Below, piece by piece: positions 1-64,000 of a stretch of DNA of 64,000 nucleotides. A model generated the notes under the pieces. That model worked only from the letters and a program-made list of their open reading frames with translations, was not told where the DNA came from and made no database searches. How positions within the stretch are numbered: position 1 is the stretch's first letter; every line of letters begins with the position of its first letter. A program made the position numbers and the translations under genes. The DNA is from Chimonanthus salicifolius (taxonomy: Eukaryota > Streptophyta > Magnoliopsida > Laurales > Calycanthaceae). The DNA is taken from positions 21,879,043-21,943,042 of the forward strand of contig CM023539.1 of NCBI GenBank assembly GCA_013350335.1, given 5' to 3'.

Positions 1-480
1 GAGGGTTGTACTGTAATACGCCGGATTTTCAAGTTATGAATATTTATAGAAATTGCCCATTTAAATTATGAATTAACGGATATAGACCTTAGATGGGTAA
101 GATGTTGGGTTAATTGTCCAATTAAGACCCAACGGATCATGGATAAGGTTCACTTCAAGTAAATGGTTAAGACTTATTTAATTGGGTCAAGATTGTCAAT
201 TGGGTCAAATGCCCAATTGGGACCCTATGGGTCATGGTTGACTTGGTTGACCACCAAGTGAGTTCAAGCTTAGTTAAAATATGGCTGAATTAATATGGAA
301 ATGGAATCAAGTATTTGAGTTGATTTTAAGTGAATAAATGAGTTGAATTAAAGTTATGAGTTGAGTTAAAGAGCTGAGTTGAATGGGAAGTTAATGGGAC
401 TTTTATCTTAAAGTGAGTTAGGGTTAAGATGGAAAGTTGCACCTCATGAAACCCAAATCAAGGTTACACACGTTGGAGGT

Positions 481-975
481 GGGAGTTTCATCTCATGGGA
501 TGAAACTCCAAAGGAAATATTAATGAGGGTTAATGAGGACGTGAAAGGTTTTTGGTGGTTACACAAGGCATACACGTTGGAAGATGGAGGGGTGTTCCAT
601 CTCAAGTGGTGTCTCTATGAGGAAGTTGGAGAGTTGTGTTGCTACACAAAGACACACAAGGCTACATGTTGGGAGATGGAGATGGAAATCCAAGGGTCAT
701 ATGGTTGGAGTTTCATCTCATGGGATGAAACCCCCAAAGGAATTATGAATGAGGAGGTGAAGAGTCATGGTGGTTACAAAGGGGTATCACCAAAGGACAC
801 CACCCTTGGCCGACCCTCATTGATCAAGATAAGGAAGTTGGAGGCTTTTGATGTTACACAACACAAGGTTAACCAAGATGCATACACGTTGGAACATGGA
901 AGCCCAAGGGGCATATGGTTGGGAGTTTCATCTCATTGGATGAAACCCCCAAAGTAAGTATCAATGGGGAGGTGA
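481..975 (+). repeat. Hairpin array a (GGAGTTTCATC / GATGAAACTCC)
   Basis: Inverted repeats with 10-11 bp arms around a CATG-containing loop occur at about 481-509, 704-736 and 921-951. They are separated by related spacers that carry CACGTTGGA and GGTTACA boxes. The same array recurs in several other LTRs here. Confidence 0.75.
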
Positions 976-1300
976 AAGGTCATGGGAGTTACAAAAGGGG
1001 TATCAACCAAAGAATACCACCCTTGGCTGAACTACATTGGGCAGCAAAGAGAATTATTTGCTTTATCTCACTCTCTCCCTCTCTCACTCAAGGCCGACCA
1101 CTCTCAAGACAAAGGACTTGGAGTATTTTTTGATCTCAAGCTTTTCTCCCTCTCTCAAACCTATCCACTTTGGCCGAACCCTCTCTTGGGGTATCTCATC
1201 TCAAGACCTCTCAAGATCAATCTCGCCAAGGATCAAGAGGAAGGAAGAAGAGACTAAGGAAGGAAAAGAGTGGAGGAGCAAGAAGAAGTGAAAGAAACCG

Positions 1301-1326
1301 GAGGAGTCGCGGAATCGGTAAGTACT
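1301..1326 (+). other. Conserved splice-donor-like site
   Basis: GGAGTCGCGGAATCG is followed by GTAAGTAC, with the GT at 1318-1319. GTAAGT is the plant 5' splice-site consensus. The same box sits at the same place, between hairpin arrays a and b, in most LTRs of the window. Use as a donor is inferred. Confidence 0.45.
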
Positions 1327-1445
1327 TGATAAGATTTTAATACGTAGGAAGTGGTGAATGATCAAAGATCATGGGCTGGCCTTGCATGGCCAAACCCTGA
1401 GGTTGATAAGCATGGACCATTAAGGACAAAAGAAGGGTTAGATGA

Positions 1446-2419
1446 GGTTCGGCCATGATGTATGGCCGAACCCCATCAAAGGATTATAATCTTGGATGCA
1501 TGATTTTTAAATGGAAATGATGAACAACATGGTCGAACCCCATAGAAGGATATTGATGATTTTTAATGGTTTTAAAGGTGGTCAAACCATGGAAAGGGTT
1601 AAGGATATTAAAAGGTTTTAAAATGGAAGTATGTTAGTAATTGTTATGGGTTTTGAAGGATGGAAACCATGGAAGTTGGTTAATGATCTTAATAGGTTTT
1701 CAAAAGGATCAATCATGGAGGTATGATTTATTGAACCATAGGGTTCGGCCATGTTGTATGGCCAAACCCCATGGAAGGTTATTAATGTTTTTAAAAGGTT
1801 TTAAATGGAGGGATGTTGATGGACTTAGATGCATTTTGATCATGAAAATAATGGAAATCATGTTGATGGACTTAGATGCATTTTGATCATGAAAATAATG
1901 GAAATCATGTTGATGGACTTTGGGTTGTAAATGATAACCTAAGGGTATGAGTAAACCCCCATGGAGGGACTTGTTTATGGACTTAAATATTGCAAATGAT
2001 TTAATGGAGAATATAGAAATGAGACATCATGGGTTCGGCCATGGTGTATGGCCGAACCCCATGAATCATGTTAATGGGTTATTTATGAATCTAGGCATGT
2101 TTTAAATGAACGAAATGTTTAGTCATGGTCTATGTTATGGACTTAAGTATGGGTAAGTAAAGTAATTACCTAAGGAAGGAAATGATGGGCAAATGAGTGA
2201 AATTAAAGGACCATGGGTTCGGCCATGATGTATGGCCGAACCCCATGGATTATGTTTTTGGATCTAGGTTTGTCTAAGAGACCTAAGTGTATTATTGAAC
2301 CATGGAAAATGTTTAGTCATGAACCTATTTTTTTGGACCTAAACATAAGGTGATGGAAATAATGGCAAAGAAGTAAATATGGGTAAAAATGAAAGATCAT
2401 GGGTTCGGCCATGGTGTAT
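1446..2419 (+). repeat. Hairpin array b (GGTTCGGCCAT / ATGGCCGAACC)
   Basis: Near-perfect 11 bp inverted repeats with a 5-base loop (GGTGT, GATGT, GTTGT) lie at about 1446-1474, 1741-1770, 2031-2060 and 2215-2243. One at 2401 is cut off by the LTR break. Flanking CATGG/CCATG extends many stems. Spacers are degenerate copies of one another. Confidence 0.85.
1814..1907 (+). repeat. Exact 47 bp tandem duplication
   Basis: Positions 1814-1860 and 1861-1907 are identical. The corresponding place in the minus LTR near 4225-4275 has one copy, so the duplication is specific to this LTR. Confidence 0.9.
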
Positions 2420-2999
2420 TAACTAAAATGGTTCACACGTACTCAAGTTAACTTGCGGAATAAATCATACATGCGGAAATATAATGCAATGATAATTCTA
2501 TTCCATTTTAGATAGCAAAGTAGACCAACACTTACCAATAATTATCTTAAGCTAACATATCCAAAATTAACATTCAAACCATAGCAAATAATCTAAGTTA
2601 TTACAATCCCGAATGCTAGCTATTCAAATACATAGTCCATGAATAACTTAAACAAAATATAACTTAATCATCCAAGCTCCTAAGCTTGGCTCCGATCTCG
2701 TTCCTCGTTCCGTTCATTCCCTATGTTATCAACTAGGGTAGAAGTAGAGCGTTAGACAACGGACCCAGTAGGTACTCCAAATAGGTTTAACACATGGGTT
2801 AGTACCAAAAATTCAGATATAATATATCATACCATACTTGTAAAGCAACGTATCCAAAACAATGTATGATAATAGAGATCCAATCATACAGATAAAAACC
2901 AGAAACATTGCATGATAATAAAGATTATAATCATGCCGATTCAATGCCATGCCATGCTATCATATGCAATGAGTCCCACCCATCACAAACACATGGTAT

Positions 3000-3345
3000 C
3001 CTCTTGATGGAAACTCCTCATCAAGGTATCCCCCACTGATTGCTTCACGGACACCCCGACGGAGTGTGGATCTCCGGTTACATTACAATCATAGTATCCT
3101 CTTGATGGAAAACTCCTCATCAAGGTATCCCCACAGTTGCCTTATGGATGCCCCGACGGAGTGTGTTCTCTGGTTACTTCTTGATGGATAATGCACATCA
3201 AGGTCTTCCCACGGATGCCTTACGGACACCCCGACGGAGTGTATTCTCCGGTTACTTCTTGATGGATAATGTACATCAAGGTCTTCCCACGGATGCCTTA
3301 CGGAAGCCCCGATGGAGCGTGGCCCCCGGTTACAAATCATCCCTC
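3000..3345 (-). repeat. Block c tandem repeats
   Basis: Four related units each carry a short inverted repeat (CTTGATG..CATCAAG) and an ACGCCCCGACGGAGTG-type box. Units are about 70-80 bp. Confidence 0.75.
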
Positions 3346-3677
3346 TCATGCCATGCATGAGATGCAAATGTCCATATGCTATGCAATAATACAATCATAG
3401 CCTTTAAAATCTCACATTTGAAACATATCATTTGATACAAAGTAACTCATCAAAATAAGAATTAAAACCATTGTGCACATCCCATAGTTTTCAATGATGC
3501 AGGAAACCTACCAATGACCAACTAATGCGTCCTTGCTTTTTTGTCCGAAACTGCTCACCGATCGCGTCAAGCCGATCGTACCCCGCTTGTGAGATCCGTT
3601 ACCTTATTACACATCAATTAATCAAACCACCGTTCCTTTTAACTTCCAATCGTACTTAAGTCCACAAAACACCTTAG

Positions 3678-4668
3678 TGGGGTTCGGCCATACAACATGG
3701 CCGAACCTCACTCACATGGTTTTGGTTCCTCTTTTTTATCCTTGATCATTCTAACCATTGTGGGTCCAAGATCATTCCATCTTTGATTCATTAAACCTAA
3801 TACATATAAGTTAATCATTTAACCTTAATAACACCATAAGTCCACAAACACATTCCCCATGGGGTTCGGCCATACACCATGGCCGAACCCATGGTCCATC
3901 ATTTTCACCCATATTTACGTCTTTTCCATTCAGCTTTCCGTGGCTACTCACTTAGCTTATATTTACATGACTTTAAGTCCCAAAACCATTCCATTAGTCT
4001 GATCCATAAACCTAGTTCCATAAATGATTCATCAAATCATGACATAATCCATATATGATCCATTAAAATGGTTTATAGGGTTCGGCCATTCATCATGGCC
4101 GAACCCATGATGTCATTTCTTTCCTTCTTTTTCTTAAATCATTCCCAACACTAGGTCCATAAACCAAGTCCCTCCATGGGAGGTTTAATCATACCCTTAG
4201 GTCATCATTTACAACCCAAAGTCCATCAACATGATTTCCATTATTTTCCTGATCAAAATGCATCTAAGTCCATCAACATCCCTCCATTTAAAACCTTTTA
4301 AAAACATTAATAACCTTCCATGGGGTTCGGCCATAAAACATGGCCGAACCCTATCGTTCAATAAATCATACCTCCATGATTGATTTTTTTAAAAAACCTA
4401 TTAAGATCATTAACCAACTTCGATGGTTTCATCCTTCAAAACCCATAACAATTACTAACATACCTCCATTTTAAAAACTTTTAATATCCTTAACCCTTTC
4501 CATGGTTTAACCACCTTTTAAAACCATTTAAACCAATGATGTTCTTCCATGGGGTTCGGCCATACAACGTGGCCGAGCCTTATGGTTCATCAATCCCATT
4601 TAAAAATCATGTATCCAAGATTATAATCCTTTGATGGGGTTCGGCCATACATCATGGCCAAACCTCAT
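3678..4668 (-). repeat. Hairpin array b
   Basis: Six b hairpins lie at about 3678, 3861, 4078, 4323, 4553 and 4637, all with the GGTTCGGCCAT / ATGGCCGAACC stem or one-base variants. Loops vary (ACAAC, ACACC, TCATC). Confidence 0.85.
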
Positions 4669-5094
4669 CTAACCTTCTTTTGTCCTTAATGGTCCATGCA
4701 TATCAACCTTAGAGTTTGGCCATGCAAGGCCAGCCAATGATCTTTGATCTTAATACTTAATAAAATCTCATGGAGTACTTACCGATTCCGCGACTCCTCC
4801 GGTTGCTTTCACTCCTTCTTGCTCTTCCAATCTTCTCCCTCCTTAGCCTCCTCTTCCTCCTTGATCCTTGGCAGAGAGTGCTTGAGAGGTCTTGAGATGA
4901 AAATTCAAGGAGTGGGTTCGGCTAAGGGTGTAGGTTTGAGAGAGAGAGAGAGCTTGAGATAAAAAACTACTCTAAGTCCTTTGTCTTTGAGAGTGGTCAG
5001 CCTTGAGTGAGAGAGGGAGAGAGTGAGATAAAACAAGGAATTCTCCTTGCTGCCAATGTAAATCTGCCAAGGGTGGTGTCCTTTGGTTGATACC

Positions 5095-5545
5095 CCTTGG
5101 TAACTCCCATGACCTTTCATCTCCCCATTGATACTTACTTTGGGGGTTTCATCCCATGAGATGAAACTCCCAATCTTATGCCCCTTGGTCTTCCATGCTC
5201 CAACGTGTAGCCTTGTGTGTCTTTGTGTAACAACACAACTCTCCAACTTCCTCATCTTGATCAATGAGGGTCGGCCAAAGGTGGTGCCCTTTGGTGATGC
5301 CCTTTTGTAACTCCCATGCCCTTTCACCTCCCTCCTTAATGTTCCATTTGGAGGTTTCATCCATGAGATGACACACTCCCACCGTCTGACTCTTGGGTTT
5401 CCATCTTGAGATGGAAACCACCCCCATGCTTCCAATGTGTAAGCCTTTGTGTAATCTTGTGTAACCTCCATAAAACCGTCCATCTCAATTATTGATACAT
5501 TTGGAGTTTCATCCCATGAGGTGAAACTCCCATGTCTTCCAACGT
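5095..5545 (-). repeat. Hairpin array a
   Basis: Hairpins of the GGGTTTCATC..GATGAAACTCC type occur near 5145-5172, 5352-5375, 5400-5422 and 5503-5532. Pyrimidine- and CATG-rich spacers separate them. Confidence 0.7.
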
Positions 5546-5989
5546 GTAGCCTTGACTTGGGTCACATGAGGTGCATCTCTCCACCTTCCCACTCCACTCA
5601 TTTAAGTTCAAGGTCCCATTAACTTTCCATCCAACTCACCATAACTCAATTACTTTTAATTCTTTTAAACTCAACTAACTTAACTCACTTAAAATCAATT
5701 CAATTACATAATTCCATTTCCAATTTAATTCAGCCCCAATTTAAGTAAGCTTGAACTCACTTGGTGGTCAACCAAGTCAACCACAACCCATTGGGTCCCA
5801 ATTGGGCATTTTGACCCAATTAAATAAATCTCACCCATTTATTTCAATTGAACCATATTCATAATCCGTTGGGTCTTAATTGACCAATTGACCCAACTCC
5901 TTACCCATCTAAGGTCCATCTCCATAAATTTACAAATTAAATGGACAATTTCCATATATATCCATAGCTTGAAAATCCGGGGTGTTACA

Positions 5990-6019
5990 ATACAACCCTC
6001 TTTTTAAAATTTTCGTCCC
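5990..6019 (-). promoter_or_regulatory. Polypurine tract (plus-strand primer) of element 1
   Basis: Reverse-complemented, it reads as an A/G-rich run (AAAAAGAGGGTTGTAT) directly before the LTR start. The same run precedes the 3' LTRs at 12940, 44868 and 53153. Confidence 0.75.
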
Positions 6020-6050
6020 AAAAATCGAGAGAAGTAGGGTTTCAAACAGA

Positions 6051-6150
6051 TTACATAAATAGCTCAAGGTGAGTTGTTCTCATTTCCGATTTCAAGTTCC
6101 CAAGTGGCTTCCTCATGACCATGTCGCCACCTTGACGAACTGAATTGCTC
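6051..6150 (-). pseudogene. Chromodomain C-terminal tail remnant
   Basis: The reverse complement encodes a decayed version of the tail seen intact at 12780-12878 (HGNEEAIWELESEM and on to a stop before the polypurine tract). One extra base in the 'gatttcaag' segment shifts the frame, so no continuous reading is left. It aligns to the end of the integrase/chromodomain region of the autonomous element at 44706-44807. No upstream polymerase sequence accompanies it. Confidence 0.6.
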
Positions 6151-6154
6151 AGTT

Positions 6155-7600
6155 CCGTAATGCTCTTTGTTCTGTCTCATGTTATCTCTTTTTCTCGTGA
6201 GCCCATTTGCGATCTCATGTAGATCAATGAACTCTGTTTCACTTTACTTGCTACTAAGGTATTTTCCATACGTGCTCGCTCAATATGTTCATTCGTCTAC
6301 TCTCTTTGTGAGGTTAGTGATGACCTTATCCCTCATTGAAATTTGTTAGTGAGGTGGCCTGCCAATGCAAGCCTATGCTCAAGGCTTTCGCTAATTCCGT
6401 TTTAACTAGGTTTCTAGCTACACTCTCTTGGAACTCCATCGGCTACCTACAAAGTCAGGTAATTAGTCTAACTCTGCAGTCGCCCATAGCTTCCCATTCG
6501 AGTTTCACTATACTCTTAACTTTTCCACTAAGTACATCTCCAAGAGTAAGCATATCTTCATTTGCACATAAGTCACTATGTGACTAACACCTTCTGTTCA
6601 AAACTTTTATGATACTGAGTATCTCTCCACACTAACTTTCCTGTGATACAAGTCGTAATAAGACTAACACCTTTTTCTTATAACGTGGGATGTAAATCGA
6701 AACCTGTCCCAATCATTAGAACAATATGTCATCTATGAGACCAACAGGTCCATCATCCTACCAACATGTCTACCATAGTACCAATACCTGACATTAATCC
6801 AAACCACCATGGGAACCACCATCCACGGTTATACACATCCATCCTTGGTATCACTCTATCAGTGAGTATCATCTATGGATGGTTAATAGCCATCCATGAA
6901 TATAACCCCCCTCTGGGTATAATCCATCCTTGGGCATACTTAATCCAGGCCACATCATCTACCATGAGATATTCTATACGTAGGAACAACACTCAAATAA
7001 ATCACTACAAGACTGTGGCAACAATATCAAATCATACATATACCCTGACCCCTAGTAAGACTTAGGGTCCATGACTTACTAAGCGGAAGACCCACATCCA
7101 ACGTGATCAAGTTTACCTCGCCCTGCATCCCTTCACCCCAAGGGTGATTCAATCAAGCTCTAAGGTGGTCGGACCGCGTCTAAAGAAGCTAACACCACCC
7201 CATGGGGTAAAATAGTATCTAGCTCTGCACATCCACGCACATCAAGTGTGCGAAATAGCCATGAGAGCACCCTCCAGTGCATAGCATGCGAGGGATCCAC
7301 TCCTCAAGGGCAACCCTACGGGACCAAGTCTCCGTATTTCATATTGAGGATCCCACGGTCTCAATCATCAATATCATGTGAGTGACGCACCCATAACACG
7401 TCTCAATAAAATCAAGCGACCTCGTGACATGCATCTCAGTGTCAAGGTTCTCATAAACTCTTAAGTTTGCGTACTTTATTCAAAATCATTCATACTTCCA
7501 TCACAATACAAGGATTGGTAGGGTTAGAACAACCTTTCAAAACGTACCCAAAACCCATACAAAATCTTCCCTTTCCCCGACATTCTCTTACCACTCCTTA
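6155..7600 (-). other. Non-coding interior of element 1
   Basis: This 1.4 kb is homologous to the interiors of elements 2, 3 and 4 (for example 11484-12779). No open frame is shared between the copies. Short recurring phrases such as CCATGGATGG occur near 6790-6960. I see no further feature. Confidence 0.6.
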
Positions 7601-7602
7601 GC

Positions 7603-8115
7603 CTAACCTTCTGTAGAAGACCCTGCATCATCATAAAAATCGAAAAAGTTGTCAGGGCATGTCGTCGACGTGTGTCCCAACACTCCACAAGTCAGACAGG
7701 GTATTATTCCCAGTCCCCCAATGTATGGACAGTTAGTCCTCTCCTTCTCGTGTTCGTGAAGTCCACAAACAGGGCAAATAACCTCAAGGGGGTAGGGGCA
7801 GAAAGTATAGTTATGCCTTTCCTAGTTGCACAACTCGTACATATACCCGGGCTCTATCTCCCTTACGGATTCTCTTATCATTGGGATATCTCCCATATGC
7901 TCTTCTGGAAAAGGAGCTAGATTCACTTCGACATTCTCGGGTGGTCCTACTTGGACATCTACGTTAACTTCCACAGCGTGGTCTGGCCTGCTGGAGTTGT
8001 TGGAAGAAGAAACCAGATCAATAGAACAGCTAGGGGTTCCCCTGTCCCCCAACTCTGTATTCTTTATGTTGCTCGACATATTTGTATCACAACAACAAAA
8101 GCATATCAATGACAA
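7603..8115 (-). pseudogene. Triple zinc-knuckle ORF, copy 1 (broken)
   Basis: This is the diverged copy of the 187-residue protein encoded intact at 31151-31714. Reading on the minus strand from 8115, the first 97 codons are open: a start like MSLICFCCCDT, a serine-rich stretch and an acidic middle. A stop falls just after the first two cysteines of knuckle 1 (ELCN then TAG). Beyond it the other two knuckles are recognisable down to the family stop at 7603-7605. The acidic middle differs strongly from copies 2-4, while the cysteine-rich end is well kept. It is not functional as it stands. Confidence 0.7.
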
Positions 8116-8239
8116 CAGCAGTTCTAATCAAACTACTCATTGTTTTGGGGAATTTCCCTATGTATCATATAATGTCGCTTGTTTGGGGAAATTTCCAAAT
8201 AAACACTCTTTGTATTTCTTTGTTGTTGGGGAAATTTCC

Positions 8240-8430
8240 TAAGTATCAAGTATCATTTCTCAATTTGGGGAAATCCTGATGTTTTCCTGTTCTCGGGGAA
8301 AGCCACCCTAAGTATCAAGTATCATTTCTCAATTTGGGAAATCCTAATGTTTTCCTGTTCTCAGGGAAAGCCACCCTAAGTATCAAGTATCATTTCTCAA
8401 TTTGGGAAATCCTAATGTTTTCTTGTTCCG
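8240..8430 (-). repeat. 67 bp tandem repeat
   Basis: A unit containing GTATCAAGTATCATTTCTC and GGGAAAGCCACCC is present about two and a half times (starts near 8274, 8341 and 8408). Sister copies 2-4 have one equivalent unit at most, which partly explains the longer interior here. Confidence 0.75.
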
Positions 8431-8670
8431 GGGAAATATCTCCTATTTGCTATGTTTGATAAATCCATCTTATAGTGATTGTATTTCCCACGCTATCATT
8501 CCTTTTTGTCAAGTGTTCTCAGATTGAATGTTTCAGTCTAAGTCTAACGAAGTAAATTAATCCGGCCCCCTTGTAGCGGACTCCAAAGAGTCGGTTAGTT
8601 GGGATTCTTATCTGTCAGTAAGACATGATACTTCTTAATCTTATTTCGAAAGATTCATCCATCCCGTTTC

Positions 8671-8682
8671 GTTCTAATACCA
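8671..8682 (-). promoter_or_regulatory. Primer-binding site (initiator tRNA-Met), decayed
   Basis: On the minus strand this is the 12-base site TGGTATTAGAAC. It differs from TGGTATCAGAGC by two transitions and lies two bases from the LTR end, as in the intact sites at 10476, 29478 and 30704. Confidence 0.75.
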
Positions 8683-8684
8683 GC

Positions 8685-9316
8685 TGTAACTCTCCGCCCT
8701 TTTTCACTCGCTTTTCGAAAATCAAAGTCTAATTTTTCTTTTGAATAAAAAGTGAGAGAGAGAGAGGGACGTCACGACGCTAGCTAAATCAGAGTTTCCA
8801 AAGCCCGACCCTTAAGTGGCTAACCATACGTGTGCGTGGACCAAGTCCACTAAAATGGTTCACACGTACTCAAGTTAACTTGCGGAATAATCATATATGT
8901 GGAAATATAATAGAATGATAATTCTATTCCATTTTAGATAGCAAAGTAGTCCAACACTTACCAATAATTATCTTAAGTTAACATATCCAATATTAACCAT
9001 CCAAACCATAGTAAATATATCTACGTTATTACAATCCCGAATACTAGCTACTCAAATACATTATCCATGAGTAACTTAAACAACATATAACTTAATCATC
9101 CAAGCTCCTAAGCTTGGCTCCGATCATATTCCTCGTTCCGTCCATTCCCTGTATCATCAACTAGGGTAGAAGTAGGGCGTTAGAAAACGCTCCCAGTAGG
9201 TACTCCAAATAGGGTTAACACATGGGTTAGTACCAAAAATCCAGATATAATATATCATACCATACTTGTAAAGCATCGTATTCAAAACAATGTATGATAA
9301 TAGAGATCCAATCATA
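8685..9316 (-). mobile_element. 5' LTR fragment of element 1
   Basis: It begins with the LTR terminus TGTAACTCTCCGCCC and runs about 630 bp inward. At 9316-9321 it abuts a plus-strand LTR of the same family, giving a head-to-head junction. Confidence 0.85.
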
Positions 9317-9320
9317 TTGA

Positions 9321-10473
9321 TTTGTTCTACCTCATTGATATCATGGAATATGTATGATGGTTTTAATTCATATTTCGATAAGTTATTTTGTATAAATGAT
9401 ATGTTTCAAATATGAGATTTTAAATGCTATGATTTGTATAATTGCATAGCATGTGGACATTTGCATCTCATGCATAGCATGGGAGGGATGATATGTAACC
9501 GGAGATCCACACTCCGTCGAGGCGTCCGTAATACAATCGTGGGGGATACCTTGATGAGGAGTTTTCCATCAAGAGGTAACTGTAGACCACACTCCAACTG
9601 GGCGTCCGTAGACAACTGTTGGGATGCCTTGATGATGAGTTTTCCATCAAGAGGATTCTATGTTTGTTTGATACCCTGATGATGAGCTTTCCATCAAGAG
9701 GATGTTTTGTATAGCCGATGGGTGGGACTCATGGCATATGGCACACATGGCATGGCATTGTATCAGAATGATTATGATCTCTATTATCATGCAATGTTTC
9801 AGATTTTTATCTGTATGACTGGATCTCTATTTTCATATATGATTTTGGATAAGATGTTTTATAACTATGGTATGATTTATTATATCTGGATTTGATATAT
9901 ATTGTATCAGGATTTTTGGTACTAACCCATGTGTTAGCCTTATTTGGAATACCTACTGGGCGCGTTGTCTAACGCCCTACTTCTACCCTAGTTGATGACA
10001 CAGGGAATGAACGGAACAAGGAACGAGGAACGAGATCGGAGCCAAGCTTAGGAGCTTCGATGATTAAGTTATATTTCGTTTAAGTTATTCATGGACTATG
10101 TATTTGAATAGCTAGCATTCGGGATTGTAATAACGTAGTTATATTTGCTATGGTTTGGATGGTTGATTTTGGATATTTAACTTAAGGCAAATATTATTAA
10201 GTGTTGGACTACTTTGCTATCTAAAATGGAATAGAATTGTTATTCTATTATTATTTCTGCATTTATGTTTTAATCCGCATGTTAACTTGAGTACGTGTGA
10301 ACTGTTTTAGTGGACTTGGTCCACGCACACGATGGTTGGCCAGTTAAGGGTCGTGCTTTGTAAGCTCGGACTTAACTCGCGCCGTGACGTCCCGCTCTCG
10401 CACACTCTTCTATTTATAAAAAAAAAAGACTCTGATTTTCGAAAAGCATAGTGAAAAAGGGCGGGGCGTTACA
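9321..10473 (+). mobile_element. 5' LTR of element 2 (3' part only)
   Basis: It starts near the block that precedes repeat c (TTCTACCTC..GATATCATGG) and runs to GGGCGGGGCGTTACA at 10473. Its last 630 bp are an inverted repeat of 8685-9316. Confidence 0.85.
9490..9712 (+). repeat. Block c tandem repeats
   Basis: There are three to four units with CTTGATGA..CATCAAG inverted repeats and CACACTCC..GGGCGTCC boxes. Confidence 0.75.
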
Positions 10474-10475
10474 GT

Positions 10476-10487
10476 TGGTATCAGAGC
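10476..10487 (+). promoter_or_regulatory. Primer-binding site (initiator tRNA-Met)
   Basis: TGGTATCAGAGC starts two bases after the LTR end. It is the exact complement of the last 12 bases of plant initiator tRNA-Met, including CCA. The leader that follows (GAAACGGGAAGG..., to about 10920) is non-coding and shared with element 4. Confidence 0.9.
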
Positions 10488-10923
10488 GAAACGGGAAGGT
10501 TGAATCTTTCGAAGTAAAATGAAGACGGTTTCATGTCTCACTGACAAATAAGAATCCCAACTGACCGACTCTTCGGAGTCCACTACACGAGGGCCGGATT
10601 AATTTACTTCGTTAGACTCAGACTGAAACATTCAATCTGAGAACAACAAGGAATGATAGCAAAGGAAGCACAGTCAAAATAATTGGATTTATCAAACATA
10701 GCAAATTAGGAGATACTTCCCCGATAACCCCAAATTGAGAAATAATACTTGATATTGAGGAAAATGTTCTCCCAAGAACAAAGAAATACAGGGAGTATTT
10801 ATTTGGTAATTTCCCCAAACAAGAGACATTATGTGATACATAGGAAAACTCCCCAAAATAAGAAATAGAAGATGATGATTAGGAAATTCCCTAAAACAAA
10901 GATTAGTTTGATTTGAACTACCG

Positions 10924-11483
10924 TTGTCATTGATATGCTTCTGTTGTGATACAGATATGTCGAACAACATAACGTATATAGAGTTGTGGAACAGAGGTAC
11001 CCCTAGCTGTCCAATAGATCTGGTTTCTTCTTCCGACGATTCCAGTGTGCCAAACTTCATCAATGAAGTTGTAACCAGTCAAGACATGGAAGTAGAATCG
11101 CCCGAGTACAATGTTGGGGTTGCTCCAACCTTTGTACCCGAAGAGGACGAAGAAGATGTCCCAAACTTAGAAGAATCCATAGGGGAGATAGGCTTGCCCG
11201 AGTATACTCCGGCTACTCCGACTTCGAATGAGTTGACAGATTATATGTGTGAATCATGCAATTAATAGGGGTACAACTGTACTTATTGCCCCACCCTATT
11301 GAGGTTATTTGCCCTGCTTGTGGACTTCACGGGCACAGGAAGGAGAGGACTGACTGTCCTTACATTGGGGGACAGGGAATAATACCCTGTCTGACTTGTG
11401 GAGTGTTGGGGCACACGTCGACGACATGCCTTGACAACTTCTTCAATTTTGGTGATGATACAGGGCCTTCTACGGAAGATTAG
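10924..11483 (+). pseudogene. Triple zinc-knuckle ORF, copy 2 (broken)
   Basis: This is a close relative of the intact 187-residue ORF at 31151-31714. Codons 1-113 are open and include the acidic PEEDEEDVPN stretch. Two stops then follow CESCN inside knuckle 1, replacing codons that read K and E in the intact copy. One C missing from a run near 11289 (four Cs instead of five) shifts the frame. After the shift the remaining two knuckles read openly (CGLHGHRKERTDC and CGVLGHTSTTC) to the family stop at 11481-11483. Knuckle 2 keeps its histidine here, unlike the intact copy. Confidence 0.75.
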
Positions 11484-12779
11484 GCTAAGAGATTGTAATA
11501 AAATGTCAAGGAAAGGGGAAATTTTGTAAGGGTTGTGGGTACGTTTTCTTCTTTGAAGAGATTTTCTAACCCTACCCACCCTTGTGATGGAAGTTTGAAG
11601 ATTTTTAATAAAGTATGCAACCTTAAGAGTTCATGAGGACTTTGGCACTGAGATGTATGTGACTAAGTCATTTGATTATATTGAGACGTGGCATGGGTGT
11701 GTCTCTCACGTGATATTGATGATTGAGACCGTGGGAGCCTCGATATGAAATACGGAGACTTGGTCCTGTAGGGTTGCCGTTGAGGAGTGGGTCATTCGCA
11801 TGCTATGCACTGGAGGCCGCTCTCACGGCTATTTTGCACATTTAATGTGTATTGATGCGTAGAGCTAGTTACTATTTTACCCCATGGTGGTGGTGCTAGC
11901 TTCGTTAGACGCGGTCCAACCTCCTTAGGGCTTGACTGAATCACCCTTGGGGTGAAGGGATGCAGGGCGAGGTAGACTTGATCATGTTGGACGTGGGTCT
12001 TCCGCTTAGTAAGTCATGGGCCCTATGTCTTGCTAGGCGTCGGGGTATATTTATGATTTGATATTGTTGCCATAGTCACGTAGTGACTCATTCGAGTGTT
12101 GTTCCTACGGATAGAATATCTCATGGTGGAAGATGTGCCTGGATTAATTATGACCAAGGATGGATTAGTTATTCCCATGTATGGATTAGTTATATTCATA
12201 GATGGTTATTAGCCATGGATGGATGATACTCACTGATAGAGTGGTACTAGGGATGGATGTATATAACCGTGGATGATGATTCCCATGGTGGTTTGGATTG
12301 ATGCTGGTATTGGTATCGTAGAAGTTTTGAACAAAAGTTGTTAGTCACATAGTAACTTATGTGCAAATGAAGATATGCTTACTTTTGGAGGTATACTTAG
12401 TGGAAAAGTTAAGAGTCTATTGAAACCAGAATGGGAAGCTATGGACGACTGCCGAGTTAGACTGATCACCTGACTCTATAGTTAGCCGATGGAGTTCCAG
12501 GAGAGTGCAACTAGAAACCTAGTTAAAATGGAATCAGCGGAAGCCATGAGCATAGGCTCGCATTGGCAGGCCACCTTACTAATTTCAATGAGGGGCAAGG
12601 TCATCACTAACCTCACATAGAGAGTAGACGAATGAACCTATTGAGCAAGTACGTATGGAAAATATCTTGTTAGCAAGTAAAGTGAAATAGAGAGCATTGA
12701 TCTACATAAGGTCTCAAATGGGCACATGAGGAAAAGATATGACATGAGATAGAACAAAGGGGTTACAGGCCGAGTGATT
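11484..12779 (+). other. Non-coding interior of element 2
   Basis: The sequence is homologous to 23860-25180 (reversed) and to 31715-32478 plus 52457-52990. No frame is conserved. ATGGATGG-type short repeats lie near 12140-12260. Confidence 0.6.
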
Positions 12780-12878
12780 CAGTTCGTCAAGGTAGTATGG
12801 GATCGACATGGTAATGAGGAAGCCATTTGGGAACTTGAATCGGAAATGACAACAGCTCACCCTGAGCTATCTATGTAA
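12780..12878 (+). pseudogene. Chromodomain C-terminal tail (32 codons)
   Basis: The frame QFVKVVWDRHGNEEAIWELE and on to a TAA just before the polypurine tract matches the last residues of the autonomous polyprotein at 44709-44807 (QFVKVVWEQHGIQEATWELE). It has no start and no upstream polymerase. It is a relic showing that the non-autonomous element derives at its 3' end from a gag-pol element. It may have been kept because this DNA adjoins the polypurine tract. Confidence 0.75.
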
Positions 12879-12916
12879 TCCGTTTGGAACCCTACTTCGC
12901 TCGATTTTCAGGACGA

Positions 12917-12939
12917 AAATTTTAAAAAGAGGGTTGTAT
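12917..12939 (+). promoter_or_regulatory. Polypurine tract of element 2
   Basis: An A/G-rich run (AAAAAGAGGGTTGTAT) directly precedes the LTR start TGTAACACCCC at 12940. Confidence 0.8.
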
Positions 12940-13814
12940 TGTAACACCCCAGATTTCCAAGCTATGGATATATATGGAAATTGTCCATTTAATTTATGAA
13001 TTAATGGATATGGACCTTAGATGGGTAAGGTGTTGGGTCAATTGCCCAATTAATACCCAACGGATGGTGGACATGGTTCAATTGAATTAAATGGGTGAGA
13101 TGTATTTAATTGGGTCAAAATTGGTAATTGCGTCAAAATGTAACGCCCCGCCCTTTTTCACTCGTTTCTTCCTGTAAATTCAGAGTCTATTTGTTTTTTA
13201 TAACAAAGTAGAGTGATAGAGTGCGGGACGTCACGACGAAAGGTAAGTCCGAACTTCCAAAGTCCGACCCTTAACTGGCTAACCCTATGTGTGCATGGAA
13301 CAAGTCCACGAAAATGGTTCACGCATAGCAATATCAACTTGCGGAATAAGTATCATAATCTGTGGAATCAAAACATCAATTTGCGGAATCATAATAGAAC
13401 CAAGTTCTATTCCATTCAAATAGCAAACTACGTCAAGTTCTTAATCATCATTCAAATACCATAGTTATCAAAATTAACATCCATCCATCTAAGTTATTAC
13501 ATTCCGAAATCTAAATACTCAAATACAAGTTCATGAGTAACTTTATTCAAAACATATAAAATAGGTCTTCCAAGCTCCTATGCCTGGTCCGTCTTACGTT
13601 CGTCATTCCCCTGATTTCCTCTATCATCAACTAGGGTAGAAGTAGGGCGTTAGAACAATGCGCCTAGTAGGTATTCCAGTTACGGCTAACACATGGTTAG
13701 TACAAAACATATATTATAACATAGTATATCAAACCAGGTAAAATCCATGCCATGTAATGATGACAAATATGTAATGAGTGCCACCCATCACATGTACATA
13801 AATGTACCCACCAC

Positions 13815-13935
13815 ATAGGTCTTCCGGATGCCCTAGCAGAGTGTGGACCCTCCGGAAACTTCTTGATGGAAATCACATCAAGGTACCGCACATAGGTTTT
13901 TCGTACGCCCTGACGGAGTGTGACCCCTCCGGTTA
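13815..13935 (-). repeat. Block c repeats in S1 (two units)
   Basis: Two units carry boxes related to GGACGCCCCGACGGAGTG. A CTTGATGG..CATCAAG inverted repeat lies between them. Confidence 0.65.
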
Positions 13936-14321
13936 CCAATCCTCCACATCATGCCATGCATGAGATGCCAACGAAACACACACTATTTTATAACATAAAG
14001 ATAGCACTTAAAATCACCTTTTGAAACATAATCAACACATGCTATATATACAATTAAACATAGCATTTGAAATTCAATAATAAAGCATATCCTTTGAAAC
14101 ATAAATTTCATCAAACATAAGATAAAACAAAGTACATGAACCATGGTTTCAAAGAGGTGGAATCCTACCAAAGACTGCTAATGTGTGATTGCGTCTTTCG
14201 TCCGGTAACCGCTCACGATTGTAAACGCCTTGTGACGTCCCGTTACCTTATAATATAACAATTAATCGTAACCAAGTCTCACTTGATTTTCAAAGTTCCA
14301 AGTCCATAAATAAAACCCCAT

Positions 14322-15855
14322 GGGGTTCGGCCATACACCATGGCTGAACCCATGGTCCATTAATTCAATTAATTACCATAATGCCATTGTACATAACCAT
14401 AGACACTTTCTTTGCTTACATTCCAAACTAATCCATACACATAGTCCAATAACTAATTCATGGAGTTCGGCCATACACCATGGCCGAACCCTATGTCCAA
14501 TATTTCCATTATTTACAAAATTGCCATTGTTTCCCTCATTCATTTAAATCTACCATAACTAGACCCTATAAACTTTCCTTAACCAAAACATTTCCATCAA
14601 ATACTCCTCATGGGGTTCGGACATACATCATGGCCGAACCCATGATTCTCCACTTTGGCATGTAATTACAACTTTGTCGTTGGCCTAATTATTTCCAACC
14701 TTTTGTTCATTAATACATCAATCTAAACTCATAAAATAGGTTCATAATTCGGTCCATAAATCGGCCATTAACCATGACTTAAAATGCCATATGATCCCTT
14801 AGTTTGGTCCATGGGGTTCGGCCATACACCTTGGCCAAACCCTATGGTGTACAACTTTCCAATTATAGGAACTTCCATAATTAACAAGTCCACAATTAAA
14901 AGGTCCATATTTAAAGAGTTTCTTAATTAATAAACCACCCTTCCATAATTAGAAGGTTTCCATAATTACCATCCAAAATTAGAAGCTTTCTAATTTAGCC
15001 AACTCCTTCCAAAAATAGAAACTTCCAAAATTTAGCAACCTTCTTTCCATATCGGATGCTTTCTAATTTTAGCAACCTTCTTTCCATAATTGGAAGCTTT
15101 CCATAATTAAACTTCACTTTCCTTAATTGGAAGGTTTCCTTAATTAACTCCCTTCCATAATTAAATGCTTCCAAATTAAAAGGTTTCCAAAATTAAACCC
15201 TAGTGGGGTTCGGCCATGCACCATGGCCAAACCTCACCCATAGAAGCAATCCATTATCATTCATTAAACAAGAACCCATATCCTTCTATTTAATCAATCA
15301 ATAATCATCTAATAAAATTCCTTGATAAATTGGATCCATAAGGAAACTCATGGGGTTCGGCCATACATCATGGCCGAACCCATGATCCCCCCAACTTCCA
15401 TTTAAACTCTTTTAGAACAATATAATTCTTCATGGTTTTTATCATTCAAATTTCCCATAACTCTTACCAACACAACTCCATTTAATCCCTTCAAAGATCA
15501 TATATCTTTAACATCAATTTCCCAATTACACTTAACCAATACTCTTCCATGGGGTTCGGCCATGCACTATGGCCGACCCTATGGCTCTTTCTTTCCATTT
15601 AATTAAACAATGATCATCCAATTAATCAAACTACCTTATTGATATCTTTCCATGGGGGTTTGCAATCCTTTACAATTAATAAATCAATCCACATGATTCA
15701 AAGTCTTAAGAACCCCAAATCCATAATTGTATTTGATGGGGTTCTGCCATACATCATGGCCGAACCTCATCCCTTCTTTTCTATTAAAAATTATCAAGAT
15801 GATCCCCCATTCTTCTTCCATGGGGTTCGGCCAAACACTATGGCCGAACCCTATG
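14322..15855 (-). repeat. Hairpin array b in S1
   Basis: Nine b hairpins lie at about 14322, 14463, 14611, 14815, 15205, 15352, 15550, 15738 and 15821. The spacers include TTCCATAATTA-rich repeats between 14860 and 15200. This is the longest b array in the window. Confidence 0.85.
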
Positions 15856-16867
15856 GTTATTTTATTTCAAAACAACTTATCAATTAGATAATAACCTTTT
15901 CCGATTCCGGTTCTTCTAATCTTTCTCCTTTCTTCTTAATTTTTCTCCAACCAAGAACACCTTCTTGTTGCTGTCTTTTCTTCTCTTGCTCTTTGCCATG
16001 TGAGAGGACGAGAGATTGAGAGAGATAGAGAGAGAAAATTCGACAACGAGGGTGTAAAACCTTGTACCCCTCTATGTCTCCCATTTTATGCAATTCCAAT
16101 TGATCCAAAATTAGAAGATGCTAAGATACACCATGCCCCATTGTCGTGTACTCCTTGTCTTATTGGAATGGCTGACCTTCCCTCTTTGGAAGTGTCACAC
16201 ACGGACATGTAATGTCTATTTAGTTAGACATCTTCCTTATTTAATTTTTTTAGACCAAATACATACCCTTTTAAAGTATCTTATGCGCATAATGTAGATA
16301 TGAAATATCTCTATACACGGCCAAAGAAATCCTCATTTGATTTTTAAACATCTCCTTGGATATTCAAATCCAATGTTCGGCCATGTCCAAATCTTTTAAT
16401 TAATTCTTGGACATAATACATTACTAAGATAATTCAACCCATTTAAATTTTTATAAAACCAATTCCACAAGCAATTGGGTCCTAATTGGGTCATGGCCCA
16501 ATTCTTTATCCATTTAAGATCAAATCTAAAATTCACAATTAAAAATGGATAAATTTCATAAAAATAATAAATTGAAAATCCGAGGTGTTACACAAAATGC
16601 CCAATTGGGACACAATGGGTCGTGGTTGACTTGGTTGACCACCAAGTGAGTTCAAGCTTAATTAAATTGGGCTGAGTTAAGTTGGAATTGAATCAAGTGA
16701 TTGAATTGATTTTTAAGTGAGTTAAAAGAGTTGAATTAAAGAAGTGAGTTGAGTTAAAAAGTTGAGTTGATTGGAAGCTAGTGGGACACTAATCTCAAGT
16801 GAGTGGAGTGGGAAGGTGGAGAGGTGAATCCCACCAAGACCAAGTCAAGGTTACACGTTGGAGGTGT

Positions 16868-17295
16868 GGGAGTTTCATCTCATGGGATGAAACTCCAAAG
16901 GCTCATTGATGAAAGGGTTTTGGGGGTTACACAATTCAAACCCATAGCACATGCTGGAGTCATGGGAGCGTCATTTCATGGATGAAACCCCCAAATGGGT
17001 CATTAATGGGAGGGGACGGTTTTGTTGTTACACAAGGTAACCAAGGGGCAAACGGTTGAGAGTTTCATCTCATAGATGAAACCCCCAAAGGAATCACTAA
17101 TGGAGGTGGACGGTTTTGTGGTCTAAAGTCAAGACTACACCTTGAAGACATGGGAGTTTTCATCTCATGGATGAAACCCCCAAATGAACCATTAATGGGA
17201 GGAGAAAGGTTGGTGGAGGTTACACAAAGGCATACCCATAGCACCGTTAGAGACATGGGAGTTTCACCTCAAGGATGAAACCCCCAATGTAAGTA
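16868..17295 (+). repeat. Hairpin array a in the 3' LTR of element 2
   Basis: About five hairpins of the GAGTTTCATC..GATGAAAC type lie near 16870, 16968, 17060, 17155 and 17260. Spacing is about 90-110 bp. Confidence 0.75.
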
Positions 17296-17812
17296 TCAGT
17301 GAGAAGGTAATGAGTTATGGGAGTTATAAAAGGGCTTTACAAAAAGGCACCACCCTTGGCCGATCACCCTCATTTGAACAAAACAAGTTTTGGTCTTCAT
17401 CTCACTATCTCCCTTTCTCAAGGCCGATCACACTCTTGGACAAAGGAGAAAAGACTTAAGAGTTTTCTATCTCAAGCCTCTCTCTCTCTCAAACCCACAC
17501 TCTTGGCCGAACCCTCTTCTTGAAGTTTCATCTCAAGACCTCTCAAGTTCCACACACTCGGCCAAGGATCAAGGAGGAAGAAAAGGCTAAGGAAGAGGAA
17601 GATCAAAGGAACAAGAAGGATCGAAGAAAACCAGAGGAGTCGCGGAACTAGTAAGCACTTAATAGAATTTTGATTAAGTAAGATGGTCAAGGAAAGTGGT
17701 CCGGCCATTTCATGGCTGAACCCTAGTCTTATTATGGCAAAGGACTTCTTGCATGACCAAACCCTAAGGTTAATATGCATGGACCACCAAGGACAAAAAG
17801 GGGTGAATGAGG

Positions 17813-18746
17813 TTCGGCCATGATGTAAGGCCGAACCCCATCAAAGAATATAAATCTTGGGATATGATTTAAAAACGAATTAATGAACCATAGGGTTCGA
17901 CCATGTTGTATGGCCGAACCCCATAGGAGTTTGTTGGTAATTGTAAATGGTTTTTGAAGGATGACAACCATGGAAGGACATTAGTTAATTTTAATGGATT
18001 TGAAACATGAAAATCATAGATGTATGTTTATGATTTGTAAAAGGTTTAAAATGGAAGTTATGTTGATGGACTTTGGGATTGTAAAGGATGACCTAAAGTT
18101 ATGATTAAATTTCCCATAAAGGGACTTGTCTAAGGGATTAAGGATTGTAAATAATTAAAGGAGAAGATGGGAAAATGAGACATCATGGGTTCGGCCATGG
18201 TGTATGGCCGAACCCCATGAACCATTTTTAATGGGCCATTTGGTATTATATCTTGATTTGATGAACCATTTATGGAACTAGAGTTATGGATCAAATATGG
18301 AGCCAAGTGTGGGTAACTTAAGTATGTGATTACCATGTATGGAAAGAATGGCCAAAAAGGGAAATTAAAGGACCATAAGGTTCGGCCATGGTGTATGGCC
18401 GAACCCCTGGATCATGTGTTTGGATTAAGGAACTATGTGTGATCATTTTTGAGACATAAGCCTTACGTAAATAAGCAAGGTAAATAGCCATGGATGGAGC
18501 GATGGCAAGGATGTAAATAAGTGAAAATAATGGACCATGGGTTTGGCCATGGTGTATGGCCGAACCCCATGGGGAATGTTTGGTGGACTTAGGATTTTAT
18601 GTATGTTAGATGATGAACTTATGTATGATTAGATTAATGAACTAAAGGTGATATGATCATGAACTAATTTAAAAAATCAAGGTATTCAAAAGAGGGACCA
18701 AACTCAAATGTGTGAGGTTCGGCCATGGTGTATGGCCGAACCCCAC
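17813..18746 (+). repeat. Hairpin array b in the 3' LTR of element 2
   Basis: Six b hairpins lie at about 17813, 17893, 18188, 18379, 18540 and 18716. A seventh, more degenerate inverted pair is at 17701-17724. Confidence 0.85.
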
Positions 18747-19074
18747 TAAGGTTGGTTTATGGATTTATTTTTAGATCGGAAATCAAATGGGACATGGGAT
18801 TGATTGTTTGGCATGCTATAAGGTAACGGGACTTCACAAGGGGTGTACGATCGTGAACGGTTTCCGGACGAAAGTGTAAGGACACTTTAGTGGTCTTCGG
18901 TAGGATTCTACCTCTTTGAAACCATGGTTATGTAATATGGTTTAACTTCTTATTTTGATGGTTTATGTTGTAAAAATGTTATGCTTCAAATATGAGATTT
19001 TAAATGCTATGATTTGTGTAATTGCATAGCATGTGGACATTTGCATCTCATGCATGGCATGGGAGGGATGATAT

Positions 19075-19285
19075 GTAACCGGAGATCTACACTTCGTCGG
19101 GGCGTCCCTAACACAATCGTGGGGGATACCTTGATGAGGAGTTTTCCATCAAGAGGTAACCGGTGACCACACTCCGTCGGGGCGTCCATAAGACAACTGT
19201 GGGGATACCTTGATGATGAGTTTTCCATCAAGAGGCTACTATGTTTGTTTGATACCTTGATGAGGAGCTTTCCATCAGGAGGATC
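19075..19285 (+). repeat. Block c in the 3' LTR of element 2
   Basis: Three units carry TTGATGAGGAG..CATCAAGAGG and CTCCGTCGGGGCGTCC-type boxes. Confidence 0.75.
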
Positions 19286-20038
19286 TTTTGTATGGCTGAT
19301 GGGTGGGACTCATGGCATGGCATTGCATCAGCATGATTATGATCTCTATTATCATGCATGTTTTGGACTTTTGTCTGTATGATTGGAATCTCTATTATCA
19401 TACATGATTTTGGATACGATGTTTTGTACGTATGGTATAATTTATTATATCTGGATTTGATATATATTGTATCTGAATTTTTGGTACTAACCCATGTATT
19501 AGCCTTACTTAGAATACCTACTGGGCGCGTTGTCTAACGCCCCACTTCTACCCTCGTTGATGATACAGGGAATGAATGGAATGACGAACGTGATCGGAGT
19601 CAAGCTTAGGAGCTTGGATGATTAAGTTATATTTTGTTTAAGTTATTCATGTATTTGAATAGCTAGCATTCGAGATTGTAATAACGTAGATATATTTGCT
19701 ATGGTTTGGATGGTTGATTTTGGATATTTAACTTAAGGCAAATATTATTAAGTGTTGGACTACTTTGCTATCTAAAATGGAATAGGATTGTTATCCTATT
19801 GTAATTCCGCATTTATATTCCACATTGATGAATTATTCCGCATGTTTTACTTGTACGTGTGAACCATTTTAGTGGGCTTGGTCCACGCACTCGTATGGTT
19901 GGCAAGTTAAGGGTCGGGCTTTGGAAGCTCGGACTTAACTAGCGTCGTGGCGTCCCGCTCTCTTTCACTTTTCTATTCAAGAAAAAAAAAAAACTCTGAT
20001 CTTCGGAAAGTGAGTGAAAAAGGGTGGGACGTTACAGT

Positions 20039-20089
20039 TGGTATCAGAGCCAGGTTTCGATCTTGGGACCTGTGGGTTATGGGCCCACC
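20039..20089 (-). other. Copy of the 3' two thirds of initiator tRNA-Met joined to an LTR end
   Basis: The plus strand continues past the normal 12-base primer site. From memory of the plant initiator tRNA-Met sequence, 50 of 51 bases match its reverse complement (mismatch at 20063). The match runs from the CCA end through the T arm, variable loop and whole anticodon arm (TGGGTTATGGGCCCACC contains the complement of anticodon CAT), ending at about tRNA residue 26. Ten unrelated bases follow, then the next LTR. In elements 1, 3 and 4 the sequence beyond the site is an unrelated leader. The CCA complement points to mature tRNA rather than a tRNA gene. It is not a functional tRNA gene because the 5' third is missing. 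Confidence 0.75.
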
Positions 20090-20854
20090 GCCTGCAAACT
20101 GTAACGCCTCGCCCTTTTTCACTATGATTTCCGAAAATCAGAGTGTATTTCTTTTTTTTTTATATAAATAGAAGAGTGAGTGAGAGCGGGACATCAGGAC
20201 GCGAGCTAAGTTCGAGCTTCCAAAGCCCGACCCTTAACTGGCCAACCATTCGTGTGCGTGGAATAAGTCCACTAAAACGGTTCACATGTACTCAAGTTAA
20301 CATGCGGAATAAAACGTAAATGCGGAAATAATAATAGAATAACAATTCTATTCCATTTTAGATAGCAAAGTAGTCCAACACTTAATAATATTTGCTTTAA
20401 GTTAAATATCCAAAATCAACCATCCAAACCATAGCAAATATAACTGCATTATTACAATCCCGAATGCTAGCTATTCAAATACATAGTCCATGAATAACTT
20501 AAACAAAATATAACTTAATCATCCAAGCTCCTAAGCTTGGCACCGATCTCGTTCCTCGTACCGTTCATTCCCTGTGTCATCAACTAGGGTAGAAGTAGGG
20601 CGTTAGACAACGAGCCCAGTAGGTATTCCAAGTAAGGCTAACACATAGGTTACTCCCAAAAATCCAGATACAATATATATCAAATCCAGATATAATAAAT
20701 CATACCATACTTATAAAACATCGTATCCAAAATAATGTATGATAATAGAGATCTAATCATACAAATAAAAACTAGAAACATTGCATGATAATAGAGATCA
20801 TAATCATGCTGATGCAATGCCATGCCATGAGTCCCACCCATCAGCCATACAAAG

Positions 20855-21075
20855 CATCCTCTTGATGGAAAGCTCCTCATCAAGGTATCAAACAAACATA
20901 GTATCCTCTTGATGGAAAACTCATCATCAAGGTATCCCCACAGTTTTCTTACGGACGCCCCGTCGGAGTGTGGTCTCCGATTACCTCTTAATGGAAAACT
21001 CTTCATCAAGGTATCCCCCACGATTGTATTACGGACGCCCCGACGAAGTGTGGATCTCCGGTTAGATATCATCCC
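20855..21075 (-). repeat. Block c in the 3' LTR of element 3
   Basis: Three to four units carry CTTGATGG..CATCAAGG inverted repeats and ACGCCCCGxCGGAGTG boxes. Confidence 0.75.
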
Positions 21076-21394
21076 TCCCATGTCATGCATGAGATGCAAA
21101 TGTCCACATGCTATACAATTATACAAATCATAGCATTTAAAATCTCATATTTGAAAAATAACATTTTTACAACATAAACCATCAAAATAAGAAGTTAAAC
21201 CATATTACATAACTATGGTTTCAAAGAGATAGAATCCTACCAAAGACCACTAAAGTGTCCTTGCGCTTTCTTCCAGAAACCGTTCACGATCGTACACCCC
21301 TTGTGAAGTCCCGTTACCTTATAGCATGCCAAACAATCAATCTCATGTCCCATTTGATTTCCGATCTAAACATAAATCCATAAACCAACCTTTG

Positions 21395-22340
21395 TGGGGT
21401 TCGGCCATACACCATGGCCGAACCTAACCCATTTGAGTTTGGTCCCTCTTTTGAATCCCTTGATCTTTTAAATTATTTCATGATCATATCACCTTTAATT
21501 CATTAATCTAATCATACATAAGTTCATCATCTAACATACATAAAATCCTAAGTCCACCAAACATTCCCCATGGGGTTCGGCCATACACCATGGCCGAACT
21601 CATGGTCCATTATTTTCACTTATTTACATCCTTGCCATCCCTTTATCCATGGCTATTTACCTTGCTTATTTACATAAGGCTTATGTCCCGAAAATGATCA
21701 CACATAGTTCCTTAATCCAAACACATGATCCAGGGGGTTCGGCCATACACCATGGCCGAACCTTATGGTCCTTTAATTTCCCTTTTTGGCCATTCTTTCC
21801 GTACATGGTAATCACATACTTAAGTTACACACACTTGGGTCCATATTTGATCCATAAATCTAGTTTCATAAATGGTTCATCAAATCAAGATATAATACCA
21901 AATGGCCCATTAAAAATGGTTCATGGGGTTTGGCCATACACCATGGCCGAACCCATGATGTCTTATTTTCCCATCTTCTCCTTTAATTATTTACAATCCT
22001 TAATCCCTAAGACAAGTCCCTCTATGGAAAATTTAATCATAACTTTGGGTCATCCTTTACAATCCCAAAGTCCATCAGCATAACTTCCATTTTAAACCTT
22101 TTACAAATCGTAAACATACATCTATGATTTTCATGTTTCAAATCCATTAGAATTAACTAATGTCCTTCCATGGTTTTCATCCTTCAAAAACCATTTACAA
22201 TTACCAACAAACTCCCATGCGGTTTGGCCATACAACATGGCCGAACCCTATGGTTCATTAATTCCTTTTGAAATCATATACCAAGATCTATATTCTTTGA
22301 TGGGGTTTGGCCATACATCATGGCCGAACCTCATCCACCC
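21395..22340 (-). repeat. Hairpin array b in the 3' LTR of element 3
   Basis: Six b hairpins lie at about 21396, 21571, 21736, 21926, 22221 and 22301. Several show G-to-A changes on one stem side (GGTTTGGCCAT). Confidence 0.85.
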
Positions 22341-22849
22341 CTTTTTGTCCTTGGTGGTCCATGCATATTAACCTTAGGGTTTGGCCATGCAAGAGGTCCT
22401 TTGCCATAATAAGACTAGTGTTCGGCCATGAAATGGCCGGACCACTTTCCTTGACCATCTTACTTAATCAAAATTCTATTAAGTACTTACCGATTCCGCG
22501 ACTCGTCCGGTTTTCTTCCCTCCTTCTTGTTCCTTTGATCTTCCTCTTCCTTAGCCTTTTCTTCCTCCTTGATCCTGGCCGAGTGTGTGAACTTGAGAGG
22601 TCTTGAGATGAAACTTCAAGAAGAGGGTTCGGCCAAGAGTGTGGGTTTGAGAGAGAGAGAGGCTCGAGATAGAAAACTCTTAAGTCTTTTCTTCTTTGTC
22701 CAAGAGTGTGATCGGCCTTGAGAGAGGGAGAGAGTGAGATGAAGACCAAAACTTGTTTTGTTCAAATGAGGGTGATCGGCCAAGGGTGGTACCTTTTTGT
22801 ATAGCCCTTTTGTAACTCCCATAACTCATTACCTTCTCATTGATACTTA

Positions 22850-23290
22850 CATTGGGGGTTTCATCCTTGAGGTGAAACTCCCATGTCTCCAACGGTGTTA
22901 TGGGTATGCCTTTGTGTAACCTCCACCAACCTTTCTCCTCCCTTTAAGGGTTCATTTGGGGGTTTCATCCATGAGATGAAAACTCCCATGTCTTCAAGTT
23001 GTAGTCTTGACTTTAGTCCACAAAACCGTCCACCTCCATTAGTGATTCCTTTGGGGGTTTCATCTATGAGATGAAACTCTCAACCGTTTGCCCCTTGGTT
23101 ACCTTGTGTAACAACAAAACTGTCCCCTCCCATTAATGACCCATTTGGGGGTTTCATCCATGAGATGAAGCTCCCATGACTACAACGTGTGCTATGGGTT
23201 TGAATTGTGTAACCCCCAAAACCCTTTGATCTCCTCATCAATGAGCCTTTGGGGTTTCATCCCATAAGATGAAACTCCCACACCTCCAAC
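22850..23290 (-). repeat. Hairpin array a in the 3' LTR of element 3
   Basis: Five hairpins of the GGGGTTTCATC..GATGAAACTCCC type lie near 22855, 22961, 23053, 23145 and 23251. Confidence 0.75.
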
Positions 23291-23697
23291 ATGTAACCTT
23301 GACTTGGTCTTGGTGGGATGCACCTCTCCACCATCCCACTCCACTCACTTGAGATTAATGTCCCACTAGCTTCCAATCAACTCAACTTTTTAACTCAACT
23401 CACTTATTTAATTCAACTCTTTTAACTCATTTAAAAATCAATTCAATCACTTGATTCCATTCCAACTTAACTCAGTCCAATTTAATTAAGCTTGAACTCA
23501 CTTGGTGGTCAACCAAGTCAACCACGACCCATTGGGTCCCAATTGGCCATTTTGACCCAATTACCAATTTTGACCCAATTAAATACGTCTCACCCAACAC
23601 CTTACCCATCTAAGGTCCATATCCATTAATTCATAAATTAAATGGACAATTTCCATATATATATATATCCATAGCTTGAAAATCCGGGGTGTTACAA

Positions 23698-23723
23698 TAC
23701 AACCCTCTTTTTAAAATTTTCGT
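23698..23723 (-). promoter_or_regulatory. Polypurine tract of element 3
   Basis: Reverse-complemented, it is an A/G-rich run directly before the LTR start, as in the sister copies. Confidence 0.75.
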
Positions 23724-23756
23724 CCCGAAAATTGAGTGAATAGGGTTCCAAACGAA

Positions 23757-23855
23757 TTACATAGATAGCTCAGGGTGAGCTGTTGTCATTTCCGATTCAA
23801 GTTCCCAAATGGCTTCCTCATTACCTTGTCGATCCCATACTACCTTGACAATCTG
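23757..23855 (-). pseudogene. Chromodomain C-terminal tail, element 3
   Basis: The minus strand reads 32 codons ending in a stop just before the polypurine tract, with the HGNEEAIWELESEM core as in elements 2 and 4. It is a relic without upstream polymerase. The region 23860-25180 between it and the ORF is non-coding interior shared with the sister elements. Confidence 0.7.
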
Positions 23856-25181
23856 AATCGTTCGGTTTCGTAACCCCTTTGTTTTATCTCATGTCATATC
23901 TTTTTCTCGTGTGCCCATTTGTGACCTTATGTAGATCAGTGCTCTCTGTTTCACTTTACTTGCTAACAAGATGTTTTCCATACGTACTTGCTCAATAGGT
24001 TCATTCATCTACTCTCTGTGTCAGGTTAGTGATGACCTTGCCACTCATTGAAATTAGTAAGGTGGCCTGCCAATGCGAGCTTATGCTCAAGGCTTCCGCT
24101 AATTCCATTTTAACTAGGTTTCTAATTGCACTCTCCTGGAACTCCATTGACTAACTATAGAGTCAGGTGATCAGTCTAACTCGACAGTCGCCCATAGCTT
24201 TCCATTCGGGTTTCACAAGACTCTTAACTTTTCCACTAAGTATACCTCCAAAAGTAAGCATATCTTCATTTGCACATAATTTACTATGTGACTAACACCT
24301 TTTGTTCAAAACTTCTACGATATCGATATGGGCATTAATCCAAACCACCATGGGAATCATCATTCACGGTTATATACATCCATCCCTAGTATCACTCTAT
24401 CAGTGAGTATCATCTATCCATGGTTAATAACCATCCATGAATATAACCCCCCGTCTGGATATAATCCATTCATGGGTATAACTAATCCATCCTTGGTCAT
24501 AATTAATACAGGCACATCTTCCACCGTGAGATATTCTATCCGTAGGAACAACACTCGAATGAGTCACTACGTGACTGTGGCAACAATATCAAATCATAAA
24601 TATACCCTGACCCCTAACAAGACTTAGGGCCCATGACTTACTAAGCGGAAGATCCACGTCCAACGTGATCAAGTCTACTTCGCCCTGTGTCCCTTCACCC
24701 CAAGGGTGATTCAGTCAAGCTCTAAGGAGGTCGGACCGCGTCTAACGAAGCTAGCACCACCCCCATGCGGTAAAATAGTAACTAGCTCTACGCATCAATA
24801 CACATTAAATGTGCAAAATAGCCTGTCAGAGCGCCCTCCAATGTATAGCATGCGAAGGACCCACTCCTCAACGGCAACCCTACGGGACCAAGTCTCTGTA
24901 TTACCAAGTCTCTATATTTCATATCGAGGTTCCCACGGTCTCAATCATCAATATCACGTGAGAGACGCGCCATACCACGTCTCAATAAAATCAAGTGACC
25001 TCGTCACATGCATCTCAGTGTCAAAGTCCTCATAAACTCTTAAGTTTGCGTACTTTATTCAAAATCATTCATACTTCCATCACAATACAAGGGTTGGTAG
25101 GGTTAGAACAACCCTTCGAAACGTACCCACAACCCTTACAAAATCTCCCCTTTCCCCAACATTCTCTTACCACTCCTTAAC

Positions 25182-25546
25182 CTAACCTTCCGTAGAAAAC
25201 CCTGCATCATCATAAAAATTGAAGAAGTTGTCAGGGCATGTCGTCGACAGTGTGCCCCAACACAAGTCAGACAGGGTATTATTCCCGGTCCCCCAATGTA
25301 AGGACAGTTAATCCTCTCATTCACGTGCCCGTGAAGTCCACAAATAGGGCAAATAACCTCAATAGGGTGGGGGCAATTAGTACAATTGTGCCCCTCCTGA
25401 TTGCATAATTCGCACATATAATATGTCAACTCATCCGAAGTCAAAGTAGCCGGAGTATACTCGGGCGAGCCTATCTCCCCTACGGATTCTTCTAAGTTTG
25501 GGACATCTTCCTCGTCCTCTTCGGGTACAAAGGTTGGAGCAACCCC
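25182..25546 (-). pseudogene. Zinc-knuckle ORF copy 3, C-terminal part
   Basis: This is the part of the 187-residue protein from just before the acidic PEEDEEDVPN stretch to the family stop at 25182-25184. It lies downstream of the insertion of solo LTR S2. Knuckle 1 (CELCNQEGHNCTNC) and knuckle 2 (CPICGLHGHVNERINC) are complete, with histidine in both. A small indel after CLTC shifts the frame inside knuckle 3. The N-terminal part resumes at 28850-29008 beyond the insert. Confidence 0.75.
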
Positions 25547-25984
25547 TGTAACACCTCGGATTTTCAAGTTATTAATATATATGAAAATTACCCATTTAAT
25601 TTGTGAATTATTAGATATGAACCTTATATGGGTAAAGGTGTTGGGTCATTGCCCAATTAAGGCCCAACGGATTGTGGAAATGGTTTCAATAAAATTAAAT
25701 AGGGCTTAATTAAAATGGTAATGCAATATCTATAAATAAAGATTTTAGGAATGGAATGTAGATTACATGGCCGTGTGTGTGGGAATTGCACATGCATTGA
25801 GGATGTGCATAAGATAATTTAAAAGGATGTTTATTTCCTTGGTTAAGAGTGAAATTAGAAGATATCTAAAATTAGATAGGATGTTTGTCGTGTGTGGGAT
25901 TTGCACATCTATGAGGATGCGCATAAGATCATTTAAAAGGGGTCCTTTCCTTGTTGAGAGCAACACTAAGGCACTTGCTAAATT

Positions 25985-26165
25985 GCAAGGGGCGCATGGC
26001 ACCTTCTAAGTTAGGACCGATTGGAAATTATAAAAGAAAGGCACAAGAGGGGCGCATGGCATTAAGGCAATTGTTAAATGGAAGGGGCGCAAGGCACCTT
26101 CTAAATATAGGACCAATTGGAAGTTTATAAAAGAGAGGCAACATAAGGGGCGCACGACACATCCA
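25985..26165 (+). repeat. GGGGCGCA box repeats in S2
   Basis: The motif GGGGCGCATGGCACC and its variants recur near 25990, 26048, 26085 and 26147, within repeated text (CCTTCTAA..TAGGACC.ATTGGAA). This module replaces hairpin array a. A single related GGGGCGCACGGCATACAC occurs in E5. Confidence 0.65.
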
Positions 26166-26349
26166 AATCAGCAAGGTCTTGAAATTGAGAGCTCTAGCAA
26201 GAAGGTGTTCACGGCATACACAAAGGAAGAGAGGGCAGCCAACAAGTGTGCAAGGAAGAGAAGGATTGGGAGAGCAAGAACAAGTGAAGGAAAACCAGAG
26301 GAGACGCGGAACGTTAGTATTTTGATAAATTTGTTTGAAATAAGGAACC

Positions 26350-27560
26350 ATAGGGTTCGGCCATGGTGTATGGCCGAACCCCATGGAAGAGAATTGGGAG
26401 ATGAATATAGTAATTTTAATGGAAAGGATGGACCATAGGGTTCGGCCATGCATGGAGTGACATGGTTTAATTTATAGGTTTTGAGGGATGAAAACCATGT
26501 AATGAAATAAAGATGTTAAAGGGTTTTAATGGATGTTTTTAACCTTAGATCATGGGTTCGGCCATGGAGTATGGCCGAACCCCATAAATAATTATGGAAT
26601 TATGTTCATGTATTTAGATAATGGAAAATGATGGGAAAGGTCACTTATGATTTATTTTTAAATGGATGGAAGGTTTGATGGTTTTAGATGCAATTAGATC
26701 ATGGAGACCATGGAAGGAATATCAATGATTTTTTTTAAAGAGAAGACCATGAACCATAGTGTTCGGCCATGGTGTATGGCCGAACCCCATGAAACATGGT
26801 TATTAATTTAGAAAGTTTTTAATGATGGATTTTTTAATAAAAAAGGAAGGAACATTGATTTATGGATTCAAGGATGGTACTTGTTATAATTGGAAAGTTA
26901 GACATCATAGGATTCGGCCATGGTGTTAGGCCGAACCCCATGAATCAATGTTATGGATCGGTTTTGGACATAAACATAAGATAATGGCAAAAATGTAAAT
27001 ATGGTCTAAAATAAAAGACCATGGGCTCAGCCATGGTGTATGGCCGAACCACATGAGAAATATTTGGTGATTTTGTTATGGAAGTTTGGAGGATAAAAAT
27101 CACGGACCATGGTTTCAGCCATGGTGTATGGCCGAACCCCATGGAAAAATATAGATGGACTTAAATTGGTGATTGATCGAATGGAGATCGTGGAGATGAT
27201 GGCAAAGTTACAAATACATGCTAAAATGGAGGATCATGGGTTTGGCCATGATGTATGGCCGAACCCCATGAGGTCTTTTATGGACTTAGGTTATTATTAG
27301 CATGTTTTAAAGAATGAAATGGAAAGTCATAGATAGAACAACTGGCAGAAATGTAAATAGGTGAAAATAATGGACATAGGGTTCGGCCATGGTGTATGGC
27401 CGAACCCCTATGAACTATTTGTATGGATTATTTTGGAACATAAGCCTTATGAAAATAAGCAAGGTAAATGGCTATGGATATGTATAATGGCAAGGTTGTA
27501 AATAAGTAGAATTAATGGACCATGGGTTCGGCCATGGTGTATGGCCGAACCCCAAGGGGA
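26350..27560 (+). repeat. Hairpin array b in S2
   Basis: About nine b hairpins are present (near 26353, 26554, 26760, 26913, 27026, 27112, 27237, 27376 and 27525), plus half-hairpins at 26438. Confidence 0.85.
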
Positions 27561-27889
27561 AGGTTTATGCACTTGGACATTATTGGAAATCAAATGGAAC
27601 ATGGTTTTAACTGATTGTTATATTATAAGGTAACGGGACCTCACAAGGTGTGCACGATCGTGAGCGGTCACCGGACGAAAGCGCAAGGACACGTTAGTGG
27701 TCTTTGGTACGATTCCACCTCTTTGAAATCATGAGTTTATGTACAATGTTTTTATCTTATTTTGATGAAATTATGTTGTAAAAGTTATGTTTCAAATGTG
27801 AGGTTTTAATGCTATGTTTACAACATAAAATAGCATGTGTTTTCATTGGCATCTCATGCATGGCATGGGGTGAAGGATATGTAACCGGA

Positions 27890-28165
27890 GGGGCCACACT
27901 CTGTCGGGGTGTCCGAAAAACCTATGTGGGGTACCTTGATGTGCATTGTCCATCAAGAAGGAACCGGAGGGGCCACACTCCGTCGGGGCGTCCGAAAACC
28001 TATGTAGGATACCTTGATGTGCATTTTCATCAAGAAGAAACTGAAGGGTCCACACTCCGTCAAGGCGTCCGAAAAACCTATGTGGGATACCTTGATGTGC
28101 ATTTCTATCGAGAAGAAACCGGAAGGGGCCACACTCCGTCGGGGCGTTCGAAAGACCTATGTGGG
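27890..28165 (+). repeat. Block c tandem repeats in S2
   Basis: Four units of 77-79 bp each carry GGGGCGTCCGAAAAACC, CTTGATGTG and CATCAAG elements. Because the period is close to 78 (26 codons), long but meaningless open frames run through it on both strands. Confidence 0.85.
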
Positions 28166-28849
28166 GGTACTTATATGTACTTGTTATGGGTGGGACTCAT
28201 TGCATTTGACATCATGACATGGCATGGTTTATATGGTTTTTATGGCATGGTTTATATGGTTTTTGACTTTATGATATTATTATATATGTTCTGTACTAAC
28301 CATGTGTTAGCCCTAACTGGAATACCTACTGGGCGCGTTGTTCTAACGCCCTACTTCTACCCTAGTGGATGATGTAGGAAACGAGGGCAAACATGAACGT
28401 GACAAGGGCCAAGCATAGGAGCTTGGGATGTTTTTAGATTTTATTTTGCTTAAGATATTCATGGACTTGTAATTTGAATATTAATAATGCGGCATGTAAT
28501 AACTTTGATTTTGCTATGGTTTGGATGGTTTTATTTGGATATTTATGTTATGATTAATTTCATTAAGTGACTAAGTACATTGCTATCAAATGGATTGGAC
28601 ATGGGTTCTATTATAATTCCGCAATGATGATTTATTTTGCATGTGTATCGTATTGCTATGTGTGAACCGTTTTCATGGACTTAGTCCATGCACCCATAGG
28701 GTTGGTCAGTTAAGGGTCGGACTTTAGAAGTTCGGACTTAGCTCGCATCGTGACGTCCCGCTCTTGCTCACTCTTTGTTTATAAAAAAAAAAAAAAAGAC
28801 TCTGATTTTCGAATTAAAAGTGAGTGAAAGGGCGGGGCGTTAGAACCCC

Positions 28850-29008
28850 AACATTGTACTCGGGCGATTCTACTTCCATATCCTGACTGGTTACAACTTC
28901 ATTGATGAAGTTTGGCAGGCTGGAATCGTCGGAAGAAGAAACCAGATCTATCGGACAGCTAGAGGTCCTTCTGTCCCACAACTCTGTATACTCTATGTTG
29001 TTCGACAT
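28850..29008 (-). pseudogene. Zinc-knuckle ORF copy 3, N-terminal part
   Basis: The minus strand encodes MSNNIEYTELWDRRTSSCP and the following serine-rich and DMEVESPEYNVG segments. It ends at the ACCCC duplication of S2 and belongs with 25182-25546. The extra 12 N-terminal codons seen in the intact copy are disrupted here. Confidence 0.7.
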
Positions 29009-29477
29009 ATCTTATCACAACAACAGAAGCAAATCAATGACAACCGTAGTTCAAATCAAACAAATCTTTGTTTTGGGGAATTTCCTAATCATCATCTTGT
29101 ATTTCTTGTTTTGGGGAGTTTTCCTATGTATCATATAATGTCTCTTGTTTGGGGAAATTACCAAATAAACACTCTTTGTATTTCTTTGTTCTTGGGGAAC
29201 ATTTTCCTAAATATCAGGTATTATTTCTCAATTTGGGGATATCGGGGAAGTATCTCCTAATTTGCTATGTTTGATAAATCAATTATTTTGACTGTACTTC
29301 CTTTGCTATCATTCCTAGTTGTTCTCAGATTGAATGTTTCAGTCTGACTCTAACGAAGTAAACTAATTAGGCTCCCGTACAGCAGACTCCGAAGTGTCAG
29401 TCAGTTGGGATTCTTATCTGTCAGTGAGACATGAAACCATCTTAATCTTACTTCGAAAGATTTAACCTTCCCTTTTC
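29009..29477 (-). other. Non-coding leader of element 3
   Basis: This is the reversed leader between primer site and ORF, homologous to 10488-10923 and 30716-31150. It carries GGGGAA..TTTCC phrases at intervals. No ORF is shared between copies. Confidence 0.6.
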
Positions 29478-29489
29478 GCTCTGATACCA
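29478..29489 (-). promoter_or_regulatory. Primer-binding site (initiator tRNA-Met), element 3
   Basis: The exact reverse complement of TGGTATCAGAGC lies two bases from the LTR end at 29492. Confidence 0.9.
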
Positions 29490-29491
29490 AC

Positions 29492-30408
29492 TGTAACGCC
29501 CCGCCCCTTTTCACTCGCTTTCCGAAGAGCAGAGTCTATTTTTTTTTCTTGAATAGAAGAGTGAAAGAGAGCGGGACGCCACGACGCGAGCTAAGTCCGA
29601 GTTTCCAAAGCCCGACCCTTAACTGGCCAACCATACGTGTGCATGGACCAAGTCGACTAAAATGGTTCACACGTACTCAAGTAAAACATGCGGAATAATT
29701 CATCAATGCGGAATATAAATGCGGAATTACAATAAGATAACAATCCTATTCCATTTCAGATAGCAAAGTAGTCCAACACTTAATAATACTTGCCTTAAGT
29801 TAAATATCGAAAATCAACCATCCAAACCATAGCAAATATATTACGTTATTACAATCCCGAATGCTAGTTATTCAAATACATGAATAACTTAAACAAAATA
29901 TAACTTAATTATCCAAGCTCCTAAGCTTGACTCCGATCACGTTTATCGTTCCATTCCATTCCTGTGTCATCAACTAGGGTAGAAGTAGGCGTTAGAAAAC
30001 GCACCCAATAGGTATCCCAATTAAGGTTAACACATGGGTTAGTACCAAAAATCCAGATATAATATATATATCAAATCCAAATATAATAAATCATACCATA
30101 CTTATAAAACATCGTATCCAAAATCATGTATGATAATAGAGATCCAATCATACAAATAAAAACCAGAAACATTGCATGATAATAGAGATCATAATCATGC
30201 TGATGCAATGCCATGCCATGAGTCCCACCCATCAGCCATACAAAACATCCTCTTGATGGAAAGCTTCTCATCAAGGTATCAAACAAACATAGTATCCTCT
30301 TGATGGAAAACTCATCATCAAGGTATCCCCACAGTTGTCTTACGGACGCCCCGACGGAGTGTGGTCTCCGGTTACCTCTTGATGGAAAACTCCTCATCAA
30401 GGTAACCC
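29492..30408 (-). mobile_element. 5' LTR fragment of element 3
   Basis: It runs from TGTAACGCCCCGCCC inward through about three block c units (30240-30405) and stops at AAGGTAACCCC. There it abuts the last 291 bp of a plus-strand LTR. Confidence 0.85.
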
Positions 30409-30410
30409 CT

Positions 30411-30701
30411 ATTAAGTGTTGGACTACTTTGCTATCTAAAATGGAATAGGATTGTTATCCTATTCTAATTCCGCATTTATATTCCATATTAATGAATTAT
30501 TCCACATGTTTTACTTGAGTACGTGTGAACCATTTAAGTGGACCTGGTCCACGCACACATATGGTTGGCCAGTTAAGGGTCGAGCTTTGGAAGCTCGGAC
30601 TTAGCTCGCGTCATGACGTCCCGCTCTCGCTCACTCTTCTATTTATTAAAAAAAAAGACTCTGATTTTCGGAAAGCATAGTGAAAAAGGAGTGGTGTTAC
30701 A
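30411..30701 (+). mobile_element. 5' LTR remnant of element 4
   Basis: It starts at ATTAAGTGTTGGACTAC and ends GTGGTGTTACA. It is an inverted repeat of the first about 290 bp of 29492-30408. Confidence 0.85.
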
Positions 30702-30703
30702 GT

Positions 30704-30715
30704 TGGTATCAGAGC
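30704..30715 (+). promoter_or_regulatory. Primer-binding site (initiator tRNA-Met), element 4
   Basis: An exact TGGTATCAGAGC lies two bases after the LTR end. The leader 30716-31150 is non-coding. Confidence 0.9.
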
Positions 30716-31150
30716 GAAACGGGAAGGTTGAATCTTCTCAAGTAAGATTAAGACACTTTTATGTCTCACTGATAGATAAGAATCTCAACTGACCGACTCT
30801 TCGGAGTCCGCTGCACGGGGGCCGGATTAATTTACTTCGTTAGACTTAGACTGAAACATTCAATCTGAGAACAATAAGGAATGACAGCAAAGGAAGTACA
30901 GTCAAAATAATTGGATTTATCAAACATAGCAAATTAGGAGATACTTCCCCGATATCCCCAAATTGAGAAATAATATTTGATATTTAGGAAAATGTTCCCC
31001 AAGAACAAAGAAATACAAAGAGTGTTTATTTGGCAATTTCCCCAAACAACAGACATCATGTGATACATATGAAAACTCCCCAAAACAAGAAATACAAGAT
31101 GATGATTAGGAAATTCCCCAAAACAAAGATTAGTTTGATTTGAACTACGG

Positions 31151-31714
31151 TTGTCATTGATATGCTTTTGTTGTTGTGATACAGATATGTCGAACAACAT
31201 AGAGTATATAGAGTTGTGGGACAGAGGGACCCCTAGCTGTCCGATAGATCTGGTTTCTTCTTCTGACGATTCCAGCGTGCCAAACTTCATCAATGAAGTT
31301 GTAACCAGTCAGGACATGGAAGTAGAATCGCCCAAGTACAATGTTGGGGTTGCTCCAACCTTTATACCCGAAGAGGACGAGGAAGATGTCCCAAACTTAG
31401 AAGAATCCGTAGGGGAGATAGGCTCGCCCGAGTATACTCCGGCTACTCCGACTTCGGATGAGTTGACAGATTATATGTGCGAATTATGCAACAAGGAGGG
31501 GCATAGCTGTACTTATTGCCCCCACCCTATTGAGGTTATTTGCCCTGTTTGTGGACTTCACGGGCGCGGGAAGGAGAGGACTAACTGTCCTTACATTGGG
31601 GGACCGGGAATTATACCCTGTCTGACTTGTGGAGTGTTGGGGCACATGTCGACGACATGCCCTGACAACTTCTTCGATTTTTATGATGATGCAAGGTCTT
31701 CTACGGAAGGTTAG
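31151..31714 (+). CDS. Triple zinc-knuckle protein of the non-autonomous element (intact, 187 aa)
   Basis: This is the only intact copy of four. What is seen: a cysteine-rich start (MSLICFCCCDTDM, with an alternative ATG at codon 13), a serine/aspartate stretch (residues 36-42), an acidic region (about 55-95, with PEEDEEDVPN), then three CCHC motifs. Knuckle 1 is C110-C113-H118-C123, the canonical CX2CX4HX4C. Knuckle 2 is C131-C134-(R139)-C146, with Arg where copies 1-3 have His or a nearby His. Knuckle 3 is C157-C160-H165-C170. What is known: such knuckles bind single-stranded nucleic acid in Gag nucleocapsids and host RNA-binding proteins. Inference: an accessory nucleic-acid-binding protein of the element. 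It shares no visible similarity with the gag of E5 beyond the knuckle pattern, and I cannot assign its origin. Confidence 0.7.
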   Translation: MSLICFCCCDTDMSNNIEYIELWDRGTPSCPIDLVSSSDDSSVPNFINEVVTSQDMEVESPKYNVGVAPTFIPEEDEEDVPNLEESVGEIGSPEYTPATPTSDELTDYMCELCNKEGHSCTYCPHPIEVICPVCGLHGRGKERTNCPYIGGPGIIPCLTCGVLGHMSTTCPDNFFDFYDDARSSTEG

Positions 31715-32478
31715 GCTAAGGAGTGGTAAGAGAATGTCGGGGAAAGGGGAGATTTTGTAAGGGTCGTGGGTACGTTTTGAAGGGTTGTTCTAATCCTGCC
31801 AACCCTTGTATTGTGATGGAAGTATGAATGATTTCGAATAAAGTACGCAAACTTAAGAGTTTATGAGGACTTCGACACTGAGATGCATGTGACGAGGTCA
31901 CTTGATTTTATTGAGACGTGGTATGGGTGCGTCTCTCACGTGATATTGATGATTGAGACCGTGGGAGCCTCGATATGAAATACGGGGACTTGGTCCGTAG
32001 GGTTGCCGTTGAGGAGTGGGTCCATGCATGCTATGCACTGAGGGTGCTCTCACGGCTATTTCGAACATTTAATGTGTATTGATGCGCAGAGCTAGTTAAT
32101 ATTTTACCCCATGGGGGTGGTTGCTAGTTTCGTTAGACGTGGTCCGACCGCCTTACAGTTTGACTGAACCACCCTTGGGGTGAAAGGATGCAAGGCGAGG
32201 TAGACTTGATCACGTTGGACGTGGATCTTCCGCTTAGTAAGTCATGAGCCCTAAGTCTAGCTAGGGGTCGGGGTATATTTATGATTTGATATTGTTGCCA
32301 CAGTCACGTAGTGACTCATTTGAGTGTTGTTTCTACAGATAGAATATCTCATGGTGGAAGATGTGCCTAATAATTATGAACAAGGATGGATTAGTTATGC
32401 CTATGAATGGATTATACCCAGAGGGGGGGTTATATTCATGGATGGTTATTAACCATGGATAGATGATACTCACTGATA
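31715..32478 (+). other. Non-coding interior of element 4, left of E5
   Basis: It is homologous to 11484-12232 and continues at 52457 after E5. No conserved frame is visible. Confidence 0.65.
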
Positions 32479-33415
32479 GAGTGTGTAACACTTCAGAATT
32501 CCATGTTATCAATATTTACGGAATTTGCCATTTTAATTGTGAATTAACAAATAAGAACCCTAGATGGGCAAGGTGTTGGGTCAATGGCCCAATTAGGACC
32601 CAACTGTTATGGTATAAGGTTCATTTTAAAGGAAATGGGTAAGGCGCATTTAATTGGGTCAATGTTGCTTTTTGGGTCAAAATGCTCAATCGGGACCCAA
32701 TGGGTCATGGTTAACTTGGTTGACCACCAGGTGAGTCCAATTTAAATTAAATGGGGCTGAATTAAGATGGTAATGCATTATGTCTATAAGTAAGGAATTT
32801 GGATTAAGTGGCTTGCGCATAGAGGGAACTAGGAATGGGATATTGCTTTGGCCATGTATGTGAGATATGCATATCCACATGGATGCGCTAGAGTAACCAA
32901 AAAAGGGGTCTTTTCCTTGGTTAAGAGTGAAACTAGAGGATTGCTAAATAAAGAAGATGTCTAAAATTAGATAGGTTGCTTTGCCGTGTGGGAGTTGTGC
33001 GCAATCCATGAGATGCGCTAAAAGGAGTCCTTTCCTTGTTAGTAGCGACACTAGGGGAAATTGATAAATTGAAGGGCTCGGCATCTTTTAAAAATATGTA
33101 GGACTGATTAAGAGTATTACAAAAGAAAGGCAGCACAAGGAGAAGGGGCGCACGGCATACACAAAGCCGACCACCCTCAAGACAAGGACTTGGAGTATCC
33201 TCCTATCCCAAGCTACTCTATCTCTCTCAAACATATATCTCTTGGCCGAATCACTTCAAGGGGTTTCATCAAGATCAGTCTCAGCTAAAGATCAAGAAGA
33301 AAGAGGAAAAGCCTAAGGAAGGAAAGGATCGGAAGAACAAGTCGGAACGAAGAAAAACCGGAGGAGTCGCGGAACTGGTAAGTATCTTGATAATTTTGTT
33401 TAAGATAAGGAACCA

Positions 33416-34570
33416 TAGGGTTCGGCTATGGCGTATGGCTGAACCCCATGGAAGAAAATTAAGGGATGAATGTCGAGGTTTAATGAAAAGTAATAAACCA
33501 TAGGGTTCGGCCATGTTGTATGGCCGAACCCCATGGAAAGGATATTGGTGAGTATTAAAGATGTTAAAGGGTTTAAATGGATGTTTTTGGTGAAGAACCT
33601 TAGATCATGGGTTCGGCCATGGAGTATGGCCGAACCCCATAAATAATTATGGAATTATGTTCACGTATTTAGATCATGGAAAATGATGGGAAAGGTTATT
33701 TATGACTTATTTTAAATGGATGGAAGGTTTGATGGTTTTAGATGCAATTAGATCATGAAAACCATGGAGGGTTATGATGTTTTGATGGGATTTAAAAAAG
33801 AAAATATGGAACCATAGGGTTCGGCCATACATGGAAGAAAAAAAATGGATAAATATGTTGTTTTAGTGAACCGTTTGATGGAACATGTTTAAAGGGATTT
33901 AATTGTTTACAAATATGTTCTAAGATTAGGTTATTGGGTATGGATTTGTATGAATGGCAAGGATGTAAATAAATGATAGACCATGGGTTCGGCAATGGTG
34001 TATGGCCGAACCACATGGGAAATATTTGGTGGACTTGGGGTTTTTATGTCACGGTTAATGGATCGTTTATGGAGCTGTATTATGGATCGGTTATGGACTT
34101 AATATAGTGATTGATTAAATAGAGAAATTAGAAAGTTAGACATCATAGGGTTCGGCCATGGTGTATGGCCGAACTCCATGAACCAATTTTATGGGTCAAT
34201 TATGGATCTAATATGTCTATGTATATGTTTAATGAATGGTTCACCAAACCAAGGGATGAAGAGAATGATTAGAGTTTTATTTTATGAATTATGAATCAAT
34301 CATGAATCTACGTAATGGATCAACTTTGGACCTAAACATAAGTTGACGGAGGTAATGACAATATTGTAATATAGGCTAAAAATGAAAGATCATGGGTTCG
34401 ACCATGGTGTATGGCCGAACCCCATGAATCATGTTAGTGGGTTATTATTAGCCTAAGCATGTTTTAAAGAATAAAATGGACAGTCATAGATTAAGCAATG
34501 GCATAGATGTAACAAAGGGTGAAAGTGATGGATCATGGGTTCGGCCATGGTGTATTGCCGAACCCCATGA
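33416..34570 (+). repeat. Hairpin array b in the 5' LTR of E5
   Basis: About seven b hairpins are present (near 33417, 33504, 33607, 33986, 34148, 34393 and 34537). A half-hairpin at 33819 has lost its right arm, which the 3' LTR copy at 46200 keeps. Confidence 0.85.
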
Positions 34571-34899
34571 GGAATGTTTTATGGACTTAGACATTTTTGT
34601 AAATCAAATGGGATATGGTTTTAATTGACTGATATATTATAAGGTAATGGGACCTCACAAGGTGTGTACGATCGTGAACGGTTACTGGACGAAAGCGCAA
34701 GGTCAGGTTAGTGGTCTTTGGTAGGATTCCACCTCTTTGAAACCATGGATTTATATACAATGTTTTGTTTTATTTTGATGAATTTACGTTGTAAAAGATA
34801 TGTTTCAAATGTGAGTTTTAATGCTATGTTTACAATATAAAATAACATGTGTTTCATTAGCATCTCATGCATGGCATGGGGTGAAGGATATGTAACCGT

Positions 34900-35170
34900 C
34901 GGGGCCACACTCAGTCGAGGCGTCCGAAAAACCTATGTGGGATACCTTGATGTGCTTTTCCATCGAGAAGAAACCAGAGGGGCCACACTCCGTCGGGGCT
35001 TCCGAAAAACCTATGTGGGATACCTTGATGTGCATTTCCATCAAGAAGAAACTGGAGGGGCGCACTCTGTCGGGACGTCCTAAAAACCTATGTGGGATAC
35101 CTTGATGCGCATTTCCATCGAGAAGAAACAGGAGGGGCCACACTCCGTCGAGGCGTCCGAAAGACCTATG
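34900..35170 (+). repeat. Block c in the 5' LTR of E5
   Basis: Four units with a period of about 77-78 bp. Each has ACACTCxGTCGxGGCGTCC, ACCTATGTGGG and CTTGATGTG..CATC.AG. Confidence 0.85.
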
Positions 35171-35306
35171 TGGGGGCACATATATGCACTTATGATGGGT
35201 GGGACTCATTGCATTTGACATCATGACATAGCATGGTTTATATGGTTTTTGACATTATGATATTATTATATATGTTTTGTACAAACCATGTGTTAGCCCT
35301 ACATGG

Positions 35307-36835
35307 TGTAACACCCCATTTTCTCAATGAAATGGATAATTACGAAAATGCCCCTTGATTGGTAAATTTAATAATTATGATGTTAAATGAGAAAATAGTG
35401 GGGCCCATTGTTCAAACTAAGATGGTATGAACACTTTATAAGTGTCAAATTTGATTGAATGAGTAATGAACATCAAATTGGGTCAATATGGTTAATTGGG
35501 TCAAAGGACCCAATTGGACCCAATGGGCCATAATGGACTTATTAGACCATTGGATGAGCCCAAATTTAATGGGGTTAAGCTGAATTGATTGGAAATTAAG
35601 TGGAGCATAAATGGGTAGACTTGATGCACATGTGAAAATCAAATGCAATTGGTTAAATCAGCCCATAAATGGGTCATGTTGTCAAAACGGGTCAAGGAAC
35701 TAAATGGGGACCCAATGGGTCGAGTTGACTATGGTTGACCATGTGGACCCTCAAGGGAGCTAAAATATGAGTTAAATCAGTTTGAGTGGGACTGAAGTGA
35801 GTTGGAATTAGTTATGTTGTATTTGATATTATGTTTCAAATTGGTTTTGAATGATGAGATATGTATTTACAAATGACATACATATACATTGACATCTCAT
35901 GCATGGCATGGGGTGATGATTATGGATTACCTTGACTTGAGAGTCCCAATAAAAGAACACTGTGAAATAACTCAATGATGAGAGTCTTTCCACAGGAAAT
36001 GAGGATTACTGTGGATTACTTTATCGTGTGAGTCCCAAAGAAAGAGCACCGTGAAACAACTCAATGATGAGAGTCTTTCCACAGGAAATGAGGATTACTG
36101 TGGATTACTTTATCGTGTGAGTCCCAAAGAAAGATCATCTAGAGGAAATGAAAGAGTATTGTGATTTACCTTGACGGTGAGAGTCCCGTCAAGTGATGGC
36201 TATGTATATGTGTGATGGGGTAGGGCTCATTACATGTGCATACATACATAGCATTGATTTATCTATTTTTGATGACCATATATACTATGATATATGCATG
36301 TTTTATATACTAACCATGTGGTAGCCCTAATCGAAAACCCTACTGGGCGCGTTGATCTAAAGCCCTAATTCTATCCATAGAGGATAATGCAGGATCAAGG
36401 AAGGGGAAAGAGAAGGACGATGACCAGGAGGGGAGCCAAGCTTAAGAGCTTGATGTTGGAATGATTTTTATAATTACTGTTATTTGGATTTCGTTTATGC
36501 ACATGTAATAAGTTGATACATTTGCTATGGTTTGTTTATGATATTGACAATGGATGTTTGGATTAAGTTATTTAATAATTGAGACTTGTACTTGCTATCT
36601 ATTCAGTCTAATTCCGCAGTTAGTCTAGTTTATTCCGCATAACTTGTTTTAGTTCCATGTCTGGATTGTTATCATGGGTTTAGTCCATGCACACATGGGT
36701 GGCCAGTTAAGGGTCGGACTTGGGTAGTCCGGACTTAGCTCGCGTCGTGACGCCGCCCGCTCTCTTCCAGTGTTATTATATTATTATTTAAAAAAAAAAT
36801 AGACTCTGATTTCTCGGAGAGGGTGGGGCGTTACA
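35307..36835 (+). mobile_element. Solo LTR S3, short diverged family, TSD CATGG/AATGG
   Basis: This is a 1529 bp LTR (TGTAACACCCCATTTTC to GGGGCGTTACA) inserted in the 5' LTR of E5. The flanking 5-mers CATGG (35302-35306) and AATGG (36836-36840) differ by one base. It has no a or b hairpins. It keeps the shared 3' region (CTACTGGGCGCGTTG, GGCCAGTTAAGGGTCGGAC) and has its own 89 bp tandem repeats. Confidence 0.85.
35925..36140 (+). repeat. 89 bp tandem repeats in S3
   Basis: Two and a half units contain CTCAATGATGAGAGTC and CCACAGGAAATGAGG (period 89, for example 35971 and 36060). They occupy the place of block c in the other LTRs. Confidence 0.8.
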
Positions 36836-37354
36836 AATGGAATACCTACTAGGCGCGTTGTTCTAACATCCTACTTCTACCCTAGTGGATGATACAAGAA
36901 ACGAAGGGAAAGATGAACACGAAAACGGCCAGGCATTGGAGCTTGATTGTGTTTAAGTTTTTATTTTGGTTAAGTTATTTATGGATTTGTAATTTAAGTA
37001 ACTAGACGACGGGCATGTAATAATTTAGATAATTTGTTATGGTTGGATATTTATTTGGATAATTTTGTTATGATTAATTATGGATAAGACTTGGAGTACT
37101 TTGCTATCTAAAATGGAATAGAATTAAGTTCTATTATAATTCCGTAATTATGATATTAATCCATATGTTTATATTGTTACTTGTGAACCGCTTTCATGGA
37201 CTTAGTCCATGCACACATAGGGTTGGCCAGTTAAGGGTCGGACTTTAGAAGTTCGGACTTAGCTCGCGTCGTGACGTCCCGCTCTCATCACTCTTAAAAA
37301 AAAAATAGACTCTGATTTTCAAATAAAGCGAGTGAAAAGGGTGGGGCGTTATAG

Positions 37355-37367
37355 TTGGTATCAGAGT
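37355..37367 (+). promoter_or_regulatory. Primer-binding site of E5, interrupted by S4
   Basis: TTGGTATCAGAGT is followed directly by solo LTR S4, and AGAGCGAA resumes at 40269. The site was TGGTATCAGAGC. The insertion target lies within it, so this copy can no longer be primed normally. Confidence 0.85.
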
Positions 37368-37918
37368 TGTAACACCCCGGATTTTTAAGATATCAATTTA
37401 CATGAATTTTGTCTATTTAAATTATGAATTAATAGACAGGACCTTAGATGGGTTAGGTGTTGGACAATGGCCCAATTAAGACCCAATGGTTATGGAATGA
37501 GTGTTCAATATAGGGTAAATGGGTAAGATACTTTTAATTGGGTCAAGGTGGCTATTTGGGTCAACAGGCTCAATTGGTACCCAATGGGTCATGGTTGACT
37601 TGGTTGACCACCAAGTGAGTCCAAGCTTAATTTATGTTGGGCTGAATTAAAATGGAAAGACAATCAAGTGAGTGAGTTGGTTTTGAAGTGATTAGTTAAA
37701 TGAGTGAGTTGAGTTGAAATGAATTAAATCAAAGTGGTGAGTTAAATTAAAAGTGAGTGAAGTGTGAAGGAGAAGGTTTGTTGTTTCAAACACGAAATCA
37801 AGGGGTACACGTTGGCATGGGAGTTTCATCTCAAAGATGAAACCCCCACATGGAAAAGTAATGGAGAGGTGAGGAGTGGTAGTGCATTTCAAATTCAAAG
37901 TTCAAGGGCACACGTTGG

Positions 37919-37947
37919 AGGGGGGGGGGGAGAGGGGGGGGGGGAAG
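37919..37947 (+). repeat. Poly-G tracts, potential G-quadruplex
   Basis: Two runs of ten or more Gs lie beside an a-type hairpin (GTTTCATCTTAAGATGAAAC at 37947-37966). Length is uncertain because homopolymers are error-prone. Confidence 0.6.
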
Positions 37948-38417
37948 TTTCATCTTAAGATGAAACCCCCACATAAGGCATTAACGAGAGGAGGAAGATG
38001 GGGGAGTATACACCAAGGCAACCCTTGGTGGCCGTTGGAGCCTTGTGAGTTTTTATCTTAGGATGAAACCCCCAAGGGAGGCATTAAGGAATGGGAGTTA
38101 CACATGGGAGCACCAAAGTCATCTCCTTTGAGCCGACCCTAGCATTCAAGGAAACAGACTAATCTTTCAACTCTCTCTCCCTCCCTCTCAAGGCCGTTTC
38201 TCTTCTCAAGACTAAAGAGGACTTAGAATAGTTTGATCTCAAGCTTCTCTCCCAATCCATATCACTTGGCCGAACCACTCCAAGGGGTTTCCAGCAAGGT
38301 TAGTCTCGGCCAAAGGAACAAGAAAGAAAGAGGAAGAGGCTAAGGAAAGAATCGGAGGAGTCGCGGAATTGTAAGTGCTCATAAACTCTTATTAAATAAG
38401 AAAATGGTCAAGGACAT

Positions 38418-39255
38418 GGTTCGGCCATTACTTGGCCGAACCCTAATTTTTATGATGGATGAAAGAACCAAAGATGAACCATAGGGTTCGGCCATGAGTA
38501 TGGCCGAACCCCATGGAAAGAGTCAAGGCAGTTTATGGTTTAAAATGATTTGTAAAGGGAAGAACATGGACCATAGGGTTCGGCCATTTTGTATGGCCAA
38601 ACCCCATGAAAAGACATTGGATTGATTTTATTGGATTTGAAGGAAGGAAATCACAAGTGTATGTGCTTGATTTTGTTAAAGTTTTAAAAGGATTTAAATG
38701 GATGGAGGTATGAGAACCCATCATAGATGCATGATAGTTTTAATGGAAATAAGGAACCATAGGTTTCGGCCATGTGTATGGCCAAACCCCAGGGAGAAAC
38801 AATGATGGATAGTGTGTCATGTTTAATGAATTTTGAAATGGTTAATAATTTAGAAAGGTGTTGGGTTGTTGGATCAAAAAGAATGGAAAAGAGGAGCACC
38901 AAAACCCAAGGGTGAGGTTCGGCCATGGTGAATGGCCGAACCCCATGAACCTTTTGGTAGATCATTTTTAGGACTTGGTTATAAGTAAATAAACCAATTA
39001 ATTAGCCATGGACGATTAATGGCATAGAATGTAATTAAGGGTGAAAAGGATGAACCATGGTTCGGTCATGGTGTATGGCCAAACCCCATGGAAAATATTT
39101 GGTGGATTTAAATGGTGATCATTTATAAACATTTGTGGTACAAGTGATTAGATGTAGAGATCATGATCTTGTATCTAACTTGAAGATCAAAGGGTTGAAA
39201 GAGGAGCATAAAACCAAGGAAGTGAGATTCGGCCATATTGTATGGCCGAACCCCA
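38418..39255 (+). repeat. Hairpin array b in S4
   Basis: About seven b hairpins are present (38418, 38487, 38577, 38765, 38916, 39058, 39227), with shortened loops in some (GGCCATGAGTATGGCC). Confidence 0.8.
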
Positions 39256-39529
39256 CTAAGGAACTTTTATGGACTTATGTTGATGTGTGTGTTAAAAGGT
39301 TAATGTGTGGATAATTAGAGCTCAAGGACACCTTAGTTGTCTTGAGTAGGATTCTACCTCATTTGAAACCATGGTTAGGTATGTTGGTTTTCTCTTATTT
39401 TTGTGAGTTATGTTTTAAAATAATATGTTGCAAATATGAGGATTTAATGCTAGACTTATCATATAAAATAGCATGGAATTCATTAGCATCTCATGCATGG
39501 CATGGGGTGAAGGTTATGGGACCGGAGGG

Positions 39530-39685
39530 ACCACACTCCATCGGGGCGTCCGAAAAACGTATGTGGGGGTATCTTGATGATGAGAATCCCATCAAGAGAT
39601 AACCGGAGGGGCCACACTCCGTCGGGGCGTCTGAAAGACCTATGTGGGGGTACCTTGATGATGAGAATCCCATCAACAGGATATG
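39530..39685 (+). repeat. Block c in S4
   Basis: Two units carry CACACTCCxTCGGGGCGTC and CTTGATGATGAG..CCCATCAA. Confidence 0.75.
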
Positions 39686-40268
39686 TTTGATTGTAATGGG
39701 TGGGACTCATTGCATACATGCATGGCATGATTTTACAAGGTTTTGATGTTATATTATTTATATGCATGTCTTATACTAACCATGTGTTAGCCATACTTAG
39801 AATTCCTACTGGGCGCGTTGTTCTAACGCCCTACTTCTACCCTAGTGAATGAAACAAGAAATGAAAGAAATGAGGATCGTGAATGGAGCCAAGCATAAGA
39901 ACTTTGGAATGCTTTATTGATTATTTTATTAAGTTACACAAGGACATGTAATTTTGAGTAATTAGACTTCGGCATGTAATAATTAGATATTTGCTATGGT
40001 TTGTGAATGGTTTGGTATGGATATGAAATTTAAATTAATTTGGTTAAATTAATTAATATGGATATGTTATATTCCGTAATTATAAACTTAATACGTGTGA
40101 ACCATCTCAGTGGACTTGGTCCACGCACACGTTTGGTTGGCCAGTTAAGGGTCGGGCTTTAAAAGCTCGGATTTAACTCGCGTCGTGACGTCCCACTCTC
40201 TATCACTTTTTTTTAAAAAAATAGACTCTGATTTTCGGAAAGTAAGTGAAAAAGGGCGGGGTGTTACA

Positions 40269-40444
40269 AGAGCGAACCTTCAATCTGAGAACAACAATGA
40301 ATGATAGCAAAAAAAGCACATTCAAAATAATGGGAAGGGAAGGAAAAGGAGGTAGAAAAATCTCAACATGAAGAGGAGGAAGGACAATCTCTACATGAAG
40401 AGGAAGAACAACCACCCCACCAAGAGGAGGAGGGACAAAGCAGC
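40269..40444 (+). other. Leader and start of gag region of E5
   Basis: About the first 60 bases (TCAATCTGAGAACAAC...) match the leaders of the non-autonomous elements (for example 30862-30912). About 130 bases between AGAGCGAA and CCTTCAATC are missing relative to them. From about 40352 a glutamate-rich frame (HEEEEGQS) is open into gag, but no in-frame ATG is obvious. Confidence 0.55.
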
Positions 40445-41350
40445 GTGAATATACCGATGGTGCCACCCGAACTACAAAACTTGGTTCAAGCGGTGATCAC
40501 TTCGGTGCTTCAACAGCACTTGAACGGGAATGGAACCACCAACGAGACCAATGATAGGAGCATGGTCAGAGACTTCCAGCAGCAGCCCCCTCCTTACTTC
40601 AAAGGGAGAGAAGGGGCTATCGGAGCAGAAAATTGGCTGAAGAAGATCACTCAGATCCTGACCCTACTCAAGATCACGAGTCATGCTGACAAGATTTTAC
40701 TGGCCACGTCACAACAGATCGACGATGCCGGTAAATGGTGGGAGGTGGTGGAGAAGCAGCGAGCACTCCTTCCGGAAGGAGAGAGGACTGCAATTACTTG
40801 AGAGCAGTTCTCAGCTACCTTCCTGGATCATTACTTTCCTAAGGAGGAGAAGGAGTACCAGACTCAAGCTTTTCTATCTTTGGTACAAGGTACCATGACG
40901 GTGGCAGAGTACCACCAAGAGTTTCTTAGTTTGTCTTGTTATACATTTTATATGGTGGATACAGAGTATCGAAGGGCACGCAAGTTTGAGTGGGGCCTAC
41001 GACCAAGTATAAGGGCCAAGGTAACCATATTTAAAGTAGCTACATCGGCAGAGGTGGTCAACAGGGCCACAATAGCAGAGCAAGAGATGGCTGAGTTAGC
41101 GCGTTTTGACAACCGCCGAGCTCAGAGTGGAAGGGGTACTTTTCAGCCCAACAAGAAGTTCCGACCGAACTCTAGCAAACCCTCACCATCCACTGGGTCA
41201 ACGGGGGTTTTCGTCCCAAACATCCCTCCCCATCTGTATCAGTCACTCAGGCTCCCAGAGGGGTGAACAATTGCTTTCACTGTGATCAGTCGGGTCATTT
41301 TAAGAGGGAATGCCCACAACTCAGCAAACGCGCTTATTCCAGAGGTTAAT
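40445..41350 (+). pseudogene. gag: gag of E5 (capsid and nucleocapsid), broken
   Basis: Gag forms the particle in which reverse transcription occurs. The frame opens before 40445 and reads through the gypsy capsid core (PPYFKGREGAIGAENWLKKI, then LATSQQIDDAGKWWE). An in-frame TGA follows at 40799-40801, where the family has Trp (ITWEQF). The same frame then continues (FSATFLDHYFPKEEKEYQT) to a stop at 41264. A frameshift just before it puts the single nucleocapsid knuckle (CFHCDQSGHFKREC, 41272-41313) in the frame used by pol. A TAA at 41348-41350 ends the segment. As expected for this lineage, gag and pol probably formed one reading frame originally. Confidence 0.85.
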
Positions 41351-42498
41351 CTCGCCCACCAGTTAGGCCAGCTAATTCACGAGGAGGCAGGACATTTAAT
41401 CAGGCGGGACAGGCGCCTCCAGGATCTAGATGGTTGTTTACCTTAGCTCCTCCAGCAGCAGTGGATCACTCTGTGATTCAAGGTATGGTTGTAGTTAGTA
41501 GTTCCTACGCCTTGGCTTTATTTGATTCTGGAGCATCCCACTCTTTCATATCTGCTGCATTCATATCTGTAACTGGAACTTTAGTACAAAAATTGTCCAC
41601 ATCACTCACCATTGTATCCCCCGTCGGAGACACATCATTGGGGCTTTTATGCACAGCAGTGAATACTGAACTCGCTGAACTCAGATTTGAGTTCAACTAT
41701 TTAGTACTCGATATGACCGAGTACGATATTATCTTCAGCATGGACTGGTTGGCTAGCTTTCAGGCCAACATTGATTGTTATCGCGGCAGGGTGACATTTT
41801 GGTCATCCGAGGGAAAACGACATGTGGTGCGTACTGACAAACAAAGCAGACTGCATGAAGGGTTGAGTCATCTGGTATTGAACAGTATCAGAATCAATGA
41901 GGCACCAATGGCTGAACTCCCAGCAATAGTAAAGGACTATGCGGATGTATTTCCAAAAGAACTCCCTAGCTTGCCTCCCATGAGGGAGATCAATTTTGAA
42001 ATCAAGTTGTACCCTAGCACTGCACCAGTGTCATTACCACACTACCGGATGGCACCAGCAGAGATGTCTGAGCTAAAGAAGCAGATTGATGAACTGCTCA
42101 AACTGGGTTGCATCCGGAACAGTATATCGGCTTGGGGAGCTCCGGTTTTATTTGTAAAGAAGAAGGATGGTTCACTCCGTATGTGTGTGGATTACCGAAA
42201 ACTGAATCAGCTGACAATGAGGAACAAATATCCTCTACCCAGGATCGATGACCTATTTGATCAACTCAGAGGTTCCAACCATTTCTCTAAGATTGATTTA
42301 ATGTTCGGATACCACCAAATTCGGGTTAGGGAGGAAGATATAGAGAAGACAACCTTCAGAACGCGGTATGGACTATATGAGTTTGTAGTCATGCCGTTTG
42401 GACTCACCAATGCACCGGCTGTGTTCATGGATTTAATGAACAGGATCTTCCGTCCTTACTTGGACCAATCGTGGTTGTATTTATTGATGACATTTTGA
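41351..42498 (+). pseudogene. pol: Protease and reverse transcriptase of E5 (N-terminal part)
   Basis: The frame is open from the TAA at 41348 to 42498. Counting from the ATG at 41434, the aspartic protease motif FDSGASHSF lies at residues 30-38. The reverse transcriptase begins near residue 170 and shows [37 protein letters not shown], a first catalytic Asp in [13 protein letters not shown] (about 285-297; usually a Ser precedes the Gly, here Phe) and [17 protein letters not shown]. One base is missing near 42470, so the catalytic FIDDIL box (about 42482-42499) is in the next frame and this frame ends at 42498. The product would be a dead enzyme. Confidence 0.9.
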
Positions 42499-43402
42499 TT
42501 TGTTCCAAAACTCAGGAAGAACATGCTGAGCACCTGAGGATAGTTCTGGACACCTTGAAGAAGAATTAACTATATACCAAAGCCAGCAAGTGTGAATTCT
42601 GGCTACCCAAGGTTAACTTTCTAGGGCATGTTATATCAGAAGAAGATATAGTCATGGACCCGGCTAAAGTGGCGGTAGTGAGAGAATGGAAAGCGCCAAA
42701 GAATGTAACCGAGATCCGTAGCTTCTTGGGACTGGCTGGTTACTACAGGAGGTTTATTATGGACTTCTCCAAGATAGCATCTCCACTGACCCGGTTCACT
42801 CAGAAAGGAATCAAATTTGAGTGGTCAGATGTGTACGACCGGAGATTCGAGGAGCTGAAAGACAGACTTACCACTGCCCCTATTTTGATTTTGCCAGAAA
42901 GAGGCAAGGGTTATGAGGTACAATGCGACGCCTCAGGAGAGAGACTTGGGTGCGTCCTCAACCAAACTCATCGTGTGGTGGCTTATGGTTCAAGACAATT
43001 GAAAATACATGAACGCCTCTATCCTACGTACGATCTTAAGAACTAGCCGCAGTGGTCTTCACTCTCAAAAGCTGGAAACATTATCTATATGGCGAGAAAT
43101 TTAAAGTGTTTTCAGATCATAAGAGCTTGAAGCACTTGTTTGATCAGAAAGAGCTTAACCTAAGGCAGCGCAGCTGGATGGACTATCTGCAGGATTATGA
43201 GTTCGCGCTTCATTATCACCCTGGCAAGGCGAACAAGGTGGCAGATGCCCTAAGCCGCATATCACATGCATCAGTGGCATGTTTGATCAGGACAGAATGG
43301 GAAATGCTGAATACCATACGAGAGTTCAATTTATATATCAATAACCATGGGAGTATGTACAATTTGATCATATGGTCCAACATGGTTACCAAGATTAAAT
43401 AG
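42499..43402 (+). pseudogene. pol: Reverse transcriptase C-terminus and RNase H of E5
   Basis: After a frameshift and an in-frame stop near 42567 (KKN then a stop), the text continues with [11 protein letters not shown]. From 42654 it runs through the connection domain ([12 protein letters not shown]) into RNase [13 protein letters not shown] holds a catalytic Asp. A small indel at about 43046 is followed by [25 protein letters not shown] and [15 protein letters not shown] at 43210-43260. The frame ends at 43402. Order and motifs fit Ty3/gypsy. At least two frame breaks separate parts of one original domain. Confidence 0.88.
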
Positions 43403-44300
43403 GAACAGCGAATAGACCCAGAAGTGGAGGAGATATGGGCCAAGATGTCTACTGGTGAAGTCATACCGGAATGGGAGTTACGACCAGGACAAGGTCTTGT
43501 ATTCCGAGGAAGGATATATGTGCCTAAGAACTGCATAAAAGAGTTACTGATTGAGGCACATCAGACCAAACTCTCTATTCATTCGGGCAGTACCAAGATG
43601 TATCACGACCTGAAGAGACATTACTGGTGGCACGGACTCAAGAGGGATGTGGCAGAATTTGTGCCTCATTGCTTAACGTGTTAGCAGGTTAAGACAGAAC
43701 ATCAGAAGCCACCAGGATTGCTCAAACCCTTACCAGTGCCAGAATGGAAATGGGAGCACATCTCCATGGATTTTGTGATAGGGTTGCCAAGGTCTTCAAA
43801 GGGCAACGATGCGATATGGGTCGTGGTAGACCGACTGACCAAGTCTGCACATTTTCTTCCCATTAAGATAACAGACTCATCTGAGACTTTGGGTAGGCGA
43901 TATATCAAGGATATCATCAGATTGCATGGTATTCCTCGAACTATTGTGTCTGACATAGATGGTCGATTCACCGGCAGAGTATGGCACAGTATGCAGTCGA
44001 CCATGGGAACAGACCTACTGACTAGCACAGCATTCCATCCACAGACTGATGGGTAGTCTGAGAGGACAATACAAACATTGAAGGATATGCTGAGAGCGTG
44101 CATACTAGATTTCAAGGGTGGATGGGAGGATCACTTGCCGTTGGTAGAATTCTCATATAACAACAGTTACCAGGCAAGCCTCCGGATGGCTCCATTTGAG
44201 GCATTATGTGGTAGACCTATGTCGATCACCTGTGTACTGGACAGAGGACGGTGAGCCTGCACTAATTGGACCTGAGTTCGTTGCAGAGACTACAGTGCAA
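43403..44300 (+). pseudogene. pol: Integrase of E5, broken
   Basis: The N-terminal HHCC zinc finger is at about 43555-43684 (EAHQTKLSIHSG then HYWWHGLKRDV and CLTC), cut by TAG at 43682-43684 (a CAG-to-TAG type change before QVK). The catalytic core follows: WEHISMDFVIGLPRS with the first Asp, IVSDIDGRF with the second Asp, a TAG at 44054-44056 and then [12 protein letters not shown] with the catalytic Glu. Near 44218 a frameshift interrupts CGRPMS, and a further in-frame stop lies near 44302. Several of the stops can be explained by C-to-T changes in CAG or CAA codons. Confidence 0.88.
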
Positions 44301-44306
44301 ATATAG

Positions 44307-44807
44307 TTGATACAGCAGCATCTATTGACTGCGCAAAGTCGTCAGAAGAGCTATGCTGACAAGAGGAGGAGGTTCCTTGAATTTGAAGTGGGGGACATGG
44401 TGTTCTTGAAAGTCTCGCCACGAAAGGGACACATGAGATTTGGAAAGAAAGGGAAACTACTGCCAAGATATGTGGGACCGTTTTCAATCATAAGAAGGAT
44501 GGGGGACGGGGCTTATCAATTAGCACTCCCTTCACAGTTGGCTTCTTTGCACGATGTGTTCCATATATCGATGTTGAGGAAGTACAATCCTGATCTCTCT
44601 CATGTACTGAACATACAAGACATAGAGGTCCAAAGCGACGTGACATACGTCAAAAAGCCTGTCCGAGTGGTGGACACAGAACAAAGGGTATTACGGAACC
44701 GAGAGATCCAGTTTGTCAAGGTGGTATGGGAACAACATGGCATTCAGGAAGCCACTTGGGAACTTGAGTCAGAAATGAGAACAGCTCATCCTAAGCTATT
44801 TATGTAA
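44307..44807 (+). pseudogene. pol: Integrase C-terminus and chromodomain of E5
   Basis: This is an open 166-codon segment: linker (SYADKRRRFLEFEVGDMVFL), GPY/F-type module (PRYVGPFSIIRRMGDGAYQL), DVFHISMLRKYNPD, then the chromodomain end (REIQFVKVVWEQHG and IQEATWELESEM). In chromoviruses this domain directs integration toward particular chromatin. The terminal TAA precedes the polypurine tract by about 50 bases. The last 32 codons are the segment retained in all four non-autonomous elements. Confidence 0.88.
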
Positions 44808-44844
44808 ATATTTGAAACCATACTTCACTCGATTTTCGGGACAA

Positions 44845-44867
44845 AAAATTTAAAAAGAGGATTGTAT
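44845..44867 (+). promoter_or_regulatory. Polypurine tract of E5
   Basis: An A/G-rich run (AAAAAGAGGATTGTAT) lies directly before the 3' LTR at 44868. Confidence 0.8.
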
Positions 44868-45799
44868 TGTAACACTTCGGAATTCCATGTTATCAATAAT
44901 TACGGAATTTGCCATTTTAATTGTGAATTAACAGATAAGAACCCTAGATGGGTAAGGTGTTGGGTCAATGCCCAATTAAGACCCAACGGTTATGGTATAA
45001 GGTTCAATTTAAAGGAAATGGGTAAGGAGCATTTAATTGGGTCAATGTTGCTTTTTGGGTTAAAATGCTCAATCGGGACCCAATGGGTCATGGTTAACTT
45101 GGTTGACCATCAGGTGAGTCCAATTTAAATTAAATGGGGCTGAATTAAAATTGTAATGCATTATGTTTATAAATAAGGGATCTGGATTAAGTGGCATGCG
45201 CATAGAGGGAACTAGGAAAGGGATATTGCTTTGGCCATGTATGTGAGATATGCATATCCACATGGATGCGCTAGAGTATCCCAAAAAGGGGTCTTTTCCT
45301 TGGTTAAGAGTGAAACTAGAGGATTGCTAAATAAAGAAGATGTCTAAAATTAGATACGTTGCTTTGCCGTGTGGGAGTTGTACGCAATCAATGAGACTGC
45401 GCTAAAAGGAGTCCTTTCCTTGTTAGGAGCAACACTAGGGGAAATTGCTAAATTGAAGGGCTCGGCATCTTCTAAAAATATGTAGGACCGATTGGGATAT
45501 TACAAAAGAAAGGCAGCACAAGGAGAAGGGGCGCACAACATACACAAAGCCGACCACCCTCAAGACAAGGACTTGGAGTATCCTCCTATCCCAAGCTACT
45601 CTATCTCTCTCAAACATATATCTCTTGGCCGAATCACTTCAAAGGGGTTTCATCAAGATCAGTCTCGGCTAAAGATCAAGAAGAAGGAGGAAAAGCCTAA
45701 GGAAGGAAAGGATCGGAAGAACAAGTCGGAGCGAAGAAAAACCGGAGGAGTCGCGGAACCGGTAAGTATCTTGATAATTTTGTTTAAGATAAGGAACCA

Positions 45800-46975
45800 T
45801 AGGGTTCGGCCATGGTGTATGGCCGAACCCCATGGAAGAAAATTAAGGGATGAATGTTGAGGTTTAATGAAAAGTAATAAACCATAGGGTTCGGCCATGT
45901 TGTATGGCCGAACCCCATGGAAAGGATATTGGTGAGTATTAAAGATGTTAAAGGGTTTAAATGGATGTTTTTGATGAAGAACCTTAGACCATGGGTTCAG
46001 CCATGGAGTAAGGCCGAACCCCATAAATAATTATGGAATTATGTTCATGTATTTAGATCATGGAAAATGATGGGAAAGGTTATTTATGACTTATTTTAAA
46101 TGGATGGAAGGTTTGATGGTTTTAGATGCAATTAGATCATGAAAACCATGGAGGGTTATGATGTTTTGATGGGATTTAAAAGGGAAAATATGGAACCATA
46201 GGGATCGGCCATAGTGCATGGCCGAACCCCATGGAAGAAAATGAATGGATGAATATGTTGTTTTAGTGAACCGTTTGATGGAACATGTTCGAAGGGATTT
46301 AATTGTATACAGCTATGTTCTAAGATTAGGTTATTGGGTATGGATTTGTATGAATGGCAATGATGTAAATAAATGATAGACCATGGGTTCGGCCATGGTG
46401 TATGGCCGAACCACATGGGAAATATTTGGTGGACTTGGGGTTTTTATGTCATGGTTAATGGATCGTTTATGGAGCTGTATTATGGATCGGTTATGGACTT
46501 AATATAGTGATTGATTAAACAGAGAAATTGGAAAGTTAGACATCATAGGGTTCGGCCATGGTGTATGGCCGAACCCCATGAACCAATTTTATGGGTCAAT
46601 TATGGATCTAATATGTCTATGTATATGTTTAATGAATGGTTCACCAAACCAAGGGATGAAGAAAATGATTAGGGTTTTATTTTATGAATTATGAATCAAT
46701 CATGAATCTACGTAATGTATCAACTTTGGACCTAAACATAAGTTGATGGAGGTAATGGCAATATTGTAATATAGGTTAAAAATGAAAGATCATGGGTTCG
46801 GCCATGGTGTATGGCCGAACCCCGTGAATCATGTTAGTGGGTTATTATTAGCCTAAGCATGTTTTAAAGAATAAAATGGACAGCCATAGATTAAGCAATG
46901 GCATGGATGTAATAAAGGGTGAAAGTGATGGATCATGGGTTCGGCCATGGTGTATGGCCGAACCCCATGAGGAAT
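45800..46975 (+). repeat. Hairpin array b in the 3' LTR of E5
   Basis: About eight b hairpins are present (45801, 45889, 45991, 46199, 46387, 46549, 46795, 46938). They are position-matched to those in the 5' LTR, which allows arm-by-arm comparison of two copies that were identical at insertion. Confidence 0.88.
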
Positions 46976-47294
46976 GTTTTATGGACTTAGGCATTTTTGT
47001 AAATCAAATGGGACATGGTTTTAATTGATTGATATATTATAAGGTAACAGGACCTCACAAGGTGTGTATGATCGTGAGCGGTACCGGACGAAAGTGCAAG
47101 GACAAGTTAGTAGTCTTTGGTAGGATTCCACCTCTTTGAAACCATGAGTTTATGTACAATATTTTTTCTTATTTTGATGAATTTACGTTGTAAAAGATAT
47201 GTTTCAAATGTGAGTTTTAATGCTATGTTTATAATATAAAATAGCATGTGTTTCATTAGCATCTCATGCATAGCATGGGGTGAAGGATATGTAA

Positions 47295-47565
47295 CCGGAG
47301 CCCACACTCCGTCGGGGCGTCCGAAAAACCTATGTGGGATACCTTGATGTGCTTTTCCATCAAGAAGAAACTGGAGGGGCCACACTCCGTCGGGGCGTCC
47401 GAAAAACCTATGTGGGATACATTGATGTGCATTTCCATCAAGAAGAAACCGGAGGGGCCACACTCCATCGGGGCGTCCGAAAAACCTATGTGGGATACCT
47501 TGATGTACATTTCCATCGAGAAGAAATCGGAGGGCCACACTCCATCGGGGCGTCCGAAAGGCCTA
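47295..47565 (+). repeat. Block c in the 3' LTR of E5
   Basis: Four units with a period of about 78 bp contain CACTCCGTCGGGGCGTCC or CACTCCATCGGGGCGTCC. Confidence 0.88.
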
Positions 47566-48149
47566 TGTGGGGGTCTTTATATGTACTTGTGATGGGTGGG
47601 ACTCATTGCATTTGACATCATGACATGGCATGGTTTATATGGTTTTTGACATTATGATATTATTATATATGTTTTGTACTAACCATATGTTAGCCCTAAA
47701 TAGAATACCTACTGGGCACTATAATAGCCTGAATTTTTAAATAATAATTATATTGGCTATTATTTATTTTAATGGTTGGAATTAAGAATTTTGATGGAAT
47801 GAATGGTAAATGGATCAAAATTTGAGCAATGGCCCAAGTATGGTCCACTGAACCATGGGTTGGATAATTTCCAATTAATTGGGTCAATGATGGTTAATTG
47901 GGTCAAGGATGGTCAATTGGGTCAAATACCCATTTGGGACCCAATGGGTCAAGAGAGTATGAGCATTAGGGTAAATGGGTAGGAGGTGAATTTAATTGGG
48001 CCATGGGCCCAATGGTGATAAAAGGAATGGGGTCCATCTCGTGGACAAATGTGGGAGTGAAATATCCAAGATAGCATAGCCGAGTGGGGCCCAACTCCAC
48101 CTCATCAAGTAAGGTGGCGTGTAGACCAAGATATAGGTGGGGCCGACCA

Positions 48150-48382
48150 CCATGGTTGACTTGGTCAACCATGGATGAGTCAAAGGGAAATTGAGGAGGA
48201 TCAAGGTGAATTGAATTGGATAAATTGATTAAAATCACCTAAGCTAAGTTGGAATAAATCAAGGTGACATAATCAAATGGGACCTAACTCCACTTCATCA
48301 AGTGAGGTGGCAGGTGGGCCAAGGCATTGGTGGGGCCGGCCACCATGGTTGACCAAACCATGGTTGACTTGGTCAACCATGG
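48150..48382 (+). repeat. Perfect hairpins CCATGGTTGAC-TTG-GTCAACCATGG in S5
   Basis: Two identical 25-base inverted repeats with 11 bp arms and a 3-base loop lie at 48150-48174 and 48358-48382. The related GGTTGACTTGGTTGACCACC box in the other LTRs is not a perfect palindrome. Confidence 0.8.
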
Positions 48383-49557
48383 GTGGGTTCATGGAGGAAG
48401 TAAAGATGAATAAGTGGAATTAAATTATGTAATTAAATGACCTAAGTTAGATATCAAATTAAATAAATGAGTTGCATTACATGGAGTGAGTTCAATGGGG
48501 GTGAGTCACCTAGAAAATGGGTGAGTCAAATGGGTGGTTTCATCTCATGGAAACCACCAAACCATCAAGACAAAACCATCCAAAATCGTTGGATGATGTG
48601 GAGTGCCACATGGAGGGCATGCTTCCCCTTTGGCTAGACCAAAAGCCTAGGTGGAGGGCATGCATTGACCTAAAATGAGGTGGTGGTGCCACCTCGTCCA
48701 AACCCACCCAAAACCGTTGGCCATGGAGGGGTTGGGAGTGCCATGTGGAGGGCATACACCCTCCATGGCTAGACAAGATCCTTAAGTTGGAGGCATGCTA
48801 GGGCATGCATTGGCCCAAAGGGAGGTGGTGGTTCCACCTCATCCCAACCACCACCACTAAGGGACAAGAGGCCTAAGATTAAGGGCATGCATGGACCATG
48901 ATTGGGCAAAGGAAGGGTGGTGGAGTCTAGCCCAAGCAAGCCCAAGTCAGGATGGAAAGATGGATTTTCCATCTCATTCCTCTCACCTCACTCTCTCCCT
49001 CTCTCCCTCCCTCTCCTAGCCGACCCTCGCTTCCAAGACAAGAAGGAAAGGACTTAGACAAAAAAAGAGGAGATTCCAAGCGTGGCTGACCACACTCCCA
49101 AGACGCAAGACGTAGAATATTTTCCATTCTCTCCTCCTCTCCCTCTCTCAAAACTACCTCCATCTTGGCCAAACCAACCCTTGGTGATCTCATCTTGATC
49201 AAGCTCATATATTGGCCGAAGATCAAAGAGAAGAGGAAGAAGGAAGGCTAAGGATCAAAGAGGAGCAAAAGGAAACCGGAAGAGCCGCGGGATTGGTAAG
49301 TAGTCCTCAACAAGATTTCATTTTTAAAGGAGTTGAAGAAACCTTGAAAAGTCCATTTTCTTGGATTAAATGGTGGCCAAAATATTATGGGCAGTGGATC
49401 TAAAATCCATCCAAGAAAGGGGATGAGAAATGGACAAACCCTAACGGGTAAGGTACGCTATGAATAATGGAACAAATAAGGACACTATGTATGTATATGG
49501 GTTATGTATGCATGCATGACAAAAGGGGTTCAAGGAGCAATGGCCAAACCCTAACTG

Positions 49558-50645
49558 TTATGAAGATGTGGACAGAACCTCATGCATGTCAAAAATATGG
49601 CGAAGGATCAAGATGTATGGTTTGGCCTTTGCATGGCCAAACCCTAGGGTTTCTTGTATGAGAACCATCAAGTAACAAATCATGGAAATATGATTTTTGA
49701 AGAAATAATAAACCATAGGGTTCGGCCATGTTGTATGGCCGAACCCCATGGAAGGATATTAAGTATTTCTCCATGGGTTTAAAGGATGAAAACCATGGAA
49801 TGATTGGTTAATGGTTTTAGGGTTTTTGAATGGTTAAATGATAGTAAATTTTAAAGGGGTTAAGTGAGGGAAACCATGGAGAAATGTTAATGAATATTTA
49901 TGGTCTTAAACCTTGCAAATGAAGATGAACCATGGACCATGGGTTCGGCCATGTTGTATGGCCGAACCCCATGGAGAGGTTTTGGTGGATTTAAATGTTT
50001 TTGGAACCATGAAGATGATGGGGAATATGGGTAAGTTTAAAAGGTTTAAAAGTGGTTCATGATGATGACCAAAATGTATGATGGAACCCCCCTTAAGAAG
50101 GGACCTTGTTGTGGATCTAAAATGTTGTAAAAGATCCAAGAAAAATGAGGAAAATAACATCATGGGTTCGGTCATGGTATATGGCTGAACCCCATGACCC
50201 ATTTTATGAGTCATTTCATGTGTTAAGTATGGATCTATGCATGTTTAAAATGAATGGGTATTAAGTTAAGGAAATGGCTGATTTATAATGGTTTTTGTGT
50301 CATGATTAATGAGGCATTGATGGATCCATGTTTATGGATCAATTAGGGATATGGACATGCATAAATGAAAGGTGATTAACCATGGGAAGAAGGAGTGGCA
50401 AAAAATGTAAATATGGCCAAAAATGGAAGACCATGGGTTCGGCCATGGTGTATGGCCAAACCCCATGGGGGATGGTTGTGGACTTAGGGACTTTTAATGA
50501 TGACCTTATGTGTTGGGTAAATGAACCAAAAGGTGGCTGATTTTAGACCCACAAGATTAAAATGATCAATGGATCAAAAAGGGACCCAAAAACCTAATTA
50601 GTGAGTTTCGGCCATGGTGTATGGCCAAACCCCACTAAGGCATGT
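49558..50645 (+). repeat. Hairpin array b in S5
   Basis: b hairpins lie near 49719, 49942, 50165, 50434 and 50607. A degenerate pair is at 49619-49645 (GGTTTGGCC..GGCCAAACC). Confidence 0.8.
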
Positions 50646-50954
50646 ATCGTGAACTTAGGCATGGTTGAAACATGGGTTAATTTTTTGATGTGTAATAAGG
50701 TAACGGGATCTCGCAATTGGTGCGCGATCGGTGACCAAATTCTTTGACGGAAACGCGAGGCACATTAGTTGGTCTTTGGTAGGATTCCTACCTCATCGAA
50801 AGCCATGGATTATGTGTATATGAATGTTTTACTTGATTTATTTTGGTAATCAAATGACATGTTTTAAGATGGGTTTTAATGCTATGGTTTGTATTATTAT
50901 ATGGCATATTGCACTTACATCTCATGCATGGCATGGGAGGGATGAAATGAAACC

Positions 50955-51220
50955 GGAGTCCATGCTCCGTCGAGGCGACCGATAAACACACATGGGGATA
51001 CCTTGATGTGCTTTTCCATCAAGAGGGATACTATGTGTTTGTGATACCTTGATGAGGCTTTTCCATCAAGAGGGATACTATGTGTTTGTGATACCTTGAT
51101 GAGGCTTTTTCCATCAAGATGGATACTATGTGCTTGTGATACCTTGATGAGGTTTTTCCATCAAGAGGGATACTTTGTGATTGTGATACCTTGATAAGGA
51201 TTTTCCATCAAGAGGGGTTG
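50955..51220 (+). repeat. Block c variant in S5
   Basis: Five units of about 57-59 bp carry GATACCTTGATGAGG and CCATCAAGAGGG. They are shorter than the 78 bp units and mostly lack the GGGGCGTCC box. Confidence 0.85.
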
Positions 51221-51832
51221 TGATGGTGATATGGATGATGGGTGGGACTCATGGCATATGACACCCATTGCATAGCATTGCATTTACTTGCATGGTTTTG
51301 ATATTAAATTATATCTATGTGTTTTGTTTATACTAATCCATGTGTTGACCCTACTCGGAGTACCTACTGGGCGCGTTGTCTAACGCCCTACTTCTATCTT
51401 AGACGATGACGCAGGAAATTGAGGAAGCGAAAGACGTGATCGAAGCCAAGCATAGGAGCTTGGAGGAGCTAGATTAATTTATTTAAGTTTTATTCATGGT
51501 TATGTAATTTGAGTAACTTAGCTCGTTGGACTGTAATAATCTAGATTACTTGCTATGGTTTGGACTTTCATTTTGGACATTTAATTTGAGGTATTTATTA
51601 ATTAAGTGATGTAATTCCTTGCTATCTAAAATTGGTAGGATAGACTCTATTATAATTCCGCAAGCTTACTTTCTATGTGTGAACCGTTCTCGTGGACTTA
51701 GTTCCACGCACACGTAGGGTTGGCCAGTTAAGGGCCGGGCTTTGGAAGCTCGGACTTAACTCGCGTAGTGACGTCCCGCGCTCTTTGTCACTCTTTAATT
51801 CAAAAAAAAAATATACTATGATTTTCGGCTTA

Positions 51833-52012
51833 GTGAAAAGGGGCGAGGCGTTACAGGCGCGTTGTTCTAACGCCCTACTTTTACCCTAGTGGATGATACC
51901 GGAAACGAAGGGAAAGATGAACGTGAAAAGGGGCGGGGCGTTACAGGCACGTTGTTCTAACGCCCTACTTCTACCCTAGTGGATGATACAGGAAACAAAG
52001 GGAAAGATGAAC
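51833..52012 (+). repeat. 90 bp tandem duplication across the S5/E5 boundary
   Basis: Units 51833-51922 and 51923-52012 each start GTGAAAAGGGGCG, contain the LTR end GGCGTTACA, the target duplication and the E5 LTR text up to GATGAAC. They differ at about five positions. Confidence 0.9.
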
Positions 52013-52456
52013 GCGAAAAAGGGCCAGGCATAGGAGCTTGATTGCGTTTAAGTTTTTATTTTGGTGAAGTTATTTATGGATTTGTAATTTAAGTAACTAG
52101 ACGACGGGCATGTAATAATTTAGATAATTTGCTATGGTTGGATGTTTATTTGGATAATTTTGTTATGATTAATTATGGGTAAGACTTGGACTACTTTGCT
52201 ATCTAAAATGGAATAGAATTAAGTTCTATTATAATTCCGCAGTTATGATATTAATCTGCATGTTTATATTGCTACGTGTAAACCGTTTTCATGGATTTAG
52301 TCCATGCACACATAGGGTTGGCCAGTTAAGGGTCGGACTTTAGAAGTTCGGACTTATCTCGCGTCGTGACGTCCCGCTCTCTATCACTCTTAAAAAAAAA
52401 GAATAGACTCTGATTTTTTAATAAAGCAAGTGAAAAGGGCGGGGCGTTACAGAGTG

Positions 52457-52992
52457 ATAGCAGGGATGGATGTATATAACCATGGATAATGATTCCCATG
52501 GTGGTTTGGATTGATGCCGGTATCGGTATCGTAGAAGTTTTGAACAAAAGGTGTTAGTCACATAGTAACTTATGTGCAAATGAAGATATGCTTACTTTTG
52601 GAGGTATACTTAGTGGAAAAGTTAAGAGTCTATTGAAACCCGAATGGGAAGCTATGGACAACTGCCGAGTTAGACTGATCACCTGACTCTGTAGTTAGCC
52701 GATGGAGTTCCAGGAGAGTGCAACTAGAAACCTAGTTAAAATGGAATCAGCGGAAACCTTGAGCATAGGCTCTCATTGGCAGGCCACCTTACTAATTTCA
52801 ATGAGGGGCAAGGTCATCACTAACCTCACACAGAGAGTAGACGAATGAACCTATTGAGCAAGTACATATGGAAAATATCTTGTTAGCAAGTAAAGTGAAA
52901 CAAAGAGCATTGATCTACATAAGGTCACAAATGGGCACACGAGGAAAAGATATGACATGAGACAGAACAAAGGGGTTACGGGCCGAGCGATT
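52457..52992 (+). other. Non-coding interior of element 4, right of E5
   Basis: It is homologous to 12233-12779 of element 2. No conserved frame is visible. Confidence 0.7.
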
Positions 52993-53091
52993 CAATTTGT
53001 CAAGGTAGTATGGGATCGACATGGTAATGAGGAAGCCATTTGGGAACTTGAATCGGAAATGACAACAGCTCACCCTGAGCTATCTATGTAA
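52993..53091 (+). pseudogene. Chromodomain C-terminal tail, element 4
   Basis: Thirty-two codons plus stop contain HGNEEAIWELESEM. Length and position are as in element 2 (12780-12878). No polymerase lies upstream. Confidence 0.75.
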
Positions 53092-53129
53092 TCCGTTTGG
53101 AACCCTACTTCGCTCGATTTTCGGGACGA

Positions 53130-53152
53130 AAATTTTAAAAAGAGGGTTGTAT
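53130..53152 (+). promoter_or_regulatory. Polypurine tract of element 4
   Basis: AAAAAGAGGGTTGTAT lies directly before TGTAACACCCTGG at 53153. Confidence 0.8.
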
Positions 53153-53605
53153 TGTAACACCCTGGATTTTCAAGTTATGGATATATATATGGAAATTGTC
53201 CATTTAAATTATGAATTAATGGATATGGACCTTAGATGGGTAAGGTGTTGGGTCAATTACCCAATTAAGACCCAACGGATGGTGGACATGGTTCAATTGA
53301 ATTAAATGGGTGAGATGTACTTAATTGGGTTAAAATTGGTAATTGGGTCAAAATGCCCAATTGGGACCCAATGGGTCGTGGTTGACTTGGTTGACCACCA
53401 AGTGAGTTCAAGCTTAATTAAATTGGGTTGAGTTAAGTTGGAATGGAATCAAGTGATTGAATTGATTTTTAAGTGAGTTAAAAGAGTTGAATTAAAGAAG
53501 TGAGTTGAGTTGATTGGAAGCAAGTGGGACATTAATCTCAAGTGAGTGGAGTGGGAATGTGGAGAGGTGCATCCCACCAAGACCAAGTCAAGGTTACACA
53601 TTGAT
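53153..53605 (+). mobile_element. 3' LTR fragment of element 4
   Basis: The first 450 bp of the LTR match the start of the 3' LTR of element 2 (12940-13138, then 16598 on). Homology ends near CAAGGTTACACATTG, before the first a hairpin. Confidence 0.85.
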
Positions 53606-53939
53606 GATGTGGCGCCTTGCCTAGTTGGCTCCCATTTTAGCCATATCATTTCTATGTTTTATTACACATTCTAGTATTACTCTAGATTACTATAAACATC
53701 ATAAATATCACTTACCTTGGGGAATCCTTGAGGATTTTGATGACAAATGGGCTTTGATCTCAAGCTTGATGTTTCCTTCCTCTTCTTCCTTTGGTTTCCT
53801 TGTTTTTCCTCTCCTTGTTTCTTTCCTCCTTCAAGGGTAGTGAAGATGGAGGTGAAAGTTCCCTTGGGTGCTAGAAGAAGGATCGAGATTATCCCGAGAG
53901 AGGGGTGGGGGGGAATAGAACAATCCCCAATTTTTATGG
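53606..53939. other. Unassigned sequence
   Basis: This is about 330 bp with pyrimidine-rich text (TTCCTCTTCTTCC) and no recognisable gene. It is probably old transposon debris next to the copia-like LTR fragment. The junction with the LTR of element 4 lacks a duplication I can see. Confidence 0.3.
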
Positions 53940-55349
53940 TCTTCACAAATTTCTTGATTAATTAACAATTTTGCAACAAATTAATAATGTTAATTAAGAT
54001 AGATGAGATGTATGATCAAAAGTGTGCACAATTATAAGAACAATCAAACAAGTAAAAATCAACACCCACAAGACCAATTTATAGTGGTTTGGTTAAACAA
54101 CCTACATCCACTCTAAGGACTCACCCAACCTTGGGTTATCCCGAATTCACTATGTGGGGACTTACACCCTCACAAAAAGATTAGGACTTCCACCGTACTC
54201 TATCGGTTGGGAATTCCACCCACTACTTGTGGTAGAGACAACACTCTAGATTTTTCATTGTGGTTCCGGAGCCAAGCCACCTTAATCCACTTGTCCTAAA
54301 TTTTTAAAGGTACGACCAACCCAAGGTCTACTTCCTTATCCCTTTATTTTTTATAGTGGTTTCGACTTCCTTGCCTTAGTACACTTCACAGGATGATTTA
54401 TAAAATAAAATCACTAAGAAGCACTTGCCTTTGTATGAGCTCACTTGTAGATGTATGCCTTTTGAAGATGCTCTCCCAATGTGATGTCGACGATGTTGAA
54501 GATGTGGCTTGCGTATGTTCAATCACAATCTATGGGAGGTCTCTAGGATTTAGATATGCCAATGGATTCCTAGATCTATATTTCTTTCTCTCTCTCTCTC
54601 TCTCTTAATCACAATCAAGAAGATTGGATGTTTGATTCTCCCAGTGTAGTGCATGGAGAGATGAGTGATCCTTCTTTGGCCCTTGTTTAAGCTCATTGAT
54701 AATGATGAGGGTCCAACTGATTTGCAAAAAGGATACCAACTGGTTGCATAAAGATTGGTTTATATAGAGAAGGCAACCAGTTGCAGCAACATAATGTACC
54801 GATAGATCGCCAGCACCAAGGGGTCGGTGACTAGAAATGTTACTGTTCAACAGCCCGACCGTTGCGCATTAACGCACTCCCAACAGTATAATTCTTTCGT
54901 GTTTGACATGTCGGTGTCGTCGATGGGTCGACAATCATTGTATAGAGAGGTCAGTCCATACGAGAGGCTCAGTTTGGGCAACACCATGCTGACAGAGTTT
55001 CGAGTCTAGAAACTAGTCTTACCCAGACCAATCTATCGCCCTTTATCGAGGGGTCGGTCCAGGTACTCTCGATCGGTCTTGCGCTACCGATATGTCTATT
55101 TTCTCGAAAACCCACTTGAGTTCTAAGTACTATAACTCACAAGTATTTATCGGAGAGTCATTGACCATGAGGGGTTGCTTCAGCTTTTCACCGAGGGGTC
55201 GATGCATACGAGACTTTCGATCAGAGGCACACCCAGAATGACAGTTCTATGATCCAGAACCTTTGTGAATCTGACCGACCAGTCCTTGACCATGATGGGT
55301 CGATCCTGTCTCCAACAAAAGGTCGGTGAGAACGACTGGTCGTTCTAAC
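53940..55349 (-). mobile_element. Probable copia-type LTR fragment (reversed)
   Basis: The reversed text near 54540-54640 (ATCTTCTTGATTGTGATTAA, then a GA-rich run, then ATCTAGGA) matches 62030-62075 of the plus-strand copia LTR. Both regions also carry many GACCCATCGGT / ACCGAGGGGTCGGT-type boxes. A reversed end like TGTTAGAACGACC would place the LTR start at about 55349. Boundaries are uncertain and no target duplication is visible. Confidence 0.4.
54583..54605. repeat. (CT)n microsatellite
   Basis: This is a CT run inside the copia-type LTR fragment. The matching copy at 62040-62056 is a degraded GA run. Confidence 0.85.
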
Positions 55350-56505
55350 AATGAAACCAAATACATATTTCCAAGTTGGGATCCAATTCACTATCAAGCA
55401 ACCTCTAGGCTTGTTTGTGTCCATTAACAACATATTCAACTATGCCTGGGAAGGTCATCCTAAGGTGTTGGTTCCCCCTAAAGTCATCTATGGCCATAAT
55501 ACCTATTTTGTGATTGCCATACATAGTGATGATGAATCTGCACTTGATCCTCCAATTCTTAAGTTCATGATTGCATCAAAGTTCTGAGACAATGCTTCAC
55601 CTAAGTCATGGAATTGACAAATAGGTGGCTCGACAAACCGAGACACTAACAGGAGGTGAGAAGAGGGGGTATGCTACCGAAATTGAAGAGGCAAAAATGG
55701 GAATCCCTCTCCTTTCCTTCCTTTCTTCTTTCTCTCTTGATTTCCTTTCTTTCTTTTTCTCTCTTGTTACCCTAACCACCGAATGGAAATGAGGAGAGAG
55801 GAATGGGCATCAACCCTTTTTTTCTCTCATTGTCTATTTCCTCTCCTTTAGTCAACATGTAATCCACATGGAGAGCATGCATTGGCTCAAGGAAGGTGGT
55901 AGGTGAGTGATGGGACACAATGGGAGACAGTTGTGTAGTCTCGGACTTAAGCTATTGAACACACACACGATACATATTTTTTTGTCAATACATGTCTTGG
56001 GTGGATTTATACACACATCGACCTCTGTCGATGTATACATCTGGGATCGCCTTTCTCCTCTTCAGTCAACAAACAATACACGTGGAGAACATGCATTGCT
56101 CTCCAAGGACAGTGGTAGGTGGGGTAGGTGGGGTATCTAATGTATGAGAGGACGTGTATAGAGGGTGGTTGTACAAATCAGATTCAAAATATCTGGACCC
56201 ACTCGATATATAGTAAAAGTAGATATGTATCTAACTGAGATTTTGTACACATCGACATAACTCAATACATACATTTGAAATTCGTAGCTTCGGGTCGATT
56301 TTCCAGTACATATGCAAAACTCAATACATACCAAGCAGATACACATCACCTAGGTCGATATGTATCATTTGGAAATTTCAGATTTCCTTATTTCTTCTTA
56401 TTTTCATTTCTTTTCTCACTTGGTTTGATTTCTAATCCTATTTCCAATCTATTCTTTTAAGGGGGGATTACATTAATCCACTGGTTTAGAATTTCGGGGT
56501 GTTAG
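55350..56505. other. Unassigned old repeat debris
   Basis: The segment 55350-55590 has an open frame of 78 codons that I do not recognise. From 55690 there is TTTCTTTC-rich text and then CATGGAGAGCATGCATTGGC, which resembles 48655-48680 of S5. The end TTTCGGGGTGTTAG at about 56492-56505 looks like a reversed LTR start of the main family. It may be a fragment of one more diverged LTR. Confidence 0.3.
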
Positions 56506-56934
56506 AGATTTTGAATTTAATTGTTTAAAACTAAGGATCTAAGGTTCGATTAATTTAATAAAAGTTTATGAATTTTAATTTTAATGAAAGGCTTGAATTG
56601 AAATTTGAATTTTTAGGTGAATTTCAGATCTAGATCTTTTATTTATTCATTTACTTTGGGTTGTGATTGATTTTTTCCAATACCACCTTTAAATTATGTT
56701 TTGCTTTGTTATTTCATTTATTTTAATTGTCAATTTATTTCCTTTGCTTCTTTTATTTCGTTATGTCATTTATTTTACTTGCTTGATTTATTTTTGTTGT
56801 TCAATTTATTTTCATTCTTTACTTTGTTGTATATTTGTTTATTCATTTCTTGTGTTCAATTCACCTTCTCAAGATATAGTTTGAGATTAAATTTAATTGG
56901 ACTTAAATTTTGTTTTCTTAAACTTGGATGTGAG
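56506..56934 (+). mobile_element. Possible Tat/Athila-type LTR remnant, left part
   Basis: The sequence is T-rich (repeated TTTATTTT, TTGCTT), as in the U5 region of Tat/Athila-type LTRs. It is split from 59991-60330 by solo LTR S6 with an exact duplication. Confidence 0.35.
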
Positions 56935-57549
56935 TGTAACGCCCCGCCCTTTCACTCTCTTTATTCGAAAATCATAGTCTATTTTTTTTTTATGATAAAG
57001 AGTGAGATAAAGAGCGGGACGTCACAACGCGAGTTAAGTCCAAACTTCTAAAGTCCGACCCTTAACTGGCCAACCCTATGTGTGCATGGACTAAGTCCAT
57101 GAAAACGGTTCACACATAGTAATATAAACATACGGATTATAATAGAACCTAACTCTAGTCCACTTTTAGATAGCAAAGTACTCCGTCAATTATAAATGAT
57201 TAACTTAACTTGAATAACCAAAGTAACCATTCACAAACTATAGCAAATATCTAAATTATTACCTGCCCGAAGTCTAACTACTCAAATTACATGTCCATGA
57301 GTAACATAAATAAATTATAATCCAAGCTCCTATGCTTGGCTCCGTTCACTTTCATCGTCCATTTCCTTTCCTGTATCATCCACTAGGGTAGAAGTAGGGC
57401 GTTAGAATAACGTGCCCAGTAGGAATTCCATTTAAGGTCTACACATGGTTAGTACAAATCATATATAATAACATAATGTCAAAACCATATAAAACAATGA
57501 CATGTCATGATGTCAAATGCAATGAGTCCCACCCATCGCAAGTATATGT

Positions 57550-57790
57550 AACCTCTTGATGGGATTCTCATCATCAAGGTACCCCCACATAGGTTTTTCG
57601 GACGCCCCGATAGAGTGTGGCCCCTCCGATTTCTTCTTGATGGAAATGCACATCAAGGTATCCCACATAGGTTTTTCGAACGCCCCGACGGAGTGTGGCC
57701 CCTCCGATTTCTTCTTGATGGAAATGCACATCAAGGTATCCCACATAGGTTTTTCGGACGCCCCGACGGAGTGTGGCCCTTCCGGTTACA
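57550..57790 (-). repeat. Block c in S6
   Basis: Three units of about 78 bp are nearly identical to each other (GACGCCCCGACGGAGTGTGG and CTTGATGG..CATCAAGG). Confidence 0.88.
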
Positions 57791-58114
57791 TATCCTTCAC
57801 CCCATGCCATGCATGACATGCTAATGAAACACATGTTATTTTATATTATAAACATAGCATTAAAACTCACACTTGGAACATATCTTTTACAACATAAATT
57901 CATCAAAATAAGATAAAAACCATCATACATAAACCATGTTTTCAAAGAGGTAGAATCCTACCAAAGACCACCAAAATGTCCTTACTTCTTAAACGGCAAC
58001 CGTTCACGATCGCGCACCATTTATGAGGTCTCGTTACCTTATAACATATCCATGAGTCAAACCAATAACCCATTTGACTTGCAATAATATCAAAGTCCCA
58101 AAAATACACTTTGT

Positions 58115-59000
58115 GGGGTTCGGCCATACACTATGGCCGAACCTCACCTATTTGGTTTTAGCCCCCTCCTTTGAGTTCTTGGAGCTTTTAAGTCCAATCA
58201 TTCATCACCAAGCTAATCCTTTAAACTCTTACATAATTCCATAAACCAACCTTAGTGGGGTTCGGCCATACAACATGGCCGAACCTCACTCACTTGAGTT
58301 TGGTCCCTCTTCGTAATCCCTTAATCCAAAATCTTGCCATTTTTGAATCATAACTCTATTCACTTATACAATAATTATTAAACATTAGCAATCACTTAAG
58401 TCCACAAAACTTTTCTCATGGGGTCGGCCATACACCATGGCCAAACCCTTGGTCTATCATTTCCTTCCATATTTACACATTTGCCATTGTCCCCATCCCT
58501 TCATGCGTAGGTCCAAAATTGATCATTCATAAATCTCAGCATAAACCCCCAAGTCCACCAAATATTCCCCCATGGGGTTCGGCCATATACCATGGCCGAA
58601 CCCATGGTCCATCACCTTCACTTATTTACATCCTTGCCATTCATACAAATCCATAACCAATAACCTAATCTAAGAACATAGATATATATGATTACATCCC
58701 TTTAAAATGTTCCATCAAACGGTTCATTAATTTTTCATTCATGGGGTTCGGCCATGCACTATGGCCGAACCCTATGGTTCCATATTTCCTCTTTTAAATC
58801 CAATCAAAACATCATACACATAAACTCATGATTTTTACCCTTCAAACTCCATTTAAAATTAACCAATGTTCTTTTATGGGGTTCGGCCATGCACTGTGGC
58901 CGAACCCTATGGTTCCTCCTTTCCATTAAAATACTACAATCATCCCCCAATTTTCTTCCATGGGGTTCGGCCATACACCATGGTCGAACCCTATGGTTCC
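58115..59000 (-). repeat. Hairpin array b in S6
   Basis: Seven b hairpins lie at about 58115, 58259, 58420, 58575, 58744, 58879 and 58963. Confidence 0.85.
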
Positions 59001-59169
59001 TTACTTTAAACCAAATTTAATCAACATACCTACCGGTTCCGCGACTCCTCCGGTTTTCCTTTGCTCTAGCTTGCTCTTTCAATCCTTTCTTTCCTTAGCC
59101 TTTTCCTCCTTCTTCTTGATCCTTTGGCCGAGATTGTGACTTGAGAGAGAGAGAGAGAGAGATAGTTCC

Positions 59170-59560
59170 GCCTTGTTTGAATTTGAAATGTGTAACTATA
59201 ACCCCTCCATTATCTCTCCATGTGGGAGTTTCATCCATGAGATGAACTCCAAGGCCCAACGTGTATCCTTGTTTTTGTTTGAATTTGAAATGTGTAACCA
59301 TAACCCCTCCATTATCTCTCCATGTGGGAGTTTCATCCATGAGATGAACTCCAAGGCCCAACGTGTATCCTTGTTTTTGTTTGAATTTGAAATAACCATA
59401 ACCCCTCTATCTCTCCAACGTGTAACCATTGTTTGAATTTGAAATAACCATAACTCCCTACATCTTGTTTGAATTTGAAATAAACCAAAACTCCCCACAT
59501 CTTGTTTGAATTTGAAATAAACCAAAACTCCCCACTTCTCCAACGTGTAATCCTTGGTTT
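59170..59560 (-). repeat. Hairpin a and TTTGAATTTGAAAT repeats in S6
   Basis: A 105 bp unit with GGGAGTTTCATCCATGAGAT is present twice almost exactly (59179-59283 and 59284-59388). It is followed by shorter repeats of TTTGAATTTGAAATAA at 59369-59520. Confidence 0.8.
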
Positions 59561-59990
59561 GATTTTTTTGAAACAACAACCCTTCATCTTCACACTTCAC
59601 TCACTCTTTAATTCAACTCACCACTTAAATTTAATTCAAATCAACTCAACTCACTTAACTCATCACTTTAAGATCAACTCACTCACTTGATTGCATTCCC
59701 ATTTTAATTCAGCCCCATTTTATTAGGCTTGAACTCACTTGGTGGTCAACCAAGTCAACCACGACCCATTGGGTCCCAATTGGGTATTTTGACCCAAATA
59801 GCAACATTGACCCAATTAAATGCGCCTAGCCCATTTACTCTAAATTGAACCTTATACTATAACCGTTGGGTCCTAATTGGGCCAATGACCCAACACCTTA
59901 CCCATCTAAGGTTCATATCCGTTAATTCACAATTAAAATGGCAAATTCCGTAAATATTGATTACATGGAATTCCGAAGTGTTATAGTGAG

Positions 59991-60340
59991 ATTGTTTATA
60001 AATTCTATATTAAAGCCATTAATCGTAATTGGATTTTAAAGTTGGAATGATTGGTCAAGTTTTAGATTTAATTGATGTAGATCTATTGATTTAAAACTAG
60101 AATATGATTGACCTAGAGATATATTTATAAAAATAGAATTTGATTTCTATGATAGGATTAATTTAAAGATCTATATTTTTTCAACCTACAAAATTCCAAT
60201 TTCATATATTTTGTTTTTGCATATATTTTGCTTGTTCCTTGTGGGATAAACCTCGCACTTATAACGCTATACTATTAAATGGTTCGTGAGATTGCGAGTA
60301 ATAAATGTAAGACTACAGCAACAAGGATCCATGAATATGT
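59991..60340 (+). mobile_element. Possible Tat/Athila-type LTR remnant, right part
   Basis: It continues 56506-56934. The text CCTTGTGGGATAAACCTCGC, then GCTATACTAT and GATTGCGAGTAA, resembles the 3' end of plant Tat/Athila LTRs. The expected primer site is absent, and a copia pol fragment follows at once. Confidence 0.4.
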
Positions 60341-60346
60341 ATTGTG

Positions 60347-60475
60347 ACAACTAATGCAATCAACATCTCCAATAATCTTGTTCAACACTGAAGGACCAAG
60401 CACATTGACATAAAGAATCACTTCATCAAAGAATTAGTGGAGGAGAAGACCATTGGCATTTGTCTTTCTCCCTAA
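60347..60475 (+). pseudogene. pol: copia-type RNase H C-terminus (fragment)
   Basis: The frame AINISNNLVQH, a TGA, then TKHIDIKNHFIKELVEEK is the conserved end of the Ty1/copia RNase H domain, where TKHIDI and HFI are hallmark strings. A stop at about 60473-60475 ends it. The rest of pol is missing. The text following it (AAGGGGGAGAAATT and AAAGGGGGAGATTTTTAG) fits the SIRE/Maximus lineage, whose 3' regions carry such purine tracts. Confidence 0.75.
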
Positions 60476-60984
60476 AATGCTTTAATTCTCATTTATATGC
60501 CAAATTTTGTAAATAGTCATTCCTATGAGCATGCATGAGTTTTTTTCATATTGGCATACGTATTTCTCTATCTCCCTCTTCTCCTTTTCTAGTCCAACAT
60601 TTGGGACTTGTTAAAGCACTCTAATTGGGATATCTCTATGTGTTTTGGACCCTTTGTCAATTTATGACAAGAAGGGGGAGAAATTTAGAAACTTAGAATA
60701 AGCTTGAAGTATGAATCAAGGGGGAGAGAAGATCTTTATGGACTAATGATTGAGGGGGACATATATTGCTTCCACCTTGTGCCTTTGTTGTTTGTATACA
60801 GGTATTTACAGGCACACCTTGTGGGGGAGCAAGATGAAAAAGGCATGTCATTTGAATATGTATTTATAATTGGTGTAATTTTTTTGTATTCAAATGAGTT
60901 GTAATGGGTGGGGTTATGTCATCGAGTCTGTATTCATTAATCTCTAGGTTTTTGTCACGAATTGACAAAGGGGGAGATTTTTAG
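60476..60984 (+). mobile_element. copia 3' region and polypurine tract
   Basis: Purine-rich GGGGGAG runs occur at 60673, 60720, 60753 and 60970. The last, AAAGGGGGAGATTTTTAG, is placed like the polypurine tract before the LTR. There is no recognisable env-like gene. Short frames here are not conserved. Confidence 0.6.
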
Positions 60985-62185
60985 TGCCTCGACTTGGCCA
61001 AGTCACCTTGCTGTCAATTCCGTGATTCAAAGAGAAGCATTGCTATGGAAATGGGATGCACTGACATGAAGACTCAAGGATGATGAAAATTGAATCAAGT
61101 GTGCAAGCGTTCGAAGATCAAGTGAAGATTCAAAAGCATCACCATGTGTATGGAAATCACCTCAGGTAATTTTACCATAGATGACTCTGGAGTGAACCCA
61201 CACCTCTAGGATGACCATGCCTAAGCTTAGATATCACATCTGCATAATTTGATTAAGCCTAAGTGGACCATTGACAATCAATAGAACAAGATACTCGAAA
61301 TAGTAAAATTATTTTTTTGTCAGGTTGATACGTCAAGTCTGCTGACCCATCGGTGTAGACAGAACAGACCCATCGAGGTCTTCGATACATTGACCGGAAT
61401 GACAAAGGTTTTGGTTGGAGTCTACTGTCAAATCGGGTTGCACTCAGATCGATAGTATCGTGCACACCGACCCATCAGTGCTCATGACATGTCGACCTAG
61501 GTTGATGGAGTTCTGGTTGATTAAAACTCTGTACTTTCGAATTACTCTCAAACAGATACGATCAAGATCATTGACCCCTCGGGAGTAACAGGACCGACCC
61601 ATAGATGGTATCGACGTGTTGACCTAGGTTTGACAAGTTTCTGGATGTGAAACTCTGTCAGAATGGTTTTGCTTCAGGTCGATACTATCGATAGAACCAA
61701 CAAATTGAAAAGGAGCCTGTAGACCCATCGGTGAGCACAACCCATTGATTGTGACCGTTATTTGTCCGTTGAGGTGCAATTAATGAGCAACGGTCTTATT
61801 TTTGGGAGGTCACTTTCGAACTCACCGACCCATCAGTTTGGCCGACCCATCTGTGAAGTTCATTTATGAAAAAAATGGATTTGCTTATTTATGCTTCGAA
61901 TGTTTGGGTGAGAGGGAAAGCTTTTGAAATTGAAGAAACTGAAAGGAATCACCTGAGATCTCCATACTCGCTTACTCTCATTCTCTCTAAATATTTTACA
62001 TATGGTAAACTATTCAAAATCCAATCAACTTCTTAATTGAGATTAAGAGAGAAAGAAAGAAACAAATCTAGGATAGCTTTGGCAAAAATCCTTGAACCTC
62101 TCCTAAAGCTTGTGAATGTGCATACACTGGTACATCTTCTTCATCAAAGAGATCAAAGATATGGAGAACTCTAACAAGCACATCT
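60985..62185 (+). mobile_element. copia-type LTR (5' part), cut by LTR S7
   Basis: It starts TGCCTCGACTTGGCC after the polypurine tract. It contains many GACCCATCGGT-type boxes (61345, 61462, 61595, 61725, 61825) and the GA-rich segment shared with 54560-54640 reversed. It ends where a reversed LTR of the main family begins. Confidence 0.6.
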
Positions 62186-64000
62186 TGTAACGCCCCGCCC
62201 TTTTTCACTCGCTTTTTCACGTAAATTCGGAGTCTATTTTTTTTTTATAACAGAGTAGAGTGATAGAGCGTGGGACGTCACGGCGCGAGCTAACTCTGAA
62301 CTTCCAAAGTCCGACCCTTAACTGACCAACCCTATGTATGTATGGACTCAGCCCAATAAAATGGTTCACACATAGCAATATCAAGATGCAGAATAAAAAT
62401 CATAATGTGCGGAATCATAACATCAAAATACGGAAACATAATAGAACCAAGTTCTATTCCAATCAGATAGCAAAGTATGTCAAGTCCTTGTCCATAATTA
62501 AAATATCATAATCATCAACTAAACATCCGACCATCTAAGTTATTACATTCCGAAATCCAAATACTCAAATACAAGTTCATGAGTAACTTTATCAAAACAT
62601 ATAAAATAAGTCTTCCAAGCTCCTATGCCTGGTCCGTCTTACATTCATCGTTCCCCTGATTACCTGTATCATCAACTAGGGTAGAAGTAGGGCGTTAGAA
62701 CAACGCGCCCAGTAGGTATTCCAGTTATGGCTAGCACATGGTTAGTACAAAGCATATATTATAACATAATATATAAAACAAGGTAAAATCCATGCCATCA
62801 ATGATGACAAAATGCAATGAGTCTCACCCATCACATGTACATAAATGTACCCACCACATAGGCCTTCCGGACGCCCCGGAGGAGTGTGGACCCTCCGGAT
62901 TCTTCTTGATGGAAATCACATCAAGGTACCGTACATAGGTTTTTCGGACTCCCCGACGGAGTGTGACCCCTAAATCCTCCACCCCATGCCATGTATGAGA
63001 TGCCAATGAAACACATGCTATTTTAATAACATAAACATAGCATTTAAAATCACCTTTTGAAACATATCAATCCATGCTATTTAAACAAGTTAAAACATAG
63101 CATTTGAAATCTAATAATAAAGCATATTCTTTGAAACATATTTTCATCAAACATAGGATAAAAACAAAGTACATAATCCATGGTTTCAAAGAGGTGGAAT
63201 CCTACCAAAGACCGTTCACAAGTCCTTACGTTCCCGTCCAAGATTCGATCACCGATCGCGCACCGCTTGCGAGATCTCGTTACCTTATAATATAATAATA
63301 AATCAACACCAAGTCTCACTTGATTACAAGGTTCTAATTCCATTAACCAAACTTGTGGGGTTCGGCCATACCCATGGCCGAGCCTCACCCTTTTTGTTCA
63401 TTTATCCCATTAATTACCAAAATGCCATTGATCTAAACCTTAGTCATTTAAATCTACTATAATTAGACCCTATAAATTTCCTTAACCAAACAAGTGCATC
63501 AAACACAACTCATGGGGTTCGCCCGTACATCATGGCCGAACCCATGGTTCTCCACTTTGGCGTGTAATTACATTTTTGCCATTCCTTTCACCATCAATCC
63601 ATAACATACATTGTATCATTTACTTTATTTACAAAACACAAAGCCTAATCCACAATTTTGATTCATGGAGTTCGGCCATACACATGGCCGAACCCATGAT
63701 ACCTTTGTTTCCAATCTTATCTCCACTCTCTAAATTAATAACCATATATTTATTTACACTAAAAATACCAAACCAATTCCATGGGGTTCGGCCATACCCA
63801 TGGCCGAACCCTATGGTTTCCAAAATCTTCATTTAGAAAGTCCATAATTAGGTAGCTTCTAATTTTAGCAACCTCTTTCCATAAATGAAAACACTTCCAA
63901 AAGTAGAAGGTTTCCAAAAATAATAACCTTCCTTCCATATTTAGATTGCTTTCCAAATTTAGCAACCATTTTCCATACTTGAATGCTTTCTAATTTTAGC
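62186..64000 (-). mobile_element. LTR S7 of the main family (reversed, runs off the window)
   Basis: It starts TGTAACGCCCCGCCC at 62186, with CATCT on its left. It contains block c (62860-62965, two units) and b hairpins at about 63356, 63510, 63668 and 63783, some with reduced loops (GGCCATACCCATGGCC). Its other end is outside, so solo or full-length status is unknown. Confidence 0.88.

Follow-up and report, generated by a model that had tools for sequence, protein, structure and literature searches.

A 51-nt copy of the initiator tRNA-Met primer was revealed directly behind an LTR end in a 64,000-nucleotide stretch of Chimonanthus salicifolius DNA (contig CM023539.1; hereafter the window, meaning this whole stretch), where it lies between two LTRs of one family that face each other. 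This joint is probably explained by read-through of reverse transcription into the primer tRNA, followed by joining of the resulting end to a second cDNA. About 33 events with long copies of the same tRNA were found in the genome, and various sequences follow the copy in them.

A primer tRNA copy between two facing LTRs

The LTR terminus at 20036 is followed by GT and, directly after it, by 51 bases (20039–20089) of which 50 are those expected for the complement of initiator tRNA-Met with its CCA end. The copy spans residues 76 to 26 and thus extends well past residue 58. The runner-up 51-mer of the window matched the tRNA complement at 27 of 51 positions, and the best 51-mer of one shuffled window at 28 of 51. 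The initial annotation had noted this match, the PPT and 3' LTR upstream of it, and the different leaders of other elements; all three observations were confirmed. Beyond the 12-nt PBS, 38 of 39 bases at the joint match the tRNA, against 10, 11 and 9 of 39 at three further sites of the window that carry the exact GTTGGTATCAGAGC (PBS at 10476, 30704 and 29489, respectively, the last on the minus strand). The leaders of these three relatives diverge after the 12-nt PBS and do not carry the tRNA stretch, and in the relatives examined the 63 bp of the joint were not found as an ordinary leader.

The upstream 3' LTR is interrupted by a nested solo LTR (Table 1). On the other side of the copy a further LTR of this family starts in inverted orientation, and behind it come the PPT and the internal region of a second element. 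Two 3' LTRs face each other, U5 ends inward, across 63 bp (GT, the 51-nt tRNA copy, GCCTGCA and AAC), around which the sequence is nearly palindromic (93%). This dimer has no outer U3 ends, its outer LTRs beginning at LTR positions 2463 and 2679, and further elements adjoin the truncated ends. The copy had initially been described as the end of an unfinished cDNA joined without trimming; that the end was joined without being trimmed back to the LTR terminus is supported, while the partner, an inverted second element, had been missed.

Table 1. Features of the head-to-head dimer and its joint (window coordinates).
Feature	Position	Strand	Description
5' LTR A5	9325..10473	+	LTR positions 2463–3597, no U3 part; pairs with B3 by divergence (cDNA X)
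Left-arm internal region	10474..12939	+	Ordinary PBS/leader at 10474; PPT about 12924–12933
3' LTR A3	12940..20036	+	Nested solo LTR 13139–16592 (TSD CAAAA); pairs with B5 by divergence (cDNA Y)
GT	20037..20038	+	In ordinary copies, the two bases separating LTR end from PBS
Primer tRNA-iMet copy, 51 nt	20039..20089	+	Residues 76 to 26, 50/51; first 12 nt are the ordinary PBS
GCCTGCA, filler at joint	20090..20096	.	No in-register tRNA match
AAC, complement of GT+T	20097..20099	-	Presumed end of second cDNA: LTR + GT + one base opposite tRNA A76
3' LTR B3 of second element	20100..23696	-	Inverted, uninterrupted, 3597 bp
PPT and right-arm internal region	23697..29491	-	Internal 23706–25546 and 28844–29491; nested LTR 25547–28843; ordinary PBS 29489
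5' LTR B5	29492..30409	-	LTR positions 3597–2679

It should be mentioned that a more distant relative in inverted orientation, truncated in each of its LTRs, occupies 2422–9316 of the window, between a 3' LTR fragment and A5. The 5' LTRs of close relatives begin inside the LTR, at positions 2463, 2679, 2936, 3310, 2266 and 2267 (window 9325, 30409, 9316 and 30410; flank positions -19528 and -12070); in contrast, A3, B3 and the LTR at -15750 have all or almost all of their length. LTR position 3590 is connected to 2266, and 3592 to 2267, at two head-to-tail joints. Possibly, the internally starting 5' LTRs belong to cDNAs that ended at the RNA 5' end.

Pairing of the LTRs and origin of the dimer

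Comparison of the four LTRs of the dimer over about 900 sites gave divergences of 0.073 for A5–B3 and 0.068 for A3–B5, and of 0.091–0.100 for the remaining four pairs. Of the informative sites, 20 favoured this grouping, and 3 and 0 the two others; the same grouping was obtained in all 2000 resamplings. Because the LTRs of one cDNA are born identical, A5 and B3 likely belong to one element (X), and A3 and B5 to another (Y). The pairing indicates that X and Y were cDNAs of the same age made from slightly different templates, the age being conditional on this pairing. Since the LTRs do not now stand in this arrangement, the centre of the dimer apparently underwent a later inversion, for which recombination of one arm with the other is the presumed cause; the pairing may instead be explained by gene conversion or by an assembly error in the inverted repeats. 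The end of cDNA Y abuts the U5 end of an inverted second element of the same age, and the joint is therefore one between two cDNAs and not between cDNA and chromosome.

The pairing also bears on a snap-back origin, in which the plus strand would have read the tRNA, folded back via the acceptor stem and copied its own LTR, the resulting hairpin giving a palindrome. Such an origin fits the near-palindromic arms around the tRNA copy and the self-complementarity of tRNA copies, but the arms would have been identical at birth and the four LTRs about equidistant, whereas A5 pairs with B3 and A3 with B5. Snap-back would, moreover, repeat the CCA part, which the second end does not contain either here or at the other clear joint of this kind (L002/L003). 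Even allowing that gene conversion between the arms could blur the divergence test, we consider it improbable.

The AAC that precedes the inverted LTR fits an end composed of LTR, GT and T; an unprocessed U5 end would have this composition if, in line with retroviral RNase H work, the base opposite the terminal A of the tRNA were retained. An AAC end fitting the same structure was revealed at L002/L003, where it is joined to a complete 75-nt tRNA copy. These two loci, which are collinear for 10.4 kb at 96.9% identity, represent a single event; of their second LTR no more than about 80 bp is left, followed by other sequence.

We propose the following order of events for joining of a read-through end to a second cDNA. 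The minus strand would keep its tRNA primer at the U5 end during reverse transcription, and plus-strand strong-stop synthesis, normally halted before residue 58, would have run on to the position opposite residue 26, leaving cDNA Y with an end composed of LTR, GT and 51 nt of tRNA copy. This end would then have been joined, via a filler of about 7 bp, to the normal U5 end (LTR, GT and T) of cDNA X. The product would be a head-to-head dimer of cDNAs of the same family and age, whose centre was inverted later by recombination between the arms. The reach of the copy to residue 26 supports the earlier proposal that the plus strand passed from the LTR into the attached tRNA beyond residue 58. The order of the steps, end joining as opposed to template switching and the later inversion are what we infer from the sequences, homologies, TSDs and LTR divergences observed.

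Alternatively, a reverse transcriptase stalled in the tRNA could have changed template, continuing synthesis from the 3' end of a different plus strand. Switching at such ends does seem to occur, as two other loci (L007 and L004, see below) changed template inside homology between tRNA and U3. At the window joint, however, no homology was recognised and about 7 bp of filler is present, which looks more like end joining; we regard this intermolecular switch as possible but rather unlikely.

Distribution of long tRNA copies in the genome

The first 30 nt of the mature-tRNA complement, used as the query with up to three mismatches (which sets the detection limit for copy ends at residue 47), matched 49 places in the genome; a reversed control pattern matched none. 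Of these places, 48 were read: seven were gene-like and 41 began with the CCA complement. In each of the 41 aligned loci the complement of the mature tRNA is 30 nt long or longer; it starts with TGG in 40 cases and with TTG in one. Grouped by common downstream sequence, they represent about 33 events with LTR ends of 21 clusters, the LTR being identified at many single loci by its short end signature alone. LTR ends followed by long tRNA complement, for which a genome search had been advised, are thus recurrent. The exact sequence of LTR end plus PBS was found at 5,574 places genome-wide, among them six of the 41 loci; long read-through accordingly accompanies about one in a thousand such ends, both numbers being lower bounds.

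These data also bear on the idea that a nuclear tRNA gene, a pseudogene or a tRNA-derived SINE lies beside the LTR by chance. Of seven gene-like stretches from this genome that were submitted to ARAGORN, five were called as a tRNA-Met (CAT) gene and two were truncated tRNA-like sequences; one gene-like match of the census was left out of this check. The copy has the same sequence as the initiator genes; nevertheless, the five tRNA-Met genes have no CCA, while in the window the CCA complement stands directly after LTR and GT, at the position of the PBS. Together with the TGG start of 40 of 41 loci and the empty control, this makes chance adjacency next to impossible.

The sequences downstream of the copy are varied. 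Protein-coding sequence of an element follows it in seven of the 33 events, in all of them in sense, although antisense cases could be missed since only the two longest open segments per locus were viewed. Pfam matches were obtained for three of ten pieces submitted (L035, RVT_2; L046, SH3_Tf2-1; L065, Integrase_H2C2); L050 and L064 were assigned by mutual similarity and by their position ahead of a PPT and LTR, and L058 and L044 are presumably coding, as judged from sequence motifs only. An inverted U3 follows in two events, an LTR end head to head in three (the window, L002/L003 and, with reservations, L055), a TRIM-like unit in one (L060), and directly oriented LTR sequence belonging to the same family in three (L005, L006/L043 and L019). 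In three further events (L036/L042, L039/L048/L049 and L061/L062) the copy is followed by stretches common to dispersed copies; the downstream sequence of the other 14 was unclassified. Such varied fates point to plus-strand synthesis that passed residue 58 and ended in template switching or end joining.

Dispersed copies L048/L049/L039 and L061/L062 have in common about 50 nt of tRNA complement together with the sequence that follows, and the captured tRNA stretches seem to be inherited there as leaders. One could therefore ask whether the complement in the window is likewise an inherited leader, i.e., an extended PBS, and not a fresh read-through: the common stretches in these two groups and in L036/L042 indicate that inheritance can occur. 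Ordinary leaders of the window family diverge after 12 nt, and the stretch at the joint has a 3' LTR on one side and, where an internal region would be expected, an inverted LTR on the other. Judged from the copies in the window and those returned by the genome searches, we find this origin very improbable for the window, even more so than snap-back.

Ends of the copies and residue 58

In the 33 events the copies end between residue 47, the limit of the search, and residue 1, which was reached in three cases. Eight copies end at residues 24–28. This clustering has a p value of 0.02 if the site is named in advance and of 0.42 for the best five-residue window anywhere, and in two of the eight cases homology between the anticodon arm and U3 can explain the position. 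Because of the scan value, a general stop at residue 26 cannot be regarded as established; its initial interpretation as a modification footprint, and the clustering of junctions expected there, are weak.

Opposite residue 58, C in place of T was found in eight of 33 copies, as compared with 11 of 402 at other T sites (Fisher, p = 2e-5). Without the ambiguous L063, for which an indel alignment is possible, seven copies remain (p = 1e-4); if C is counted once per LTR-end cluster, the number is five of 33 (p = 0.004). These values apply to a comparison with T sites only, picked after the table was seen, and several C and G sites of the copies also reach 7–8 mismatches, as cytosine decay would give. 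All five tRNA-Met genes have A58, and the substitution is suggestive of misincorporation at methylated A58. The eight copies come from five clusters of LTR ends, in each of which TGG follows the LTR without a spacer (presumably as in Copia), so that shared ancestry is possible.

Paired T-stem changes were observed in the copies as well, at residues 50/64 in L004, L060 and L065 and at 52/62 in L061 and L064, suggesting, as far as sequence can tell, variant primer tRNAs.

Integrated derivatives

Two deletion derivatives were examined with their flanks. Both consist of an LTR, a tRNA copy (43 nt in L050/L073 and 44 nt in L064/L074), the end of pol, a PPT and an LTR; they are flanked by the TSDs GTGTG and CTTTG, and their LTR pairs are 94.0% and 95.2% identical, respectively. 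This structure is the one expected if the plus strand was carried over not to the PBS but to a position further inside the minus strand, and an over-extended plus strand that made such a transfer would yield a deletion derivative with a TSD. The 5' LTR in L073 (the L050 locus), flanked by GTGTG, does not have about 50 bp of U3 that the 3' LTR has.

In L007 and L004 the order is LTR, GT, tRNA copy and inverted U3 (89 and 114 bp, respectively), so that both termini are U3 ends; their TSDs are CACAC and TGAAA. The switch point lies in both inside homology between the tRNA anticodon arm and U3. Here the over-extended plus strand would have switched onto U3, giving an element with two U3 ends and a TSD. 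For L051/L059/L075, with a complete tRNA copy, no LTR pair or TSD was recognised by eye in 3.2 kb.

At L055/L077 a 40-nt tRNA copy ending at residue 37 stands opposite an LTR-like end in inverted orientation, which carries 18 nt of tRNA complement. We considered this a joint of two strong-stop ends and set it aside, since a second inverted end there has the same 18 nt and CAAC. The end facing the copy may be an ordinary PBS and leader, which brings the number of clear U5–U5 joints to two. The two inverted LTR-like ends (L077 positions 2146 and 1823, minus strand) have near-identical 18-nt PBSs, then CAAC; the 18-nt copies within the locus differ by one to two bases, hinting at a family whose ordinary PBS would be 18 nt long, not 12.

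In L005 (about 1551–1650), 37 nt of tRNA copy are followed by a repeat of about 10 nt of it and then by the last 40 bp of the LTR; repeat and LTR piece restore a normal U5 end.

We give about even credence to the wider proposal that new non-autonomous LTR elements, U3–U3 elements and head-to-head cDNA dimers arise repeatedly in a plant genome from failure to stop at residue 58, C being inserted across from the modified base in some families. The genome would then keep a readable trace of how the primer tRNA was modified and of plus-strand transfers that went astray.

Significance and comparison with known systems

The final structure of internally deleted, non-autonomous LTR elements says little about their origin. 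Where tRNA sequence is present at the joint of the deletion, one step can be recognised: the plus strand overran its stop and landed in a wrong place. The findings suggest a recurrent copying error able to create new, shortened elements. As fossil ends of reverse transcription, the joints offer a sequence-only way of asking whether tRNA modifications steer plus-strand transfer in plants, as reported for HIV, and C opposite residue 58 is a prediction that can be counted in other genomes.

The TRIM-like unit L060/L076, 485 bp long, consists of an LTR, a tRNA copy, a PPT-like stretch and an LTR, and is flanked by TTAAG and CTAAG. In contrast to TRIMs, the tRNA copy makes up about half of its short internal region, which suggests how the unit originated.

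Retroviral LTR–LTR junctions and aberrant integrations can retain tRNA or PBS sequence at the joint or end of the cDNA. The structures described here differ in the U5–U5 head-to-head joint of two cDNAs and in their long or complete tRNA copies.

The Helenus elements are likewise non-autonomous LTR elements with tRNA-like sequence; according to the excerpt of their description, this sequence is located inside the LTR and was reported as not complementary to the PBS (PMC10886601), unlike the copies found here. Among titles and opening parts of abstracts of open-licence PMC articles, no description of long primer-tRNA copies at chromosomal LTR ends was found.

The closest parallel comes from HIV, as outlined in excerpts of a review (PMC13191261). 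There, m1A58 normally stops plus-strand strong-stop synthesis; without tRNA modification, synthesis proceeds to the tRNA 5' end, with a minor product ending at residue 37. The HIV-1 read-through products (P1, P3–P5) pass residue 58 as the copies described here do, and end further in, e.g., at residue 37 or where the tRNA itself terminates at its 5' side; P3–P5 are minor products, and only P2–P4 are active (PMC13191261). The chemistry of read-through is, on the evidence of these excerpts, already known. Unlike the HIV-1 products, the copies reported here reside in chromosomes, have several fates, and come from a plant-like genome with tRNA-iMet as primer. The read-through step is known from HIV work, and its recurrent chromosomal outcome looks new.
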